Below are positions 1 through 64,000 of a stretch of DNA of 64,000 nt, piece by piece. The translations under genes were made by a program, and so were the position numbers. Every line of letters starts with the position of its first letter. The first letter of the stretch is position 1. The notes under the pieces are model-generated. The model was not told where the DNA came from, did not search any database, and saw nothing but the letters and a program-made list of their open reading frames with translations. Source of the DNA: Desulfosporosinus sp. FKB (lineage in GTDB: Bacteria; Bacillota; Desulfitobacteriia; Desulfitobacteriales; Desulfitobacteriaceae); contig NZ_NADJ01000037.1 of NCBI RefSeq assembly GCF_002196705.1, positions 124,001 through 188,000 on the forward strand, in the 5' to 3' direction.

Positions 1-119
1 AGAACATCAAGGTCCTGCTCTTTAATTAAATTCTCATAGTAAGTTATGTACTCTGCCATTAGGCTTACTTTTTCTTGCTTCGACAAAACGGTTTCACTTT
101 TGTACCTTGTATAGGCCAT
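1..119 (-). CDS. Unrecognised gene, 5' end only
   Basis: An open reading frame begins at an ATG preceded by AGAGGGA and runs off the left edge, giving only the first ~39 residues (begins MAYTRYKSETVLSKQEKVSL). The visible part is charged and probably helical, with no motif I recognise. It lies 45 bases downstream of the Phd-like gene on the same strand, so the two are probably co-transcribed. No function is proposed. Confidence 0.5.
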   Translation of the reverse strand, partial: MAYTRYKSETVLSKQEKVSLMAEYITYYENLIKEQDLDV

Positions 120-164
120 CCAATTATCCCTCTCTTATAGCTCGGATATTACTAGCTTTTTACT

Positions 165-563
165 CTAACGGTTCCTTAATTTGATTATGTTACCTGGTAA
201 AGCCTCGAACAGGTCCGGATAATGGCCGCACCTAGCCCTTATCTGGTTGTACTGAGCCTTCCCACCATCTTTCTGGCGATATAACCCTCGATTAAAAATC
301 TCATCTGCGAGAACAGCTGCGTGCATTGAATTATGGTCTACTCCCGAAAGTACAATTCTCATTGCCTCTTGCAGTGTGTATTTTGGCGTTTCCGTATTCA
401 TTTCCACAGAACCCATAGTAGGTTCATATTTTAGAATAATATAGACGGGTTGGTTGTCTTTAAGTAGGACCACCTTTCCGTTTCGCTCAACTGTCTGAAA
501 TACAGAATCGGCATCCGATGTAATCTGCTCAAAGGGAATAAGGCTGTCTAATTTAACTTCCAT
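165..563 (-). CDS. Phd/YefM-like N-terminus fused to a winged-helix-like domain
   Basis: 132 aa. Start ATG has GAGGTG 8 bases upstream. Residues ~8-48 have the look of a Phd/prevent-host-death antitoxin fold (LIPFEQITSDADSVFQTVER, then KVVLLKDNQPVYIILK). The rest (about 60-130) resembles a small winged-helix module. Antitoxins of this family bind their own promoter and a toxin partner; no recognisable toxin is adjacent, although the gene cut by the left edge is its likely operon partner. The fused C-terminal domain makes it longer than a usual 75-90 aa Phd protein. It could be a stand-alone regulator. Family assignment is from motif appearance only. Confidence 0.6.
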   Translation of the reverse strand: MEVKLDSLIPFEQITSDADSVFQTVERNGKVVLLKDNQPVYIILKYEPTMGSVEMNTETPKYTLQEAMRIVLSGVDHNSMHAAVLADEIFNRGLYRQKDGGKAQYNQIRARCGHYPDLFEALPGNIIKLRNR

Positions 564-768
564 TACTTATCACCTCGGAATAAAGGTATCAATTTCCAGG
601 CTTTTTGTCAATATATTTGTACGTACAAAACGAATTATTGTATGAACAAAACTGTGCTTGTTTCTTGAAACTGTTAGTATCCTATAAGGACATAGTACAA
701 GAATTTCAATATTAGCAGTTTAAGAGCCTTGTTCATTACAGACGGACTTCAAAATATGTTTGTTTCTT

Positions 769-798
769 TTGCCTTTAGCACAATTATACTGATATAAT
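769..798 (+). promoter_or_regulatory. Sigma-A promoter of the FMN reductase gene
   Basis: TTGCCT (769-774) and TATAAT (793-798) are separated by 18 bases and sit 40 bases before the reductase start codon, in a gene-free AT-rich stretch. This is a good match to the vegetative consensus. Confidence 0.6.
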
Positions 799-838
799 CT
801 TGCTATATTACAAAATATTTAAAAGGCAGGGTCACAAC

Positions 839-1399
839 ATGAGTAAAATTGTAGCATTTATCGGTAGTCCAAGAAAAAACGGATATACCTCTAAACTAAT
901 TCAGGAAGTAATCAAAGGAGCTCAATCAAAAGGCGCTGAAGTAAAAATCTACGACCTTAACGATGAAGGTATCAAGGGCTGTCAAGGCTGTTTCTATTGT
1001 AGGAGTCATGAAGGCTGCGCTACTAAAGATTATTTACAACCAATGTATGAGGATATAAAAAATGCTGACGGTGTTATTTTTGGCTCACCCATTTATTTCA
1101 TGCAAATCTCAGGACAATCCAAGCAGTGGCTTGATAGAATGTACCCTATGCTTGAAGGCACTGGATTCCCATTCCAAGCCCGTTATCCTGGAAAAAAAGC
1201 AGTTACAATTTTCTCACAAGGAAACGCGAATAAAGATGCGTTTCAAGCTACTATCCAGTTCGTCAATGGTGCCTTCTCCGCGTTCGGTTGGGAGCTTACA
1301 GATAGCTTGCTTTGTTCACATACAGGTTCGCCTGATTTCAGACTCTCGGATGAATTATTAGAACAGGCATTTACTGCAGGAGAGTTACTTACTAAATAA
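839..1399 (+). CDS. Flavodoxin-fold NAD(P)H-dependent FMN reductase
   Basis: 186 aa from the ATG that follows AGGCAGG; an in-frame ATG 39 bases earlier has no ribosome site. The N-terminus carries the flavin-phosphate loop of the family (FIGSPRKNGYTSKL, residues ~6-19). A GCQGCFYCR...GC cysteine patch follows near residue 50, as in iron-sulfur-flavoprotein-like members. GSPIYFMQISGQSKQWLDR is the second flavin-contacting block. Such proteins transfer electrons from NAD(P)H to FMN and onward to quinones, nitro compounds or metals in the cytoplasm; the substrate here cannot be told. It is a single-gene unit with its own promoter and a strong terminator. Confidence 0.88.
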   Translation: MSKIVAFIGSPRKNGYTSKLIQEVIKGAQSKGAEVKIYDLNDEGIKGCQGCFYCRSHEGCATKDYLQPMYEDIKNADGVIFGSPIYFMQISGQSKQWLDRMYPMLEGTGFPFQARYPGKKAVTIFSQGNANKDAFQATIQFVNGAFSAFGWELTDSLLCSHTGSPDFRLSDELLEQAFTAGELLTK

Positions 1400-1447
1400 G
1401 GAATACATTCCTAGTAAATTTTCATTTCCACTTAAAACCAATTCCAT

Positions 1448-1492
1448 CACCGAAATTAGATTCAGTTCTTAATCTAATTTCGGTGGTTTTTT
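1448..1492 (+). terminator. Rho-independent terminator after the FMN reductase
   Basis: A 13-base perfect stem (1448-1460 with 1473-1485, containing CCGAAATTAGA) has a 12-base loop and is followed by a TTTTTT run. It lies ~50 bases after the stop codon. Confidence 0.85.
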
Positions 1493-1564
1493 GTATGTAC
1501 CTAACCAGCGGTTTGATAAGATGTAGAATGAAAGCTCTGGTGTTTTCAAGGTTTCAACATTCAT

Positions 1565-1801
1565 TCAAATCTTATACAAAAACCACTTACAACTACTCAA
1601 TTCGTACTTCAGCTGAAATTGCTTCATTAGCCCGTGAACCTCGCTCTGACACTCATAGACCTTCACACGGTTTCCAGCAAGCTTTTCTTCAGAGATTCTA
1701 ATAATCATCTCAACCTTAACAACATTGCCTTCATGCCGGAAGCGAATCGGACGCGGTGTACCGGGGATATCAAACCATGCTACCATTTCAATGGGAGCCA
1801 T
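1565..1801 (-). CDS. Small conserved protein, second gene of an SOS-type operon
   Basis: 78 aa. Begins MAPIEMVAWFDIPG with GAAGG 5 bases before the chosen ATG; an in-frame ATG at 1813, one base after the upstream stop codon, is an alternative. I recall similar ~80-aa proteins (MxAPIEM..WF...P.PIRFR...EEKLAGN...Y.CQS...C.W.LYKI) in many Firmicutes, but know no proven function. It follows the 53-aa zinc-ribbon gene almost without a gap, so the two are translationally coupled and share the LexA-box promoter. A role in the DNA-damage response is inference from that promoter. Confidence 0.7.
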   Translation of the reverse strand: MAPIEMVAWFDIPGTPRPIRFRHEGNVVKVEMIIRISEEKLAGNRVKVYECQSEVHGLMKQFQLKYELSSCKWFLYKI

Positions 1802-1814
1802 AACGACCTTCATC

Positions 1815-1976
1815 TTAACCACACTTCGCCCAATCACCCGTGATACACTCGGTGCATCCCCCGATATGCAACAGTTTGTTCCGACACACTGGGCATTGAT
1901 CGTGGACAATTAACCATTCTTCGCAGGGTTCCATGCAATACAATTTTCGCCCGCAGTCTTCACAAACGTCTCTCAT
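1815..1976 (-). CDS. 53-aa zinc-ribbon protein
   Basis: An excellent GAGGGGAT ribosome site lies 5 bases before the ATG. The product has eight cysteines arranged CEDC-x5-C-x3-C, then CPVC and CTEC, ending WAKCG, which suggests two small zinc-binding knuckles. It is too short for many gene finders, but the ribosome site, the promoter and the tight junction to the next gene support it. The C-terminal pattern (GGCTEC...GDWAKCG) recalls the zinc-binding tails of ribonucleotide reductases; that is resemblance, not identification. First gene behind the LexA-box promoter. Confidence 0.75.
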   Translation of the reverse strand: MRDVCEDCGRKLYCMEPCEEWLIVHDQCPVCRNKLLHIGGCTECITGDWAKCG

Positions 1977-2012
1977 AGCTATCCCCTCTCAGTACATGTA
2001 TTTGGTATTAAT

Positions 2013-2055
2013 CGAACTTGTGTTCTATTATATCCATATACTGAAGGAATATCAA
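2013..2055 (-). promoter_or_regulatory. Promoter with LexA (DinR) box
   Basis: Read on the minus strand: TTGATA (2050-2055), 17 bases, TATAAT (2027-2032), then immediately AGAACACAAGTTCG (2013-2026), whose GAAC-N4-GTTC core matches the Gram-positive LexA/DinR operator. The operator covers the expected start of transcription, the usual place for LexA repression. It drives the zinc-ribbon gene that starts 37 bases downstream. Confidence 0.75.
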
Positions 2056-2169
2056 TGGAAAATCTTTTCTACTATAATTTTATCAGCTCTCGAAGACAAA
2101 ACGTTGCGGGCTGAACTAACGCTTTTGTACCGTCGGTATCATTATTGACATGGTGACTCTTTTAAGTAT

Positions 2170-2220
2170 AAAAATAAAGCGCTCGCAAGGAAGCAACCTA
2201 ACCCTACGAGCGCTTTATAC
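2170..2220 (-). terminator. Terminator downstream of the serine recombinase pair
   Basis: A perfect 10-base stem (AAAGCGCTCG at 2176-2185 with CGAGCGCTTT at 2207-2216) with a 21-base loop follows the distal recombinase on its strand and is trailed by ATTTTTA. The loop is long for a terminator, so a recombinase-recognition role cannot be excluded. Confidence 0.55.
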
Positions 2221-2227
2221 GTGGATT

Positions 2228-3811
2228 TTACGACTTGACTACCGTACCATCCCTAAAGGTAACCTGAATATTATCTGTAGCGTAGACAGTGACTTTATCA
2301 ATAACCGCAAACCAAAGTTTCTCGTCAAACTCTGTCAAAATAGAATCCTGCTGTAACACCGTATCAAGAAATGTATCCAATTGTTCTCGTTTTATTCGAT
2401 GGGCTTCACGATGATCTTCGTTCTTTTTAATCCCATCCTTAGCCTTCTCATATCGCTTTACAAGTCCATTATAGCGTTGTTGATATTCCAATTGATCCAA
2501 GCCTAAGCGTGAATTCTCATCGACACATTTTCGAATCAGCTCTGTAACCAGGGTAAGCTCGTGATGCAAATCTTCAGTTCGAACATCCAAAGAAGCGGTA
2601 TCCGTCAGCACCCGCTTTATCATTTTACAGTTCTCTATAAGCTCATCTTTATTACTAATCAATTGGTTCATGGAATTCAAAAATAATTGCTTCAGGGTGT
2701 CTTCATAAACATGAGGGGTACCACATTTTTGGGGACCTTTAAACTTATGGTTACATTGCCAAATCGTTCGCCGGTATTTGCTGGTGGAGTGCCAAACTTT
2801 TGAACCAAAGAAACTTCCGCACTCTCCGCAAACGATTTTACTAGAGAAACAGTTTGCCCCACTGTGATGTCCAGCGTTTTCTTTTCGCCGTTTCATCTCA
2901 AATTGGACCATATCGTATACATCCGGCTCAATAATCGCCGGATGACTGTTTTCTACATAATACTTGGGAATCTCTCCCTCGTTAACTTTTTTCTGCTTCG
3001 TGAGAAAGTCTACTGTAAAGGTCTTTTGAAGGAGCGCATCTCCTCTGTATTTCTCGTTGGTAAGAATACTTTCGACCGTACTGACCTGCCATTTCTGTTT
3101 ACCCGACGGAGTTGGAATTCCATTTTGAGTGAGATGATTTGCAATACCTGACGGGGTCTTTCCTTCTAGGAAAAGCCGATAAATCAGCCGTACGGTGGCG
3201 GCTTCTGATTCTACAATCTTTGGCAGACCATCATTACCCTTTTCGTAACCAAGGAACTGCTTATAGGGCAGGCTGACCTTCCCGTCGGCAAAACGCTTTC
3301 GTTGACCCCAGGTTACGTTTTCAGAGATACTTCGGCTTTCCTCTTGTGCCAGGCTCGACATAATTGTGATCAATAGTTCGCCTTTTGAATCGAGGGTAAA
3401 GATATTTTCCTTTTGAAAGTAGACTTCAACGCCTTTTTCCTTGAGTTGACGGACGGTTGTTAACGTATCGACGGTGTTACGAGCAAACCGTGACACCGAT
3501 TTAGTAATAATGAGGTCGATTTTGCCGACAAGGGCATCGGCAATCATCCGTTTGAAGCCATCCCGTTTCTTAGTGCTTGTTGCCGAAATGCCTTCGTCCG
3601 TATAAACAAGGACAAACTCCCAGTTCTCGTTTTCCTGGATATAGCGGGTGTGATAATCAACTTGGGCTTCATAGCTTGAAAGTTGCTCTTCGTTATCCGT
3701 CGAAACTCGGGCGTATGCTGCAACTCGTTTTTTTGCTATGCCCCCAACCTGAAGCGGGGAAAATGCGGAGACTGTTGGTGGTATGATCGTAACTGCTCTT
3801 GCTGCTCTCAT
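2228..3811 (-). CDS. Large serine recombinase (distal of a pair)
   Basis: 527 aa. The resolvase domain spans about residues 27-175, with the catalytic serine in AAYARVS (Ser37) and the active-site arginine block TKSVSRFARN. A recombinase DNA-binding domain follows, then a zinc-ribbon (CGEC...C...C, ~335-375) and a C-terminal coiled coil. These enzymes integrate and excise elements by serine-phosphodiester chemistry. Its ATG overlaps the stop of the upstream recombinase by four bases (ATGA) behind AGGAAGGAA, so the two are co-translated. Paired large serine recombinases recall ccrA/ccrB of SCC elements. The sequence appears intact. Confidence 0.95.
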   Translation of the reverse strand: MRAARAVTIIPPTVSAFSPLQVGGIAKKRVAAYARVSTDNEEQLSSYEAQVDYHTRYIQENENWEFVLVYTDEGISATSTKKRDGFKRMIADALVGKIDLIITKSVSRFARNTVDTLTTVRQLKEKGVEVYFQKENIFTLDSKGELLITIMSSLAQEESRSISENVTWGQRKRFADGKVSLPYKQFLGYEKGNDGLPKIVESEAATVRLIYRLFLEGKTPSGIANHLTQNGIPTPSGKQKWQVSTVESILTNEKYRGDALLQKTFTVDFLTKQKKVNEGEIPKYYVENSHPAIIEPDVYDMVQFEMKRRKENAGHHSGANCFSSKIVCGECGSFFGSKVWHSTSKYRRTIWQCNHKFKGPQKCGTPHVYEDTLKQLFLNSMNQLISNKDELIENCKMIKRVLTDTASLDVRTEDLHHELTLVTELIRKCVDENSRLGLDQLEYQQRYNGLVKRYEKAKDGIKKNEDHREAHRIKREQLDTFLDTVLQQDSILTEFDEKLWFAVIDKVTVYATDNIQVTFRDGTVVKS

Positions 3812-5115
3812 TTATTTTCCTTCCTTCGTTGTAGTTCTCTATCCCGTGCTTGCTGTTTTGAGTCTTCAGTCCACCTCTCAGTTCGAGGCCGGTCTTGCCA
3901 AACTCGTTTGATTTGCTGTCCATCTTGAAAAACAAAAACCAGAGTATTAAACTCTGGCACAATAATTTCTCGTATCACCTTTTTAAAAATCGTCTCATCA
4001 AACTCTGAAAGCCCCAGGACCTCGGCAGTAATGCTAAACAATATTTCGTCGGGGATTTGCTTGGCATGGCAGGCAGCTTTCCCTTCTTTAAGAAAGGTTG
4101 AACAATTCCAGGACACTCTGCCGTGATTAATCTTACGTTTATAGTTTTTGCCACAATGAGGACATCGAATCACCCCTGAGAACGGGTACCGCTGAGTTGT
4201 CGGATGTTTGGCAGCCGCTTTTTTCTTATGGAGTTCATAGATAACCTGTGCCCGTCGAAAGATCTCTTCATTAATAATGCCTTCATGAGTTTCTTGGGCG
4301 TAATACATGGGAAGCTGACCGCGATTCCACTTGAGGATTTTCGTTAGGTGATCCGATACATATCTCTTTTGTAGGAGAGCGTTACCAGCATATTTCTCAT
4401 TTTTGATCATATCGATGATCCGTTTGCTTGACCACTTCCCTCCGAATTTTGTTGCAATCCCCTCAGCTTGAAGCCTGCGGGCGATCGACACGGTACTTTT
4501 GCCGTTAATATAATCATGGAAAACTGAGCGAACAACCTCTGCTTCCTTGGGATCGATTTCCATTTCGCCCTTCACGATACGGTACCCGAACATAAAACGC
4601 AAATTGACGATCTCGCCCTCTTCAAATTGCTTTCGTATCCGCCACTTGAAGTTTTCGCTAACCGAATGGCTTTCCTCTTGAGCAAACGAAGCGAGGATGG
4701 TCAGCATCAGCTCGCCATCCCCGCTAAGTGAGTGAACATTTTCTCGTTCAAAATAAACATCCACATTCATCGCTTTCAACTCTCGGACGACTTCCAGCAT
4801 GGTCACGGTGTTGCGAGCTAAACGTGAAATGGATTTTGTGATCACCATATCGATAAGACCGGCACGACAATCCGCGAGAAGTTTTTGGAATTGTTCTCGA
4901 TCGTCTTTAGTTCCGGTTAATGCCTCATCTGCATAGACACCGACATATTGCCAGTCGGGATGATTCTGAATATAGTCGCTGTAATAGCTGACCTGAGCCG
5001 AGAGCGAATGGAGCATGGCATCTTTGTTGCTGGAGACTCGGGCATAGGCAGCCACACGCTTTTTCTTAGGCAGAATCGGCTTTGTGGGTGTCACGAGCTT
5101 GATGATTCGTTCCAT
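3808..5115 (-). CDS. Large serine recombinase (proximal of a pair)
   Basis: 435 aa from ATG at 5115, which has AGGAGGG six bases upstream; an ATG 24 bases earlier lacks a site. Catalytic serine in AAYARVS (Ser28), then TKSISRLARN and EESHSVSEN typical of the resolvase fold. A recombinase domain follows at ~165-265 and a zinc-ribbon (CPHCG...C) at ~325-350. Shorter than its partner because the C-terminal coiled coil is reduced. The paralogues differ clearly in sequence, so this is not a recent duplication and the two may act as a heteromer. Confidence 0.95.
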   Translation of the reverse strand: MERIIKLVTPTKPILPKKKRVAAYARVSSNKDAMLHSLSAQVSYYSDYIQNHPDWQYVGVYADEALTGTKDDREQFQKLLADCRAGLIDMVITKSISRLARNTVTMLEVVRELKAMNVDVYFERENVHSLSGDGELMLTILASFAQEESHSVSENFKWRIRKQFEEGEIVNLRFMFGYRIVKGEMEIDPKEAEVVRSVFHDYINGKSTVSIARRLQAEGIATKFGGKWSSKRIIDMIKNEKYAGNALLQKRYVSDHLTKILKWNRGQLPMYYAQETHEGIINEEIFRRAQVIYELHKKKAAAKHPTTQRYPFSGVIRCPHCGKNYKRKINHGRVSWNCSTFLKEGKAACHAKQIPDEILFSITAEVLGLSEFDETIFKKVIREIIVPEFNTLVFVFQDGQQIKRVWQDRPRTERWTEDSKQQARDRELQRRKENK

Positions 5116-5174
5116 AGAAAGCCCTCCTTTCAGTATCACATACTACCGCGACTACCTATATATAGCAAGCACAA

Positions 5175-5336
5175 TTAAGAACACAACGCTATTAATGGGC
5201 GATATTTTTCAAGCAGCATTTGGTTGATGATCTTGAATTCGTGCACAGTAATTAAGCCTTTCTGCAGCATGGCTTTAGCAATACACAGTGTAATATGGTA
5301 GGTCATTTCACGATCGAATTGTTCTGGTGTCATCAT
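5175..5336 (-). CDS. SHOCT-like small protein upstream of recombinases
   Basis: 53 aa (begins MMTPEQFDREMTYHITLCIA). The pattern 'AKAMLQKGLIT..EF..IN.MLLEKY.P' is the short SHOCT-like helix pair often found just before serine recombinases in Clostridia-type elements (established context, my recollection). AGAGGAG precedes it, and its ATG shares one base with the stop codon of the upstream gene (TAATG). Possibly an oligomerisation or recombinase-partner peptide; function unproven. Confidence 0.75.
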   Translation of the reverse strand: MMTPEQFDREMTYHITLCIAKAMLQKGLITVHEFKIINQMLLEKYRPLIALCS

Positions 5337-5773
5337 TATGTCTTCTCCTCTCCATGTGACTGTTTCATAAATCGAGCTTTGATATAGCACTCATGATTGC
5401 AGTATTTTCGCTTCTTATTTCCGTAACTTACAAACGACCTTCCGCATCCCACACATACAAAATGGTAGGCTGACTCTTGATTAACCACGTCATTATGGTG
5501 ATTCCACCAAGTCATACGGCATTTATCCGAACAGAATTTACGCCGCTTCCTACCAGGCTGATGCTCTAATGACTTGCCGCAGTTTGGGCAGAGATTCAGA
5601 GCTTGTAGTTCATCCGTCACTTTTTGGTCAGTAACAAGAATACCGCCTAGGTTATTTCTCTGGCAGTAAGATTTAATGGTATTTTCCGATATGCCAAGGC
5701 GATCAGCTATCTTTGAGTAGCTCTTGCCCTCGTTACGCATACGTTGTATGCATTCCTTTTGAAACAACGTCAT
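5336..5773 (-). CDS. HTH plus double zinc-finger protein of the element
   Basis: 145 aa; AAGGAG nine bases before ATG. Residues ~1-40 form a sigma-like/transposase-type helix-turn-helix (GKSYSKIADRLGISENTIKSY). Then come two zinc-finger modules: CPNCGKSLE..CSDKCRMTWW (~62-90) and CVGCGRSFV..CNHECY (~107-130). The combination marks a DNA-binding regulator or recombination accessory factor. It begins a four-gene overlapping run with the SHOCT-like gene and both recombinases, so it is likely to regulate or assist excision. Confidence 0.75.
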   Translation of the reverse strand: MTLFQKECIQRMRNEGKSYSKIADRLGISENTIKSYCQRNNLGGILVTDQKVTDELQALNLCPNCGKSLEHQPGRKRRKFCSDKCRMTWWNHHNDVVNQESAYHFVCVGCGRSFVSYGNKKRKYCNHECYIKARFMKQSHGEEKT

Positions 5774-5799
5774 CGCGTTAATCTCCTTCGCACAAAGAG

Positions 5800-5831
5800 T
5801 AAGACCCGCAGAAATTACTCCGCAGGTCTCA
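5800..5831 (-). terminator. Possible attenuating hairpin before the recombinase operon
   Basis: AGACCTGCG (5821-5829, minus strand) can pair with TGCGGGTCT (5802-5810) using G-U pairs. The following T-run is weak. It separates the terminase gene from the recombinase operon and could end the upstream transcript partly. Confidence 0.35.
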
Positions 5832-5907
5832 CATTCGTGTTCGTTTATTCGATTACAATTCTAATAGTTAAATCCAATTTAAATTTTTTCTTCTATTATA
5901 ATAGGCT

Positions 5908-6408
5908 TCATATGTCGCCGAACCTCTTTTCAAAATCTGTCAGGGGTTTTGGCTCATCCTTTGGCGTTGCTAATTTAAGTCTTGCAAAGGGTGTCAGCCC
6001 AAAGTCCGCGCAGTATCGTTTGTAAATATCACTGTATTTATTAGCAATCGCCACATACGGGTTAGGGACCACATTTTTATTCCCACCTTTGTTAGTATAG
6101 GTCACTAACATTCCGTGTTTATCAATTTCCTGATAGGCCTTTAGGAATTTAGAATAGGCATCGCAGCAAATTGCCAAGGCCCCGACGTCCACATTGGTGA
6201 GAAGGTCCAATTCCAGCAACTCTTTGCTTAGAATCGCCCAGTGAGCTTTAGCCTCATCATCAAGCCAGTCTGGGCATTCCACGTTGTCTGCCTTGGGAAC
6301 ATATTTTGATTCCAATCGTTCACGCGCCTTGATTTCTGCTTTCGTTAAATGACTAGGATTTCCCCGTACAAGGTGGATTTTAAGTGGTTTCATTTGATTT
6401 TGTGCCAT
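5908..6408 (-). CDS. terS: Phage terminase small subunit, P27 family
   Basis: 166 aa from the ATG behind AGGGGAG. The whole length fits the P27/terminase_4 family: KIHLVRGNPSHL near the N-terminus, CPDWLDDEAKAHW (~47-59), LLTNVDVGALAICCDAY (~72-88), PNPYVAIANKYSDIYKRY and a GLTPFARLKL end. TerS recognises packaging sites and feeds DNA to the large terminase. No large terminase, portal or capsid gene is near, so a lone terS beside a primase-helicase and an iteron cluster resembles phage satellites that redirect helper packaging. Alternatively it is a leftover of a decayed prophage, though the reading frame is intact. Confidence 0.88.
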   Translation of the reverse strand: MAQNQMKPLKIHLVRGNPSHLTKAEIKARERLESKYVPKADNVECPDWLDDEAKAHWAILSKELLELDLLTNVDVGALAICCDAYSKFLKAYQEIDKHGMLVTYTNKGGNKNVVPNPYVAIANKYSDIYKRYCADFGLTPFARLKLATPKDEPKPLTDFEKRFGDI

Positions 6409-6585
6409 GATAAATACTCCCCTTTTTACATTATCGAACAATCAATCTATCGAGGAAATTTTAGTTTATCCCCCCGAGGGTCCCAGCCCGAAGTTTTTAC
6501 GAGGTTTTGGCTGCTTTGGTCCAGCTGTAAAAAGTTGGCAAGAATTCGACCCCCTTTACCCCCTTCGGCTAATCCAAACTTTAGG

Positions 6586-6918
6586 TTAATGAATATTATT
6601 TCCTTTTTGGGTAACTCCATTGACTCTGGGTATTTTAACTGATTGAGGTTTATAGAGTATCTGATCTTTGTTTAACAAACATCTCTCAAAATCAATATCG
6701 AGTACTAATACCTTGTAGCGTATGTGATCCGATGGCAACCCAAGTCTCTCTTGCATAAAGGTTGCGCAATCTAATGCTTGTTCAAAAGTTAAAATATCTG
6801 GAAATGTGTGACTTCCGTTACCGGTTATGGTCACTTGACAACCAGTTTTACAAGGAGCTAGGTCTATATCAATAAATATATCTTTTTTAAGGGTACGTTT
6901 AAGTCCAGTTTTAGTCAT
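6586..6918 (-). CDS. Unrecognised protein of the mobile element
   Basis: 110 aa with AGGAAGGA ten bases before the ATG. A basic N-terminus (MTKTGLKRTLKKDIFIDIDL) is followed by a beta-rich CKTGCQVTITGNG segment and LTFEQALDCATFMQERLGL. No family recognised. It lies between the iteron cluster and terS on the same strand, so it may belong to the replication/packaging module. No catalytic motif is visible. Confidence 0.6.
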   Translation of the reverse strand: MTKTGLKRTLKKDIFIDIDLAPCKTGCQVTITGNGSHTFPDILTFEQALDCATFMQERLGLPSDHIRYKVLVLDIDFERCLLNKDQILYKPQSVKIPRVNGVTQKGNNIH

Positions 6919-6945
6919 CTCTGTTTATCCTTCCTTTCTAATATA

Positions 6946-7227
6946 GCGGGTAATACAAGAATGTTTGCGGGATTTGTTTTTTAATACCCGCAGCCCAAAG
7001 GCACTCGCCACAAGGGATTGCGGTTTGCGGGTATTGGCGGAATTGATTCGCTTCCCTTAGGGGTCTTATACATCTACGCGCACCCTCCTGCTTCTCTCAC
7101 ATATCAAACCTCTAAGGAAGGAAAAGAATACCCGCAAATACCGCAAATGGTTCAAACCCGCATCATTACCGTGTTTGCGTTGCGCGGTTTGCCGCGGGTA
7201 TTGGTTTCCCAATACCGCAAATCCCGC
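6946..7227. repeat. Iteron-like cluster, putative replication origin
   Basis: Short repeats in both orientations: GCGGGTAAT (6946), TTTGCGGGATTT (6964), AATACCCGCA (6983), TTTGCGGGTATTGGCGG (7024-7040), AATACCCGCAAATACCGCAAAT (7127-7148, two units), AAACCCGCA (7154), TTTGCG/TTGCGCGG (7174-7187), GCGGGTATTGG (7194-7204) and AATACCGCAAATCCCGC (7211-7227). The two recurring units are CGGGTATT and TTTGCGG. The cluster lies immediately 3' of the primase-helicase, the position of the origin in SaPI-type satellites. Origin function is inference. Confidence 0.6.
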
Positions 7228-7233
7228 TAAGTC

Positions 7234-9807
7234 TTAAGTTAGAAAATCATCTTCCTCGAATACATTATCAGTGAATGAGGATTCCAATAGATACTTTTTT
7301 TGTTTAGTATGGGAATCATAATTTTCATTTAGACGAATTCCGGCTTCAGCTAAATTACTCCTAACCTGCTTCAACCTTTTTGCTAATCCTTTAGCGCTTC
7401 GTGGCCAACTCCATGCCTTCACGTCGATTCCAACTCCATAGGCGATCTGGTTTAAAACAACTAGCAAATCCCCCGCAGTTCCCGCCCATTGTTGTTTGGA
7501 ATTCATAAGCGACACTATTGCTATAGCCACTGGGTTTCCTGTCAAGGCTTCATCGTTAGCACTTTGCCGATTTGCCTCAAAGGCATTAATAAACTTTTCA
7601 CCCCCACCTTGATACAGTGCTTCACCAATGGCATAACCCCATTTGGCAAAATCAGCCATTCTTGGGAGCTTGTTCAGTTTGACGCTTTGATAGATTTTCA
7701 TAGCATCTGCTAGAACCTGGAACATTGCGCCTATAATCTTTGGTCTGACTTCCTCAAATGACCGCCAAAATTCTGATTCGCTAATACGTTGGTCTTCAGA
7801 TATCCGCCGTAACTCAAAAAGGATTGCTCGATCCAGTAAATCCGGCCTTGTCGCTGGTTCATTAATCCCATTTAAGGATATACAGCGGCGGAAACTCAGA
7901 ATGATTTCATCCGAATCTGTATATAATTCTCTTTTTGAAATACCGCCCCCCGTAGCTGCAACACAGAGAATATCAGATACTGTACCGGATAGACCATCTA
8001 AGTTATCAAAACTCGGCATCCAGTTTTTCGAGAGCAATAAAGCGAGTTCGCTCGTATCTTTCGGCATTAGCTGAAGTTCCTGAATCGCCGGATCAATCAA
8101 TTTGCGCCGGATTTTCATAACCGTGGACTTAGACGCGCCCTTTTCATCATGCCAAATAGCTACTGCATGAGGAATACCGGGAATCAAACAACTAATCAAC
8201 TCTACAATAAAAAGCAATTTTTGCCCTTCATCAGATAAATTTACTAGGTCCAATACCTTAAGAATTTCCGTTCCTTTAACTCGCTCCGGTATTACCTGCG
8301 CTGCCGTATTCGCTGCTTTACTAAACAGAGGTAGAGGCTTGTCCACAATCTTCCACGAGCCAGGTTCGATCTTGATGGCTTGCCAATCGTCGTTCGCTAA
8401 GTCATACCAGAAAGCGCCGTCCCGTTCAGCTACGCGTAGTGACAATTCAATTTTAAGTCCTTCAAACCTTGCCTTTGCTTCAAGAACACCTAATGCCTGC
8501 CTCAGAGCATCTGGAGAAATTGCTTTCCCGGTAGCTTGATAGAATTGTCCTGAAAGCCATAATTTAACTGCTTTTGCTTTTGTCGGCCAGGTTTCGGTAT
8601 GGCCTTTCACCGGAAATCGAATATAAGTGGCAGACGCTGAATCATGGAAAACTTCAATATCGATGGCATTGATTAATTCTAAAAGAATATCCGCCTGACT
8701 TTGTTTGACGGATTTAGCTTCCTTACCTTGCCTCGACTTATCAGATGTCGTTAATCGTATCGACTGACTAGCCAATACAACAGGGCTTTTCACATTTTTA
8801 GTACACTTTTCACAATAACCCGGAAATTCAACCCTTATACGTTGACAGGTTGCCGGCCCAGCATCATTCATAGCGTGGAGGATTTTACGGTCTGTCTCTT
8901 GCCGATTGTAGTTAGGATAAGGCTGGCTGATATTGTGGGCGAGATCCACACCTTTATTCAAGCGAGCTAAAACTGAAATGGCAGCATACCACTCTGGTTC
9001 CGCTAAGGTTTCAGCATCATCCCGACAATGGCGAAGAAACGCACAATCGTTAAAAATGCTGTGCTCTACCCTATCCCTACCACCGGTAGAATCCCTAGAA
9101 TCTTTGGTGGTTATATCCACAACGAGTTTCATGTCTACAAGTTGCTGAATGTTATACTTTCTTTCTGGTTCAAAGACTAAAATTCGCACGGGTATGGGCG
9201 TATCGCCTTTGCAGTTCATGGTCCCTGGCAAACGAAGGACTCTCGTTAGATCTGAAGTGTTGTCAAGCTTCCACCCGCGTTCAGCATAGTCCTTGATAAA
9301 TCGTTGTTGCCACAAACGAGACATGTCTTGCGCCTTTTGCCGATCATCCTTACTCTCAAAGATCCAAGGCTTGTCGAAAAGCCAGTAGCAATGCATCCCA
9401 CCACCCGAAAAGATAATAATCGATGGCTGATAAGGTAACGACTCCAACCATTCCCAAGCTTCATCAAAGGTCGGTAAGTTCTTCTGTTTATGGTAACCAC
9501 CCTTACAATCAATATCACAATACAAACAGGTCATGGAATAAACACTGGTTAACGTTCCACGTTCATTCCCAGAGAGTACTTTGACTTGAGGACAGACGGG
9601 AAAATAAATATCTTGGAATTGTCCAAGCCTAACTGCCGCTTCCGCTATATTCCGGTGCTCTGCTAGTGGCCGCCAGAGGGTTTTCTTTTTCTTCAGTAAC
9701 CAAATATAAGTGTATCCTTCCATCTCACCATAAATAGCCTGAAGGAACCTTAGGATTTCTGAAACTGCGTCTCCACTTGGTATCATTGATTCTGTCTCGA
9801 TCAACAA
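7234..9807 (-). CDS. Archaeo-eukaryotic-type primase fused to a replicative helicase
   Basis: 857 aa; TTG start with GAGGTG just upstream. N-terminal PrimPol-like domain: metal-binding CDIDCKGG (98-100 DID), SGGGMHCYWLF (134-144) and R-LPGTMN (~190). Residues ~300-540 form a linker. The ATPase domain has a Walker A variant WHDEKGASKST (~555), a Walker B-like PSFDNLDG (~600) and a sensor SLNGI. It would synthesise primers and unwind DNA to replicate the element. Similar fused proteins occur in phage satellites, plasmids and SCC-like elements (cch-type). Full length, with the presumed origin directly downstream. Confidence 0.9.
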   Translation of the reverse strand: MLIETESMIPSGDAVSEILRFLQAIYGEMEGYTYIWLLKKKKTLWRPLAEHRNIAEAAVRLGQFQDIYFPVCPQVKVLSGNERGTLTSVYSMTCLYCDIDCKGGYHKQKNLPTFDEAWEWLESLPYQPSIIIFSGGGMHCYWLFDKPWIFESKDDRQKAQDMSRLWQQRFIKDYAERGWKLDNTSDLTRVLRLPGTMNCKGDTPIPVRILVFEPERKYNIQQLVDMKLVVDITTKDSRDSTGGRDRVEHSIFNDCAFLRHCRDDAETLAEPEWYAAISVLARLNKGVDLAHNISQPYPNYNRQETDRKILHAMNDAGPATCQRIRVEFPGYCEKCTKNVKSPVVLASQSIRLTTSDKSRQGKEAKSVKQSQADILLELINAIDIEVFHDSASATYIRFPVKGHTETWPTKAKAVKLWLSGQFYQATGKAISPDALRQALGVLEAKARFEGLKIELSLRVAERDGAFWYDLANDDWQAIKIEPGSWKIVDKPLPLFSKAANTAAQVIPERVKGTEILKVLDLVNLSDEGQKLLFIVELISCLIPGIPHAVAIWHDEKGASKSTVMKIRRKLIDPAIQELQLMPKDTSELALLLSKNWMPSFDNLDGLSGTVSDILCVAATGGGISKRELYTDSDEIILSFRRCISLNGINEPATRPDLLDRAILFELRRISEDQRISESEFWRSFEEVRPKIIGAMFQVLADAMKIYQSVKLNKLPRMADFAKWGYAIGEALYQGGGEKFINAFEANRQSANDEALTGNPVAIAIVSLMNSKQQWAGTAGDLLVVLNQIAYGVGIDVKAWSWPRSAKGLAKRLKQVRSNLAEAGIRLNENYDSHTKQKKYLLESSFTDNVFEEDDFLT

Positions 9808-9867
9808 AACACCTCATTTTCTACCTTGTTTTATTTTGCAGAGACTGTCTTCCAAATTCTAAAGCCC

Positions 9868-9902
9868 ATAAAAAATGGGCCACTCTTCATCTGAGCAGCC
9901 CG
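9868..9902 (-). terminator. Hairpin between the antirepressor-like gene and the primase
   Basis: GGGCTGCTC (minus strand, 9901-9893) pairs with GAGTGGCCC (9885-9877) with two G-U pairs, followed by ATTTTTTA. It starts about 11 bases after the upstream gene's stop and may attenuate transcription into the primase gene. Confidence 0.55.
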
Positions 9903-9912
9903 ATATTCTACA

Positions 9913-10254
9913 TTACATTCTTGAATTAAAAACTTCGTCCAAGACATCCAAACGATACGTGCGAAGATTACCTAAGTCTGGGTCAGCGAATTTTTCAATG
10001 GGTATCTCTAATTTCTCGCTGAGCCATACAACCCTTTGTTCTATACCATAAACTTCACTAACATCAACCTTAAAGCCACGAAGACTACAGTAGCCAGCAA
10101 TCGTAAAATAGGTAACAGGCTCCGTTTCTACCTTGGCGGCTAATCTTTTAATTTCTTCATCTTGCTGATACATTGTTTGTCGAATTTCTTTTGAAGATTG
10201 TAAGGAGGCAATGAGTATATCTTCGAGGCATGTTTGCTTATTTAGTGTTTTCAT
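9913..10254 (-). CDS. Small antirepressor-like protein
   Basis: 113 aa with AGGAGAACTC upstream of the ATG. A coiled-coil-prone N-terminus (~1-45) leads into FTIAGYCSLRGFKVDVSEVYGIEQR...LRTYRLDVLDEVF, a pattern I associate with phage antirepressor-type C-terminal modules that bind DNA or repressors. It sits between a small basic gene and the primase in the early-gene position, which fits a regulator of element induction. Family assignment is tentative. Confidence 0.55.
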   Translation of the reverse strand: MKTLNKQTCLEDILIASLQSSKEIRQTMYQQDEEIKRLAAKVETEPVTYFTIAGYCSLRGFKVDVSEVYGIEQRVVWLSEKLEIPIEKFADPDLGNLRTYRLDVLDEVFNSRM

Positions 10255-10356
10255 ATATTTGAGTTCTCCTTTGTAGACTGAATTTATTGTGGTATAATTT
10301 AAATTAAGAGATAACTTATTGCCCTCGGCCTGCTAGCCCGGGTAATTTTTTTTTGC

Positions 10357-10575
10357 CTAAAAATGAACACTCTTCAATTCCCGACGCAACTGCTCGATCC
10401 CCTTTTGAAGTCCTTCCTTTAATCGTTCTGTGTCTTTACTTGTTCGTGGCGAATATGGCCAGAATGTTGTTGGGCTATATAACTCCTCAATGTCCTGCTC
10501 GTATCTTGCTAGAGCCTTTTTCTTGCGATTAATGGAACCCTTTTGCTTTTTACGGGCACGTATTTCCAGATTCAA
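10357..10575 (-). CDS. Small basic protein, first gene of the replication operon
   Basis: 72 aa if translation starts at the TTG nine bases after AAGGAGG; a GTG 30 bases earlier has no good site. Very rich in Lys/Arg (EIRARKKQKGSINRKKKALA), then a Pro/Tyr-rich middle (YSPTTFWPYSPR) and a helical end. No family recognised. The basic character suggests nucleic-acid binding; its leading position next to the divergent control region fits an early regulator. Confidence 0.5.
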   Translation of the reverse strand: MNLEIRARKKQKGSINRKKKALARYEQDIEELYSPTTFWPYSPRTSKDTERLKEGLQKGIEQLRRELKSVHF

Positions 10576-10687
10576 GGTTAATAACCTCCTTTGTTTTTTA
10601 GCCACGTTCTCTTTTCTGTTAAATACTAATGGCGGGGGGATTTAATTGTCAAAGAACATAATGACTTAGCGAAAACCTCAACGTCAT

Positions 10688-10809
10688 AGTTAATCGTTGT
10701 TTCGATTAACTATTATCTATAATAGTGTTTTCTTGACTGCTCGTCAACGATATGCGATAATAATTATACGACTTATGTATTATCTATTTTTTGAGCATTA
10801 ACTATTATC
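10688..10809. promoter_or_regulatory. Divergent control region with operator-like repeats
   Basis: An inverted repeat AGTTAATCG-N6-CGATTAACT (10688-10711) and two copies of ATTAACTATTATC (10705-10717 and 10797-10809) lie between the leftward replication operon and the rightward DUF6076 gene. A promoter for the rightward gene, TTGACT (10733-10738), 17 bases, GATAAT (10756-10761), lies between the two repeat copies. This is the layout of a repressor-controlled early switch; which protein binds is unknown. Confidence 0.5.
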
Positions 10810-10826
10810 AAATTGGAGTGATTTGA

Positions 10827-11756
10827 GTGGATGCTGTATTAGCATTTTATGGCCCGAATGAGTTTTTCATCTACGATGGTGGAACTATAGTTAATCCTAT
10901 AGGAACCAATTTTATCGATTTCATCGAACTAGATTCCATGAATGAGTTAGCAAACTATACTTCTATGAGCAATCCCTACTTTAAATTATTTGAGAACTAT
11001 AGCGAGTTCGAACGTAATACGAATTATATAATTGAAACCATTGATTACTTTAAAGATGCAGCAAGAATTGTTTTGTCTACAGAAATTGATGAACTTAAAG
11101 ATTTAGACACTGATGCGAGATGTTATTTATTCGAACAATGTTTTCATAAAGATTTTTTTCAGACTAAGATCAACCATTATTTTGCATGGGTTTTTTCGGA
11201 AGATCATCCGCAACCAGATCCTACAGAAGCAAACAAATTGGGTACAGTAGTCCTTGATTTTAATAATAAAGAACAATGTCATGAAATCTTTAAGACTTTG
11301 GCAGATAGTGTTAAAGAATCCGTAATACAAGTAAATGAACAATTTCATGTACAAAATCTTAAAGAAGCTCTATTTGTGTCTTTTATGCACATGGTTAAAA
11401 ACCAAGTAGTTCTGAAAAAATGCAAATGCTGCGGAAAGTATTTCATTCCCACTGGAAGGGCAGACAAAGAATATTGTGATAGAATTGCGCCTAATTCCAG
11501 TAAGACTTGCTATGAAGTAGGATCTATAAAAAAATATCATGAAAAGACTAAGAGCAACCCAGTATTACAATTATTTCAAAAAGAATACAAAAAAATTAAC
11601 GCTAGAATTAGAGCAAAAAGGATTACACAGGAGCAATTCTTTAATTGGTCAACTAGTGCCCGTTCTTTAAGAGATGAAGCGGTAAGTAAAGATTTAAGCG
11701 TTGAAGAATTCAAACAGAAACTAGATGAACTTACAACCGAAATTTTGAGTAAATAG
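10827..11756 (+). CDS. DUF6076-like protein with a cysteine cluster
   Basis: 309 aa; GTG start with TTGGAG eight bases upstream. The N-terminal two thirds are acidic and helical without motifs. Residues ~198-230 hold KCKCCGKYFIPTGRADKEYCDR...SKTCYE, a zinc-binding knuckle as in DUF6076 and 'CGNR-like' proteins. The C-terminus is helical and basic. It is transcribed away from the replication operon, like master repressors of phage satellites, but no helix-turn-helix is visible. Ends in a strong terminator. Function unknown. Confidence 0.75.
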   Translation: MDAVLAFYGPNEFFIYDGGTIVNPIGTNFIDFIELDSMNELANYTSMSNPYFKLFENYSEFERNTNYIIETIDYFKDAARIVLSTEIDELKDLDTDARCYLFEQCFHKDFFQTKINHYFAWVFSEDHPQPDPTEANKLGTVVLDFNNKEQCHEIFKTLADSVKESVIQVNEQFHVQNLKEALFVSFMHMVKNQVVLKKCKCCGKYFIPTGRADKEYCDRIAPNSSKTCYEVGSIKKYHEKTKSNPVLQLFQKEYKKINARIRAKRITQEQFFNWSTSARSLRDEAVSKDLSVEEFKQKLDELTTEILSK

Positions 11757-11769
11757 AGTATCGATCACG

Positions 11770-11803
11770 AAAGGCTCAGCAGTTTGTACTGCTGAGCCTT
11801 TTA
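11770..11803 (+). terminator. Strong terminator after the DUF6076-like gene
   Basis: AAGGCTCAGCAG and its complement CTGCTGAGCCTT enclose a short loop (TTTGTA region) and end in TTTT. It marks the probable right border of the element's recognisable genes. Confidence 0.85.
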
Positions 11804-12067
11804 CATATTTTGGGGCGTATACGTTTGATTTTTCGATTTCTGTGATGATTTCAAAAACCCTAGCACCCAGTATTCATGGAGGTTTTAGATTTCCTATACC
11901 CCTTTTGAAAGTGCGAAAATTTGCATCTGGCTGAACATCCGGTAATGTTTTCAAAAGCCACAGCTATTTAACCCCCCTAGCCCCCTTCACCTCAGCCACC
12001 TGCCTAATTGAACATTTCATTTTGAAGGCTCAACCCTATCCCTAATATCCAACTACCAACTGTGCCA
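11804..12067. other. Gene-free stretch right of the mobile element
   Basis: No reading frame with a ribosome site is seen. The sequence contains C-rich tracts (CCCCCCTAGCCCCC near 11970) but no repeat that I could match to the left side, so a recombinase attachment site cannot be named. Confidence 0.4.
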
Positions 12068-12070
12068 TAA

Positions 12071-12474
12071 GCTGCCCTTTTTATTCCCTATGAATTGAAA
12101 CCTGAAGAACAGAGGCTTTATGAAGATTGGGAGGCCGACGAATATAACCTAAACGTCTTGACCTTTACAAAACCAAACCCCTCCCCACCTGTAAAACCTG
12201 CGGAAACACCAATTTTTCACCTGCTGCAAGGTTTTGCAATATTTGTGGTACAGAGGTCAATAAGTTTACCACTAGAGGGATATTGCGCATTGTTTATTCG
12301 AAATTAACCAATGACAAAAACATCTGCCAATCCGGCCACTGGAATGACCGGAATGCCCGCTATTGTGATTTCTGCGGAGAGCCGACTTCCTTTATCGAAA
12401 GTTTACCTGCTTGTCAGTTGCAACGAGATAAATACATTAAGTCTTTGGTACAATTAGATTTCCAGAAAAAATAA
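12071..12474 (+). pseudogene. Double zinc-ribbon protein, frameshifted
   Basis: One frame reads ...LFIPYELKPEEQRLYEDWEADEYNL to about 12150. A frame two bases on then reads KRLDLYKTKPLPTCKTCGNT...RFCNICG...CQSGHWNDRNARYCDFCGEP to the stop at 12474. The two CxxC pairs per ribbon are intact, so the break looks recent. There is no clear start codon or ribosome site, so the 5' end is probably also missing. Original function unknown. Confidence 0.5.
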
Positions 12475-12486
12475 TTAATATATTAT

Positions 12487-12729
12487 CTACAGTCCGTTAG
12501 CTTTGCCATTTATTTTTATTTTAGGAACCAGAGAGAATTTATGATTAAGTTCTAACTTCATAGCTAGCATATGCTCCGTACCATTTTCTGTACGATTGAA
12601 ACCGAATCTTCGCCAGAAGTTTGCGGCTCTAATATTTTGCGCACGTAAATAAATTACATGGAAATCTGTTTGAGACAACTCTTTCCAAGGTACTTGGTTA
12701 CTTATAATGAAACCGGGAATGTAAATCGT
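12487..12729 (-). pseudogene. C-terminal fragment of a GNAT acetyltransferase
   Basis: The reading frame contains FHVIYLRAQNIRAANFWRRFGF, the characteristic beta5-alpha4 end of GNAT enzymes (N..A..FW...GF), and is open only from a stop at 12730. The acetyl-CoA binding loop (R/Q-x-x-G-x-G/A) is absent. No ribosome site is seen. It is a remnant. Confidence 0.55.
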
Positions 12730-12750
12730 TTAAAGACAGTCTTGCTGAGC

Positions 12751-14049
12751 CTATGAATAACTATTGGGCACTTCATGCAAATAGTAGTATTTACCATCTT
12801 TTATAATAATCTGAACATCTTTGTCATATACCTCTTCAGGTTTATTAATCATTAATTGACTTTGTGTTGTTTGAGCATATATTTTTTTCCCCAGTCCATC
12901 CTCAAGCCCCCTATAATTTAAATTATCATCAATAAAACCGGGTATTGACGCAAAGAAACCTTCAATGCCTTTTTTGCTTCTTCGGTTCTTATTAACATCA
13001 ATGCCATGCGACTCCACTTGTTTTTTATGCCATTCTTCTAATGCCGCCCTTATCTGATTTGATTGTTCCATATATGCGTTAAATATTGAATAACTCATCT
13101 CATTTGAGTTTTCTCCTTTACCAAGTAGATATGTCAACTTACTGATTTCTTCTAATACTGTCATCAATATTTGTTGATATTCGAGCAAAAGCCTGAAGTC
13201 ATCTACTTTTTCTTGATACTCCCTGTAATCTGGTTTTTGATTTTTCTTTATTATTTCGTCGATAGCTAAATTAATCTGCTGAAGTAATTGAGTTCCTTCT
13301 CTCTCTAAATCATCTAAAGTATGCAGTTTTCGGTTTCGCAAATCATCGCTTTCCAAAATTTCCGAACTAAAATTAGATATTTTCCCCACTAAAGCAATCA
13401 ATGATAGAATCCGACTTTTAAATTCTCTCTCTTGAAAATCACTAATCTTATTTACACTCTTGCTTAAAGCTTCAATCTTGGAATTAATTTCTGACATATA
13501 GTATTGACCAACAACCAAAGAGCCAACATTCATTACATTTGCAACACCATTAGCTACCGTGGTAGCTTTAGAAATTTTCGTAGGGTCTACTTTAACTAAA
13601 TTTGCTTGTCCCTTAATTCCTTTTGCTCCTCGATAAAAACCTCGCACAGCGCCTTCCATTTGTTTAGATTCTGCAAGGGTAGCACCACTGGGGATAACCG
13701 CCTTGTATAATTCAACATTTTTAAGTGCTTTGTTTGTGATTGTTTTTGCTACGGTTTCTGCTGCGGTCGGTATTGTCTCTGAAATTCGAGCAATTACTGT
13801 ATGGTCAGTAATTTCAAACAGACTCTTTTCCTCAATTTTAGTCGTCGCAGATAGTCGTTCTATAGGTATAGTTATTCCGTCTCTTTGCACACGTTCTACC
13901 TCAAGTCCTTCAGAAGTAGTTGAAGCAGATTTTTCAGCACTTAGAACATCATTGCCATTGAAAATAGCTTTTCTTCTTGAATGAATTACTAAGACAACAA
14001 TTAAAGCAACGATTATTATTGTTAATATTACTACCAGCAAAATATCCAT
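12751..14049 (-). CDS. Membrane-anchored coiled-coil protein of unknown function
   Basis: 432 aa from an ATG with GGGAGG eight bases upstream. Residues 1-22 are one strong membrane helix (MDILLVVILTIIIVALIVVL) followed by HSRRK, so the bulk is cytoplasmic. The middle has an amphipathic/glycine-rich block (GFYRGAKGIKG...VANVMNVGSLVVGQYY, ~140-200), then ~150 residues of predicted coiled coil. The frame stays open upstream through a DUF3883 relic, so readthrough would fuse the two; the ribosome site argues that the membrane protein starts on its own. No homologue recognised. Its place beside a defence island suggests, but does not show, a defence role. Confidence 0.65.
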   Translation of the reverse strand: MDILLVVILTIIIVALIVVLVIHSRRKAIFNGNDVLSAEKSASTTSEGLEVERVQRDGITIPIERLSATTKIEEKSLFEITDHTVIARISETIPTAAETVAKTITNKALKNVELYKAVIPSGATLAESKQMEGAVRGFYRGAKGIKGQANLVKVDPTKISKATTVANGVANVMNVGSLVVGQYYMSEINSKIEALSKSVNKISDFQEREFKSRILSLIALVGKISNFSSEILESDDLRNRKLHTLDDLEREGTQLLQQINLAIDEIIKKNQKPDYREYQEKVDDFRLLLEYQQILMTVLEEISKLTYLLGKGENSNEMSYSIFNAYMEQSNQIRAALEEWHKKQVESHGIDVNKNRRSKKGIEGFFASIPGFIDDNLNYRGLEDGLGKKIYAQTTQSQLMINKPEEVYDKDVQIIIKDGKYYYLHEVPNSYS

Positions 14050-14051
14050 GA

Positions 14052-14513
14052 TTTCATCCTCCCAACCGGGTGTCGAATTGACAACGTATCGTGTAGTTAT
14101 CTCCAACAAGCTAAATTTCGAATTGCAAAAACGGTCTTCGCCATCGGCATAATAAAACAAATCTGCGAGTCGATAGATTTTTCGTTCGTCATCACTCATT
14201 ACTGCAGTCACCAAAACAACCTCATATTGTTGCGGGTGTTCTTCGGCAAAGTTCAGTTCATTTTCTGTAATTACAAATGAAATTCCCGTCCCGGCAGTGG
14301 ACTTTATTTCAACATAAACAGTTTCGCCCTTTTCGTTGGTATACTTTAGGTCATAACCCAAACCGCCAATACCATCTGGGTTGACCCCCACTTTTTTTCG
14401 TTTTCCGAAACCCATAATACATTCTGGAAGTCTGATTTCATTTGTTCGTATACGAGTTTTTCGGCAAATGCACCCCAATCTGAGATATTACGTTCTCGCT
14501 TCATTCCCGCCAT
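14052..14513 (-). pseudogene. DUF3883-domain protein fragment with a frameshift
   Basis: From ATG 14513 (MAGMKRERN) the frame reads ISDWGAFAEKLVYEQMKSDF...VLWVSENEKK, then breaks in a run of seven A/T bases (14392-14398). The neighbouring frame continues VGVNPDGIGGLGYDLKY...VYVEIKST...FVITENELNFAEE. Together these are one DUF3883 domain (nuclease-like fold; VEIKST resembles the ExK of PD-(D/E)XK enzymes). DUF3883 usually ends larger restriction or defence proteins, so this is the 3' end of a lost gene. It has lost its stop and runs in frame into the membrane protein. Confidence 0.6.
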
Positions 14514-14572
14514 ACGGCTTCCAGTGCTATTCTGGCGTCAATCAAAATTTTAGAGCATTGGTATTATAAAGA

Positions 14573-14598
14573 AGCGGCACAACAGTAATCGTGCCGCT
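14573..14598 (-). terminator. Terminator of the TfoX/YjbQ unit
   Basis: AGCGGCAC (14573-14580) and GTGCCGCT (14591-14598) form an eight-base perfect stem with a ten-base loop, about 20 bases after the TfoX-N gene stop, followed on the minus strand by TCTTTATAAT. Confidence 0.6.
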
Positions 14599-14617
14599 CC
14601 AAAAGTTAACCTATTGA

Positions 14618-14992
14618 TCAGTCGGCTCCGCAATCTCCCTCCCCCTTTTGCGCTTTTTTTGGCTTTGTGCTATTATTTCCAGATGCGAATAAGGCTCTCA
14701 TAGCCCATTCCGCTAACTGTTCTCTGTTTTCCAAAATATCAACGGGAACCTCATAATATGACATTACCATGGGCTTGTCATCAAATGGTTTGAATGGTTT
14801 CATTCCTGCGATTATATAATCTGACTTATTTGAGTCATCAACTTTAAAATAAAGAATGTCATAGGCAAGTAAACCGAAAATCAAACCGTCATAGTAAATA
14901 CCCGCTCCGCCAAACATCTTTTTGACAGTAACACACCCTAATTTTCCAAGCTGGTCGACTACATATTCTTTGTAACCTCCGCTAACTGACAT
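14618..14992 (-). CDS. TfoX N-terminal domain protein
   Basis: 124 aa starting MSVSGGYKEYVVDQL, with GGAGG six bases before the ATG. It matches the stand-alone TfoX_N family: KKMFGGAGIYYDGLIFGLL (~24-42), YFKVDDSNKSDY, then a YYEVP...WAMRAL end. The family name comes from a competence regulator, but short stand-alone versions have no established role and lack the C-terminal domain. The tail is Lys-rich. It follows the YjbQ gene by ~35 bases and is probably co-transcribed. Confidence 0.85.
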   Translation of the reverse strand: MSVSGGYKEYVVDQLGKLGCVTVKKMFGGAGIYYDGLIFGLLAYDILYFKVDDSNKSDYIIAGMKPFKPFDDKPMVMSYYEVPVDILENREQLAEWAMRALFASGNNSTKPKKAQKGEGDCGAD

Positions 14993-15027
14993 GATGCTCC
15001 TCCAGTATTGGGGTTTATCCGGATGTC

Positions 15028-15426
15028 TTAGTGTAGGAGCGTAACATAACAACTCCGATCCCTCGGCCCGTCAAATTCACAAAAATATATGCCTTGCCAG
15101 CGGCCCAGGAGTAATTTTCCGTTATTAACAATTACGGTCTGTGATGGCCCTACGGTACTGGCTTTCAAGTGAGCAGCGGAGTTACCTTCGATGTGACGAT
15201 CTTTTGGAGCATCCCATGGATAGATCTCATCAAGTCTCCGAAGAAAATCTCTTTGTACATCCGGATCAGCATTTTCGTTGATAGTTATTCCTGCAGTTGT
15301 GTGGGGACAATAGACTATTACAAGACCATCCTGGATATTTTGGGTAGTCACAAAGTTTTGTACGTGGGCTGTTATATCGATCATTTCATCATGCTTTTTG
15401 GTTTTAATTTGTATCTCATGGATCAT
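15028..15426 (-). CDS. yjbQ: YjbQ family protein
   Basis: 132 aa with AGTGAGGG before the ATG. Full-length match to the YjbQ/UPF0047 family: VYCPHTTAGITINENADPDV (~39-58) with the conserved HTT...N, the H-x-E-G-N-S-A-AH block (HIEGNSAAHLKA, ~97-108) and GRWQGIYFCEFDGPR (~108-125). Members have weak thiamine-phosphate synthase activity in vitro; the physiological reaction is unsettled. Intact and of normal length. Confidence 0.93.
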   Translation of the reverse strand: MIHEIQIKTKKHDEMIDITAHVQNFVTTQNIQDGLVIVYCPHTTAGITINENADPDVQRDFLRRLDEIYPWDAPKDRHIEGNSAAHLKASTVGPSQTVIVNNGKLLLGRWQGIYFCEFDGPRDRSCYVTLLH

Positions 15427-15585
15427 TTATGTTCCCTCACTACTTACAGATTCAATTCACCCAATACATCGCTAAGCTTACCAAGTTCTTCTTTGGTAAG
15501 CGTTACAGCATTACCCATCTTAGAATGATCTGGGGACCATATTTTCTATTACGTTATTAATCTTTAGCCGCATCATGATTATTGT

Positions 15586-16443
15586 TTACCTATAACCAAG
15601 ATGCTGGTTTAAAGCCAATCCCTCCTGTAAACCATTTGGGAATATATATAACAGCCGTTTTCTATCAAACGCTGGATTAACGTCATGGATAATGCTGTGA
15701 TGATTTGGACAAACAATCAGCTGATTATCAGAATCGTTGTTAAGGCTATGTACAAAGTAATCGATATGATGTGCCTCAACAATCTGTGAACCATATTCTT
15801 CACCGCTGTTCTTACCACAGATTTGACAGCGGTAATTATAGAGTAACTTCAAATTATCCCCGATCTTCTTATTCAGCTTACGTAACTTTACAATACGCTC
15901 TGTCTCATATATGGCAGATTTTTCATCAACCATATCATAATTAAATCGAGCTTCTAGAATTCGCTCCTGCTGGTTTTTAACAACATCTTTTAGAGCAACT
16001 ATATCATCGGCCACGATTGTTTCAAGTAAGTAGGTATCCTCATATTCCGTAGTATATATTGCTAGATACTCTTTACAATCATCCGGCAAATGAATCATAG
16101 TTCTGTCACCGGCTTCCCGAATCTGTCTTTTTGCACAAATAAATTGATAACTCTTTATAAAATGAGATTTTAAGGCGTTGGAAAGTTCACCGTTGGGCGA
16201 ATACATGATTTGCAGAGTATCCTTTCTACGGTTAAACTTTGGATCGAAGTTTACATTCGTTATCTTGGCTTTATAACTCTGTCCATCTAAATACAATGTT
16301 ATATTTCTAGATTCGCCCCTAGATAAAAGCCTATCTATATTACGGCCAAAAACCACTTGATTATCAACAGGTAAAGTAAGCCCTTCCTTTAATAAGGACC
16401 AGTCTACCTCTTTCTTATAGACATAGTTTTCGGCGGTATCCAC
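15586..16443 (-). CDS. HNH endonuclease attached to the type I R-M operon
   Basis: 285 aa; GTG start with GGAGG eight bases upstream. The C-terminal HNH domain has CQICG (~208), VEAHHIDYF (~225), NQLIVCPNHHSIIHD (~243-257): both zinc-binding cysteine pairs and the catalytic His-His-Asn set are present. The N-terminal ~190 residues (beta-rich, KAKITNVNFDPKF) may read DNA or modification. It starts ~35 bases after hsdR on the same strand, so it is probably co-expressed with the restriction enzyme. It may be a second nuclease against phage with modified or escaped sites. Confidence 0.88.
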   Translation of the reverse strand: MDTAENYVYKKEVDWSLLKEGLTLPVDNQVVFGRNIDRLLSRGESRNITLYLDGQSYKAKITNVNFDPKFNRRKDTLQIMYSPNGELSNALKSHFIKSYQFICAKRQIREAGDRTMIHLPDDCKEYLAIYTTEYEDTYLLETIVADDIVALKDVVKNQQERILEARFNYDMVDEKSAIYETERIVKLRKLNKKIGDNLKLLYNYRCQICGKNSGEEYGSQIVEAHHIDYFVHSLNNDSDNQLIVCPNHHSIIHDVNPAFDRKRLLYIFPNGLQEGLALNQHLGYR

Positions 16444-16477
16444 TTAAGTAACCTCCACTATCTGATTATTTATAAAA

Positions 16478-19400
16478 TCAGCTTATTATCTGAACCGCAT
16501 TCTCTCTAATTTGTTTTACCACTTCGATAATCTGTTTCTGCTTCGTCCCATCAAACAGCTTCATCAAGCTTTGTGGTTTGTCAAACGGCGGCTTCGTGAG
16601 TTCGATTGGATTTTCTATATACCCGTTCTGTACTATGTAATCAATGACCTTTTTCACAAAAACAATTTGAGACTGAGTAAGTGACTGGCCATTGATAAAT
16701 TCTGAAAATGCATTATGCGCAGCGTCATAATCCAGCTTAGCAATCTTTCTCACAAGTAATCCAAACGGTGTATCTCGGAATTCTCTCTTATAATCATCTG
16801 CCGTTCCTAGTTCTCCGGTGAAAATATGCTCCAGACTCTGATAATCCAGTGCAGAAAGGGGAATGTTGTTACGCAATTTATAAATGGCAATCTGATCACG
16901 GTTATTTTCTATGTAACGGTTGACCTTTAGTTTGTAGTCCTCAAAGTCATAGGCCGGATCTATACCTTCCCCTTCTTTAACCATGAGTATTTCATCAGCA
17001 AGGTTTGTATAAATTGGATTTATCTTGTCATCATCGATAATAAACTTAATCAAATCACGTAATTCAAAACGTACTTTTTCAAATGTCAATACGTTTGGGT
17101 TCTGCCAAAATTCGTCAGTACCTATCGTATTGATGAGTTCTAGCTTTTCTTTAATTTGCGGTATGGTAGCCCGGTTAGCAAGAGCAAAGCTTGTATTGAT
17201 AAGCTGCTTTTTACCTTTCTTAAACTGGGGCAATCCTTCAATTTGGGCCAGCATTATTCCGTACATTAAATTGTCAAATCGTTTGGCTGATTCGTCCGTA
17301 TCATCCATATAAACAATAGGTGCAAGATGAGCTATCAGGTTGTGTTTGTGGATATCCGAAAGACTGACAAAGGCTTCCGCATGTTTATATTTCTCTATAT
17401 GTTGAAGCTGCAATTTCACCGATACCAGCTCAGTATTTAATGCATTTATCTGCTGCAAAACCAATTCTATCAATCCAGAACGCATTACTTGATACGGCTC
17501 ATCAATAAATGCTGACTGCTGCAGGTGGTGAATTAAACGCACCCGTTTTGAAAATATTGCCTCAGAAAGACTGAGAGTTTCGTTACCCGGTAAGCCTTCT
17601 TTATGTTGACGGAAAAACTCAAAATTTCCGAGATAGTCAAAAATCACAAAATGAGTTTTGTCCTGTCCGTCTCCAGACAAGTTTTTACAAAGTCTTGTAC
17701 CACGGCCAATCATTTGCCAGAACTTCGTTTTCGAGCGAACTCGCTTAAAGAAGACCAAATTGACAAGCTCCGGCACATCAATGCCGGTATCCAGCATGTC
17801 CACAGACACAGCAATGTGGGGTTCTTTTTCAGCTACCTTGAAATCGTCAATAATACTTTGAGCATAACTATCATCACAGATAACACGCTTAGCAAAACTG
17901 CCGTGATACTGCGGATAGAGTTTATCAAAACGCTGGATTATATATTCGGCGTGTTTTTTGTTTTGAGCAAAGATGATAGTTTTCCCTAATCTGTCACCGC
18001 CAGCAACTTTAATCCCTTTTGTCATTAAGTCTTCCATGACCATATCAACTGTCGCTTGATTAAAGATGAACTCATTAACCGCCGGAGAAGGAATGAAATC
18101 AGGCATCTCGCCATCTTCATCGACGAAATCTTCCTCGTAACGTGCCTTACCCTCATCTGAGAGTTCATCGTATACAATGCCCTTCTCCAAGAACTTTGTT
18201 TTCACTTCAATATTATAGTAGGGAATTAAAACATGATCCTTTTCCACTGCAGTTTCATAATCATAGGCATAAGTCGGGACACCTTTTTCCATTTCAAAGA
18301 AGTCATAGGTATTCCGATCGACCTCAGTCTTGGGGGTCGCTGTCAAACCAACTAATAGTCCATCAAAATACTCAAAAATAGCACGATACTTCTTAAAGAT
18401 ACTTCTGTGGGCCTCATCAATCACTATCAAATCAAAATGGGCAGGAGTAAACAGGCGCTTACCATCGTCGCTCTTCGCGGAATCTATCGAATTAAGCATC
18501 GTCGGATAAGTTGAAAAGACAATACGTGAGGTCTTATCATCTTTATTACTTAGAAGGTTACACAGAGACATATCCGGTAAATAGTTTTTAAAATCATCTT
18601 TAGCTTGTTTAACCAAGGCAGTTCTGTCTGCTAAGAATAATGTATTGGTTACATAACCGCCGCGAGATAATACATCGGTTAAGCTGGATGCGGTTCTTGT
18701 TTTTCCAGTTCCGGTAGCCATAACTAGCAAGCTTTTTCTGTGTCCAGTTGTAATGTTTTCGCACACTGCTCGGATCGCTTCTTTTTGGTAGTAACGATCG
18801 GTGATTTTATCGTCAATGACCACCTCATCTAAGGCTTTCCGTTCATTTCTACTATTCATTAGCTTTTCGAGGTCAGCTTTGGAAAATAGTCCGCTCACTC
18901 TGCGCTTTGGTGAGGATACATCATCCCATAGATAAGTCTCAAAGCCATTGGTGGTAAACATCATGGGCCGTCTGCCCGTCATTTTCTCCAAACAGTCAGC
19001 ATATAACTTGGCTTGATGAGTGCCAATCTTCGGATCTTTTGAAGTACGTTTGGCTTCGATAATGGCAAGGGGGAGTCCGTCTTTGCCGTAAAGCACATAA
19101 TCGGCTTTGCCAATTCCTTCAGTATTAGGCATCCCGTAAAGCTCCACTTCTTCCCGCACATCATCGCCAAATATCCAGCCCAAAAGCTTTAGGTCTACAT
19201 CAATATATTTTTTACGGGTGAGAAATTCTGAAATATCCTTGGCAGTAAACTTGCGTTCTTCTTTATGTTGCTCTTTATCAGCTGTAAGCCGCTCACTCAT
19301 GGCGGCGATCTTGGCGCGTAATGCTTCTATTTCGGAGTCTTTTTCTTTGATTTTCTCTTCATCAATTATGACCTTTTCAGAAGGAATACTACCTTCATTG

Positions 19401-19804
19401 AAATGGCGCTCTAGATAATTTGAACCATAGCAATAATCAATCCACTGCACAAACTCAAACAATGAAGAAAGTGATAGGATTGCATCACTACGGCTAATGG
19501 CTTTTTCAGTATGTACAGCAAGGTTGCCCAACTTAATCATATAGGGCAGCTTGCTCCAGGTTTGAATATCCATTGCAAATCTGAATGATGGTTCGTGAAT
19601 CAATGCCTGCAAATTATCCCTATAGGGCATAGAGATAGTGTTATCAGCAGAATAAACCCATTTTACCGCAAGTTCTAAAGCCTTACGGCTCCCCACCGAT
19701 GCCATTGCAGGAGATGTGGCTAACACCCTCTCAGCTTCTATGCAAGCAGGAGCAAATAACATATATTCAGTTTGTCCTTGTAGGAAATCAAAGTTTGCAG
19801 ACAT
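16478..19804 (-). CDS. hsdR: Type I restriction enzyme, R subunit
   Basis: 1108 aa; GAGGTG before the ATG. Order: DUF4145-like N-terminal helical domain (~1-120), a coiled linker (~150-185), the PD-(D/E)XK nuclease (GKADYVLYG...LAIIEAKRT, ~235-253), helicase motif I MATGTGKT (~361), DEAH box VIDEAHRS (~459), SAT-like LTATP, and motif VI IGRGTRL. HsdR translocates DNA with ATP and cuts it when HsdMS finds unmethylated sites. It lies 17 bases downstream of hsdS. Full length with all motifs, so likely active. Confidence 0.96.
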   Translation of the reverse strand: MSANFDFLQGQTEYMLFAPACIEAERVLATSPAMASVGSRKALELAVKWVYSADNTISMPYRDNLQALIHEPSFRFAMDIQTWSKLPYMIKLGNLAVHTEKAISRSDAILSLSSLFEFVQWIDYCYGSNYLERHFNEGSIPSEKVIIDEEKIKEKDSEIEALRAKIAAMSERLTADKEQHKEERKFTAKDISEFLTRKKYIDVDLKLLGWIFGDDVREEVELYGMPNTEGIGKADYVLYGKDGLPLAIIEAKRTSKDPKIGTHQAKLYADCLEKMTGRRPMMFTTNGFETYLWDDVSSPKRRVSGLFSKADLEKLMNSRNERKALDEVVIDDKITDRYYQKEAIRAVCENITTGHRKSLLVMATGTGKTRTASSLTDVLSRGGYVTNTLFLADRTALVKQAKDDFKNYLPDMSLCNLLSNKDDKTSRIVFSTYPTMLNSIDSAKSDDGKRLFTPAHFDLIVIDEAHRSIFKKYRAIFEYFDGLLVGLTATPKTEVDRNTYDFFEMEKGVPTYAYDYETAVEKDHVLIPYYNIEVKTKFLEKGIVYDELSDEGKARYEEDFVDEDGEMPDFIPSPAVNEFIFNQATVDMVMEDLMTKGIKVAGGDRLGKTIIFAQNKKHAEYIIQRFDKLYPQYHGSFAKRVICDDSYAQSIIDDFKVAEKEPHIAVSVDMLDTGIDVPELVNLVFFKRVRSKTKFWQMIGRGTRLCKNLSGDGQDKTHFVIFDYLGNFEFFRQHKEGLPGNETLSLSEAIFSKRVRLIHHLQQSAFIDEPYQVMRSGLIELVLQQINALNTELVSVKLQLQHIEKYKHAEAFVSLSDIHKHNLIAHLAPIVYMDDTDESAKRFDNLMYGIMLAQIEGLPQFKKGKKQLINTSFALANRATIPQIKEKLELINTIGTDEFWQNPNVLTFEKVRFELRDLIKFIIDDDKINPIYTNLADEILMVKEGEGIDPAYDFEDYKLKVNRYIENNRDQIAIYKLRNNIPLSALDYQSLEHIFTGELGTADDYKREFRDTPFGLLVRKIAKLDYDAAHNAFSEFINGQSLTQSQIVFVKKVIDYIVQNGYIENPIELTKPPFDKPQSLMKLFDGTKQKQIIEVVKQIRENAVQIIS

Positions 19805-19820
19805 TAAATCACCTCAGTAT

Positions 19821-20954
19821 TTAATCAAAATACGTGCTCATCAAGCTGTCAAACAGGTATTGAGTTTCGTTAAGTACTTTTTTAACAAGGGATTTTTGTT
19901 CTTCGATTTTATTGACGATTTCGGCGAATTTACATTGTAGGTTAATATCAGGTATCAATAATGGAAAGTTTTTCAGTTGTTTAGAGTTTATCGTAGCAAT
20001 ACCGGTCGTTTGTTTAGCTGCTTTTAAGAAATATTTTTTTCCATAAAAACTTCCAATAAGGAAACTCGCATATTCTGGTAGAACTAGTTTCTGATTAAGT
20101 CGTACTCTGAAAATATGATTTTGATGTATACAAACTGGAATTTCACCCTTCCAAATGGCACATCTTCCAAGTTTATCGGGGTCTCCACCTTCAGTCATTA
20201 AAAGATCTCCATTTACAAGTATGTACTTTTCTATTTCAGAGTTGGCGACATCCAGTTCCTTTATCTCATTTAAATTTAGGTGTCCGTCCTGTACATTAGC
20301 AACTCGCATATAAGCTATTGGAACTAGGTTTACCTCACTTATTTTCCTTCCTTTGGTTATACCTGATACTATGTCAGCAGTGTCCCCTAATAAATTAGTT
20401 CTCCAACCATAAGAATTGTGATCCGGATCACCGAACATATCATAAAAGGTGGACTTAATTAGGTTATCCATCTCTGCAAGCTGCTGTTTACGCATGGTAA
20501 GCAGTTCTGCGGCAGTGCCTAAGGTTTTGGCAATTTGCTTTTGAGTTTCGAAGGGTGGGAGAGGGATACTCATTCTTCTCATTGCAGCTTGATTTAGTTT
20601 GGCTCTGGTGGTTCCACTTATAATTCTAGTAACATCATAAAACATAATTGAATAACAAAGATAATCAATGTCCATCATAGGCTTTGCTTTTAATACATGA
20701 GCATGGTTATTTACCCAACACTTGCCAGACACTCTATAGGCTATGGGCTTTGTTTTTGAGCCAAAATTACCTCCATCCTCAGCAAGTAAAACGAGTTCAT
20801 CATCAAAGATATAATCATTAACATAGTCTTGAACACCATTTGCCCCATAGTATGGATAAATCCCACTTTTACGGTCTGAAGCAGTAACTGGAACTCTCAT
20901 TGAATCTAATATTTCACATACTTCTTCAAGCCTAGCCATTTCCCACTTACCCAC
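19821..20954 (-). CDS. hsdS: Type I restriction enzyme, specificity subunit
   Basis: 377 aa; GTG start behind GAGGGG, overlapping the hsdM stop by eight bases. Two target-recognition domains: the first ends with PLPPFETQKQIAKTLGTAAELL (~131-152), the second ends with PLLIPDINLQCKFAEIVNKIEEQ (~340-362), each followed by the conserved spacer helix. It selects the bipartite recognition site for both methylation and restriction; the site cannot be read from sequence. The two halves are different, giving an asymmetric target. Confidence 0.93.
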   Translation of the reverse strand: MGKWEMARLEEVCEILDSMRVPVTASDRKSGIYPYYGANGVQDYVNDYIFDDELVLLAEDGGNFGSKTKPIAYRVSGKCWVNNHAHVLKAKPMMDIDYLCYSIMFYDVTRIISGTTRAKLNQAAMRRMSIPLPPFETQKQIAKTLGTAAELLTMRKQQLAEMDNLIKSTFYDMFGDPDHNSYGWRTNLLGDTADIVSGITKGRKISEVNLVPIAYMRVANVQDGHLNLNEIKELDVANSEIEKYILVNGDLLMTEGGDPDKLGRCAIWKGEIPVCIHQNHIFRVRLNQKLVLPEYASFLIGSFYGKKYFLKAAKQTTGIATINSKQLKNFPLLIPDINLQCKFAEIVNKIEEQKSLVKKVLNETQYLFDSLMSTYFD

Positions 20955-22416
20955 CTATAAGCCCCCTCAACTCCTCCATTTTGGAAGCAATATCAAGACT
21001 CAGCTTATCAAGACGTTCCATAATTACTTTAGGCGGGTCATACTCCACCTTTTCATGAACAACCTCTTTATATCGATTGATGGATAAATCATACCCATTC
21101 TCTTCAATAGCAGACTTCCCTACAAAAAAACTCTGTTCAGTCGGCTTACGGTCCGCTTCACTCTCAAGATCATGGAAACGGGCAATGATATCCGGAATAT
21201 CATTGGCTTCAATAGCCGAACGTTTATCATCTAAAGAAAAGCCATCGGCCTTCATGTCATAAAACCACACTTTATCAGTACCGCCCGCACCTGTTTTTGT
21301 AAACACAAGTATGGCAGTGCTTACGCCAGCATAAGGCTTAAATACACCACTGGGCATAGAAATAACAGCCTGCAGCATATGATTTTCAACTAACTCTTTA
21401 CGAAGGGCTTTATGTGCCTTAGTTGTGCCAAACAAAACGCCGTCCGGCACAATACAAGAACAGCGGCCACCTTTTCGCAGCATTCGCAAAAACAGTGCTA
21501 CAAATAAAAGCTCTGTCTTCTTGGTATCGCAGACTACCTTCAGATTATCGTTTATACTCTCGGCATCAACAGTCCCGGTAAACGGTGGATTGGCAAGGAT
21601 TATATCATAAGTTGAAGAGACACCATTTTGCTTCGAAACACTGTCAACATAATCTATATGTGGCTTGGTAATTGAATGAAGCATTAAATTCATAGCCGAA
21701 AGTCGCAACATGGTCCTATCAGTATCAAAACCTGTAAACATATCGCCCGCAAAATCTTCCCATTGCTCACCTGTCATTTCAGCTTCAAAATGCTCACGAA
21801 TGTACTCCGCAGAGGATACCAAGAAACCAGCAGTGCCACAGGCCGGGTCACATATTTTGTCTTTAGGAGTTGGCGCTAGTAATCGTACCATCATATCACG
21901 GATGTGTTTAGGTGTTCTAAACTGACCGTTTTGGCCAGCCGTTGCCAGCTTACCCAGCATATACTCGTAAAGATCACCTTGCATATCAAGGTCTTTAATA
22001 TCGTGCTCGTACAGCTCATCTAATCCAGTAATAATCTTTTGCAAAACTTGAGGAGTTGGAATTAAAAACATTGCATCTTGCATGTATCGAGAGAAAGCGG
22101 TAGTATTTTCTCCATTCATCCCCTTGATAAATGGAAATACCTTTGTACCAACAATATCATAAATCTCACGAGAATCTTTAGTTTTGAATTTACTCCAACG
22201 CATGGACTGTCCAATTTCATCTTGTGGGAAGATTTTTGGCATCGTTTGGCCACTAAGAGCTTCGAAACTCTCGTTTTCCAATTCCTTTTCATCCAAAGAG
22301 CGAATGAACATTAAATATGTCAGTTGTTCGATAACCGTTAGTGGATTACTGATACCACCAGCCCACATATCCGTCCATATTTTATCAACCTTGTTGCGAA
22401 TTTCTCCTGTCAGCAC
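20947..22416 (-). CDS. hsdM: Type I DNA methyltransferase, M subunit
   Basis: 489 aa; GTG start, GGAG eight bases upstream. The N-terminal HsdM_N helical domain (~1-130) is followed by the N6-adenine methyltransferase: GQFRTPKHIRDMMVRLLAP (~160-178), the AdoMet loop DPACGTAGFL (~186), and catalytic NPPF (~275, ILANPPFTG). It methylates adenines at the HsdS-defined site to protect host DNA. First gene of hsdM-hsdS-hsdR-HNH. Confidence 0.96.
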   Translation of the reverse strand: MLTGEIRNKVDKIWTDMWAGGISNPLTVIEQLTYLMFIRSLDEKELENESFEALSGQTMPKIFPQDEIGQSMRWSKFKTKDSREIYDIVGTKVFPFIKGMNGENTTAFSRYMQDAMFLIPTPQVLQKIITGLDELYEHDIKDLDMQGDLYEYMLGKLATAGQNGQFRTPKHIRDMMVRLLAPTPKDKICDPACGTAGFLVSSAEYIREHFEAEMTGEQWEDFAGDMFTGFDTDRTMLRLSAMNLMLHSITKPHIDYVDSVSKQNGVSSTYDIILANPPFTGTVDAESINDNLKVVCDTKKTELLFVALFLRMLRKGGRCSCIVPDGVLFGTTKAHKALRKELVENHMLQAVISMPSGVFKPYAGVSTAILVFTKTGAGGTDKVWFYDMKADGFSLDDKRSAIEANDIPDIIARFHDLESEADRKPTEQSFFVGKSAIEENGYDLSINRYKEVVHEKVEYDPPKVIMERLDKLSLDIASKMEELRGLIGG

Positions 22417-22450
22417 TTCTTTTGCTCCAATCTCTGTTGAATATAAATTT

Positions 22451-22606
22451 AATTATACCACTGCTTCTGGACAAATTGTTATAAAAAGGCATCAGCGTTT
22501 TCTGCCTATATAAGTAAAAATCCAGAGCATGTTGCCGCTCTGGATTCCGTTTCATCTTTTTAACTACCCGCAAAGCCGTTTAGATTATTTGGTTTTTAAC
22601 CCCGCT
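22451..22606. repeat. Direct repeat copy 1 of the Wadjet-flanking element
   Basis: This stretch shares with 30965-31089 the segments AATTATACCACTG, GTAAAAATCCAGAGCA and a 31-base identical run at 22567-22597 (begins CCCGCAAAGCCGTTTAGATT) in the same order and orientation. It contains the hairpin AATCCAGAGC...GCTCTGGATT (22518-22544), which with TTTTTAC on the minus strand may terminate the Wadjet transcript. It lies in the 360-base gap between hsdM and jetD; nothing else is seen there. Confidence 0.65.
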
Positions 22607-22779
22607 CCATTTTCATCCTACTTTTCAGTCTTCCCATTGCATAGTTTAGTTTGAGGTAATTTTCTCGGACTAATTCCACTTTCACCCTTTACTTCCCGTG
22701 TTGCCATAAGTTACACCTGTTTATCGTCAAATTCCAGGGAGGACCAGATCCTCGCAAGCAGAGTGAGGTGAACACAGTA

Positions 22780-24039
22780 TTAAACATCTTCACGGATAAA
22801 GGCTTCCTGTTCCAATTTGACTTTGTTTAAAGCAATATATTTGATTGTATCATAGCATTCTTTGAGCACAGGCTGTTTGAGTAATAGCAACATTTTGTTA
22901 GCATATTTATCATCAATATTGACAAGAAAATTTCTATTATTTTCAAGATCTACTATCCCCATGTTATAAGGAATTAGATCTGGTATAATATTCTTTTTAA
23001 GACGGGAAAATATTTTAAATCCTCCCAAATCTATATCTCCCCAATGATAAAATCTGACCGAACTCTTATTACATACAGAAAATAACTTTTCAAAAAACAA
23101 ACCCTTCACCGGACTATAAAATCCTCCATGTAGAATTACCAAATCATCTGATCCCTTATGGTTTAAGATATAATCCAAATAGTTTGCCTTGTTTTCAATA
23201 AAAAGCACCCTAGTAATATTCTCTCCAATAATTAAGTTACAGTTTCTGATGTCAAACGAATTAATTGTTGCTCCGAATTTAAGCGGGGAGTAATCTACCT
23301 TTCCCGTATTAAAGCAAACAGTTAAATTACCGCAAAACTCCACCACCTCAGGGGCTTTGATAATACCAACTTTCCTAAGAACTTCTTCATCGCTAAGTTC
23401 ATTATCAGGATCGTCAATATAATTCTTCCGGATAATCGTGACAACACGCTTTTTAATGTATTTCTCAAATCGTTTAGAATCGCCGAAACAACGCACTGAG
23501 AAAACCCGTTCCAAAACTTCATTTTCATCTATTGAATCAATCTGCCTAATTGCATAAAGAACATCTCGGGCTAATTCATCATTATCGGGCAATGCAACGG
23601 TGATCGATCGTTTCTTTTCAATAATGGTACATGTATCATTAAAGAATTCTTCAATCCATTTATGTTTCACGTTGCTTGAAATTTCTCTAATATAATTAAC
23701 TATCGCTTCGACTTTATCTAACTTTGGTTGGCGACCGGCAATTATATAAGCATTATTAACTTTCTCCGGCAATAACCAAACCCGGGAAATTATATTACCG
23801 CTTTCGTATTTCAGCCACTCAAAGTCAACTATTTCATCTTTCTTAAGCTCTTCAATTGCTTTATTAAATGACTCCTTCGCCTCAGTGTTTTCGATGTTAT
23901 ATGAACGCAGGTCTGAGCGGCCATTATCATAAAGTTTGATCATAATACGACGTGGATACGATGCCCCCTCTTTATATGCCTTACTCCTTTCATATTTGTC
24001 AATTAGAGTATCCAATATTTGCTTTTTACTACTCATCAT
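22780..24039 (-). CDS. jetD: Wadjet nuclease subunit JetD
   Basis: 419 aa from ATG ATG behind GGAAGG, overlapping the end of jetC. The C-terminal Toprim/Topo VIA-like half has the acidic metal site: ENKANYLDY (~285) and HWGDIDLGGFKIF (~334-345). The N-terminal half is helical/winged-helix-like (DUF3322 type). In Wadjet, JetABC extrudes plasmid DNA and JetD cleaves it. Key residues are present, so the subunit is probably active. Last gene of the jet operon. Confidence 0.9.
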   Translation of the reverse strand: MMSSKKQILDTLIDKYERSKAYKEGASYPRRIMIKLYDNGRSDLRSYNIENTEAKESFNKAIEELKKDEIVDFEWLKYESGNIISRVWLLPEKVNNAYIIAGRQPKLDKVEAIVNYIREISSNVKHKWIEEFFNDTCTIIEKKRSITVALPDNDELARDVLYAIRQIDSIDENEVLERVFSVRCFGDSKRFEKYIKKRVVTIIRKNYIDDPDNELSDEEVLRKVGIIKAPEVVEFCGNLTVCFNTGKVDYSPLKFGATINSFDIRNCNLIIGENITRVLFIENKANYLDYILNHKGSDDLVILHGGFYSPVKGLFFEKLFSVCNKSSVRFYHWGDIDLGGFKIFSRLKKNIIPDLIPYNMGIVDLENNRNFLVNIDDKYANKMLLLLKQPVLKECYDTIKYIALNKVKLEQEAFIREDV

Positions 24040-27000
24040 CAACAATACCTTCCAATTGCTTCGGATCAAAGGCCTTCACAAATGAACGTTTATCTTTCCT
24101 CAGCACACATAAATTCCGGTCAACCAGTGTTGCAATATCTCCGATTTTTTCTGGGGGTGCAGACAAAATAACTTGAAAATTGAATTTGCGCAATAAACGA
24201 ATACTCTCACTAATACGTTCGCCGTCCATTTTAGAAAATGCTTCATCGAAGATTATTAACCGAATTGTCCCAGAATCATTACCTTTAGTGATACGATAGA
24301 GCTGTGCAAAAGATGCCAGAACGGAAATATAGAAAGGTGTCTGAGTTTCACCGCCAGACTTCTTGCCAAGAGTCCTAGACAGATGCTGCTCTTCACCGTC
24401 ACCGTCAGTGACCTTTAAATCAAAAGTAAGATAAGTTCTGTAATTGGTAAACTCTTGCACCCTTCTTTCATATTCTGCACGCGCATCAGCATAAAGACTA
24501 TTTCCGGAGTCAGTAACTAAGTCAAAGAGGTCTTTTATTTCTTCCTTGTATTTATCGTTAAACTGCGCACTGAGAAGATTGTAACCACCTAGTAGCATCT
24601 CATCAGTTATCATATCGTAATACCGCTTATATTCCTGACGTGGAAATATCTCAAAATGATATTTATCTTGTCCAAACGAGCTCCTCCTGAGCGCATCGTT
24701 TAGCTGATTAATTTGACTACGTACGTCTTCAATATTTGCTTTAATCCTGCTGAGGAAGTCTTCCTGGAATTGTTCAAATGCCTTTTCTTTTGCATCTTGG
24801 ATTTTACTTAAATAATCAGGTAACTTCACATCGCTAAGCTCATCGAGTTCTTTCTTATATACTGAATTATCTTCATTATTAATGTTATAGCCCATTTTGT
24901 GTGCGGCATTATACTCGCCACGAAGTCTTACAAGATCTTTCCACTTTTCGCCTGACTGGTTCTTTGCCCTCGTCAACTGCTGGTTGAATATATAGATGAC
25001 ATCTTCAGGTTTCGGTCGAATACTTATTTCACGGTAGTATTTTGGATAACCTGTTAGGCCTATCCAATCTTCATCAAAACGTTCATCAATGTTGCTTTGT
25101 TTGTCAGTAATTTGTTGCGATAGATTGGGAATATCCACGTTATTTTTTACTTTGTTGTATTCTTCATAACGTCCGATTTCTTCACTTTTCTTATTAATTT
25201 CTCCATCTATTTCGGAGATTTTTTTGGTTAACCCAACTATTAACTGCTGCAGCTTATCAATATAGCTAGTATCTATAGTCTTGAGTTTTTTAGTTATTTC
25301 ATTAAGTTCAGCTTTACGATTTGGCACCTTGGAAAATTCTTGAGCAGCAGAAATGGATCGCTCAATATCAGTCCTATTAATGATCTGCATATCAGTAAAG
25401 AGGTTAAGGCGCTGATAAAGTTTTATACAAATATTAATTGGTTCAACAAGATCATTAATTTTTTTACATACAATTGTGATCTGGCGTTCAAGAGAATTTC
25501 TACCGATATAGGGACTTTCCCAGCGCTTTGGATTTAACTGACGAGCAACATATCCTTGATAAAGCATCCCCCCGTCAGTGATCGCACGCTCGTAGTTGCG
25601 GAGGTCATCAACCTTGTCACATTTAATAACGTTGCCAAGTAAGTAGTCTGCGTATGCTCTGGCAAGAGGGCTGCTTGTTTCCACTTCCTCAGCAAGGCTG
25701 CCAGGCAAAGCCTTGGGTTTCTTATTAAGAATTTTTTCAATATCAATTAGACCTACATCATATATTTTCTTTTCATGCTTAATCCGTTCGTATATTCGCA
25801 GTGCTATTTGAAAGTGCGCCGGGGCAACAATTAAATAAAACTTCTGAGTGTGTAGATAACCTTCTATAGCGTTTCTCCAACGGTCTTCAGGTATTTCTAA
25901 AAGTTCAGAAACAATGTTAACTTGGGCAGTTGAACCATATTGAACACTCAATTCAGCATATATGGTATCTCTTAGAGCGACAATAGAATTATCAAAGGGT
26001 TTTATGCCCTTTCTCAGATCTGATTCAGTTGCCTCAAGGATTTTCTTTTTCTTCGATAGTTCCTGACTCTCATCGGAAAAGGCTCGACGTAACTCAATGG
26101 CCAAATTTTTTAAATCACTAATATTGCTCTTAATATCAAATAAATTCTGTGAATTGATATTATATATAGTTTCGCCGTTAGCGTTAACCAAAACATTTAC
26201 ATCATATAAACCAACAGTAAGGCTAGCGACAAAGGACTGCAATTCTGCATTCAATTTTTCATTCAATAACTGCAAACGTGTATCATCCATAGTCTCATTA
26301 AAATTAGTTAGAATATTACGCCATCCGATGCCGTATGCTCTTATGCTTTCATTTACCAGTTCAAATTCTCGGCAGATGTTTTTGATTTCATCTTCCAGTT
26401 TTTCTTTTTTTTCAGTAAGAACATCGATACTCTTCTTAGCATTATGGTTATTGTAATCGATTTCCTTTGTAATACGTTCGTCGTCTAACTCTTTCTTCGA
26501 TATAATAAGGTTTGTAATATCTCCTCTTAAATTACTGATTTTCTCAATATTTTCAGCTACATTCTGTTCATAAAGATTACGCTCATTAACAAACTTTTCT
26601 AGTTCGGCACGTGATACAGTATAATCATGCAGGCGTGCCTGTTCTACAAAGCTTAAATAGTTATCGTATATAGTATTTATCTCATTTAGAGCAGTTACCT
26701 TCTCTCGAAGTATATTAGCTTCCTGCTCCAAATCTTTGTAGGAATGAATATTATCACGTATGGATCTAATGTCTATAGGACGAGCATCATCGCAGACAAA
26801 CTCAGTAATAAACTTTTGGATATCGTTGATTGGTGAAAAAGGCACAGCCTTCCTCAGCAAGCCTCCAAAACGCTCACCCAGTCCGCCTAGCTTGCCGTAA
26901 AACTTACTTCTAAAATCCTTGTTTGAATCTGGCAACTCATACTTTCCTGACTTATAATTTTCTTTAATAAATAAACGCAAATCTTTTATCTCCATAGGTG

Positions 27001-27430
27001 TATCGTGAATCACAAAACGATGTTCCGGCATAGCATCATCAAAGATAAAGAATTTATGGGGGTAATCATTTTCAGAGTAATAATCAAAGCAGCAACCTGC
27101 CGTAAAGTACTTTTTCTTTACATCATCGTAAAATTCCGCTGCAATATAGCTGGTAAACCGGTTTTGACGGAGGCACTTAAAACTTGAGCCTCCGTCATCG
27201 CCTAATTCACCGCGAAGATAGCCTAATAGTGTTCTGTCAGATCTACCGTTTGCAGCCTTGTTAAAGTAGCTTCCACTAGTGTCTCCTAATAGTAAAAGTT
27301 GTACTGCATCGATAACTGTTGATTTACCACTTGCATTCTTTCCGGTCAAGAAGTTTATTGTTCCAAAGTCAATTACCTCTATGGAGAAATAATGCCAATT
27401 AATTAGTAAGAGCTTCTTAATATGTTTCAT
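24029..27430 (-). CDS. jetC: Wadjet SMC-like ATPase JetC
   Basis: 1133 aa from the ATG (MKHIKKLLLINW) nine bases after GGAGG; the frame is open further upstream but inside jetB. Walker A GKNASGKST near residue 30, long coiled coils (~200-480 and 650-950) around a hinge-like centre, signature SRTLGKKSGGE (~1020) and Walker B IRLIIFDEAFSKMD (~1063). This is the MukB/SMC-like motor that loops and threads circular DNA. It overlaps jetB by 14 bases and jetD by 11, the usual order A-B-C-D. Confidence 0.95.
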   Translation of the reverse strand: MKHIKKLLLINWHYFSIEVIDFGTINFLTGKNASGKSTVIDAVQLLLLGDTSGSYFNKAANGRSDRTLLGYLRGELGDDGGSSFKCLRQNRFTSYIAAEFYDDVKKKYFTAGCCFDYYSENDYPHKFFIFDDAMPEHRFVIHDTPMEIKDLRLFIKENYKSGKYELPDSNKDFRSKFYGKLGGLGERFGGLLRKAVPFSPINDIQKFITEFVCDDARPIDIRSIRDNIHSYKDLEQEANILREKVTALNEINTIYDNYLSFVEQARLHDYTVSRAELEKFVNERNLYEQNVAENIEKISNLRGDITNLIISKKELDDERITKEIDYNNHNAKKSIDVLTEKKEKLEDEIKNICREFELVNESIRAYGIGWRNILTNFNETMDDTRLQLLNEKLNAELQSFVASLTVGLYDVNVLVNANGETIYNINSQNLFDIKSNISDLKNLAIELRRAFSDESQELSKKKKILEATESDLRKGIKPFDNSIVALRDTIYAELSVQYGSTAQVNIVSELLEIPEDRWRNAIEGYLHTQKFYLIVAPAHFQIALRIYERIKHEKKIYDVGLIDIEKILNKKPKALPGSLAEEVETSSPLARAYADYLLGNVIKCDKVDDLRNYERAITDGGMLYQGYVARQLNPKRWESPYIGRNSLERQITIVCKKINDLVEPINICIKLYQRLNLFTDMQIINRTDIERSISAAQEFSKVPNRKAELNEITKKLKTIDTSYIDKLQQLIVGLTKKISEIDGEINKKSEEIGRYEEYNKVKNNVDIPNLSQQITDKQSNIDERFDEDWIGLTGYPKYYREISIRPKPEDVIYIFNQQLTRAKNQSGEKWKDLVRLRGEYNAAHKMGYNINNEDNSVYKKELDELSDVKLPDYLSKIQDAKEKAFEQFQEDFLSRIKANIEDVRSQINQLNDALRRSSFGQDKYHFEIFPRQEYKRYYDMITDEMLLGGYNLLSAQFNDKYKEEIKDLFDLVTDSGNSLYADARAEYERRVQEFTNYRTYLTFDLKVTDGDGEEQHLSRTLGKKSGGETQTPFYISVLASFAQLYRITKGNDSGTIRLIIFDEAFSKMDGERISESIRLLRKFNFQVILSAPPEKIGDIATLVDRNLCVLRKDKRSFVKAFDPKQLEGIVDDE

Positions 27431-28064
27431 TCGCATCATCCTCCATTTCTTCAAGATCATTTGCGCTGTCAACAACGTCCTCAAACATTGTGGCCAGGTT
27501 GTTAATACCCTCGTTTGAAATGATAGTAAGTATTGAGGGGTGTATGATTAACTTGTTACCGTCATTTTCCCATTTTGATTCTATCTTTTGAATAATGTTG
27601 TAGTGAGTAATTATTCTTTGAGCATCAATAAAATCTCGAATAGCCGGTTTCTTAGATATTAATCCTAGAGACTGCATTTTACTTATCACAGCAACGGTAT
27701 CAGTTCTTACATCTCTATTACCAGCAACCTTTTCCCGCTCTTCCTCATATATCAAGCGAAATGTGTAAAGCATTAAAGTTGTAAACCTATCAATACGTAG
27801 TCGGTTGCTTTCATATATGTTATATAGGGAAATTACCCCATAGTTATCATCTTTTGTTAGCCTCCAACCAGTTACTTCAAAATATTCAAACATCACTTCA
27901 AACAAACGTGAAACAGTTCGATAATCCTCATTAACAATCAACATCATTTTAGATGAATCATATTTATCGCGGACTAGATACGTATGAGAGAGCAGATAAT
28001 TAGCCAGTCTGCGAAATTCTCCCTTTTCATAATTACTAAGCTTTTGATATTTTTCATCCCACAA
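27417..28064 (-). CDS. jetB: Wadjet subunit JetB (DUF4194-like)
   Basis: 215 aa; TTG start with AAAGGAAG upstream, three bases after the jetA stop. Winged-helix-type kite subunit (MukE-like): GEFRRLANYLLSHTYLVRD, VNEDYRTVSRLFEVMFEYFEVTGW, then ILTIISNEGINNLATMF. JetB bridges the JetC heads and JetA kleisin. The length and place between jetA and jetC fit. Confidence 0.88.
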   Translation of the reverse strand: MWDEKYQKLSNYEKGEFRRLANYLLSHTYLVRDKYDSSKMMLIVNEDYRTVSRLFEVMFEYFEVTGWRLTKDDNYGVISLYNIYESNRLRIDRFTTLMLYTFRLIYEEEREKVAGNRDVRTDTVAVISKMQSLGLISKKPAIRDFIDAQRIITHYNIIQKIESKWENDGNKLIIHPSILTIISNEGINNLATMFEDVVDSANDLEEMEDDANETY

Positions 28065-28067
28065 AAC

Positions 28068-29465
28068 TTACGCTTCCTTTCTACTAAAAAGGATGTTAGG
28101 TACCTTGTAACCATTTTTCTCTACAATCCCGGATAAATACTCAATAGTGTACGGCATATCTCTGTCATTGGCACGTATTGTAGCGAGCATAACAAGAATA
28201 AATTCCTCATCATTACTAAATGGAATCTCGGAGGTCAATACAGTCGGTTTTACAAGTAAACCCTTCATATAATTTTTAATCTTCTGCAGCGGATAGCTGT
28301 TCTTTACCCTTTCGATAACATCGGAAAGTTCTCCATCAACCTCTTTGCCATCCGATGGAGTCACTTTTAACGGTTCGCCAACTTCCTTACGATTACGTTT
28401 GCTTTTCTGATATAGTGATTTGGCATCAATAAAATCTTGTCGATTAACCTTTATATTTTTTTGATATTGCTCAAGTAGCTTATCCTGTTCTTCTTCATTC
28501 GCCTTCCCATAATTAGTTAATAGTTCCACAAGCTTGCCTTTAATGCTTCTGTCTGCAGTTAATAGGTATTCAATCTTCTCAATCGAATTACGTGTATAGG
28601 CACTGTGCTTCTTATCTATTTCATCAATTATTCCTCGCAGGGAATCGTAAGAATCTATAATATATGTAATATCGTCAATTATCGATGCACGAATGGCAGT
28701 CTCATCAGTGAATGCTCTGATGGTCTTAGCTCTATTACACATACTATTTATTAGCTCATTGTCGCCAAGCATATTAGTCAAGAGAGAATAAATTGGTTGA
28801 CGATATCTATGTATAGAATCCATAGTTTTGATAGGATGATAAATACGATCAATCATTTGTTTATAAACGTCAAAGTGTCCGTGAAGCAAATCGTTGACGC
28901 TCGCCTGTTCGTTGATCTCTTGATGATAACGGCGAATATTATGATAGAGGCTTTTTAACTCATCTAGTAATTGTACAGTGTTACGCTTTGCTGCAAGAAG
29001 CGCATCATACATGCGGTCACTTTCCTCTTGTGCCTGTTTTAAGGAGGAATAAGTATTAAACACTAGAGAGTTATATTCACGTGTTTCCTGTTTTGTTATC
29101 GCCTCAAGTAAGTTAAGAACTTTAATTGCATAATCACGAAGAGCAATAACTTGAGTAAAACTGCCCTCCTTGTACTCCTTATCGATCCAACCGGCATCAA
29201 TGAGTTTATTTACTATAAGTCTTGCTTTTTGGCTACAAGTAAAGCTACCTTCCTGCTCCTCGATTGTTTCAGCTTCCTCGGACTCCATCTGAGATAATTC
29301 ATCCTCCATGTTCGCGATGAGTACCGATATGTATTCTTCCAATTCGACACTTATTGCTTGCTTGAATAATCCGTGTAACACCATAAGTGCTTCCAAATAA
29401 ATATCTTTATTCTTAGAAGCAAGTACCGAAAAAAAGTTCTGAGGAACCACTTCAAACAGTTTCAT
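28068..29465 (-). CDS. jetA: Wadjet kleisin JetA
   Basis: 465 aa from ATG (MKLFEVVPQNFFSVLASKNK), the typical N-terminus of the DUF5716/JetA family. Mostly alpha-helical with a winged-helix segment near residues 90-130 (KARLIVNKLIDAGWIDKEY) and coiled coils to ~330; the acidic C-terminus holds the second WHD-like end. It is the kleisin (MukF analogue) closing the JetC ring. The start overlaps the 3' end of a truncated decarboxylase-like gene, and no strong ribosome site lies before it, so translation may be coupled to that fragment. Confidence 0.88.
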   Translation of the reverse strand: MKLFEVVPQNFFSVLASKNKDIYLEALMVLHGLFKQAISVELEEYISVLIANMEDELSQMESEEAETIEEQEGSFTCSQKARLIVNKLIDAGWIDKEYKEGSFTQVIALRDYAIKVLNLLEAITKQETREYNSLVFNTYSSLKQAQEESDRMYDALLAAKRNTVQLLDELKSLYHNIRRYHQEINEQASVNDLLHGHFDVYKQMIDRIYHPIKTMDSIHRYRQPIYSLLTNMLGDNELINSMCNRAKTIRAFTDETAIRASIIDDITYIIDSYDSLRGIIDEIDKKHSAYTRNSIEKIEYLLTADRSIKGKLVELLTNYGKANEEEQDKLLEQYQKNIKVNRQDFIDAKSLYQKSKRNRKEVGEPLKVTPSDGKEVDGELSDVIERVKNSYPLQKIKNYMKGLLVKPTVLTSEIPFSNDEEFILVMLATIRANDRDMPYTIEYLSGIVEKNGYKVPNILFSRKEA

Positions 29466-29715
29466 TTTCCACACGCTCACAATCTGCAGCTACGACATTT
29501 GCCTTAGCTCCACTAGCCTCATCATCCAACGAGTCTAGTATAGTAAAGATTAGTTCTACTGTTTTTCTGGGCAATTCACCATCCTGTACCGATTTTCGCA
29601 TTGTGAAGTAACCTTCCAAGGCATCCGGTGAATACATAGATAAAACATCTTCAAAAGGAGGTTCCCATTTAAGGTCCTCTCGGTAGTATTTTAGAAGATC
29701 TTTATCCTTTTCCAA
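29452..29715 (-). pseudogene. Carboxymuconolactone decarboxylase family gene, 3' truncated
   Basis: TTG start with GAGGTG seven bases upstream; 87 aa. LKWEPPFEDVLSMYSPDALEGYFTMRK...LPRKTVELIFTILDSLDDEASGAKANVVAA matches the first ~75 residues of AhpD/CMD-like proteins. It then runs into unrelated residues where jetA begins; the conserved helix that should follow is missing. Without that end the protein is probably inactive, although its transcription and translation may now serve jetA. The junction marks one edge of the Wadjet insertion. Confidence 0.7.
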
Positions 29716-29808
29716 TCAATGTCACCTCTATTAGATTTCAGAACACTTGATTGTAATTCCAAAAGTCTGAATCATAACGCTCACTGGAATTTAACGCCCC
29801 TATTTGCA

Positions 29809-29831
29809 ACGCATCCCTCCAGCTTTCCGGT
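29809..29831. repeat. Repeat C, copy 1
   Basis: ACGCATCCCTCCAGCTTTCC... 23 bases identical to 31848-31870, with further similarity for ~40 bases (GGTGAG, TTTGGT, GGACATCCC). On the minus strand both copies can be read as ...ALT(E/A)PESWRDA..., so they may be relics of a coding end. It lies in the 384-base gap between the decarboxylase fragment and a methyltransferase pseudogene; nothing else is seen there. Confidence 0.55.
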
Positions 29832-30098
29832 TCGGTGAGAGCTTTTGGTTAGGTAAGGACATCCCGGATCATTAGGTGTTGAGGTTTCTTTTTTCTACAC
29901 CAAACACTCTCCAAACGTCGCAGCTGGCTAACCTTTACACTAAGCGGCTTCTTGAACTTGGCAAAGGGGCAAGTGGCGTGGGTTATTAATGATTATCAAC
30001 ATAGGCAATTAAGAAGCTTGGGGTAATTTAAACCAGAGAAGCCACCTTATCTTGGAGACGAAAAGACTGTTGTCTGCGTAACTATTGCATAGCTTATA

Positions 30099-30660
30099 CT
30101 AAAAGACAAAAGGAATTAGACGCCAAGTTTTTTTCATATAGCCTTTATAGTCTTGGCCAAACTCTTTGATTAACATCGTTTCTTCAGCAAATATTCTATA
30201 GATATAAATAGTAAAAAATAAAGGTGTAAAAGTAACCGTAAGTACCCAGTTATTTAAGGCCAAGGCCGTTCCAATCCAAATACATATGCTACTTAAATAA
30301 CCAGGATGCCTGATAATATGATAGGGACCATTTAAAATAATTTTCTGATTGTTTACAGTGTAAGGTTCTTGAGTAGTAATCACCAAGAATAATCATTGAC
30401 CATATCCTCAATATAAGCCCTATTAACATCAACAGTAACCCTGCATACCCCGTTATTTGAGAGTAAAAAAATCCGCATTCAGTAAAACTTACGATAATAA
30501 GCATTATTATCGAAATTGAATATGCAATCCCTATAATACCAGTACTTCCCTTATCTGATTTTTGGGTTTTGAGACTTTTAGACTCTCCCTTTTTTCGCAA
30601 TAGAAATTCAGTTAATAAAAACCAAAATAGTAATATATTAGCAAATACAACTCTAAACAT
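30099..30660 (-). pseudogene. Isoprenylcysteine methyltransferase-type membrane protein, frameshifted
   Basis: The N-terminal frame (MFRVVFANILLFWFLLTEF...LRIWSMIILGDYYSRTL) contains three membrane helices and ends prematurely. The shifted frame continues TVNNQKIILNGPYHIIRHPGYLSS...FGQDYKGYMKKTWRLIPF with the conserved GPY-x-x-RHP-GY AdoMet/substrate motif and the E-x-x-L...G..Y..Y end. A single-base change near 30360-30370 would join them into a normal ~187-aa ICMT/PEMT-type protein. No ribosome site stronger than AAAGGAG before the first ATG. Confidence 0.7.
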
Positions 30661-30805
30661 AAATTCTATTTTCTCCTTTGTAAAGCCGTATGTATTCTAG
30701 CAACATCGTGTCAACCATTATCCCTTCATCACCGGCCAACCTTCTAAAGATAACTTCTTTAGTAAGCTCCCCACCTAACACCAGTATAGCCTTTATTTGT
30801 GGCGG

Positions 30806-30826
30806 CTATTTCTTCTTGAGCTTAGC
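30806..30826. repeat. Repeat D, copy 1
   Basis: CTATTTCTTCTTGAGCTTAG... 21 bases identical to 31986-32006, both followed by GGGCG. It lies in a gene-free 496-base stretch (30661-31156) that also holds the second Wadjet-flanking repeat and a hairpin. Confidence 0.5.
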
Positions 30827-30964
30827 AGGGCGTTGGATGGCGTAAGCGATTCACTTCCGACATTCTTCCCGGAATATTGGCATTGAGTTGTCCACCAACT
30901 GACTGAATTGGTACCCGGGTCGGTTTACCGTTACACTAAGACTGTTCTCCACTATTTAATTCCT

Positions 30965-31089
30965 AATTATACCACTGTGCAGGGACAAATTATATCAACG
31001 TCTCCCGTTTTTCCTATATGTAAAAATCCAGAGCAATACTCCCTGGATTTTTACATTTCCCGCAAAGCCGTTTAGATTATTTGGTTTTT
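30965..31089. repeat. Direct repeat copy 2 of the Wadjet-flanking element
   Basis: Shares AATTATACCACTG, GTAAAAATCCAGAGCA and a 31-base identical run (31059-31089) with 22451-22606, in the same order and direction. Between them lie the Wadjet operon, the decarboxylase fragment and the methyltransferase pseudogene. Confidence 0.65.
31020..31054. terminator. Bidirectional terminator-like hairpin inside repeat copy 2
   Basis: GTAAAAATCCAG and CTGGATTTTTAC form a perfect 12-base stem with an 11-base loop and carry T-runs on both strands. It could end the leftward membrane-protein transcript. Confidence 0.65.
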
Positions 31090-31156
31090 GACCCTGCCCT
31101 CGCAGGTGGGGATTTTTAGTATGAATAGGAATTAAATCTTCGCACATCGAGGCTTA

Positions 31157-31735
31157 TTACGAACTCGCCAATACTCCCGAGAAAACAGCCATAACAAACA
31201 AATCGATTATTAGCGGAACCATGCCGTCCCAGTAACTTGACATCCCGTCCAAGCGGTAATAAAGAACATAACAAATCAAACCGACAACGGTGGCAATTCC
31301 CACAAGAGCTACCAGTACCGCCGCCCGTCCAGCTCCAAAGCGACCTGTACCGAACAGCACAGCGACTGCTGACAATTCTAATATCGCCCAAATATCTATT
31401 ACCATCAGTTCCAATGTCACAATACGGTGAAATACAATGGTCGTAACAAAAAACAGTAAGACATACAAAACTGCGCCGCCAATCAGAATAAACCTCACTG
31501 GTAGACCTTTTGAAATAAATGATAGTGAAACAATGCCAGCAGTCATCAGAATAATCGCGATAACTCCTGCGATCAAGGCGACTAAAAGACACAACACGCC
31601 TATCAACCCACCGAATGAATGTGGTCGAAAGGAAACAGCCCACCATATAAGATAAAACAAGCTACAAAACAAAAGTAGAAGATTTCCGGAGAATATTACC
31701 CGGAGCGAGCCAGTGAAATTTTCGAAACATTTCAT
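31157..31735 (-). CDS. Six-helix membrane protein of unknown function
   Basis: 192 aa (begins MKCFENFTGSLRVIFSGNLL). Six hydrophobic segments at about 15-35, 42-67, 82-105, 108-130, 138-160 and 168-190; short polar loops and no catalytic motif. No close family recognised; small integral proteins of this type are common hypotheticals in Clostridia. There is no strong ribosome site before the ATG (only GGGAGATCAC), and it stands alone on its strand among repeats. Confidence 0.6.
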   Translation of the reverse strand: MKCFENFTGSLRVIFSGNLLLLFCSLFYLIWWAVSFRPHSFGGLIGVLCLLVALIAGVIAIILMTAGIVSLSFISKGLPVRFILIGGAVLYVLLFFVTTIVFHRIVTLELMVIDIWAILELSAVAVLFGTGRFGAGRAAVLVALVGIATVVGLICYVLYYRLDGMSSYWDGMVPLIIDLFVMAVFSGVLASS

Positions 31736-31847
31736 TGTGATCTCCCATTTCCGATAGGTGTTAGCCTAACCTGAGCTTAATTCTTAGTTCGAAATATTCC
31801 AATCCACCTAGCCTTCAAAACTGTCCTTCTTTTGTAAACTCCATCCC

Positions 31848-32006
31848 ACGCATCCCTCCAGCTTTCCGGTGCGGTGAGCGCCTTTGGTAATCCGGATGTT
31901 AGGACATCCCGCAGGATTATTCAGCGCTCCGGCGGCACTTCCGGCTCTTCCGCCACTCGAGTCCTGGCTAGGCTTTATCTAGCGACTATTTCTTCTTGAG
32001 CTTAGC
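31848..32006. repeat. Repeats C and D, adjacent copies
   Basis: Repeat C (31848-31870) and repeat D (31986-32006) lie 115 bases apart here, whereas their other copies (29809 and 30806) are ~975 bases apart. The unit sits in the 394-base gap before the rightward membrane protein; no gene is seen in the gap. Confidence 0.5.
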
Positions 32007-32129
32007 GGGGCGCTACTGAGAGATAGATACGAGAGAAAACTCAAGTAACAAACGACACTAGATAAATGGTCTGTATATATTCTAAAATGAATATATTAAG
32101 GATAAAGTTATAACTAAGGAAGTAAGAAA

Positions 32130-32651
32130 ATGGAACCTTCTTCTTTTTTAGAATTAATCTTCAAAACTATTAAACCTTTTAGATTATTGGAAATAGCAAT
32201 CTTATTAGCATTTCCAATTTGGTTATTATATAAGTTTTTCCCGTCAACCTTTAACTTGCTTTTAAGCTTTATTCCCACAGGTACCATTCCAACTTGGATT
32301 TCAAGTGTCATTACCCTAATTATCCAACTCTTGGGCGCAGCTTCTGTTGTGTCATTTTGCGGGTTGATTTTCCTAAGCATTTCAAAAAAGATACAAGGAT
32401 TTCTTAGAGGTATTTTTGGAGTTTACAATCGTCGTAGTGATATTTATAGAGAAGCTCATTCTAAAAAATTGTTCAATATATATGTGAGAAGCTCCATATA
32501 CATAGTTGCGTTAATTATATACTCAGAACTCATCCTGAAGAACGGTACCCCCGTTTCAACATTTCAACAAACTCACGCCATCTATTTTATTTCACTTCTT
32601 CCCATGTGGTTGATGGTTGGGGGTATATTCTTGTACCTTATATTTCCGTAA
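32130..32651 (+). CDS. Small multi-pass membrane protein
   Basis: 173 aa; AAGGAAG seven bases before the ATG. Four hydrophobic helices: ~17-38, 55-78 (with WISSVITLIIQLLGAASVV), 120-138 and 148-170. A basic cytoplasmic loop (KKIQGFLRGIFGVYNRRSD) lies in the middle. No family recognised. It is one of the few plus-strand genes in the island and has no operon partner. Confidence 0.65.
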   Translation: MEPSSFLELIFKTIKPFRLLEIAILLAFPIWLLYKFFPSTFNLLLSFIPTGTIPTWISSVITLIIQLLGAASVVSFCGLIFLSISKKIQGFLRGIFGVYNRRSDIYREAHSKKLFNIYVRSSIYIVALIIYSELILKNGTPVSTFQQTHAIYFISLLPMWLMVGGIFLYLIFP

Positions 32652-32834
32652 CTCTTTAAATATTCAATCGCCATGCCTGTTTGCTGACTTTGTCCTATTA
32701 ATATTCTCACAGATTTAAAACTCCTCCCATTTCACTCACAAGCCAAGTCTACAATTGACACTATCGCTCCTCATGTTCGGCGTCTCAGAAATAGACCTTC
32801 CTTACCTGGATAACGGTTAAACAAAAGTTTAATT

Positions 32835-33770
32835 TCATATTCCGTGTTTTTTCCGAAAATCATCCTTTTTCTTTTGTAACAAATCATAAATTTTAGTTCG
32901 GTATTTTTGCAAATCATAAAAGACATTCTTAAGATCTTCTTTTTCTAAATCATCCATATGACTACCATTACTAATACAATCATCAGGATACCACGTATAT
33001 TGGTGTAACTTTTTTAATAAGCTGAAAGGAAATAAATCATATCCTAATCTTTCGAGGGTCTCTTTAGGCAGATCATATCCATGCATATATATACCAAAAG
33101 CATCGCAAATAGCTATCATTCTTTTAATATCCCATCTGGATTTGAAATAATCCCAACGAAAGTCGTTTCCGATAGGAATATATTTATGAATTGGACCGGT
33201 ACTAGTCTCCCCTATTTGAACTTCGATTATAAATAGAACCCGCCCATTATACGTTGTTTTATCGGCTTTAAAATCTTTGAAATCCTTAAGTGCGTATACA
33301 TGAATTTTAGAGTTGTATTGATTATAAATTCCTACTTCATCAATTATATCACTTAATAATTCAACGAATTTATTAACCTCTTTATAACAATGAACACGAT
33401 TATAAATTGCATCATCACTATCAAACCAACTTCTTTTAATCCCAAATTTATTACAAATCCAATTGAGTAAGCCATCATTTATTTTCTTAATTAGATTTTC
33501 GTTATGTAATAAATCAGAAAAAGTGACCCCCCATTTTTCGTCAATAAAAAATGGAATTTGAGATACCTCTATTCCATGTTGTTCGAATACAATAAAAAAC
33601 TTATCAATCAGTGCTTCAATAGATCCATTTTTATATTTTGGTTTATCCTGTTTCAAGTCCTCAAGTTCATTAGTTTTGAAAATATTATTAATGATCAGGC
33701 TTTCGGCTTGAAAGTTATTTGAATTATTTCCACTAATTTGATTTGCTTTAATCATTTTTCTACGATTCAT
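32835..33770 (-). CDS. Unrecognised protein with a GNNSNNFQ tag (partner of a membrane protein)
   Basis: 311 aa. Its ATG overlaps the stop of the upstream small membrane gene (ATGA), so the two are co-translated. Residues 13-21 read SGNNSNNFQ, like the SG(D/N)NS.N.Q strings near the N-terminus of many bacterial conflict-system proteins. The remaining ~285 residues are mixed alpha/beta, rich in aromatic and acidic residues, with a possible core VLFIIEVQIG...YIPIGNDFRWDYF (~182-210). No ATPase, nuclease or protease motif is evident. Candidate effector of a two-gene system. Confidence 0.7.
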   Translation of the reverse strand: MNRRKMIKANQISGNNSNNFQAESLIINNIFKTNELEDLKQDKPKYKNGSIEALIDKFFIVFEQHGIEVSQIPFFIDEKWGVTFSDLLHNENLIKKINDGLLNWICNKFGIKRSWFDSDDAIYNRVHCYKEVNKFVELLSDIIDEVGIYNQYNSKIHVYALKDFKDFKADKTTYNGRVLFIIEVQIGETSTGPIHKYIPIGNDFRWDYFKSRWDIKRMIAICDAFGIYMHGYDLPKETLERLGYDLFPFSLLKKLHQYTWYPDDCISNGSHMDDLEKEDLKNVFYDLQKYRTKIYDLLQKKKDDFRKKHGI

Positions 33771-33970
33771 TTATGTATACCTCTATCATTATTAATACTA
33801 GAATTAATATTAATTGATTCACTACATTGATAATTATTTGAATGATGACCACTCTTTTGACTAAATGTTTTCTCTTGCTTATTTTTAATAAAATATTTTA
33901 AAATATAGCCACATATAACAACGCCAATCCCCGAGAAAAGCCATTCTTTATTGTCCAACATCCATTTCAT
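33767..33970 (-). CDS. Small membrane protein with a matching GHHSNNYQ tag
   Basis: 67 aa from ATG (MKWMLDNKEWLFSGIGVVIC) with AAGGAGAGG seven bases upstream. One membrane helix (residues ~10-27), then a basic stretch and SGHHSNNYQ (40-48), the same pattern as in its downstream partner, and a Ser/Asn/Ile-rich tail. The WLFSGIGV start is common to membrane-tethered proteins of bacterial conflict systems (my recollection). It probably anchors or senses for the larger protein. Confidence 0.75.
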   Translation of the reverse strand: MKWMLDNKEWLFSGIGVVICGYILKYFIKNKQEKTFSQKSGHHSNNYQCSESININSSINNDRGIHK

Positions 33971-34195
33971 TGATACCCTCTCCTTCTTTGAAATGATTTT
34001 GAATAGTATTAACCCGTCATTGTTGATTACCAAAGCTCCTCGTTAACAATCAACCACAGATCGAGTCAATCAGGGGAATATTCCCCTACATGCTGAGTTC
34101 GAGGGGCCTTCTTTTACATGACATTGAAAATGATACCTTTGTGACAAATTTCGTTAGCGAGTGGTGCGAGCGACTAAAGGTACAACTAACCAAAC

Positions 34196-35038
34196 TTACA
34201 TATTGACCCCTTGAGTATAGTACCAGGAGCAATTAGCTAAAGCTCTATACATAGCTGTTTGCCAGGAGTTTAAGTGCACTACCGCACGACTCCTGGCCGC
34301 CTCGAGAAGATGTTGATGAACTGCTTCCGGACCATTAACCTGAAAAAGATAAATTAGTGAAAAGCGAATATTGACAAGTTCTTCCGCCGCATGCGAACTG
34401 TAAAGTGTGCCAAGATTAAGAATTTCAAAATGATATCTAACACGTTTTTTTAATAGTTGCTCCCAATGGTCCGGCGCATCGACAAAAAACCGCAGTACAG
34501 GAGGATTACTTTTAATTACCTCTGCACTCAACCAAAGATCATTTGTTATGTCATCAAAATAAGGATGGATTGTCTCTTCTTCGCTAGACTTAGGGCAACA
34601 ATCAATCTTATGTGTATTACAATCTTTACAGGATGGAACCAAATTTATTGGAACTACAGCAAATGCTGGATAATAAGCTTTTGGGAGGTGATGGTCAATA
34701 GTCGAAACGATTCTCTGTCCACAAAGTGGGCAAATCCCATGTGCAGGAGAAGCTAAGAGCCTATCATAAAATGATCGCCCTGGTGCACCTTTCTTAGCCA
34801 TCTTATTTGTATATACTTTAATCATCTCTTTGGCCGTGACGATTCCTGCAACATTATCTCTTGATTCTATTGTGTGAAGCATTGTATTTGATACTTTTTT
34901 CTCAAATACCTTCGATGCAGCAATAATGTCGCCCTCACACGCAGTAAGTCGTGCTTTCAGATCGTTATCCCGAATGTTACTTATACAGGTTCGAAAAACC
35001 TCCTCAGGCTTTTCTCTAGGTTTATCTAACTTGCGCAT
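34196..35038 (-). CDS. ptuB: HNH nuclease, Septu PtuB-like
   Basis: 280 aa; its ATG is one base after the stop of the ATPase gene, with AAGGAAGG upstream. The HNH site lies at ~101-135: CPLCGQRIVSTIDHHLPKAYYP then NLVPSCKDCNTHK, with both zinc-binding CxxC pairs and catalytic histidines. Helical regions flank it. In Septu (PtuA ATPase + PtuB HNH) this is the DNA-cutting subunit. The gene pair and order fit Septu, but exact subtype is not determined. Confidence 0.8.
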   Translation of the reverse strand: MRKLDKPREKPEEVFRTCISNIRDNDLKARLTACEGDIIAASKVFEKKVSNTMLHTIESRDNVAGIVTAKEMIKVYTNKMAKKGAPGRSFYDRLLASPAHGICPLCGQRIVSTIDHHLPKAYYPAFAVVPINLVPSCKDCNTHKIDCCPKSSEEETIHPYFDDITNDLWLSAEVIKSNPPVLRFFVDAPDHWEQLLKKRVRYHFEILNLGTLYSSHAAEELVNIRFSLIYLFQVNGPEAVHQHLLEAARSRAVVHLNSWQTAMYRALANCSWYYTQGVNM

Positions 35039-35039
35039 T

Positions 35040-36581
35040 TTATTGGCCTTCCTTTAAATATTTCAATGATAAAAGAGCTCGAATAATAGCTCGTGCTTCC
35101 ATCCCAATTTCTTCGTTAAAGAAATCTTCAACAGCGTCAAAGTCATTATTTATTTCGACGGCTTCAATTAAGAGTTTGTGGAAACCAGAATGTGTTACTT
35201 CAAGTCCAAAAACTTCTCTCGTTAAAGCGCCAATATTTTCTCCAAATGATTCTATTTCAAGTCTCTCAGCCGATACCTCTAAACCAGTTCGACGCAACTT
35301 CCACACACAACTCTTGGGTACTTCTTGTAGAATTACAGGCGAATGTGTAGCAATAATTGCAACGCCATTTCGATTAATTAATAAATCAGAAAGTGCACGA
35401 GTAAAGGCAGATAAAAGCGGAGGATGAAGATGAGCTTCTGGTTCATCGAGTAACACTAAAGTACGTTCCTCAACAGTTTCAACCAATCTAGTAATTGTTA
35501 GTAAAACAATTTTATGCCCAGAGCTTAAACTCTTAAACAATTTTGAAGCTCTCGTCATAAACTCGGTTTCATCTTCATATTTGGCAATAGATGTGACTTC
35601 TGCTTCTTTGAATATAGGATCCGCTTCAAGCATTTCTAAAGCTTTTCTCCAGCGCAACCCCTTTGCCCCACTCCGACAACTCTTGACACTCTTTACAAAT
35701 TCATTTTTCAGCATCTCTGGGCTTTTAGGGGAAAGGCTTTTATCATTGCTATTTTTGATACGTTTTAGGCCGATATATGAATATTGAATTCCTAATGTCT
35801 TATCCTTACGTTCAGGAAGAGGCTCAGATTCGTCGAAAGCACTAAACGTAACTGAAACCAAGTTAGCAAATATCTGTTTATTACCTTTTATTAATTCAGA
35901 TGTAAATAATCCCACCTTAGATGGTAAAGCTTCAATGTCTAGTAGTGACTTTATCATATTATTAATTAAGAAAGTTTTCCCCACTCCGTTCCGTCCAATT
36001 AATACATGTATATTTGTAGGGGGATTTGACTCAGGTTCAACGTTAAAAGAAAGCTCTATTGGACGAGCATTACTTCCTCTACTTTTGGGCGCTTTATATG
36101 TAAATTGGTAACGAGAGAGCTTAACACCACCTAAAGCCAGTCTTCTGAACTGACCGCTTACAGTGGTAGTTGAAACATATCTTAAAAGCGAGATTTTAGT
36201 AACTCTTTCACCAATCGCCCTTTGTAACAACTCATCGTCTATCGAAATATCATTTAATGCAGTTAGTAATCTATCTCGAATTTCGTCCCCCAGGTCATTT
36301 AGTTCTTCGTAATAGCTGGCATCCTGACCTAATGAGAAGAAATTTTGGTCAAGACCATCAAATTCTTCTGGCAATAAAGGTCTACGTTGACCTTTTGACA
36401 TATTAAACTGACCGATCTTTACTCCGCCTAAGTAGTGTATTTCTCCATCACGATCCACAAAGACTAATGAGTAGAGAGTTGAAAATTCAAACCAATCATC
36501 CCACTTATCTTCTATTAGATACGCTTGGAAATGGGGTGATTTCATAACTTCATAATTTACCTGCTTCACTTTAAAAAGCAT
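35040..36581 (-). CDS. ptuA: AAA/ABC-type ATPase, Septu PtuA-like
   Basis: 513 aa; GGAGG six bases before the ATG. Walker A GRNGVGKT (~198), signature-like LSSGHKI (~353), Walker B LVLLDEPEAHLHP (~377) and H-loop ATHSPVI (~411) give an SMC/OLD-family ATPase. The ~150-residue N-terminal part (beta-rich, LGGVKIGQFNM) is longer than in the best-known PtuA, so this may be a Septu-like variant. It is directly coupled to the HNH gene. It would sense and activate the nuclease on phage infection. Confidence 0.82.
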   Translation of the reverse strand: MLFKVKQVNYEVMKSPHFQAYLIEDKWDDWFEFSTLYSLVFVDRDGEIHYLGGVKIGQFNMSKGQRRPLLPEEFDGLDQNFFSLGQDASYYEELNDLGDEIRDRLLTALNDISIDDELLQRAIGERVTKISLLRYVSTTTVSGQFRRLALGGVKLSRYQFTYKAPKSRGSNARPIELSFNVEPESNPPTNIHVLIGRNGVGKTFLINNMIKSLLDIEALPSKVGLFTSELIKGNKQIFANLVSVTFSAFDESEPLPERKDKTLGIQYSYIGLKRIKNSNDKSLSPKSPEMLKNEFVKSVKSCRSGAKGLRWRKALEMLEADPIFKEAEVTSIAKYEDETEFMTRASKLFKSLSSGHKIVLLTITRLVETVEERTLVLLDEPEAHLHPPLLSAFTRALSDLLINRNGVAIIATHSPVILQEVPKSCVWKLRRTGLEVSAERLEIESFGENIGALTREVFGLEVTHSGFHKLLIEAVEINNDFDAVEDFFNEEIGMEARAIIRALLSLKYLKEGQ

Positions 36582-36792
36582 TGTGAGCCTCCGGGAAATC
36601 TCTTTTTATAAAATTTTTCTAAATATACACGACAATTCAAACAGGTAATTTCTTAATAACTAACTCAGAGGTGGGGGTGAAATGAGTTTTAAGGTATGGT
36701 TTATGCAGTTATACCAAGACTAATGAACGAATGATAAAAGTAATAAGAATTTAAACCACATAACATGCATAACGCGTAAATTAGGATTGACT

Positions 36793-37920
36793 TTAACCGT
36801 TAGCCTCTTTCTTGAAAGCATCAAATTGTTTTCTCTTTAATTCTTCGAACTTATTCAAAACAAATCTATTAAGATTTTTCTTGTTTAACCCAGGCTTAGT
36901 ATTTAGAAAGAGCAAAGCAACTTGAAATTCTTCTGATGTATTTTGATTTCTAAAGAAGTGCATAAAACCATATTGCAAAATACATCGTCCTTTTACTCCG
37001 TTACAATTAAAACTATAAACCGCTTCGATACTTCTAAATAATAAGTTATCTTTCTCACCATCATCAGTAAGTAAGATATTCCTTTCTAGTTTGTTCCCAT
37101 TAATTATTACTTTTTTAACATTCTCTTGAAAAAAACTTTTTGGATTCTTGGGTGGATTATCCGGGTCCGGGCCAATTTCAACATCCTTTATTTCCAGAAA
37201 CTCTAGCATTTTATCTTCGGTGTCTTGAGCTAAACTTAACATGAAGTTAAAGCGCTCACGATTAGTAAAATTTTTAGCGTGAACAGTTTCTATTCTATCT
37301 TCAACCTCGTCTTTCTCTTTTAAGAATGAGACAAGGTCTTTTATCAATATTTTATTAATTTCGTCAGTTTCCTTTGATGTATATTCATTGCTAACTCTTA
37401 TCTCCTTACTCGATAGGTCCTTTCTAATATTAATTTTTGCAGAGTGAGTGCTTTGGGGTCTTACCCAATCTCGTGTTAAATCTTCTCTGATGATGCTATA
37501 TTCCAACTCTAATTCATTGGAAGAGATAAACCCAAACATCATCGGGGTTATTATTTGTATATTTTCATTTTGCTCGATCTTATCAACGTTAACTTCAAAC
37601 CCACTAATTACTGAGGTTAATGAGGTATCGCTTTTACTTTTAATTATGCTATTCCGGTGTTTTGGGTTATCTTCTTTGTTTCCTTGTCTTTCTTGGAGTG
37701 TTGCAAATTCTTTTGGACTTAAAATCATCGTGACTATTAATGGTATAGTATTTTTCTTGTTTGAGTCTCCAACGAATACACCTCTTGATTTAAGTACATT
37801 GTTTATATCTGAATCAGTTAAGCAAGAATCATTGAGTAACGGCATTAACATCGATCCATAAGGTAACATAGAGGCAACGCTAACTTTCGGTAAAGGTACA
37901 ACATCGATCTCAGACTTCAT
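36793..37920 (-). CDS. Unrecognised third protein of the NdpA-nuclease operon (GapS4b-like?)
   Basis: 375 aa from ATG with GGGAGG eight bases upstream, overlapping the nuclease gene by 11 bases. The start (PLPKVSVASMLPYGSMLMPLL...LTDSDINNVLKSRGVFVG) could form a small SAP-like helical module. The rest is mixed alpha/beta with a charged middle and a Lys-rich C-terminus, and shows no catalytic motif. Its strict coupling to a PD-(D/E)XK-like protein recalls the two-gene GAPS4 system (GapS4a/GapS4b); I cannot confirm homology. Confidence 0.7.
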   Translation of the reverse strand: MKSEIDVVPLPKVSVASMLPYGSMLMPLLNDSCLTDSDINNVLKSRGVFVGDSNKKNTIPLIVTMILSPKEFATLQERQGNKEDNPKHRNSIIKSKSDTSLTSVISGFEVNVDKIEQNENIQIITPMMFGFISSNELELEYSIIREDLTRDWVRPQSTHSAKINIRKDLSSKEIRVSNEYTSKETDEINKILIKDLVSFLKEKDEVEDRIETVHAKNFTNRERFNFMLSLAQDTEDKMLEFLEIKDVEIGPDPDNPPKNPKSFFQENVKKVIINGNKLERNILLTDDGEKDNLLFRSIEAVYSFNCNGVKGRCILQYGFMHFFRNQNTSEEFQVALLFLNTKPGLNKKNLNRFVLNKFEELKRKQFDAFKKEANG

Positions 37921-38860
37921 TTTGAGTTCCTCCCATATTTCTAAAATCAAAGGACCCATATTTGTCAATAAAGACTCTCTGAGAGAAATTTGAATCTTTA
38001 ATCCTGGCTAAACTCTTTTTAACATCTTCCCCATAAGCGTAATCATTGTAATCCGGAAAAGCGATAATTATTTTAGCCGCCCAGCTTTCAGTAATAAGCC
38101 TTGCTAATTGTAATAATCTTTCCAGGTACTCTAGTGTATAAGAATCTTCTGTAGTAATTATTAAACTATCACCACTGTTCTCAATAAGTTTAAAAAGCTG
38201 TATTGGGGAATTTATGTATTGTACCGGAAGGATATGTCCTTGATGGGTTCTTTCAGTCGTATCCATGTTATATCCAGTATCAGGGTAGAAGAAGTAGAAA
38301 TTTATATCTCGACTTTCTACGTATTTGATACTGCTATATAAAAAATTTGCTTTTTTATTGTCTACCAAATATACTGTTTTGTAATTTACATCATCACTAT
38401 TTCTAAAGCCCTGTATTTCACTAATAATTCCTTTGTTTTCTTCCCCATTAATACTATCAAACCACATGATTACATTAGAAAAATCTTTCTTTTTAGACGT
38501 GCCAACCCTCTCTTTAAATAATTCATGAGAGGGATAACATTCAGTCGCCTCAGCAATATCCTTCAGGTAAGATTTAAACTCGGATATTATCCCATTTGAC
38601 GTCTTGGGATAACCCTCCCGATGCTTTACAGATATCAATACATCCCTCTGAAGCCTACTAACCAATGGGCATTCATACTTAACAATAAAATCTACCCCAT
38701 GCTTATGGCGCGGAGTACCTTCTGCACTTTTATGAATATCTTTATGTATGCAGGGAATATCTTTTCCTGAAAAAGCATTATCCCAACCTATTAATTTCAA
38801 AAATCCTTTCGTAATTTTTTCACCGTATTCACCTGAAGATTTTGATTTTTCACCTGACAC
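37910..38860 (-). CDS. PD-(D/E)XK-like nuclease of an unknown operon (GapS4a-like?)
   Basis: 316 aa; GTG start six bases after GAGGTG. The N-terminal ~100 residues have a restriction-nuclease order: acidic helix SSGEYGEKITKGFLKLIGW (E11/E14), then KHGVDFIVKY (Asp ~57) and DVLISVKHRE (Lys ~77). The usual Glu of ExK is Ser here, an accepted variation in some families. The C-terminal part (LIITTEDSYTLEYLERLLQLARL...AAKIIIAF) looks Rossmann-like. It is 17 bases after the NdpA-like gene. Likely the effector of the operon. Confidence 0.72.
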   Translation of the reverse strand: MSGEKSKSSGEYGEKITKGFLKLIGWDNAFSGKDIPCIHKDIHKSAEGTPRHKHGVDFIVKYECPLVSRLQRDVLISVKHREGYPKTSNGIISEFKSYLKDIAEATECYPSHELFKERVGTSKKKDFSNVIMWFDSINGEENKGIISEIQGFRNSDDVNYKTVYLVDNKKANFLYSSIKYVESRDINFYFFYPDTGYNMDTTERTHQGHILPVQYINSPIQLFKLIENSGDSLIITTEDSYTLEYLERLLQLARLITESWAAKIIIAFPDYNDYAYGEDVKKSLARIKDSNFSQRVFIDKYGSFDFRNMGGTQNEV

Positions 38861-38877
38861 AATTAACACCTCACTGT

Positions 38878-39921
38878 TTATTCTTCTTTATTAAAATAAA
38901 CCTTGTAATAATACATTTGTTTTTTATCATCATAGCCTTTTTCTAGGTATTGTTTACTTTTATTTGATGTACCCTTTATTTTAATCTCGATTTCGGTATC
39001 TAATTTAATGTAACTTTTTATATTTCTCTTAACTTTTTTAATAACAGCTTTATCTATGGAAAAGCTTTCAATATTTAAACATTCATTCATTTCGGCATAA
39101 TCTGCTATATGCTGCATTAGAGCCTCAGCATATTCAGCTCCTTCAGCAACACTAACTGAAAAATCATCTAATTTTATTTGAGGAACTGTATTAATGTAAT
39201 TAATTACATTGTTAAGCATTACGACTTTTTCAGATTGTTCTGCAATATAATCCTTTTTGACAAATTCTTTACATGCTTCAACCAATGTTTTAGTTTTAAG
39301 ATAATCAGTGCTACATTTCTGAATTCCTAGGAATGACTCAGTCCAATATTTGGTATCAACACTTCTATTCGTATCAATATTTAACACTTGAAATCCTTTT
39401 TCCATTTGATTATTAAAAATAATACAGCCTTTATCTAATTTATCTATATTTATACCCTGTAGCCAATCAAGAGTGTAAAGATTTCCATTGCTATTTATCC
39501 TTATAAAAGCATCCTTATTTTCAGATTTAAAAATTCCTATCGCATCATATACATTCTCATCAAATATTGCGTCTTTAATATATACAACCCATAGTTCCCC
39601 CCTTTTTATATTTGGATGCGTTGAAACTTCGTATAAATGCCTAGCAATTGCTTGCGAGCTATTTGCGAAGTTACTTATATCAGCAAAAGCTAACTTTGTA
39701 AACTGATAGACCTCGTTGTAACAAAGATCTGTTTCATGACTAAAACTATAGATTTCATTTTCTTTAAATTGCTGAAAAAAATACTTTCCTAATAGTCCAT
39801 ATATAGGACCGTCTGAAATATTCACACAATCCTGAGAAATTATAATTTCCTCTTCCTTAAATTTATTTCCAACGCCGTGTAACATAAGTTTGTCGATTTT
39901 TACCCCTGAAAAATCAAACAT
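38878..39921 (-). CDS. Nucleoid-associated protein, NdpA/YejK family
   Basis: 347 aa from ATG (MFDFSGVKIDKLMLHGVGNK); an ATG 18 bases earlier is possible. The pattern DKLMLHGVGNK, then LLGKYFFQQF, FANSSQAIARHLYEVSTHPNIKRGELWVVY and a ...DAIGIFKSENKDAFI strand fits the NdpA (NA37) family. Housekeeping YejK binds the nucleoid; versions in defence islands accompany nucleases. As first gene of the operon it may detect or present invading DNA. Confidence 0.82.
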   Translation of the reverse strand: MFDFSGVKIDKLMLHGVGNKFKEEEIIISQDCVNISDGPIYGLLGKYFFQQFKENEIYSFSHETDLCYNEVYQFTKLAFADISNFANSSQAIARHLYEVSTHPNIKRGELWVVYIKDAIFDENVYDAIGIFKSENKDAFIRINSNGNLYTLDWLQGINIDKLDKGCIIFNNQMEKGFQVLNIDTNRSVDTKYWTESFLGIQKCSTDYLKTKTLVEACKEFVKKDYIAEQSEKVVMLNNVINYINTVPQIKLDDFSVSVAEGAEYAEALMQHIADYAEMNECLNIESFSIDKAVIKKVKRNIKSYIKLDTEIEIKIKGTSNKSKQYLEKGYDDKKQMYYYKVYFNKEE

Positions 39922-40184
39922 TAATTCACCACACCTCAATATGATAAATATACTCCTACTACCAGATTATCCACCTCTAAACTTTCCACATCTTTCCTTG
40001 ATTTCCTCCTAAGATCGATAAAATAATCCAATATAATACAAAAAGGCCAGACGTCTAAAAAAATAAACGATCTGACCATATTGCTTGTTCCCAAGTACTT
40101 TTCGTGAAGGCCGTCCCAACATAACATAGATTATCGACAAAATAGGAATTTCTCAACGATATAACGATAGGAACGGCTTTGATA

Positions 40185-40250
40185 TTATCTCTGCCTTTTC
40201 CTCCGTTCAACCGTGCATGACAGTTTCCCGTCACACGGCGTTCCAGCAAA
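40185..40250 (-). ncRNA. Group II intron-like RNA fragment
   Basis: On the minus strand GCCGTGTGACGGGAAACTGT followed by CATGCACGGTTGAACGGAGG reproduces the well-conserved 'GAGCCGTRTGA-NGGGAAAC-TNTCA-YGYACGGTT' hairpin of bacterial group II introns. No reverse-transcriptase gene or catalytic domain V with its AGC triad is seen nearby, so it is a relic. Confidence 0.45.
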
Positions 40251-40260
40251 ATTCGCACAT

Positions 40261-40298
40261 AAAAAAGGCCCCCACCACGTAGGCAGAGGCCAAAAAAA
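40261..40298. terminator. Bidirectional terminator-like hairpin
   Basis: GGCCTCTGCC and GGGGGCC-type arms around TACGTGGT (plus strand AGGCCCCCACCACGTAGGCA...) are flanked by A-runs and T-runs on both sides. Confidence 0.55.
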
Positions 40299-40963
40299 GA
40301 ATATATGGGACAGGACAGAACTGTTAATGTATCATGTAGCAAAAGGCTTGTCTTTATGTCACAGTCTCAAGGCCATCTTGACATTGTGACACATTATTAT
40401 GCGTTTTAAGGCCTGTTTTCCCCTGAACATGTTCCCGTGTACGTAGCTAGAAAACATTGCGCCTGCTTTTAATTCGATTCTGAAATCTACAACCGGCACC
40501 ACAGGCGGGTTTAGAGTATCTGTTTTCTGCATACAACCACAGGCTCGACGTGCTGCGTTTACGGGTACATATTAATTCTTTACTCTTACTTGGAATTACA
40601 TCTTTGCCATCAACCCCAATCTTACCGAACCCTCTTACACTACTCCACATCTCTGTTGCCGATAGTTTTTAAACTTTTGAATATATGGTGATTCTACCCT
40701 CCATGATGCTCTACCTACCATGTATATCTATTATTAATACTTTTAGTATTATATTCGCCAACTACGGCAACTTAGGCCCTCAGGCCTTGGGGTGTCAAGT
40801 TTTCTGCGGTTGCCGACATCGGCAACCGTCGGCAACTTTTAGAGTTAATTTAATCAGAGCTGGGGTTGTATAAGGTCTTTGTTAAGGCTTTTCACACTCT
40901 TTGGGGTACATTTAAATTAATGTTGTGCACATTTTAAACGATTCCTTACTTTTAAACGAAAAG

Positions 40964-41203
40964 GGGGGTGCATCTTTTAAAGATTCGGGTGCAAAAAGTA
41001 AAAAAGCACCGCCTAAAACGATGCTAAACTTACTCTAAAACGCTGAAAAGCCCAGCAATGCTGGACTTTTTATGTTTATTAATTGTATCAATTATTGAGT
41101 ACTTATTTGTCTAATAACTCAATAATTGATACAAATTAACGAATCACCTGCAAAAGGGGGTGCATTTTTTGTTTTAGGGGGTGCATTATTCGAGGGGGGT
41201 GCA
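40964..41203. repeat. GGGGGTGCA iteron-like repeats
   Basis: Four exact copies at 40964-40972, 41156-41164, 41177-41185 and 41195-41203, plus a shortened GGGTGCA at 40987. All are in the same orientation, and the last three are spaced 21 and 18 bases apart, about two helical turns. They surround an 18-base inverted repeat. Candidate protein-binding array or origin/transposon end. Confidence 0.6.
41083..41134. repeat. Perfect 18-base inverted repeat with 16-base spacer
   Basis: TTGTATCAATTATTGAGT (41083-41100) and its exact complement ACTCAATAATTGATACAA (41117-41134) enclose ACTTATTTGTCTAATA. AT-rich and without a following T-run, so it is not a terminator. Arm and spacer lengths suit a tyrosine-recombinase core site or a regulator operator. 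Confidence 0.65.
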
Positions 41204-41239
41204 AATATGAAGTATGCACAAATCCTTTGTGTAGGAGAT

Positions 41240-42283
41240 TTAGAATACTAACTTTTGTACAGCACTATAAAGGATATCACTCGCAAGAGAAACTTTCTGA
41301 GGATTCACAAAGTCGGGAACATCATCCGGCGTATGATTTTTATTAAGCCAATTTCGAGCCATTAATGTTACGGCTGGGATATTGTCCATATTAAAATATA
41401 CTTGATCACTATTGTAACCATTATTTGGAGCTAACGAAGCGCTTACTTTATTTTCCTTAGCGGCTGATTGTATAGCTTGAACTGCCTTATTATCACTATT
41501 TGCCCACAATGCAAATTCTCCAAGAGGTCCGTTTCCTACGGTATCTACATTTAATACAGCTTGAATTCCTGCAAATGTTGGTTTCTCTATAAATGAATAG
41601 GAGCCCACGAAACCCATTTCTTCCGCACTCCAGAAAGCTAATACCACATTACATTTCGGTTTAATTCCTTCTTTAAGCAATCGACGCATGACATCAAGAA
41701 TACAGCCGACCCCTGAGGCATTATCATTAGCACCTGGATATAGATTGCCTTGAAAAATCCCAAGATGATCATAATGGGCTGACAAAATTACTGATTCGGT
41801 AGGGTTCGTTCCTATGAGACCACCAATAATATTGGCACTCGGTGTCCTTAAATCATCGGGATTTCCGGGTCTAAATGTCAAGCGACCATGATAGAATTCC
41901 TCAACAACCGGATAAACAGTGAAAGCATTTGAATAATCATGATTGTTCTTATCCACCAAATCTCCCAGTGGTTCCAGTCCTAGACCCTTCATTTGATCCA
42001 TAAGATAAGCTGCAGCCTTTTCTTCGCCAACAGTTCCAGCCCGGCGTCCTTGTAACTCAGACGACGTAAGGGCTAATATATCGTCCGTAGCGGTTCTGTT
42101 TAGGTATTTATTGTCAGTTTGCAGAACAAAGTTAACGCCCTGCCTTATAGTACTACTGGTCGGTATAGACGCTTGTGCACATTGAGGAATCTTTATTTTG
42201 AATATTTCTGACCAACCGTACCAAGGTAGTAACGTAGCTCCCACAGCGGACAAACATTTTAAGAATCCTCTTCTAGTCGGCAT
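41240..42283 (-). CDS. Tat-exported M28 family metallopeptidase
   Basis: 347 aa; TTAGGAGGAGG before the ATG. Twin-arginine signal MPTRRGFLKCLSAVGATLL (1-19). Peptidase domain with the di-zinc ligands SAHYDHLG (His ~171), GANDNASG (Asp ~186), AFWSAEEMGF (Glu pair ~219), NVDTVG (Asp ~246) and NHTPDD (His ~324). M28 enzymes are aminopeptidases; folding with zinc before export explains Tat use. Stand-alone gene at the border of the metal region. Confidence 0.9.
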   Translation of the reverse strand: MPTRRGFLKCLSAVGATLLPWYGWSEIFKIKIPQCAQASIPTSSTIRQGVNFVLQTDNKYLNRTATDDILALTSSELQGRRAGTVGEEKAAAYLMDQMKGLGLEPLGDLVDKNNHDYSNAFTVYPVVEEFYHGRLTFRPGNPDDLRTPSANIIGGLIGTNPTESVILSAHYDHLGIFQGNLYPGANDNASGVGCILDVMRRLLKEGIKPKCNVVLAFWSAEEMGFVGSYSFIEKPTFAGIQAVLNVDTVGNGPLGEFALWANSDNKAVQAIQSAAKENKVSASLAPNNGYNSDQVYFNMDNIPAVTLMARNWLNKNHTPDDVPDFVNPQKVSLASDILYSAVQKLVF

Positions 42284-42466
42284 TTCAAACCTCCTCCTAA
42301 TCCACTGTTAGAAGCTTGAATCAGTCCTTGATATAATCGTTATTTTATAAATACTTGAGGAACTCTGTCCCTAAACTATTTTGTTTCTTTAACAAAAGTT
42401 GGAATAAGCTTCCTATGAATTCAATACTAATAAAATGACTACAAACAAAAGGAGTCCTTAAGTTTA

Positions 42467-43462
42467 ATGGAATATGCGAAATCAATGTCTTCTAAAAAAG
42501 TTTATCTAATGATTTACGGTAGCACATTATTCATAGCACTGGGATTCAGATCACTTCAGAATGCTATTATATCAGAACAAGTGAAAAATGTTGTTACATT
42601 AGCATTAAGTATTATTTTACAAGCCCTTCCCTTTATATTAATCGGGGTTCTAGCATCGTCGATTATCAGGGTTCTTATACGAGAAGAATGGATTGCGAGG
42701 TTCAGCCCAAGCAATAGTATTGCCGGAGTTATCCTTGGTGCATTGCTTGGTTTAATCTTTCCAGTCTGTGACTGTGGGGTAATGCCGGTTGCTCGTAGCT
42801 TGCTGCGCAAAGGAGTTTCAATGCAAACGGCTTTTGCCTATTTACTTACAGCTCCCGTTATAAACCCGACGGTCATCTTGGCTACGGCGTTGGCCTTTCA
42901 GTGGAATTGGCACCTCGTAGTATTACGTCTTTTGGGAACGTTTGTCGTCGGAGGGACAATCGCCCTTTTAATTGGATACTTCTTTAATCCCAAAGACCTT
43001 GGGGTTTCTATAAACCAACTTCACCATAATGATCACCATTCTGGGAGACAATCCATCCACGAAATATTGCTGCATGCTGTTGATGAGTTTTTTGATATCG
43101 GACGTTTCCTCATCGTGAGCGCCTTTTTGGCCTCAGCCATTCAGGTATGGGTTTCCAAAAGTATACTCTTTCAATTTGTGAATAATCCTAGTCTATCTGT
43201 GGCAGCTTTGATGGTTTTGGGAATATTGATGTCCTTATGTTCGGAAGCAGATGCTTTTGTGGCTAGAGTCTTAGCCAATCAATTTCCTCTGGGATCTGTC
43301 CTCTCTTTTCTTGTCATAGGACAAATTCTCGACTTGCGAAATATGATTTTGTTTAGCAAGAATTTTCGTCAATCTCTATTCCTTTTCATAGCCATAATGT
43401 CCATAATTCTAACCTTTTTATGGGGCTGGGGAATCGATGTCGGACTTAGGCTGCATCTCTAA
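42467..43462 (+). CDS. YraQ/UPF0718 family permease
   Basis: 331 aa; AAAAGGAG lies twelve bases upstream, so a nearby later ATG (MSSKK) may also be used. About eight membrane helices. The family signature PVCDCGVMPVARSLLRKG lies at ~100-117 and a second repeat carries LCSEADAFVARVLANQF (~257-273). A His-rich loop (HHNDHHSGRQSIHE, ~188-201) suggests metal contact. These permeases pair with TIGR03943 proteins, as here 41 bases downstream. Substrate unproven; the surrounding genes favour a divalent metal or metal chelate. Confidence 0.88.
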   Translation: MEYAKSMSSKKVYLMIYGSTLFIALGFRSLQNAIISEQVKNVVTLALSIILQALPFILIGVLASSIIRVLIREEWIARFSPSNSIAGVILGALLGLIFPVCDCGVMPVARSLLRKGVSMQTAFAYLLTAPVINPTVILATALAFQWNWHLVVLRLLGTFVVGGTIALLIGYFFNPKDLGVSINQLHHNDHHSGRQSIHEILLHAVDEFFDIGRFLIVSAFLASAIQVWVSKSILFQFVNNPSLSVAALMVLGILMSLCSEADAFVARVLANQFPLGSVLSFLVIGQILDLRNMILFSKNFRQSLFLFIAIMSIILTFLWGWGIDVGLRLHL

Positions 43463-43503
43463 ACAATCTTTGGAGCTTAAGAGTTCTACCAAGGAGGTAA
43501 TTC

Positions 43504-44529
43504 ATGAAATTACTTAAGAAGGGCGCTGTGATTAAAGGGATTATCCTACTGGGGTTTGCGGTTTGGATAGGGTATCTTTTTCAATCTGGAAATATAAGCT
43601 TGTATCTGAGTCCAAAATTAAGTTGGCTTTCTAGACTATCTGCCATGCTTTTGATTGTTTTAACGATAGCCTTGCTCATCCCTTCACGGCATAGGGCACA
43701 TCATTGTTGTGAACATCATCATTGCCATACAGACCATGACCATTCTCATTCAACACTTAGTATGATAACGATTGCGATGTTTTGTGTTCCTCTTTTACTG
43801 GGATTTACTGTCAAGCCTCAGGTCCTCGATTCATTAACATTAGTGAATAGTATTAATACTGTTGGTTCACGTCCTTATTACGTTACACAATTTTCACAGT
43901 TTAATAAATCCGGTACTAAGCCAAAATGGCCTGAGTTGAACCTCGTTGGTTCAGAAATTAGTAATTTTCTTACCGGAAAATTGCCCATGAATAAACTCTT
44001 TGGGAATTCTTCCCCTCTCACCATTCCTGAGGGTATGAATAATTTAAGGAGCTCAATTTCAACGTTTTCAATATCTTCAACTTCTTCAGCCACCGATCAA
44101 AATACTCTAAAAACACCAGCGATTCAGCCTGCAATGACCAAAATTGAGGAAACTGATCTTGCACAATTAGCCCTTAGTGAGAACCCTGATCAAATATACA
44201 ATCATTCGTATCGCCTAATTGGGTTCGTATATAAAGATCCTCGGTTAGCTAAAAATCAATTTGTCCTTACGCGGTATGTTATTACTTGCTGCATTATTGA
44301 TGCTCAACCCATCGGATTTATTGCAGAATCTCCAGATACTCCTAATTTGAAAGCAAACACATGGATAGAAGTGGAAGGCGTTTTAAAGAAACGTGCAATA
44401 AATATGGCGAATCAGATAAAACCCGTCGTAAATTTTCAATCGGCGGAAAATACGGCTCCCTATTTCATTATTACTCATTGGAAGGAGATCCCTACTCCTA
44501 AAGACCCTTATTTGACACCGCCTCAGTGA
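43504..44529 (+). CDS. TIGR03943/DUF1980 family partner of the permease
   Basis: 341 aa; AAGGAGG seven bases before ATG. Two N-terminal membrane helices are split by a His/Cys cluster (HHCCEHHHCHTDHDHSHS, ~63-80), then a third helix, a Ser/Thr-rich linker (~165-215) and an OB-like C-terminal domain with the conserved RYVITCCIIDAQPIGF (~258-273) and GVLKK. The C-terminal domain is outside or membrane-adjacent. The metal-binding cluster and pairing support metal handling. Confidence 0.9.
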   Translation: MKLLKKGAVIKGIILLGFAVWIGYLFQSGNISLYLSPKLSWLSRLSAMLLIVLTIALLIPSRHRAHHCCEHHHCHTDHDHSHSTLSMITIAMFCVPLLLGFTVKPQVLDSLTLVNSINTVGSRPYYVTQFSQFNKSGTKPKWPELNLVGSEISNFLTGKLPMNKLFGNSSPLTIPEGMNNLRSSISTFSISSTSSATDQNTLKTPAIQPAMTKIEETDLAQLALSENPDQIYNHSYRLIGFVYKDPRLAKNQFVLTRYVITCCIIDAQPIGFIAESPDTPNLKANTWIEVEGVLKKRAINMANQIKPVVNFQSAENTAPYFIITHWKEIPTPKDPYLTPPQ

Positions 44530-44566
44530 ACTGAGAAATCATAAAAATACAGACTGGAGGTCTAGT

Positions 44567-45078
44567 ATGGTTAGATCAGTTGCTAAGAAACGAAGAAAAC
44601 TTATGTCTATAGGGATCTTAACTCTTATCATCATAATTATTGCTACGGCAAAGTTGATAAGACTCCATCAAGATTCAGCATGGCAGGACCTTTCAGATAC
44701 TGTACCATCGATTACTACACCTACTATGAATATCGACCAGATAGAGGGCTCACTTGAAGACATTTCAAAACAATATGAAGGTGTCATTACGCATTCTAGT
44801 CAAGCTAGTAAGAATCAAATGATCTCGAATCTCGATAGATTATATCAGTTATCGGTCACTGATTATGTAAATGCTAATGCTTTAAAAAATTTGTCCAATA
44901 ATGCGTGTTTAACGATTTGACTCAAGCTGCTACGTTTCTTACAGCCTCCATTTTTGAAATGAAAGATAGTTTGATTAACTCAGGAGATTTTAGTCAGGCG
45001 CAGTTAAAAAATAGTAAGGATGACCTAACCTCAGCTGAACGGGAAATAGAACGAATTCAACAGGAGATAATAAAGTAG
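44567..45078 (+). pseudogene. Membrane-anchored helical protein, frameshifted
   Basis: Starts MVRSVAKKRRKLMSIGILTL behind GGAGGT, with one membrane helix at ~13-28. The frame stops after ...LKNLSNNACLTI (44920), but the adjacent frame continues from the same place as VFNDLTQAATFLTASIFEMKD...SAEREIERIQQEIIK to 45078. One base change near 44900 restores a ~170-aa periplasm-facing helical protein. Third gene of the permease unit. It could also be a sequencing error; the truncated form may still be made. Confidence 0.65.
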
Positions 45079-45090
45079 AAGAAACGAATC

Positions 45091-45137
45091 GTGGAAGTCG
45101 GGTTTTTCTTGGAAACTCGGCTTCCACTCTTTCTTTC
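45091..45137. terminator. Bidirectional terminator between convergent units
   Basis: GTGGAAGTCGGGTTT (45091-45105) pairs with AAACTCGGCTTCCAC (45113-45127), a 15-base stem with a few G-U pairs, followed by a T-rich run. It separates the rightward permease genes from the leftward zinc operon. Confidence 0.75.
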
Positions 45138-45187
45138 AGGTATCTAATATAAAGATTCTGTGGTAACTCCTCTAACGAAGATGTCTG

Positions 45188-46132
45188 TTAGTTCACGCCA
45201 AAAATAATTCCAACTTGATCAAGTTGCTCAGACATCCATTGGATATAATTTTTACCAGTCGGTTCCGTTTCAGTAACTTTGACGATAGGAATGCCGCTAG
45301 ACTCAGCTAACTTGACGATATTTTCTACGGTGGGGCTATCCGTCTGAGTATTGAAGACTAATAATTTGATTGCTTTCGTCTTAATATCATTTTGAACATT
45401 GGCAAGATCTGATGCGTTGGGATCGTTCCCATCTTCGATCGCCTTGGCAAACTTAGAATTATTAACTTTTAGATTTAGAGAATCTCCAAGGTAATCAAAG
45501 ACCGGTTCAGATACATCAATGTTGACAGGAGCAGCCTGCCTGATCTTAGCAACTTTAACGGTTAATTGGTCTAATTGTTGAAGATAATCCTTTGCCCTCT
45601 TTTGGTATTCTTGAGCATTTCCAGGATCAAGTTTGCTATAATCATCAGCTAATTTTTGGGCCAACTTAGGCATCGTTGATAGATCGTACCATACGTGGGG
45701 ATTATCTCCATCAATTTTCCCCATCAAGTCACTTCCTACAACCACGACGTCTTTCGTTTTGCTGGAAGAGTCGGACTTGAGTAATCTATCCATCCAATCG
45801 TCATAACCAATGCCGGTATAAATGACAACTTGAGCATCTGCCACAGCTTTCGAAGTATCCACCGTGGGTTCATAATCATGCGGGTCTTGTCCGGGATTGG
45901 TGAGAATCGAAGTTACATTGACATGATCACCCCCCACAGCCTGAGCTACCTCTCCATAAAAGTTTTCAGCAGCGACCACTTTAATCGTTTGACTTGCAAC
46001 ATTATTGTTCTCTTGAGATGTTTTTGAATTGTTTGAGTCTGTTGGGGTTGTTGTACTGCACCCTGTTAACAAACCAATAACCATGACCGCGATGATAATC
46101 TTAAGCTTCTTTTTTATAACCATTAGCTTCAA
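45188..46132 (-). CDS. znuA: Zinc ABC transporter, substrate-binding lipoprotein
   Basis: 314 aa from a TTG eight bases after GGAGGG; the next ATG is nine bases later. Lipoprotein signal ending LLTGCS, a Ser/Thr/Asn linker, then a cluster A-I solute-binding fold: VVAAENFYGEVAQAVGG (~48-64), metal-binding His in QDPHDYEP, DNPHVWYD and the late Asp/Glu region. The long His-rich loop of classical ZnuA is absent. Last gene of zur-znuC-znuB-znuA; the Zur box upstream argues for zinc rather than manganese. Confidence 0.9.
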   Translation of the reverse strand: MKLMVIKKKLKIIIAVMVIGLLTGCSTTTPTDSNNSKTSQENNNVASQTIKVVAAENFYGEVAQAVGGDHVNVTSILTNPGQDPHDYEPTVDTSKAVADAQVVIYTGIGYDDWMDRLLKSDSSSKTKDVVVVGSDLMGKIDGDNPHVWYDLSTMPKLAQKLADDYSKLDPGNAQEYQKRAKDYLQQLDQLTVKVAKIRQAAPVNIDVSEPVFDYLGDSLNLKVNNSKFAKAIEDGNDPNASDLANVQNDIKTKAIKLLVFNTQTDSPTVENIVKLAESSGIPIVKVTETEPTGKNYIQWMSEQLDQVGIIFGVN

Positions 46133-46175
46133 AATCTTTCCCTCCGACTTAATATTCGCCTGACTTAGTCCCTTC

Positions 46176-47006
46176 TTAGGTCGCATCAAGTGTGACCGTA
46201 TTTTCTCTGATACTTCGTTCTCGATAATTAATCCAACCTAACGAGGCAAAATAGAGTGTTCCTTCGACTGCTGTAATAAAAAAACTGACTGGAGCATTTG
46301 TATAGAATGCCAAAACGAGTCCTGCCCAAACCCCAATAACTGAAATCAATGAAGATAAGAAAATCATCCTTGAGACAGAATGGGTAAGTCGCTGGGCGAT
46401 CGCCGCTGGAGTTGTCATCAAGGTAAATACCAGTAATGCTCCCACGATCTGCACAGCTTCAGCAGTGGCAATAGATAACAGCAACAAAAAACCGATAGAA
46501 ATAAAACGAATTGGTAAACCAGCTGCTTGGGCTCCCACCGGATCAAACGAGTCAAACGTTAGCATTTTGTACCCCAGAATTAGCATTGATAACACAAAAG
46601 CGGATAAGATAGCTAGTTTCTCAACATCTAGAGGGCTTATTCCTAAAACGGTGCCAAACAACAACGAAGTGATAGCGTTGGATTGTTTGCTGGAAAGTGA
46701 TAAAAATAAAAGCCCAATCCCTAGAAATATACTTAAAACCACACTGATTACTGCATCTTTTCGGAACATTTTAATGCCCAATCGTCCGATCGCTAACGCT
46801 GAAGCACATGTAAAGAGCAACATTCCGTTTAAAGGATCAATGCCTAGGTATAAGGCAAAGGCTGCTCCGGAAAAACCAATGTGAGAAAACGTATGCGCGA
46901 TAAAGGGTAATCCTCGGGCAATGACAAAGACTCCTATAGCACCACACATAATGGCTACAATCGTTCCAGCGATAAAGGCATGCTGCATAAAGTCATACTG
47001 AAACAT
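46176..47006 (-). CDS. znuB: Zinc ABC transporter, permease
   Basis: 276 aa from ATG (MFQYDFMQHAFIAG) with AGGAGG nine bases upstream; overlaps znuC by 14 bases. About nine membrane helices of the ABC-3 family: LPFIAHTFSHIGFSGAAFALYLG (~37-59), GTVLGIS..D (~135), VQIVGALLVFTLMTTPAAIAQRLT (~205-228). Forms the membrane channel for the ZnuA-delivered ion. Confidence 0.92.
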   Translation of the reverse strand: MFQYDFMQHAFIAGTIVAIMCGAIGVFVIARGLPFIAHTFSHIGFSGAAFALYLGIDPLNGMLLFTCASALAIGRLGIKMFRKDAVISVVLSIFLGIGLLFLSLSSKQSNAITSLLFGTVLGISPLDVEKLAILSAFVLSMLILGYKMLTFDSFDPVGAQAAGLPIRFISIGFLLLLSIATAEAVQIVGALLVFTLMTTPAAIAQRLTHSVSRMIFLSSLISVIGVWAGLVLAFYTNAPVSFFITAVEGTLYFASLGWINYRERSIRENTVTLDAT

Positions 47007-47823
47007 TCGCCAAGACCTCCTGAGTGCCATTGTCATGATGAAGGCAAATGGAAGAATCCGGTTTGTTGGACGAGGTTGACACAATGAGCTTAGAACCAAC
47101 ATGCATAACCTCGACCGGAGCCCCATATAACCGAGTTAATACGTTGGATTGCAACACTTGTTTAACAGTCCCTATCGCATACTGTCCTTTAGTTATGTAG
47201 AGAATACGGTGAGCATATTGAGCGATAAGGTTGACGTCATGGCTGATAAATAAAACACTTATCTTCTTCTCTGCGTTGATACGGGCGATCACTGAAGCCA
47301 AGTTTTCCTGAGCTCCAGGGTCTAAATTAGAGGTCGGTTCATCCAACAATAAGATTTGAGGGTTTCTTACCAAGGCTTGCGCGATAAAGAGGCGTTGTCG
47401 TTCACCACCCGATAACTTGGCAATGGGTTTATGAGCAAACCGCTCAGAATCCGTTACTCTCATGGCTTCTTGAACATTCTTTCGATCCCGCTTAGTGAGC
47501 CATGGACGGAATTTGTGGGGCAATCCGAAACTCACAAAGTCCCAGGCTCGCAAGAGAGTTTCTGTATCAAGCTGTCGAGATTGGGGAGCATATCCAATAA
47601 TCATTGATGAACCTGAAGTTTTCCCATCTCCTTGTATCGAAATGCTTCCACTTTCAACTGGAACCATACCGAGAAGAGTTCTCAGTAACGTTGTTTTACC
47701 CGCTCCGTTCGGCCCGATGATCCCAACGAACTCTCCCGGGTTCACAGTAAAAGAAAGGTCTCTCAAAACTCTATTTCCACCAAGACAAACGTTTAACCGA
47801 TCGACTTTAATACCGGCACCCAT
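46993..47823 (-). CDS. znuC: Zinc ABC transporter, ATP-binding protein
   Basis: 276 aa from ATG (MGAGIKVDRLN) behind GAAGGAT. Walker A GPNGAGKTT (~37), Q-loop APQSRQLD, signature KLSGGERQR (~140), Walker B ILLLDEPTSNLD (~160) and switch His in FISHDVN. Energises ZnuB. Ends with a ~35-residue extension (SSNKPDSSICLHHDNG) with a Cys-His pair. Lies 13 bases after zur. Confidence 0.93.
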   Translation of the reverse strand: MGAGIKVDRLNVCLGGNRVLRDLSFTVNPGEFVGIIGPNGAGKTTLLRTLLGMVPVESGSISIQGDGKTSGSSMIIGYAPQSRQLDTETLLRAWDFVSFGLPHKFRPWLTKRDRKNVQEAMRVTDSERFAHKPIAKLSGGERQRLFIAQALVRNPQILLLDEPTSNLDPGAQENLASVIARINAEKKISVLFISHDVNLIAQYAHRILYITKGQYAIGTVKQVLQSNVLTRLYGAPVEVMHVGSKLIVSTSSNKPDSSICLHHDNGTQEVLANVSV

Positions 47824-47836
47824 ATATCCTTCCCCC

Positions 47837-48271
47837 CTAACTATCCCTGCCAATATGACGGCAGTTTGAGCAATATCCCGAAATTTCAAAACGATGGTCG
47901 ACGACCATAAAATCATCCTCATTAATATTTATCAGACGCATAGGACAATCATGAACAACTTGAATAGATCCGCACCCCAAACATACTAAATGATGATGAT
48001 GAGCATGACCACAGCTTAGTCGGTATTTACTCGCGTTATCTCCAAATTCCATTTCTTCAATCACCTGCAGTTGCTGAAGAAGAGCTAATGTCCGATAGAT
48101 AGTGTCATAACTTATCGACGGATAAGATTTTTTCATATGTTCATAAACTTCTTTAGCAGTTAGATACCTGTTTTGATATTCAATGAAGAGATCGACGACA
48201 GCTTTACGTTTGCCGGTAAAACGATAACCTGACTCTTTTAGATGATCAAGTATCTCTTGGTTCGCAGCCAT
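47837..48271 (-). CDS. zur: Zinc uptake regulator, Fur family
   Basis: 144 aa; GGAGG before the ATG. Winged helix at ~10-80 (YRFTGKRKAVVDLF, SYDTIYRTLALLQQL), regulatory site CGHAHHHHLVCLGCG (~87-101) and structural CxxC pairs CLGCG and CSNC. Represses zinc-uptake genes when zinc-loaded. Its own promoter holds a perfect Zur box, so the operon is autoregulated. The Zur rather than Fur/PerR call rests on the box and the znu genes. Confidence 0.93.
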   Translation of the reverse strand: MAANQEILDHLKESGYRFTGKRKAVVDLFIEYQNRYLTAKEVYEHMKKSYPSISYDTIYRTLALLQQLQVIEEMEFGDNASKYRLSCGHAHHHHLVCLGCGSIQVVHDCPMRLININEDDFMVVDHRFEISGYCSNCRHIGRDS

Positions 48272-48290
48272 TTTTGCCTCCTAAATTTAA

Positions 48291-48335
48291 AGACTATAAT
48301 CTAAATCGTAATCATTACGATTTAGATTATAGTCT
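48291..48335 (-). promoter_or_regulatory. Zur box in a perfect 45-base palindrome
   Basis: Bases 48291-48312 are the exact complement of 48314-48335 around a central C. The core TCGTAATCATTACGA with AAA/TTT flanks matches the Bacillus Zur box. The arms include TATAAT, so operator and promoter overlap. It lies 20 bases before the zur start codon. Confidence 0.92.
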
Positions 48336-48653
48336 CTTTATTGTCCTTTGTAAATAAGCTTAATTCGCTTCTAAATCACTACGCTCATAGATTTCCGATT
48401 CAATACAATCCAATTTTACAATATTCTTTTTACCATCCTTAAAACCTTCAATCAATTTTTGAGTTTATCAGAATTACGTTCTGACCTATTTATAACTTTT
48501 ATTGGCTATCGGATATTGGATTAAATTGTCAGGGGAAGATTAGTGGCAGATTCGATCTTCTAACGTATTCTATTTCAAAATTACTTCTTGAGTTAGCTAC
48601 GGCTAACCTAGTCAAATACTTTAGCAAGGAGGCAGTGCTCTGGAAAAGACAGC
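48336..48653. other. Gap between zur and mntR
   Basis: No gene with a ribosome site. The minus strand holds a short frame ending at ~48363 (LIEGFKDGKKNIVKLDC...YERSDLEAN) that starts just after a stop codon and looks like a C-terminal relic of an unidentified gene. Confidence 0.35.
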
Positions 48654-49076
48654 TTACAGTTTTTTTACTTTCGAATCCACAAACTCTTGATAGGCTTGTT
48701 GGCAAGAAGGATTGCTTTTCATAAACTCCACCAGAGTCTTGATGGCTTCGATCGTTGCCGTCGAGAGGTAGTGTTCCATGGCTTCCGCTTCAGCAGCAAA
48801 GTCACATTTGCTACATATAAAATCCAGAAACTCTTGTAGCAATCGGTTTCTAGCGACTAAGTAGGACCCAAACTCTTTACCTTTATCGGTGAGTCTGATC
48901 TCTCCATATCGTTCGTAATCTATGTAACGCTCGTTTCTCAATTTATAAAGAGCTTTTGTTACTGATGGTAAAGCAACATCAAGCCTTTTACTGATGTCTG
49001 TTACCCTAACGATATCTAGGGTTAATGAAAATCGGTATATCTCCTCTAAATAATCTTCTAAGCTGGGTGTTAGCAA
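48654..49076 (-). CDS. mntR: Manganese-type DtxR family repressor
   Basis: 140 aa from a TTG (LLTPSLEDYLEEIYRF) with GAGGTG six bases upstream; other starts upstream lack a site. Winged helix at ~15-70 (RVTDISKRLDVALPSVTKALYKL) and a DtxR dimerisation domain with metal ligands (CDFAAEAEAMEHYLS, ~92-106: C/E/H positions). It has no SH3 domain, as in MntR. Divergent from the Nramp gene, its likely target; the cysteine near residue 89 could shift metal preference. Confidence 0.85.
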   Translation of the reverse strand: MLTPSLEDYLEEIYRFSLTLDIVRVTDISKRLDVALPSVTKALYKLRNERYIDYERYGEIRLTDKGKEFGSYLVARNRLLQEFLDFICSKCDFAAEAEAMEHYLSTATIEAIKTLVEFMKSNPSCQQAYQEFVDSKVKKL

Positions 49077-49278
49077 TTGACACACCTCTTCTAAAACGCA
49101 CCTTAAATCAAACAAGTGTTTTATCCAAGGAAGTGAAGTGATATTTGATTGATGTCAATTCAAGTTACATTATTATATTCGCTAATTTCATAATTCTTAC
49201 AAATTATTTGTCGCGTTTAAAAATCTTGTTAAAAAATCGGGTTGTCATTAGGATGACTATCAAGGAGGTACAAATTCC

Positions 49279-50628
49279 ATGAGTGATGGATTGAATATTT
49301 CTCAGGGCGTAACTCGTAATGTTTCCATTCCCTTAAAGTTAAATGATACCAACAAAACTATAGAGGCTTGCCGTGCAGCTATCACTGGGAAGAGCAAAGG
49401 GATCAGGGCCTTGCTCCCGTTTTTAGGTCCCGCTTTTATCGCCTCTGTAGCTTACATTGATCCAGGAAACTTTGCTACTAACATTCAAAGTGGCTCCTTG
49501 TTCGGATATAACATGTTATGGGTTGTGGTACTTGCTAATTTGATGGCGATGCTCTTACAAAACATGTCAGCTAAACTGGGTATTGCAACGGGCAAAAACT
49601 TGCCAGAACTTTGCAGAATTCACTTTTCGAAACGAATGTCCTATTCCATGTGGGGAGTATCAGAAATCGCTGCGATGGCGACCGATCTTGCAGAATTCCT
49701 AGGTGCAACCCTCGGGTTAAATTTATTGTTTGGCATTCCGATGCTTTACGCCACCATTTTGACCGGTTTGGCCACGTATTTGATTCTGATGCTGGATCGC
49801 TTCGGATTCAGGCCCTTGGAAAAATTCATAGCCGCCTTTGCGGTCATGATCGGTGCGTGTTATATGATCGAAACATTCCTTTCTCGTCCTAACTTTTCTC
49901 AGGTTGCTTACCATTGTGTTGTGCCTTGGCTTGGTAACAGTGAAAGTATAATGCTTGCCGTGGGAGTTATTGGAGCAACCGTCATGCCCCATGCAATCTA
50001 TCTCCATTCGGGATTAACCCAAAACAGAGTTGTGCCACAGAATGATCACGAAAAGATTCAACTTCAAAAATTCAACACTAAAGAAGTATTAATAGCCTTG
50101 GGCTTTGCCGGATTGATTAATATTGCCATGATGTACATGGCTGCAGCTGCATTCCATTCAACGGGTAATAGCGGTGTCGCTGATATTCAATCGGCATATA
50201 AAACATTAACTCCAATTCTCGGATCGGCATCGGCAAGTGTCTTCTTGATATCATTACTTTTCTCCGGTATTTCCAGTTCTGTGGTCGGTACTATGGGCGG
50301 TCAAGTGATCATGCAAGGATTCGTAGGATTTAGCATTCCTGTCTGGGTACGCCGTATTGTTACTATGTTGCCCACAGTGATCATTGTGGCATTAGGAGTT
50401 GATCCCACCCAGACATTGGTTATTAGCCAAGTAGTATTAAGTATTGTTTTGCCAATCCCAATCATAGCCCTGATATATTTTACGAAACGTAAGGATATTA
50501 TGGGAGTCTTGGTCAACAAGAGACTGATAACTTCTTTATCAATTATATGTGCCGTGGTCATCTCGTTTCTAAACCTTTTACTGATCTATCAAACACTCGG
50601 AGGTAGTATACCATTTATCGGAAACTAA
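49279..50628 (+). CDS. mntH: Nramp family divalent metal transporter
   Basis: 449 aa; CAAGGAGG nine bases before ATG. Eleven or so membrane helices. Metal-site motif DPGNFATN lies in helix 1 (~66-73) and MPHAIYLHS in helix 6 (~236-244), both canonical for proton-coupled Mn/Fe uptake. The 40-residue N-terminal extension is typical of Firmicute members. Its divergent partner is the MntR-type repressor. Confidence 0.95.
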   Translation: MSDGLNISQGVTRNVSIPLKLNDTNKTIEACRAAITGKSKGIRALLPFLGPAFIASVAYIDPGNFATNIQSGSLFGYNMLWVVVLANLMAMLLQNMSAKLGIATGKNLPELCRIHFSKRMSYSMWGVSEIAAMATDLAEFLGATLGLNLLFGIPMLYATILTGLATYLILMLDRFGFRPLEKFIAAFAVMIGACYMIETFLSRPNFSQVAYHCVVPWLGNSESIMLAVGVIGATVMPHAIYLHSGLTQNRVVPQNDHEKIQLQKFNTKEVLIALGFAGLINIAMMYMAAAAFHSTGNSGVADIQSAYKTLTPILGSASASVFLISLLFSGISSSVVGTMGGQVIMQGFVGFSIPVWVRRIVTMLPTVIIVALGVDPTQTLVISQVVLSIVLPIPIIALIYFTKRKDIMGVLVNKRLITSLSIICAVVISFLNLLLIYQTLGGSIPFIGN

Positions 50629-50651
50629 TCAAGGAATCAACAAAATGTTAA

Positions 50652-50677
50652 TAAGCCGGGGATACCCCGGCTTTCTT
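50652..50677 (+). terminator. Terminator after mntH
   Basis: AAGCCGGGG-ATA-CCCCGGCTT is a nine-base perfect stem with a three-base loop, then TCTT, ~25 bases after the stop codon. Confidence 0.85.
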
Positions 50678-50703
50678 AAAAATACTAGTGATGGTGTGCC
50701 TAC

Positions 50704-50856
50704 ATGGCTTGGACATTACTCATAGGTGTCTTATTCACGGCACTGATCGGATGGTAGTGGATTGACTCGCTTATTGCTTTAGCCCTTGTATATTTTGTTG
50801 TTAATGAGGGCCTGAAAGCCATTCAAGATGCGAAAGGACTCAGTCCTGATACCTGA
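50704..50856 (+). pseudogene. Relic of a cation-diffusion-facilitator gene
   Basis: The frame reads MAWTLLIGVLFTALIGW-stop-WIDSLIALALVYFVVNEGLKAIQDAKG, the last membrane helices of a CDF exporter (WxDS-x-IAL pattern) interrupted by TAG. The rest of the gene is gone. It immediately precedes an intact CDF gene. Confidence 0.6.
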
Positions 50857-50945
50857 GGCGATTGTTAAACCTCGGTGAGGTTTATAGTTATGGATAGTAG
50901 TTACCCTATTTTTTGATTTGTAAAGTGAGAAAACAAGGAGGATGT

Positions 50946-51884
50946 ATGCTTATGTCTGAACTTAACATTTATCAGAGTCAAAAGAAGATCTTGATATCAG
51001 TAGGACTCGTCGGTTTAATTTTATCGACAAAACTGGTTCTCGCATATATCACCAAGAGTCTTGCACTTCTTAGTGACTCTTGGCACTTAATGACCGATTT
51101 CGCAGCCCTAATCCTCAGTTGGTGGGGACTCAAAATAGCCTCGAAAAAGGCCGATTGCAAAAACACTTATGGATACCATCGTTATGGTGTGCTCTCGGCA
51201 TTAGTCAATAATATATCTCTTATCACCATTTCCCTTTTCATATTCTATAAAGCAGTTGATCGTTTTCTTAATCCTGTCACTGTAGAACCTAAAGGAATGA
51301 TCATAGTGGCAATCGCTGGGATGATTGTTAATCTTCTGATTGTCCTTAATCTTAGGCAAAATACTCAAAATTTAAATGTCAAAAGTGCCTTTCTGCATTT
51401 TACTGGAGATGCTCTTGCCGATTTAGGAGTTTTAATAGGTGGCATAATCATCTATTTTACTCACTGGTCAAGGATTGATACCCTATTAAGTGCAATTCTC
51501 GCCTGTCTTATCTTAAGAAGTGCTGTTAAGATGACTAAAGAATGTTTACATATCTTCTTAGAATCGGTACCAAACCATATTTCCATTGAAGAACTGCGTA
51601 CAACAATCTTAGCAATTGACGGCGTCCAAGGAGTAAGTGATATACACGTTTGGGCTATATCGCAGGAGGTAATATCTATGACAGCTCATATCTGGGTTAA
51701 GGACTTAAACAAAGAGCATTCGGCTGATCTTTTACATAAAATTCAACATGTAAGTTATGATCAATATAGAATAGAACATACAACGATTCAATTTGAAGAT
51801 TGTCCCTGCAGTAGTTGTTTTCACAGTAAACAAGATCATCAACATCAATGTTCCTTGTGCATTGATTTGTGTCCAACAGCTTAG
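50946..51884 (+). CDS. czcD: Cation diffusion facilitator (CzcD-type) metal exporter
   Basis: 312 aa; AAGGAGG precedes two close ATGs (50946 and 50952). Six membrane helices with the metal sites SDSWHLMTDFAAL (~38-50) and HFTGDALADLGV (~143-154), then a cytoplasmic ACT-like domain. The final 30 residues form a Cys/His tail (CPCSSCFHSKQDHQHQCSLC). Exports zinc, cobalt or cadmium against protons. The tail is unusual and may sense or bind metal. Confidence 0.92.
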   Translation: MLMSELNIYQSQKKILISVGLVGLILSTKLVLAYITKSLALLSDSWHLMTDFAALILSWWGLKIASKKADCKNTYGYHRYGVLSALVNNISLITISLFIFYKAVDRFLNPVTVEPKGMIIVAIAGMIVNLLIVLNLRQNTQNLNVKSAFLHFTGDALADLGVLIGGIIIYFTHWSRIDTLLSAILACLILRSAVKMTKECLHIFLESVPNHISIEELRTTILAIDGVQGVSDIHVWAISQEVISMTAHIWVKDLNKEHSADLLHKIQHVSYDQYRIEHTTIQFEDCPCSSCFHSKQDHQHQCSLCIDLCPTA

Positions 51885-52065
51885 TTACGTTTAAACATGT
51901 AATTATGAAAAACCGCTTAAGCGGCCATCTTACAATAACTTTATTTTTCCGTACCCTCAAAGAATTTCTGTATCTTTCCAAAGTCATATTCAGAGGCAAC
52001 CCTGAAAAAGCACAGTTCATAATCAATTTAGCAACGACACTCCGTAATTCTTGTTCCATTGAATA

Positions 52066-52596
52066 CTAATATTCGATCCCTTGCCGTGCCATTATTCCCT
52101 TTTGCATAGGATGTTTCCGGGCAGTTATTTCCGAGACATAATCAGCCAGCTCAATCAATTCTAATGGTGCATCCCTTCCGGTCAGGACGAGTTCCACTGT
52201 AGGGGGTTTCTCCTTAACGAGCTCGGCTACTTCCTTAAGGGGAAGGAACCCCAGATTCACCGCTGCCATGATCTCGTCCATAATAATCAAATCCCATTCC
52301 CCGCTAATCACGGCCTCAATGGCATAATTCATAGTTATCCTTGTTTCCCCTTTAATTCCTCCCAACTCGTTAGCTGTCATTTCCCAAGTGAATTTGTCAT
52401 TCTTATTATGCCTAAATTGTTGAAACTTCGGACCGAGCTTAGCGATGGTCTCCATTTCGCCTGTTGACTGTCCCTTTAGAAACTGGATCATAAGAACCTT
52501 AAGTCCCTGACCACTCGCCCTGCTCCCCAACCCAACCGCTGCTGTCGTTTTTCCTTTTCCTGAGCCTGTGTAAATATGGACTAATCCTTGTTGCAT
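52066..52596 (-). CDS. cobA: Corrinoid adenosyltransferase (CobA/CobO/BtuR)
   Basis: 176 aa; AAGGAGG eight bases before ATG. P-loop YTGSGKGKTTAAVGLG (~9-24), then LIIMDEIMAAVNLGFL (~105-120) and TGRDAPLELIELADYVSEI (~140-158), all typical. Adds the 5'-deoxyadenosyl group of ATP to cobalt in corrinoids. Preceded by a cobalamin riboswitch and terminator, so it is turned off when coenzyme B12 is plentiful. Confidence 0.95.
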   Translation of the reverse strand: MQQGLVHIYTGSGKGKTTAAVGLGSRASGQGLKVLMIQFLKGQSTGEMETIAKLGPKFQQFRHNKNDKFTWEMTANELGGIKGETRITMNYAIEAVISGEWDLIIMDEIMAAVNLGFLPLKEVAELVKEKPPTVELVLTGRDAPLELIELADYVSEITARKHPMQKGIMARQGIEY

Positions 52597-52629
52597 TTTT
52601 TGGTCCTCCTTGTTTTTAATCGTTCTACG

Positions 52630-52670
52630 GAAAAACAGAAAACCTCTCGACAGGTAATGTCAAGAGGTTC
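52630..52670 (-). terminator. Riboswitch-controlled terminator before cobA
   Basis: AACCTCTTGACA and TGTCGAGAGGTT (minus strand) form a 12-base stem with a five-base loop, then CTGTTTTT. It lies between the cobalamin riboswitch and cobA, so it is the probable expression platform. Confidence 0.75.
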
Positions 52671-52737
52671 CAAAACAACGCAAACCATGTTCAAAGAACA
52701 CTGCACACACCCCCTATCTGCCGTAGAGTCTTTTGGT

Positions 52738-52912
52738 GTACAAATACAGGCAGGTTTCCTGACTTAAGTGTCATCACTCTCTAGACCCTTCTCGGTTACC
52801 CAGTGGTTTTCTAGGAGGATTCTTCTTTTACAGTGGCGGGACCGCGTGGGATTTTCACCCAACTTCCCTTTTAACCGTTATAAGAACATAAACGGCACCT
52901 GATTTGTTTTTA
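52738..52912 (-). ncRNA. Cobalamin riboswitch upstream of cobA
   Basis: In RNA order on the minus strand: GGTGCCGTTTATG, AAAGGGAAGTTGGGTGAAAATCC, CCGCCACTG (the invariant core), then AAGTCAGGAAACCTGCC. These are the conserved blocks of the cobalamin aptamer in the right order and spacing. Confidence 0.92.
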
Positions 52913-53074
52913 TTAAATTATCATTTAGTTTAAATTTAGTACAGTTGCTTGTTCAAATCCTTCTTTTTCGGCCCAACCGCCCTCTGTTAAGAAACGTTTC
53001 CATCTCTAAAATTATATAGCATTCAAAGCTTAAACCAGTGATTACATCCAGGATATAACGACAAGGGCTTGGAA

Positions 53075-54139
53075 CTAATGTGCATGTCTATGGTAAATGT
53101 CAGGTGTATGTTGGTGTTCATGAATTATTAGTTGGTGTTCATGAATGTGGGAATGGTAGCCCGTTTTTGGTGTTTCCTCATCAGAATGGCAGTGTAAATG
53201 GTGTGCATCGTTGTGACAATGCCTATGCTCATGTACGGTTGATTCGTGTTCGTGTAAATGTGCATGCTCTTCCTTGAGCAAGAAAACTGCCCCAATAATC
53301 ATGCTAAGAAGAGCAAGAAAAAACATTGTGCCTTGGCTTTCTTTGAATAAGAGCAAAGATAATGCCGCTCCAACAAAAGGAGCCGTTCCGAACAAAGCAC
53401 TTGTCCTGGCAGAACCAAGTTCGCGCATAGCCCATATAAACAATACAATACTCAGCCCGTAGCTGAAAAAGCCTAGAAGCATGGCCAAAAGAACGAAATT
53501 CAATGAAGGCAACGAAAACCCTATTTTAAGGGATAGAACGAATGAGAAAGCACCAGCACTCAATCCCTTGATTGTTACAATCGAAAGAGGGTCTTTGGCT
53601 GAAACGTTTCGGGTAAAATTGTTGTCTATCCCCCACAAAATGCAAGCGCCAAGTACTCCAATTGCACCCAGCGAAAAACCCCACTGCCCTGATGAATCCC
53701 ACGAAAGCAAGATACTTGCCGTTGTGATCAATAGTACTGCCATCCATATCCGTTTTCCGATGGCCTCTTTAAATGCAATGGCAGCAATGACGGTCGTTGC
53801 TACACCCTCGAAATTGAGCAAAAGGGAGGCTGTAGAAGCCGGTGTATTTTTCAGACCAACCATCAGTACGATGGGGGCTGCAATCCCTCCGGCGAGTACA
53901 GCACCAGTGATCCAGGGCCAATCCTTTTTGGTAAGTCCGGCCTCATCACTGAAACGGGTGTCTGAACCTTGGAAGCGTCTCAGGAGGAAAAGCCCAATAC
54001 CACTGCCTAGGTATAGTAAGGATGCCATTAAAATTGGGGCAATTTCACCTAAAAGGAATTTAGAAATTGGGGCACTCGCTCCAAACAAAGCGGCAGCAAT
54101 TATGGCTTTTAGCATTGGGGTAATGTTTCTATTCTTCAT
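53075..54139 (-). CDS. EamA/DMT family transporter with a His-rich tail
   Basis: 354 aa; GGGGGT seven bases before ATG. Ten membrane helices in two EamA halves (FGASAPISKFLLG near the N-terminus; GACILWGIDNNFTR and WAMRELGSARTSALFGTAPF in the second half). The last ~65 residues contain about 25 histidines (HLHEHESTVHEHRHCH...). Located between two cobalamin-riboswitch units, so a Ni/Co efflux or buffering role is a reasonable inference; family members otherwise export metabolites. Confidence 0.85.
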   Translation of the reverse strand: MKNRNITPMLKAIIAAALFGASAPISKFLLGEIAPILMASLLYLGSGIGLFLLRRFQGSDTRFSDEAGLTKKDWPWITGAVLAGGIAAPIVLMVGLKNTPASTASLLLNFEGVATTVIAAIAFKEAIGKRIWMAVLLITTASILLSWDSSGQWGFSLGAIGVLGACILWGIDNNFTRNVSAKDPLSIVTIKGLSAGAFSFVLSLKIGFSLPSLNFVLLAMLLGFFSYGLSIVLFIWAMRELGSARTSALFGTAPFVGAALSLLLFKESQGTMFFLALLSMIIGAVFLLKEEHAHLHEHESTVHEHRHCHNDAHHLHCHSDEETPKTGYHSHIHEHQLIIHEHQHTPDIYHRHAH

Positions 54140-54221
54140 TTATTTACCCCCAACTACCCATGTGAGAGAAATCTCTCAACCCCGCAATAGATTACGCTAT
54201 CGATAAATGTTATAAGCAAAG

Positions 54222-55055
54222 TCAAAAGCTAGTATTATCTTCTAAAAGATGCTTTGCCTGACCAATAGTCAAGGGAAGGTTAGTCATGTTTAAATTACCA
54301 TCACGGGCGAGCAGTTCCGCTAAATGGGCGACTCTTGGCAATCGCAAATCAATCTGACGAATGGTTTCTTTATGACGAAAAACTTCTGCAGTTGTGCCGT
54401 CCAAAACAATTTCACCTTTGCTTAAGAGATAGACCCGATCAGCCAGCAAGGGAACAATATCCACATCATGGGTCGCAAAAATCAGCGTGATGCCCAGATC
54501 ACGGTTAATGGAATTGAGTAATCGAACAAGTTTGCTGACACCTCGCGGATCTAAGGCTGCAGTAGGCTCATCTAAAACCAAGACTTCCGGTTTCATAGCC
54601 AGTACGCTGGCTAAGGCAATTCTCTTTTTTTCACCGCCACTTAAATTATGAGGACTTTTAGCCTCAAAGCCCTGCATACCCACAACTTTTAGAGCCCAGG
54701 CGATCGCATCTTCTAATGCCTGGCCGGAAATACGCATGTTCATTAGGCCATAGGCAATTTCCTGGCGAACTGACGAATTAAAAAGTTGGTCATCAGGGTC
54801 CTGAAAAACCATACCGATGCTACGGCGAATTTCCGGTAAATTTTCTTTTTGTACAGGTAAGTCTTTTATCGAAACCTTACCTGAAGTTGCTTTTAAGAGA
54901 CCATTAAAGAGTTGAAAAAGAGTTGATTTTCCGGCACCATTTGGCCCCAGAATAGCAATTCTTTCGCCTTTCCTTATACTCATGTTGATATTTTTGAGTG
55001 CCTGGTGACCGTCGTTGTAAATATAGCTAACTTCCGAAACCTTAATAAGTTCCAT
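54222..55055 (-). CDS. cbiO: Cobalt ECF transporter, ATPase CbiO
   Basis: 277 aa. Walker A GPNGAGKST (~37), Q-loop FQDPDDQLF, signature NLSGGEKKR (~138), Walker B VLVLDEPTAALD (~160), switch ATHDVD. FQDPDDQ is characteristic of ECF-family ATPases. It energises the CbiMNQ complex; gene order M-N-Q-O is standard. Confidence 0.95.
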   Translation of the reverse strand: MELIKVSEVSYIYNDGHQALKNINMSIRKGERIAILGPNGAGKSTLFQLFNGLLKATSGKVSIKDLPVQKENLPEIRRSIGMVFQDPDDQLFNSSVRQEIAYGLMNMRISGQALEDAIAWALKVVGMQGFEAKSPHNLSGGEKKRIALASVLAMKPEVLVLDEPTAALDPRGVSKLVRLLNSINRDLGITLIFATHDVDIVPLLADRVYLLSKGEIVLDGTTAEVFRHKETIRQIDLRLPRVAHLAELLARDGNLNMTNLPLTIGQAKHLLEDNTSF

Positions 55056-55073
55056 GTTTGTTCCTTTCTTTCA

Positions 55074-55859
55074 CTAGATTGTTATGTTCAAAACCACTAA
55101 GCCAGCCAATAGAGTGACACCAAGCAAACCGATCTGCCAATCCGCTATGGAAATTGATTCAGTAAAAAAGTCAGCACCAGTACTATCTTCGTTGTATCCT
55201 CTCGAAAGCATCGCCTTATAAATTCTGATACTGCGATCCAATGAATTTGTTAAGACATAACCTGCCACCTTACCGATATCCCGCGCTTGTTGCAGCCATG
55301 AGCTACTGTCACCCATCCTGCTTAATTGTGCCTGTCTCATGTTATGACTGGTTTCAGTCAAAATAAAGACATAGCGATACATCATGGCGGCAAGATCAAT
55401 CATCATATTAGGAACTCTACATAGGCGTAGGGTTTCCAAAATTTCAATCATGGGAGTGCTAAACGAGAGAATACTACCCAACGTTATCGCAGCCATAATA
55501 CGCAATGCTATTAGGAAACCTAACTTTATGCCTTCCTGGTACGCAATGAGTCTAAACGGTCCAACAGAAATTGCGAATAAAGCATGACTGCCATTCGTAA
55601 AGATTAAGCTGAGGAACACCAACCAAGCTACACCGAAAGGGATGTAAAGGCGGATAAACAAGTGCCGCCATGGCAGGTTCAAGGTACTAAACAATACTAG
55701 AGCAATCAACCAGAGGCCTGCTACCAAATACCAATGATTAAGAACCGTTGAAACAATAATGGCACTTAGAAACAAAACGGTTTTAACCCGGCTATCCCAA
55801 CGATGCAACGGGCTATCAGCGGAGGCAATTTTGTCTAAGACAGCCAATTCCATGTTCAT
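55074..55859 (-). CDS. cbiQ: Cobalt ECF transporter, membrane subunit CbiQ
   Basis: 261 aa; ATG overlaps the preceding stop (ATGA). Five to six membrane helices, LHRWDSRVKTVLFLSAI at ~18-34, and coupling helices ETSHNMRQAQLSRMG and IYKAMLSRGYN (the Ala-Arg-Gly-type motifs that contact CbiO). Couples ATP hydrolysis to the CbiM substrate subunit. Confidence 0.94.
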   Translation of the reverse strand: MNMELAVLDKIASADSPLHRWDSRVKTVLFLSAIIVSTVLNHWYLVAGLWLIALVLFSTLNLPWRHLFIRLYIPFGVAWLVFLSLIFTNGSHALFAISVGPFRLIAYQEGIKLGFLIALRIMAAITLGSILSFSTPMIEILETLRLCRVPNMMIDLAAMMYRYVFILTETSHNMRQAQLSRMGDSSSWLQQARDIGKVAGYVLTNSLDRSIRIYKAMLSRGYNEDSTGADFFTESISIADWQIGLLGVTLLAGLVVLNITI

Positions 55860-56200
55860 TCCACCTCTAAAGATTGTTCTTCATTCTTTGGTCTGCCGAA
55901 AAGTTTTTCCCAGTGGTGACCGACGATTAAACCGGCAAAGAAGTTGGCAACCGAAAAGGCTCCAACTTGGGCATCGCCTGGTAATTCTGCAAAGGGGTGG
56001 TGTTCCCCTTTGGTTACCTTGGTCGCCAAGTTATTGACTAAGTCATCCGTCCCACCAGCTTCCATGTTATGACTAGCCATGTATTTACCAGCACCGAAGA
56101 TAAAGAGTAATAGAACAAACATTACGGAGAGCATGACTTTTGTAAACGAATCGAACCATTTTATTTGTTGGTTTGATGTTTGTTCTTTAGTGATTGACAT
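55856..56200 (-). CDS. cbiN: CbiN-like accessory subunit of the cobalt transporter
   Basis: 114 aa, overlapping cbiM by 14 bases and cbiQ by four. Two membrane helices (~20-42 and ~80-97) with an extracytoplasmic loop (EAGGTDDLVNNLATKVTKGEHHPFAELPGD) as in CbiN/PDGLE-type subunits. The sequence diverges from classical CbiN, so the symbol rests mainly on position and topology. Confidence 0.75.
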   Translation of the reverse strand: MSITKEQTSNQQIKWFDSFTKVMLSVMFVLLLFIFGAGKYMASHNMEAGGTDDLVNNLATKVTKGEHHPFAELPGDAQVGAFSVANFFAGLIVGHHWEKLFGRPKNEEQSLEVE

Positions 56201-56882
56201 TTGGTTTTACCTCCCGGCTGGATTTTTGACGTAGTTTAATCCCAGGCAGCAAATCAGGCCGACGATTAACCATGACTTGAAGTACGGCTGCTGTAAAGGC
56301 AGCCTCCGCGATGGCCAAAGGCAATTGGGTGGGGCCGTAACCCATAAAAAAGATCATCCATTGTTTAAGCAAAGGCACATGGCCATGTAAACTAAGGGCA
56401 AGTTCAAAAGAACTGGTTAAATAGGTTAATATGTCACCAACGAAACCTGCTACCCCAGCGGCCAACCAGAGAGGACTACGGAGGGAACATAATATTTTCC
56501 AACTTAAGTAACCAGAAATACCGCCTACAATTCCCATAGAAAAGGTATTAGCACCAATGGTAGTGATACCACCATGGCCCAAAAAGATAGCCTGAAAAAA
56601 GAGAACAATCGCGGAAATTACAGCAGTAGCCAGGGGACCGACAATAATTGCCGCTAGGGGCGTACCACAAGGATGGGAACATGAACCAGTCACTGGCACC
56701 GGCAAGTGCATCGCCGAAATAACAAATACCGCCACACCAGTCATAGCCAAGAATGGTTTGTAGGATAAGTTTTCTTTAACCTTCTTTTGAATTTCTCTTA
56801 AGCCTGGGATAACAAATGCGGTGGTAACAGCGTACCATGAACCCCAGGCCAAAGGTGATAAAATGCCATCTTCAATATGCAT
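56187..56882 (-). CDS. cbiM: Cobalt ECF transporter, substrate subunit CbiM
   Basis: 231 aa from ATG of MHIEDGILS, eight bases after GGAGG; the conserved second-residue histidine fixes the start. Metal site block HLPVPVTGSCSHPCGTPLAA (~67-86). Seven membrane helices. Binds Co(II) through the N-terminal amine, His2 and the inner His. First gene of the operon behind a cobalamin riboswitch. Confidence 0.95.
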   Translation of the reverse strand: MHIEDGILSPLAWGSWYAVTTAFVIPGLREIQKKVKENLSYKPFLAMTGVAVFVISAMHLPVPVTGSCSHPCGTPLAAIIVGPLATAVISAIVLFFQAIFLGHGGITTIGANTFSMGIVGGISGYLSWKILCSLRSPLWLAAGVAGFVGDILTYLTSSFELALSLHGHVPLLKQWMIFFMGYGPTQLPLAIAEAAFTAAVLQVMVNRRPDLLPGIKLRQKSSREVKPNVNH

Positions 56883-56919
56883 ATATAAAACCTCCATCAA
56901 TTGATCTCAAAGTTAAAAA

Positions 56920-56956
56920 CACAAAATAAAAAATCCTTCACCAACAGAAGGATTAA
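56920..56956 (-). terminator. Riboswitch-controlled terminator before cbiM
   Basis: AATCCTTC and GAAGGATT (minus strand) form an eight-base stem followed by TTTTTATTTT, between the aptamer and cbiM. Confidence 0.75.
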
Positions 56957-57035
56957 AAAGTTCAACCAGTATCCGGTAGAATTACCAAGAACACAAGTAT
57001 ACACCTCCCTAACATCCCGTAGGTAGTATCGACTT

Positions 57036-57200
57036 CGAAATAAGCAGGTCTCCTGGCTCAAGATCATCGTTAACTTACGTCTTCCCGGATTATTCCAGTG
57101 ACAATATGTAAGATAACTCACTCATACAGTGGCGGGTACCGCGTCAGCTTCAACTGACTTCCCTTTTCAATTCTTCCCCTCGGAAAAGAATCACTCATTC
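57036..57200 (-). ncRNA. Cobalamin riboswitch upstream of cbiMNQO
   Basis: Minus strand blocks: AAAGGGAAGTCAGTTGAAGCTGACGCGGTACC, CCGCCACTGTATGAG and GAGCCAGGAGACCTGCTT, in aptamer order. Represses cobalt uptake when B12 is sufficient. The gap from here to the next gene (57201-57440) shows no other feature. Confidence 0.92.
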
Positions 57201-57440
57201 CTTGATATTTGATTATACATATATTAACACACAGTCAAACCGACTGTCCAGATAATTCAGTCAAAAATTAGATGTCATTTCCCTAGGATCTTCCTCCCTC
57301 AGCCTTAGAATGTACAAGCACCTTTTCAACTATCTGTCAAAATGAACATCAATAATCCTTACTATATTATACAATGTTCTTAATTACACGAGAAGTACTT
57401 TCTTTTCCATTTTTCTCGTTGCACTGCGTAACTATAACAC

Positions 57441-57638
57441 TCAATCGTCGTGATTATTAATCCATAAGCTTTCGCTACGAGTCAATTCTTCGAGTTTGTC
57501 CTCAATATCTATAAATTTCAATAACCATTTAATTCTATGTTCTTTTTCCAAGTTAAGCTTCTCTAAGATTTTATTCCGCTCCTCCAGCAAGGCTTGTCTC
57601 TGTGCTTGAAACTCCCTCTCCTTCTGCTGTTGTCCCAA
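57441..57638 (-). CDS. Short coiled-coil protein
   Basis: 65 aa; TTG start exactly eight bases after AAAGGAGG, which decides the start. Highly charged single helix (QKEREFQAQRQALLEERNKI...). No family recognised. The strong ribosome site supports translation. Confidence 0.6.
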   Translation of the reverse strand: MGQQQKEREFQAQRQALLEERNKILEKLNLEKEHRIKWLLKFIDIEDKLEELTRSESLWINNHDD

Positions 57639-57735
57639 TATCTGTGCCTCCTTTCAGAGTGGATATTTCGCATAGGACTTTATTTTTATTCAGACCAGCT
57701 TTTCACATTATGATTACTTATGTCTTGAAGCAAAA

Positions 57736-58125
57736 TCACATCGTTTGTGAGATTAATGGCTTAGGAACACATGAAAGTGATACTGTTTCATATTTACCTT
57801 GCACAACTTCGATATCCGGAAACTTTCCTTCAATTAGAACCTGATAGTTATATCTAAAAGCACAATAAAAACTCAAACAATTAGTGAAATGAATTTTGTT
57901 AACGTTAAATTTTAGCAGATACTGAATTTGCACAATAATTCTTTCAGGGTCAATTTCAGCAGGACATCCTGGACAATTAATAATTCCGACGAGTTCTAAG
58001 TTTCGGGAACTATCATAAATTTTGTAAGGTCCTTTCCCGTTTCTTAGCTCATTCAAACAATCAGAACAGGAACACCCTAGTTTCTTGGTTACTTTTGGAC
58101 AACTGAAAATTACAATATTAGTCAC
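57736..58125 (-). CDS. CGGC-domain protein
   Basis: 129 aa from the GTG nine bases after AAGGAA (TNIVIFSCPKV); an upstream GTG lies inside the ribosome site. CSCSDCLNEL near residue 20, GIINCPGCP (~50) and a late NCLSFYC cluster match the CGGC domain, a small metal-binding fold often found near metal-handling genes in anaerobes. Probable metal or redox sensor; function unproven. Confidence 0.75.
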   Translation of the reverse strand: MTNIVIFSCPKVTKKLGCSCSDCLNELRNGKGPYKIYDSSRNLELVGIINCPGCPAEIDPERIIVQIQYLLKFNVNKIHFTNCLSFYCAFRYNYQVLIEGKFPDIEVVQGKYETVSLSCVPKPLISQTM

Positions 58126-58143
58126 TAAAAGCACTTCCTTAAT

Positions 58144-58222
58144 TCATGCCTTCTGTTCCATCACACTCTCACAGAACGCACAATGAATCGTTGAATTGAG
58201 TATTGAACCTGCAACCAGTTAT
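58144..58222 (-). pseudogene. Relic of an FmdE-type gene (C-terminal zinc finger)
   Basis: The frame SILNSTIHCAFCESVMEQKA-stop corresponds to the KLNPTVQCAFCGEGVMEQRA segment of the intact FmdE protein encoded ~3.7 kb to the right. It is open for only 25 codons. Confidence 0.6.
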
Positions 58223-58398
58223 AAATAACTAGGATTTCTGAAAAGAACCGCCTGTGAACAAGCTTGCAATACTGTCTCCCACTGTTCGAGCAAGCGGCTT
58301 CAAAAAGGAGGTGTATTACTAGATTCTGCCTAGCGAATCCAATAACCTAAACATTAGAAACAAACATCAAATGTGTTAAGAATTCTCGTTTTTTAAAT

Positions 58399-58428
58399 AA
58401 AGAAACCATGTAAGTCTACAGTTTCTTT
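58399..58428. terminator. Hairpin in the relic zone
   Basis: AAAGAAAC and GTTTCTTT form an eight-base stem with a 14-base loop. Weak T-run on either side; may be a worn terminator. Confidence 0.3.
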
Positions 58429-58499
58429 GTACTGATAGACCTTCATGGTCATGCTTCTTTATTATTCGAATTCATTTTTAATATCGTTGATACATTGAT

Positions 58500-58658
58500 C
58501 TAATGAGTATGCATATGGTCGTGATCGTGCTCGTCACCCGGTTTGTGGTCATGTTCATGACTATTGGTATAGGCCTCGTGAATGTGTTCGTGGTCATGCA
58601 TTTCTCCATTATGCATATGTGGGTGCTTATGACGGATCTCTGAATGGGTATGATAACT
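58500..58658 (-). pseudogene. Relic of a His-rich protein tail
   Basis: The frame carries about 20 histidines in 52 codons (HKHPHMHNGEMHDHEHIHE...HDHDHMHTH-stop) directly after a stop codon, without a start or ribosome site. It resembles the C-terminal tail of the EamA transporter at 53.1 kb, so it is probably the end of a lost paralogue. Confidence 0.55.
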
Positions 58659-58721
58659 TTATGATCGAAGCTATTATGGACGTTCTTTTAGAATTTTTAT
58701 ACCAAAGAACTCATTTAGGCA

Positions 58722-59474
58722 TCACTTAGGGATCACGACCATTTGATTTTGTATTCTTTCGACGGTAACCGGAACTCCATAGGCCTGAGCGATATTTTCT
58801 GCAGTCATTACCTCTAAACCGCCGGCTGCGAAGACCTTGGTATCCTGAAGTAACAAGAATTTATCTGAAAAGCGCAAAGCCAAGTTTAGGTCGTGCATAA
58901 CGGCTATCACTGCGATATTTTTCTCTTTTGCTGCGGTTTGAATAGTTTTCAATACTTCCATTTGATTTTTTAAATCCAAATTACTTGTTGGCTCGTCTAA
59001 AAGCAAAACCTCTGGTTCCTGAGCCAAGGCTCTGGCAATAACCACTTTTTGCAATTCTCCACCACTCAGCTCATCTAAGTAACGCAAGGCAAATTTTCTT
59101 AAACCTGTTTTTGCCAAAATACCATGTACCAATGCCAAATCCGCCGCTGTCGCCTCCCACTTGATATGGGGTTTGCGCCCCAAGAGCACTGCATCAAAAA
59201 CAGTCTGGCGGCAGCTCTCAAAGTTTTGAGCAACATAGGCCATTTTCAAAGCGATAGCTAAACGACCGAGCTTGGTCACTTCCTGTCCATCTAACAAAAT
59301 ACTTCCCTTTTTCGGCAGCAAGATCTTGTTTAAAGTCTTGAGCAACGTCGACTTCCCGGCACCATTATTACCTAAAATTGAAAGGAACTCACCTCTCCGA
59401 ACTGAGAAACCTACCATTTCTAAGATCGTTCGGCTTCCGTATCTAAACTCAATACCGTTAACCGCCAAGATCAT
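58722..59474 (-). CDS. FecE-type ABC transporter ATPase
   Basis: 250 aa. Walker A GNNGAGKST (~35), signature ELSGGELQK (~138), Walker B VLLLDEPTSNLD (~158), switch VMHDLN. Member of the iron-siderophore/heme/B12 importer family. Overlaps the permease gene by four bases. Substrate cannot be read from the ATPase. Confidence 0.92.
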   Translation of the reverse strand: MILAVNGIEFRYGSRTILEMVGFSVRRGEFLSILGNNGAGKSTLLKTLNKILLPKKGSILLDGQEVTKLGRLAIALKMAYVAQNFESCRQTVFDAVLLGRKPHIKWEATAADLALVHGILAKTGLRKFALRYLDELSGGELQKVVIARALAQEPEVLLLDEPTSNLDLKNQMEVLKTIQTAAKEKNIAVIAVMHDLNLALRFSDKFLLLQDTKVFAAGGLEVMTAENIAQAYGVPVTVERIQNQMVVIPK

Positions 59475-60559
59475 CTCAGCTTAGCCCCCCTTATCAAAAG
59501 ATAGAGAAAGAGCGGAGCTCCCAGGAAAGAAGTTATCGCTCCAACCGGCAACACAATAGGTGCGATAATTCGCCGTGACAGAGTATCCGCAGCCAAAAGC
59601 AACAAAGCTCCCATCACACCGGAAGCAGGGATAAGAAAGCGATTGTCTCCGCCAATGATGCGTTTGACTAGGTGCGGAGCCACTAGACCAATAAAAGCGA
59701 TAATTCCCAAAAACGAAACAACTGTAGCCGTGATCAATGAAGCAAAAAACATTCCCCACTGCCTCGTTTTTTCTACATTAACCCCTAAGCCTTTGGCTGT
59801 CTCAGCCCCACTGTCCAAAGCATTGTAATTCCACCGGTTAAACAAGAAAAAGATCAGTGCGACTAAGACAATACAAGTCATAATCCCCAACTCGCCCCAT
59901 GATGCCCGCCCGATATCGCCAAAGGTCCAAAAGACGACGGCAGCTACGTTGACATCATTCGTAAAATACTGCAAAAGCATTGTAGAGGCTGAGAAAAGGG
60001 AGCCTAAAGCAACACCGGCTAATACCATTGATTCCGGCGACACTCCCTTGTACTGGGCCAGAAAAATAATGATCATAGTTGTTAACATAGCCGCCACAAA
60101 GGCAGTTATTGTAACAATATAGGGATTATTAATCAGAAGCTCTCCTCCGCTAGTACTTGAAGAGCTGCCTGCTCCCCAACCGATGATAGCAAGCGCAGCC
60201 CCAAAGGCTGCGCCTTGAGCTATCCCTAGGGTGCTCGGAGAAGCTAAAGGATTTCTGAGAATAGTTTGCATGACCGCACCGGCCACCGCTAAGCCTACCC
60301 CGGCTACCATGGAGGCTAACACCCTGGGCAAGCGAATTGACCATATAATAATCTCTGCATGCCCATCCGTTTGACCGAGCAGTGTTAGGACCACTTGCCA
60401 CGGTGAAAGTTCGGCTGAACCGGCACTAATAGCATAAAGGGCAAGCATGCCTGTTAAAATTACCAAAACGCCCAAAATTAATTTCTTCTTCCAGGTATAT
60501 TTTAAGTAATGTGTAAGCTCGCCTTTATGCACGCTTTCACCGTTAACCAACTCACTCAC
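59471..60559 (-). CDS. FecCD-type ABC transporter permease
   Basis: 362 aa with about nine to ten membrane helices: WSIRLPRVLASMVAGVGLAVAGAVMQTILRNPLASPSTLGI (~74-114, in two conserved blocks), VFWTFGDIGRASW and the late GAITSFLGAPLFLYLLIRG. Standard BtuC/FecCD fold. Overlaps both neighbours by four bases, so B-C-E form one operon. Confidence 0.93.
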   Translation of the reverse strand: MSELVNGESVHKGELTHYLKYTWKKKLILGVLVILTGMLALYAISAGSAELSPWQVVLTLLGQTDGHAEIIIWSIRLPRVLASMVAGVGLAVAGAVMQTILRNPLASPSTLGIAQGAAFGAALAIIGWGAGSSSSTSGGELLINNPYIVTITAFVAAMLTTMIIIFLAQYKGVSPESMVLAGVALGSLFSASTMLLQYFTNDVNVAAVVFWTFGDIGRASWGELGIMTCIVLVALIFFLFNRWNYNALDSGAETAKGLGVNVEKTRQWGMFFASLITATVVSFLGIIAFIGLVAPHLVKRIIGGDNRFLIPASGVMGALLLLAADTLSRRIIAPIVLPVGAITSFLGAPLFLYLLIRGAKLR

Positions 60560-61680
60560 CTTCCCAATTCAAGCTTCTTAAAGCCGCCTAACTTCTGTTT
60601 CATTTCCGCGTACAATGGTTTACCTAACAAAAACTGATAAATCTCATCGCTCTTCTTGATGGGATCAATGTCTTGAAACTGTTTAGGAAATATAATCTTT
60701 CCCACAAAATAGGCATCGGCAAACGCCGTGTCAATATTGGCCGTATAGTTGTTATATGGAATCTGGCTATAGACTTGATTATTTTTCACTGCCCGCAATG
60801 ATTGATAAAAAGCGGGATTCTTTTTATAATCATCCTGTACCAATGAGTATCCGAGTGCATCAAGGAACAAAAAATCCGGATTCCAACTGATAAGTTTCTC
60901 TTTATCAATCATTAAGCTGCCGCTTTTTCCCGTTTCATCAACAACATTTTTGGCCCCAATAAGCACAAAGGGAGGATATTGGGCCTGCGAACTTTCAATA
61001 CCGTGTATCCCTTTCATCCCTACTGCCCCGACATAGACTTTTGCTTTTTCTCCATCAGGAATGTCTTGAGTTCGCTTCGCCAAATTCTTTTCATTTTGTT
61101 TAAGATAAGCAACTACATCTTGGGCTCTTTTCTCTTTCCCAATAATCGTGCCAACCAAGATTAAGGAGCGGAAAAGATTATCATCAAAGGACGTTGTCCC
61201 ACTGCTATAGCTCAAAACGACTACCGGAATACCTGTTTTGGCTTGAAGCTGGTCAGCTTTTTCTTTGTCTAGTAACGTGCTGACTAAAATTACATCGGGT
61301 TTGACACTGACCAAGCTTTCTTCATTCGGAACAGTATCAGGTCCTCCCTGTCCAATGCTGGGCAGCTTTTTTAAGTCTGGATAGGCCATCATGTAAGATC
61401 TTCCTGGTGAAGCCTTTTTTTCTATGTCTTCAATACCCACAACCAGCGTTGTTCCATAATCATAGGTGACTAACCTCAACGCACCCGGTCCAATCGCCAC
61501 GACCCTTTGAACAGGAAGCGTCATCTCAACCTCTCGGCCAGCCAAATCTGTAATTTTTTGTTTTTGAACCTGAGCTGTTGCCAAAACTGCTGCTTCTTTC
61601 GAGCTTGTTGTCCCGCTACATCCTGCTAAAAGCAACACTGACATAAGCAGAACTAATACTACAGCCGTCGCTTTTCTCAT
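60556..61680 (-). CDS. FecB/BtuF-type substrate-binding lipoprotein
   Basis: 374 aa. Signal with lipobox LLLAGCSG (~17-24). Periplasmic-binding fold: VQRVVAIGPGALRLVTYDYG (~58-77), KPDVILVSTLLDKEKADQLQ, and a tryptophan/tyrosine-rich second lobe ending with the C-terminal YQFLLGKPLY. Clusters of this kind import metal chelates (Fe, heme, corrinoid) or oxyanions. A close paralogue lies at the window end. Confidence 0.9.
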   Translation of the reverse strand: MRKATAVVLVLLMSVLLLAGCSGTTSSKEAAVLATAQVQKQKITDLAGREVEMTLPVQRVVAIGPGALRLVTYDYGTTLVVGIEDIEKKASPGRSYMMAYPDLKKLPSIGQGGPDTVPNEESLVSVKPDVILVSTLLDKEKADQLQAKTGIPVVVLSYSSGTTSFDDNLFRSLILVGTIIGKEKRAQDVVAYLKQNEKNLAKRTQDIPDGEKAKVYVGAVGMKGIHGIESSQAQYPPFVLIGAKNVVDETGKSGSLMIDKEKLISWNPDFLFLDALGYSLVQDDYKKNPAFYQSLRAVKNNQVYSQIPYNNYTANIDTAFADAYFVGKIIFPKQFQDIDPIKKSDEIYQFLLGKPLYAEMKQKLGGFKKLELGR

Positions 61681-61766
61681 TTCTAACTCATCCTCTCAAC
61701 TTCGCACAAGTATCTCTTACTTAACTCATTTCGAAATAGCTAATACAGTAGTCCAATATGTTTTTA

Positions 61767-62402
61767 CTACTTATTTAGTACAAGAACTCGTGACTCATAT
61801 TTTTCTACACATTCTGGACAGGCAATACGCCCATCACGGACTCTCGCCCGCTGTTCCATGACTCCCTCTCCACAGAATGCGCATTGTACCGTTGGATTGA
61901 GTTTTGGACCCTTTGGCAGCTCAAAGGAGATTTTTCGCCATTCAAAATGCTCTTCCGGCGGAGCTTCCAGCAGGTGTATGGAAATCTCTTCATGCAGTTT
62001 ATAAAATTCCTCAGACTCGGCGGTCGTTGCAGCACCTTCCATCAATTTAACCCTCAGAGCTTGGTGCCGTTCATTGTCCATAGCTCCATATTTCAAGGCC
62101 ACGCGTACACCATGTCCGTCCTGTCGACGAATGAAACTAAAAACATGCTTCCCATGATCTTTAAACATCAAATTTCCCTTGCCAAACGTGCTGGAAAATA
62201 AGGCCTGGACTGCATCCACGCCGCAAGCATCATTTTGGACAATGCTGACAATCCCTCTCTTGGAATCGTAGGGTTCGTCTCCTAAATCAGGAAGCATTTT
62301 CAAGGCAATCTGAGCTGCCACAAAGCCAATTGCTAACCCCGGGCAGACATGCCCATGAAATGCCACACAACGTTCCCAATCCATCTTAACTTGTTCATCC
62401 AT
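61767..62402 (-). CDS. FmdE family protein
   Basis: 211 aa. N-terminal FmdE domain with metal ligands FHGHVCPGLAIGF (~15-27) and QNDACGVDAVQ (~57-67). The C-terminal zinc ribbon is CAFCGEGV...CPEC (~170-200). Named after formylmethanofuran dehydrogenase subunit E, but bacterial copies stand next to metal-chelate importers with no such dehydrogenase. Likely a metal- or cofactor-binding partner of the adjacent transporter. Confidence 0.9.
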   Translation of the reverse strand: MDEQVKMDWERCVAFHGHVCPGLAIGFVAAQIALKMLPDLGDEPYDSKRGIVSIVQNDACGVDAVQALFSSTFGKGNLMFKDHGKHVFSFIRRQDGHGVRVALKYGAMDNERHQALRVKLMEGAATTAESEEFYKLHEEISIHLLEAPPEEHFEWRKISFELPKGPKLNPTVQCAFCGEGVMEQRARVRDGRIACPECVEKYESRVLVLNK

Positions 62403-62495
62403 CTTTATCCGCTCCTTATTTTTTTGCTTATTCCTAATTTAGAAACCACGTATTTCATTCAAATTAATTCAAAAACTCTTTTACATCTAATATCG

Positions 62496-63092
62496 TTATA
62501 GTTTTCTCCCTGTTAAGAGATAGCGCTGGGGTGCATCTTCGATCGTTATATTTTCAAAACCGGCTTCTAAAAATATTGCGTGCATCACTTCCTTTTCTGG
62601 AATCAGGCAATTCTTAACCGCACCGCCAAGAGAAGCGTGTAAATTATTAATATAATCTCTGCTATGGGGATGAATTACAGAAACTCTGCCTCCACGTTTC
62701 AAGACTCTGCTCATCTCTTTGGCAGCTTGCCAAAGATCATCAAAATGAGGAAAGGCTGAGTTGCACACGACTTCATTAACTGACTGATCTGCCATCGGGA
62801 TATTCTCTGCCTTCCCATCCAAGATTTCCAAATTAGGCAATTGATACTTTTTGCGTGCTTCTGCCAACATCTTGGGAGAAAAATCCACAGCGATCACGAC
62901 TCCCGACGGACCTATGTCCTTAATCAGCATGGGTATAAGCACTCCTGTTCCAGTCCCCAGATCAAGAACGTTGCTTCCCGGGGACAAAGCCAGTTCTTCT
63001 ACGATACTCTGTAATCTAAGCAGTACCTCATCTTCAATTAAAGAATCCCAATTTGCTGCTTTTTCGTTGAAATAATCTTTTTTAGTATTCAT
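62496..63092 (-). CDS. Class I SAM-dependent methyltransferase
   Basis: 198 aa. AdoMet motif I VLDLGTGTGVLIP (~42-54), motif II VIAVDFSPKML (~66-76), motif III-IV NEVVCNSAFPHF, then VLKRGGRVSVIHP. UbiE-like fold. Lies between FmdE and a second substrate-binding gene. Probably modifies the imported ligand or a metallophore; substrate unknown. Confidence 0.9.
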   Translation of the reverse strand: MNTKKDYFNEKAANWDSLIEDEVLLRLQSIVEELALSPGSNVLDLGTGTGVLIPMLIKDIGPSGVVIAVDFSPKMLAEARKKYQLPNLEILDGKAENIPMADQSVNEVVCNSAFPHFDDLWQAAKEMSRVLKRGGRVSVIHPHSRDYINNLHASLGGAVKNCLIPEKEVMHAIFLEAGFENITIEDAPQRYLLTGRKL

Positions 63093-63163
63093 ATCCGGCC
63101 ACCCCGCAATCTTTACTACATGCTCCCAGTTTTCTTTCGCAGCGATATAACGTTTCTTATCGC

Positions 63164-64000
63164 CTACGAATGAATCAAATCAAGCTTTTTGAATCCGCCA
63201 TAATCCTTAACCATTTGTTCGTAGACGGGTTTGCCTAATAGAAACGTATAGATTTCATTCACTTTTTTGGCAGGATCAACATCCTGGAATTGTTTAGGGA
63301 AAATCACTTTTCCAGCATAATAGGCATCTGCCAAAGCCGTATCAATGTTAGTCGTATAAAAATTATAGGGAATCTGACCGTAAACTTGTCCGTTTTTAAC
63401 CGCCTGCAGTGACTTGTAAAATTCAGGGTTCTTTTGGGCATCGGCAAGCACTTTACTGTATCCTCCTTCGTCAACAAAGAGAATGTCCGGATCCCAGCTT
63501 ACCAACTTCTCGCGCTCAATCATCACGCTGCCGCTTTTTCCGGTTTCATCGACAACATTACGAGCCCCAATGTTCAGAAAGGGGGGATACTTAGCCTGAG
63601 TACTTTCAATACCCTGAGTTCCTTTTACACCTATAGCTCCCACATAAACTTTCGGCTTCTCTGTGTCGGCGATACCTTGTGTGCGCTCTGCTAAATCCTT
63701 CTGACTCTTCTTAAGGTAGTTGATAACTTCCCCGGACCTCTGTTGAGTTCCGATAACCTGTCCTATCAGGTCTAAAGAGCGATAAACTTGATCTTCATCA
63801 AAGGTTGCCAAGGGCCCATAACTTAAAACAACGACAGGAATTCCGGTTTTGGCTTGGAGATTGTCAGCCTTAACTTTGTCCACGAGGTAGCTGACAAAAA
63901 TTACATCCGGTTTGACACTAAGTAACGCTTCTTCATCCAGCACTGAGTCTGCTCCGCCCTGCCCAATTGTCGGTAAATTCTTAAGCTCTGGGTGGGCAAA
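63164..64000 (-). CDS. Second FecB-type substrate-binding protein, 5' end outside the window
   Basis: The frame is open to the right edge, giving the C-terminal ~278 residues. Highly similar to the other binding protein (AQYPPFVLIGAKNVVDETGKSG against AKYPPFLNIGARNVVDETGKSG-type segments, same GKP.Y end). Recent tandem duplication with intervening methyltransferase and FmdE. Its own permease would have to lie upstream or be shared. Confidence 0.88.
   Translation of the reverse strand, partial: FAHPELKNLPTIGQGGADSVLDEEALLSVKPDVIFVSYLVDKVKADNLQAKTGIPVVVLSYGPLATFDEDQVYRSLDLIGQVIGTQQRSGEVINYLKKSQKDLAERTQGIADTEKPKVYVGAIGVKGTQGIESTQAKYPPFLNIGARNVVDETGKSGSVMIEREKLVSWDPDILFVDEGGYSKVLADAQKNPEFYKSLQAVKNGQVYGQIPYNFYTTNIDTALADAYYAGKVIFPKQFQDVDPAKKVNEIYTFLLGKPVYEQMVKDYGGFKKLDLIHS

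Follow-up and report, generated by a model that had tools for sequence, protein, structure and literature searches.

PICIs are the closest described systems to the locus studied here. In the excerpts cited here, their layout consists of an integrase, a divergent control region, a primase-rep gene followed by the origin, TerS and/or cos, and no structural genes (PMC6092414). The criteria given in the same excerpts are a conserved order of integrase, replication and regulator genes, a size of about 12-15 kb, an own attachment site that is unused by prophages, phage-dependent induction and specific packaging in phage particles (PMC6092414). The cos-type SaPIs such as SaPIbov5 are treated as PICIs in the cited part of PMC5052747. 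The PLE satellites of Vibrio cholerae carry a large serine recombinase, the directionality factor of which is encoded by the helper (PMC6002521, passages cited), and PMC6092414 (same excerpts) describes them as larger elements in which no replication or packaging module can be identified. Candidate PICIs with a serine integrase are also listed for Mycobacterium, where the cited text has them chosen for a major capsid gene (PMC10654092). A literature search, which covered few subscription journals, returned no paper on a satellite combining a serine recombinase, TerS and a primase, and none on large-serine-recombinase satellites or on satellites of Desulfosporosinus.

Desulfosporosinus comprises anaerobic spore-forming sulfate reducers. 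The analyzed stretch of 64,000 nucleotides from Desulfosporosinus sp. FKB (the window) contains an element of about 10 kb with genes mostly on the minus strand. The following features were assigned:

2228..3811, minus strand: LSR1, large serine recombinase of 527 aa, last gene of the module (PF00239, PF07508, PF13408; phrog_95 integrase, 4.9e-148)
3808..5139, minus strand: LSR2, second large serine recombinase, 443 aa (PF00239, PF07508, PF13408; phrog_95, 2.8e-119)
5175..5390, minus strand: small SHOCT-domain protein (PF20612, 9e-21; phrog_2996)
5336..5773, minus strand: HTH and zinc-finger protein (phrog_2308, 1.2e-48)
5908..6408, minus strand: P27-family small terminase subunit, TerS (PF05119, phrog_83, TIGR01558; prophage relatives)
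6492..6569, minus strand: cos-like packaging-site region upstream of terS (match to the HNH-terS gap of prophage G021:C4)
6586..6918, minus strand: orf110 (no family match)
about 6946..7230, minus strand: iteron cluster lying downstream of the primase gene, probable origin of replication (repeats; DNA match in G025; folding)
7234..9807, minus strand: primase-helicase of 857 aa, primase-type N-part and a helicase C-part that we take to be D5-like (phrog_2478, 2.5e-17; alignment of relatives)
9913..10254, minus strand: orf113, early gene (relatives in prophage G006:C6 and element G001:C26)
10357..10605, minus strand: orf82, first gene of the leftward operon (65 % identity in G001:C26)
10606..10826, no strand: divergent control region with an operator-like palindrome (10686-10713) and repeated half sites (from the sequence)
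10827..11756, plus strand: DUF6076 protein (PF19553, 5e-26)
12151..12474, plus strand: truncated 3' remnant of an ImmA/IrrE phage gene (DNA and protein match to a gene of locus L230)

The genes at 2228-11756 are real. On the minus strand they run from two orfs through the primase-helicase, the iteron cluster, a further orf, the P27 TerS, the HTH-zinc protein and the SHOCT protein to the two serine recombinases. When the ten proteins of this interval were scanned against Pfam and PHROGs, no TerL, structural or lysis protein was found among them, in agreement with the earlier note on this DNA, which had seen no structural phage genes; the ten likewise include no relaxase or transfer gene. For the remainder of the window the translations were read, and ten of those were scanned for defence families only. 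The element does not have the TerL, portal and capsid genes of a complete temperate phage, nor the own capsid, portal and TerL of a capsid-forming PICI, and the ten proteins scanned are free of structural and lytic phage genes as in PICIs. All ten genes are open, the only truncation being that of the ImmA remnant.

With moderate confidence, we read this gene content as that of a helper-dependent phage satellite of the cos/TerS type, PICI-like and equipped with a phage serine-recombinase module. The earlier note had proposed a hybrid of the PICI and SCC plans. Its satellite half is supported by the integration module, the replicon with its origin-like repeats, the control region, the TerS with the cos-like region and the absence of structural genes among the proteins scanned, whereas the SCC half is not supported, in view of the phage module and the Ccr cut-offs (see below). 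Going by the excerpts cited above, the element shares with PICIs and cos SaPIs a recombinase, a control region, a primase followed by a probable origin, a TerS with a cos-like region, the absence of structural genes among the proteins scanned and, if the putative ends hold, roughly the same size. The classical PICI integrase is of the tyrosine type. Unlike the PICIs with their one integrase, the element carries two serine recombinases of a phage module, has both a TerS and a cos-like region, is without a recognised repressor, xis or known interference gene, and is known from sequence alone. As far as the cited descriptions go, it resembles PLE in having a large serine recombinase on the satellite but is smaller and has replication and packaging genes; it differs from the Mycobacterium candidates in having no capsid gene and two recombinases.

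The start of terS at 6408 was picked from prophage relatives, the ORF being open to 6441. The longer ORF (5908-6441) matches PF05119 (5e-26) and phrog_83 (1e-47), and the protein scores 78.9 bits against TIGR01558 (cut-off 45.6). Together with the absence of a TerL within the surrounding 3.3 kb, these matches bear out the lone P27 small terminase of the earlier note. Of the 30 P27 loci returned, 26 have an adjacent TerL, so a TerS without TerL is unusual. Another such TerS was observed in G377, near a tape-measure gene and in a deletion-like setting. The element TerS is 69-73 % identical to those of three prophages of the same genus (G021:C4, G021:C16 and G006:C6). The dN between the element and prophage terS genes (0.19-0.23) is hardly above that between G021:C4 and G021:C16 (0.18; closer prophage pair 0.07), and terS is thus not freely decaying. 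As a single query in IMG/VR, the element TerS found no relatives by that method.

The 78 bp upstream of terS are likely a cos region. When aligned with the HNH-terS gap of G021:C4, they gave a local score of 51, which was reached by 0 of 1000 shuffles (shuffle maximum 26), and blastn matched the region with an E-value of 2.5e-4. The scores against the other two prophages were reached by 45 and 592 of 1000 shuffles, those against the Geobacillus phages NIIg3.2 and E2 were not significant (51 and 148 of 1000 shuffles), and the C-rich core of the prophage cos-like regions differs in the element. The region contains GGGGGTAAAGGGGG at 6550-6563. The motif GGGGGTA-N0-3-GGGGG has six distinct occurrences in 4,147,949 bases, four of which immediately precede a P27 terS, in a count where overlapping loci were counted repeatedly and some of the bases had been gathered as terS loci. 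The element lacks the HNH gene found in front of terS in the prophages.

Prophage G021:C4 was confirmed to contain TerL, portal, protease, capsid, HNH, endolysin, repressor and integrase genes; in G021:C16 and G006:C6 TerL is present, and portal, protease and capsid were judged by eye. The likeness of the element to these prophages extends to TerS (all three), the upstream region (significant for G021:C4 only), the ImmA end gene (G021:C4) and orf113 (G006). They differ in their replication genes, which in the stretches read are without match to the element primase-helicase, and the LSR of G021:C4 is of another type (about 26 % identical to LSR1).

The main rival to the satellite reading, which we consider rather unlikely, is a defective prophage in which one deletion took the genes from TerL through lysis and a second event replaced the repressor and most of ImmA by the DUF6076 gene; it would have no life cycle of its own and might be packaged by accident via the cos-like site. 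Such a deletion leaves early genes, cos and terS followed by the integration module, as is the order here, and the G377 locus looks as after a deletion of this kind. The TerS, the upstream region, orf113, the integration module (HTH-zinc, SHOCT, LSR2 and LSR1, a phage one) and the ImmA remnant all have phage relatives, with ImmA, orf113 and terS related to prophages of the genus, as in a stripped prophage. Also to be set against a satellite are the upstream region, significant for one of three prophages and with its different C-rich core, the left flank, with its duplication and rearrangement, the attachment sites and empty site, which were looked for and not found, and the helper: no TerL of PF03354, the family matching the element TerS, was found in the genome, so no such helper is at hand. 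A resident helper with a TerL of another family may exist. What argues against a defective prophage is the primase-helicase. No phage record covers 80 % of it, the phage matches (20 of 65 records listed) have 28-34 % identity and at most 38 % coverage, and parts of it are also present in elements whose scanned proteins include no structural one. The ten open genes do not suit such decay either, and as the HNH gene before terS is also missing, this route needs more than one deletion. The earlier note had named a prophage at this locus in close relatives as the decisive counter-evidence; no complete prophage was seen there in 29 genus genomes, a search of low power because the locus itself was recognised in none of them.

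Two further genomes of the genus (G025 and G001) contain portions of this replicon at 77-84 % identity. G025:C46 (Desulfosporosinus sp. MAG_BO295) is alike in having the helicase part (83 %), the iteron origin, a TerS and an LSR pair, with no structural protein among the nine scanned. It differs in that its TerS belongs to another family (phrog_309), located between replicon and recombinases, in that its LSRs are 36-50 % identical to those of the element, and in its additional phrog_6329 and amidoligase genes. G001:C26 contains the primase part (78 %), relatives of orf113 and orf82, a phage-type repressor and one LSR, and no structural protein among the proteins scanned. The dN/dS values of the primase parts are 0.10 and 0.23. 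Going further than the satellite reading itself, we tentatively suggest, as a proposal that may well fail, an undescribed satellite lineage of Clostridia-type phages. It would join a plasmid-like primase-helicase/iteron replicon to exchangeable packaging cassettes and a phage-derived two-recombinase integration cassette, with TerS and cos kept together so as to bring both recognition protein and site to the helper TerL. The packaging cassettes would be cos with the P27 TerS here and the phrog_309 TerS in G025.

In the case of the primase-helicase, PHROG primase matches are weak and the helicase half aligns with relatives; there was no Pfam match, no PDB relative at E 0.1 and, as a single query in IMG/VR, no relative by that method. 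The adjacent repeat cluster described in the earlier note is present and kept in a relative, and is a probable replication origin. Of the 12 TGCGGGTATT-like words in the window, four fall inside a 220-bp part of the cluster (3.0 expected in the whole 64 kb), the cluster and the primase 3' end show a 72 % DNA match over 373 bp in G025, and as a single strand the cluster folds better than shuffles (z -4.6). The neighbouring orf110 has no relative among the loci gathered for comparison. The helicase type is present in 31 plasmid records and common in integrated elements that lack a P27 TerS and use recombinases of either type (three weak P27 matches among 141 helicase-type loci, some counted twice). 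These occurrences suit an integrative plasmid-like element, driven by primase-helicase and iterons and moved by the recombinases, with terS as a passenger. We regard this as improbable, since the TerS is maintained with the cos-like region kept beside it, G025 has another TerS family between replicon and recombinases, and a relaxase or transfer gene is absent among the ten proteins. Assignment of the helicase to the DUF927/Cch type was rejected for want of a Pfam match; that type is found instead in the relative L102.

The two large serine recombinases overlap by 4 nt (2228-3811 and 3808-5139), as had been noticed. Relatives of LSR1 with 51-69 % identity were found in 80 viral loci (80 kept of 95). 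A relative of the HTH-zinc protein, which was also matched in 142 phage records, lies nearby in 70 of these 80 loci and one of the SHOCT protein in 40, which makes the recombinases part of a common phage module. On this sequence comparison, the HTH-zinc, SHOCT, LSR2 and LSR1 genes, with the same neighbours as in phages of Bacillota, are a common phage integration module and not SCC, and the element probably integrates by this phage-type pair. No relatives of the element TerS, the G025 TerS or the primase-helicase were found in the 47 LSR1-type viral loci with at least 6 kb upstream (tblastn, 1e-4); the arrangement of the element is therefore not simply the phage one. SCC elements are inserted at the 3' end of rlmH. 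A kinship with them was rejected on the NCBIfam Ccr cut-offs and the phage context of the recombinase relatives: LSR1 and LSR2 score 149.8 and 133.9 bits against CcrB (cut-off 900), 70.9 and 78.6 against CcrA (700), and 89.6 and 96.4 against CcrC (900). An SCC-like cassette with Ccr recombinases that gained phage genes, suggested by the paired recombinases and by CcrB as the best NCBIfam match of both, is hardly credible given scores of at most one sixth of the cut-offs, recombinase relatives in viral contigs with the same neighbours and a helicase without DUF927 match; membership in the SCC family is refuted by these cut-offs, and kinship at superfamily level remains.

The divergent control region of the earlier note was confirmed at 10606-10826. 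It contains a perfect inverted repeat (11+11 bp), and promoter-like sites overlap on both strands (28 promoter-like matches in the scanned region, not above the 25.0 of shuffles). The antirepressor-like gene, for which no position had been given, was not recovered: orf113 has no family match in Pfam, PHROGs or NCBIfam and a poor structure model (mean pLDDT 55), and 10827-11756 encodes the DUF6076 protein. The relatives of orf113 are 80 % identical in G001 and 48-50 % in the G006 prophage, where the gene follows repressor- and cro-like ORFs (read by eye). DUF6076 is, to our knowledge, a family of unknown function. From its position, the protein is a candidate regulator of the element. Weak relatives lie divergent from a helicase operon in L146/L304 and L300, and in G001 a phage-type repressor takes its place. 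Plasmids gave two weak matches, no relatives were retrieved from IMG/VR by a single query, and the structure model is poor (mean pLDDT 45). Among the element's proteins, none was recognised as a repressor with a known DNA-binding domain; with the truncated ImmA, this means that the element may be partly decayed. The integration genes come last in the leftward operon and do not adjoin the candidate regulator.

For a working satellite the following cycle can be inferred. In the integrated state, leftward transcription from the control region would be held down, perhaps by the DUF6076 protein, until a helper phage of the G021/G006 type lifts repression. The recombinase pair would excise the element with a directionality factor from element or helper, and the primase-helicase would replicate the circle from the iteron origin to concatemers. 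The element TerS, with helper TerL and helper HNH nuclease, would cut at the cos-like site so that helper capsids are filled, and the paired recombinases would integrate the DNA in a new host. Such a satellite would extend phage satellites to Desulfosporosinus, indicate that the satellite plan can be built on a paired serine-recombinase module, add one with its own TerS and cos-like region together, and predict phages of the G021:C4 type as helpers. A remnant would be a clear example of a prophage pared down toward a satellite. Beyond the earlier reading, the analysis adds the kinship of TerS and cos-like region with prophages, the phage recombinase module, the recurrence of parts of the replicon and a probable right end.

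This right end is probably the ImmA remnant at 12474, so that the right border would move outward from 11756 to the ImmA/IrrE zinc-ribbon tail. The remnant matches L230:8792-9122 with 73 % DNA identity and 63 % protein identity, over residues 179-286 only; the intact gene has PF06114 and a double zinc ribbon, and the peptidase part has no match at 10501-14600. A frame-broken remnant was dropped as an option, the matched residues lying in one frame. The left end is weakly placed by viral contigs: 10 of 80 end within about 100 bp of a near full-length LSR1 relative (four more, in which the match stops short of the LSR1 end, were left out). Putative ends near 2150 and 12480 give a size of about 10.3 kb. 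When flanks (1-2220, 40600-43500 and 10606-14620) were searched in the 29 genus genomes (best ten candidates per genome), matches were short and dispersed without an empty site, no genome showed the two flanks next to each other in the match tables, and no core repeat was recognised as attachment site. A second copy of the left flank (705-3346) lies elsewhere in the same genome, which shows rearrangement. On contig C8 (L215) of this genome lies the end of a prophage, with genes that by eye resemble tail and lysis genes.

Judged by its anatomy, the element at 2228-11756, whose right end probably lies near 12474, would fit a helper-dependent phage satellite better than the other readings. The genes that an earlier note had described at 2228-11756 were recovered with one exception, the 'antirepressor', which was not upheld. 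The window corresponds to G000:C31:124001-188000 in a genome of 5.1 Mb (the own genome), and the Desulfosporosinus genome G025 falls within its genus group. Every gene of the element is carried on the minus strand except the DUF6076 gene and the ImmA remnant.

Features of the element and its right neighbour (positions in the window)
2228-3811, minus strand, large serine recombinase LSR1
3808-5139, minus strand, large serine recombinase LSR2
Order of transcription, minus strand: orf82, orf113, primase-helicase, iteron cluster, orf110, cos-like region, terS, HTH-zinc, SHOCT, LSR2, LSR1
10686-10713, control region, perfect inverted repeat of 11+11 bp
10827-11756, DUF6076 gene, divergent from the minus-strand operon
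12151-12474, zinc-ribbon tail of ImmA/IrrE, residues 179-286 matched at 63 %
12751-39939, defence island (type I restriction, Wadjet, Septu-like), right neighbour
16478-22416, type I restriction-modification, within the defence island
22780-29480, Wadjet JetA, JetC and JetD, within the defence island
34196-36581, Septu-like PtuA and PDC-M01B partner, within the defence island

A pared-down prophage is the serious rival to the satellite reading, and observations counted against the latter are these: ImmA is truncated, the peptidase part of ImmA/IrrE having no match across 10501-14600, and the ends of the element were not found. The two readings overlap, as satellites may originate by such paring. 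Reading by eye at 12487-12740, in the gap that separates the ImmA remnant from the defence island, showed what looks like a C-terminal piece of a GNAT acetyltransferase, possibly a host gene cut by insertion.

The TerS of the element belongs to the P27 family according to family and profile matches, and TerS was matched in 6 of 29 genomes of the genus, the own genome included. The three best other TerS (69-73 % identical) are those of G021:C4, G021:C16 and G006:C6, each adjoining a PF03354 TerL. G021:C4 is a confirmed prophage (TerL, portal, protease, capsid, HNH, endolysin, repressor, ImmA and integrase), and the other two were judged to be prophages by TerL, HNH and ORF reading. In staphylococcal cos phages, HNH adjoins cos. 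All three prophages carry an HNH gene shortly upstream of terS (with one ORF in between in G006:C6); the element has no HNH gene, yet the region upstream of terS is kept. When 6492-6569 was aligned with the HNH-terS gap of G021:C4, a score of 51 was obtained, which none of 1000 shuffles reached (maximum 26). Scores against the other two prophages were 23 (45 of 1000 shuffles) and 17 (592 of 1000), those between prophages were 53-64, and the C-rich core of the prophage gaps is altered in the element. We refer to 6492-6569 as a putative cos-like region. A G-rich motif beside it has six distinct occurrences in 4,147,949 bases, a count favoured by sampling since some scanned stretches were fetched for their terS. 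The motif lies upstream of terS in the element, prophage G021:C4, G377 and G312, 0.6 kb past the primase gene in viral contig L339, and also in L260, where no terS was seen.

Against the three prophages, the terS of the element has dN values of 0.19, 0.21 and 0.23, compared with 0.18 (G021:C4 and G021:C16) and 0.07 (G021:C16 and G006) between prophages, with synonymous sites saturated in four of these five comparisons; by dN its rate of change is not above that of the prophage pair that lies further apart. For the primase parts, dN/dS was 0.10 against G025 (Desulfosporosinus sp. MAG_BO295) and 0.23 against G001, and for orf113 and orf82 it was 0.40 and 0.17 against G001. These values would speak against long neutral decay, with the caveat that they include a history partly shared with functional relatives. 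As the truncated LSR1 copy on contig C4 of the own genome also gives 0.11, the measure is unable to demonstrate continuing activity of a copy.

PF05119 is present in 58 of 398 genomes of the phylum. Among 30 loci (the window and 29 others listed), a TerL profile matched next to terS in 26. No adjacent TerL was matched in four: the window, G171, whose terS has an in-frame stop, G377 and G258. When 11 further, weaker PF05119 places were read, TerL was seen in seven and was lacking in G347, G450, G218 and G256. In G377 (L385:6328-15114), a P27 TerS without TerL is accompanied by the upstream G-rich motif and by tape-measure, excisionase-like and tyrosine integrase genes. In the case of G258 (L386:9958-12821), no TerL was found beside the PF05119 TerS place, and the ORF taken for terS had no PHROG match. 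Next to come is a head maturation protease with a weakly capsid-like region fused to it, and a tyrosine integrase is nearby. Given these surroundings, a lone TerS can be the mark of either a remnant or a satellite.

For the primase-helicase, Pfam gave no match and PHROG gave weak ones; it is matched to some extent in 8 of 29 genomes of the genus, the own genome included. Its close relatives, G025 (83 %, helicase half) and G001 (78 %, primase half), are mosaics. The putative origin region is 72 % identical to that of G025 over 373 bp, gene end included, and TGCGGGTATT-like words are abundant in both. Downstream of the G025 replicon come a TerS from a different family (phrog_309, 6e-38) and an LSR pair. 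G001 (L013:3082-16967) has orf82, orf113 and the primase half in common with the window, and its helicase half is DUF3987; other genes follow, with a single serine recombinase and a pair of dynamin-like genes (one by a Dynamin_N match, the other by eye), which are possibly defence cargo. None of the scanned proteins of G025 and G001 was recognised as structural; the remaining ORFs of both stretches were read by eye. G005 has a primase of the DUF927 type together with a TerS of the phrog_309 type that is severed at the contig end and is thus uninformative on TerL. Across the phylum, the primase-helicase was matched in 34 of 398 genomes; the loci collected were 35 viral ones and 79 from genomes, the best 79 of 235 candidates. 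Local profiles for P27 TerS, phrog_309-type TerS and recombinases were applied to 141 primase-helicase loci (some duplicated, the window's excluded): P27 TerS was found, weakly, in three and phrog_309-type TerS only in G025 and G005, and many loci had serine or tyrosine recombinases. By these counts, integrated elements commonly carry this helicase type, and its pairing with either TerS type is rare.

The control region contains, besides the inverted repeat, repeated ATTAACTATTATC and overlapping promoter-like sites, which makes a switch plausible on sequence grounds. A phage-type repressor is divergent from orf82 in G001, at the place where the window has DUF6076. In Fervidicola and a related genome, in effect one case, DUF6076-like proteins (18.7 bits, below the Pfam cut-off of 23.5) are also placed divergently, upstream of a helicase of this type.

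Classical phage-inducible chromosomal islands carry tyrosine integrases. PMC10690885 likewise gives these as typical of satellites. Serine integrases have been described on the satellite PLE (PMC6002521) and on Mycobacterium candidate satellites (PMC10654092); on this basis the element would be a variant and not a novel type of satellite. Relatives of LSR1 in IMG/VR are 51-69 % identical (80 loci retained of 95), and these viral loci include an HTH-zinc relative in 70 of 80 and a SHOCT relative in 40 of 80. Relatives of the element TerS, the G025 TerS and the element primase-helicase were found at none of 47 LSR1-type loci with at least 6 kb upstream (tblastn, E 1e-4). By these neighbour counts and the upstream search, the integration module belongs to phages, and its position immediately behind terS is not their usual arrangement.

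The stretch 705-3346 has a second copy in the own genome (G000:C4, L213:7877-10518; 93 % identical), which takes in residues 154-527 of LSR1, its C-terminal part, together with a zinc-ribbon gene and the flavodoxin-type reductase; at C4 the copy breaks off inside LSR1. The short zinc-ribbon gene region (1565-2113) is found in several dispersed copies, both in the own genome and in the majority of genomes of the genus, and some copies are near serine recombinases (L215, L234, L237). Contig C8 of the own genome (L215:858-9920) holds a prophage end with holin/amidase-like genes by eye, and the paired serine recombinases of L215 are 71-79 % identical to the G025 pair.
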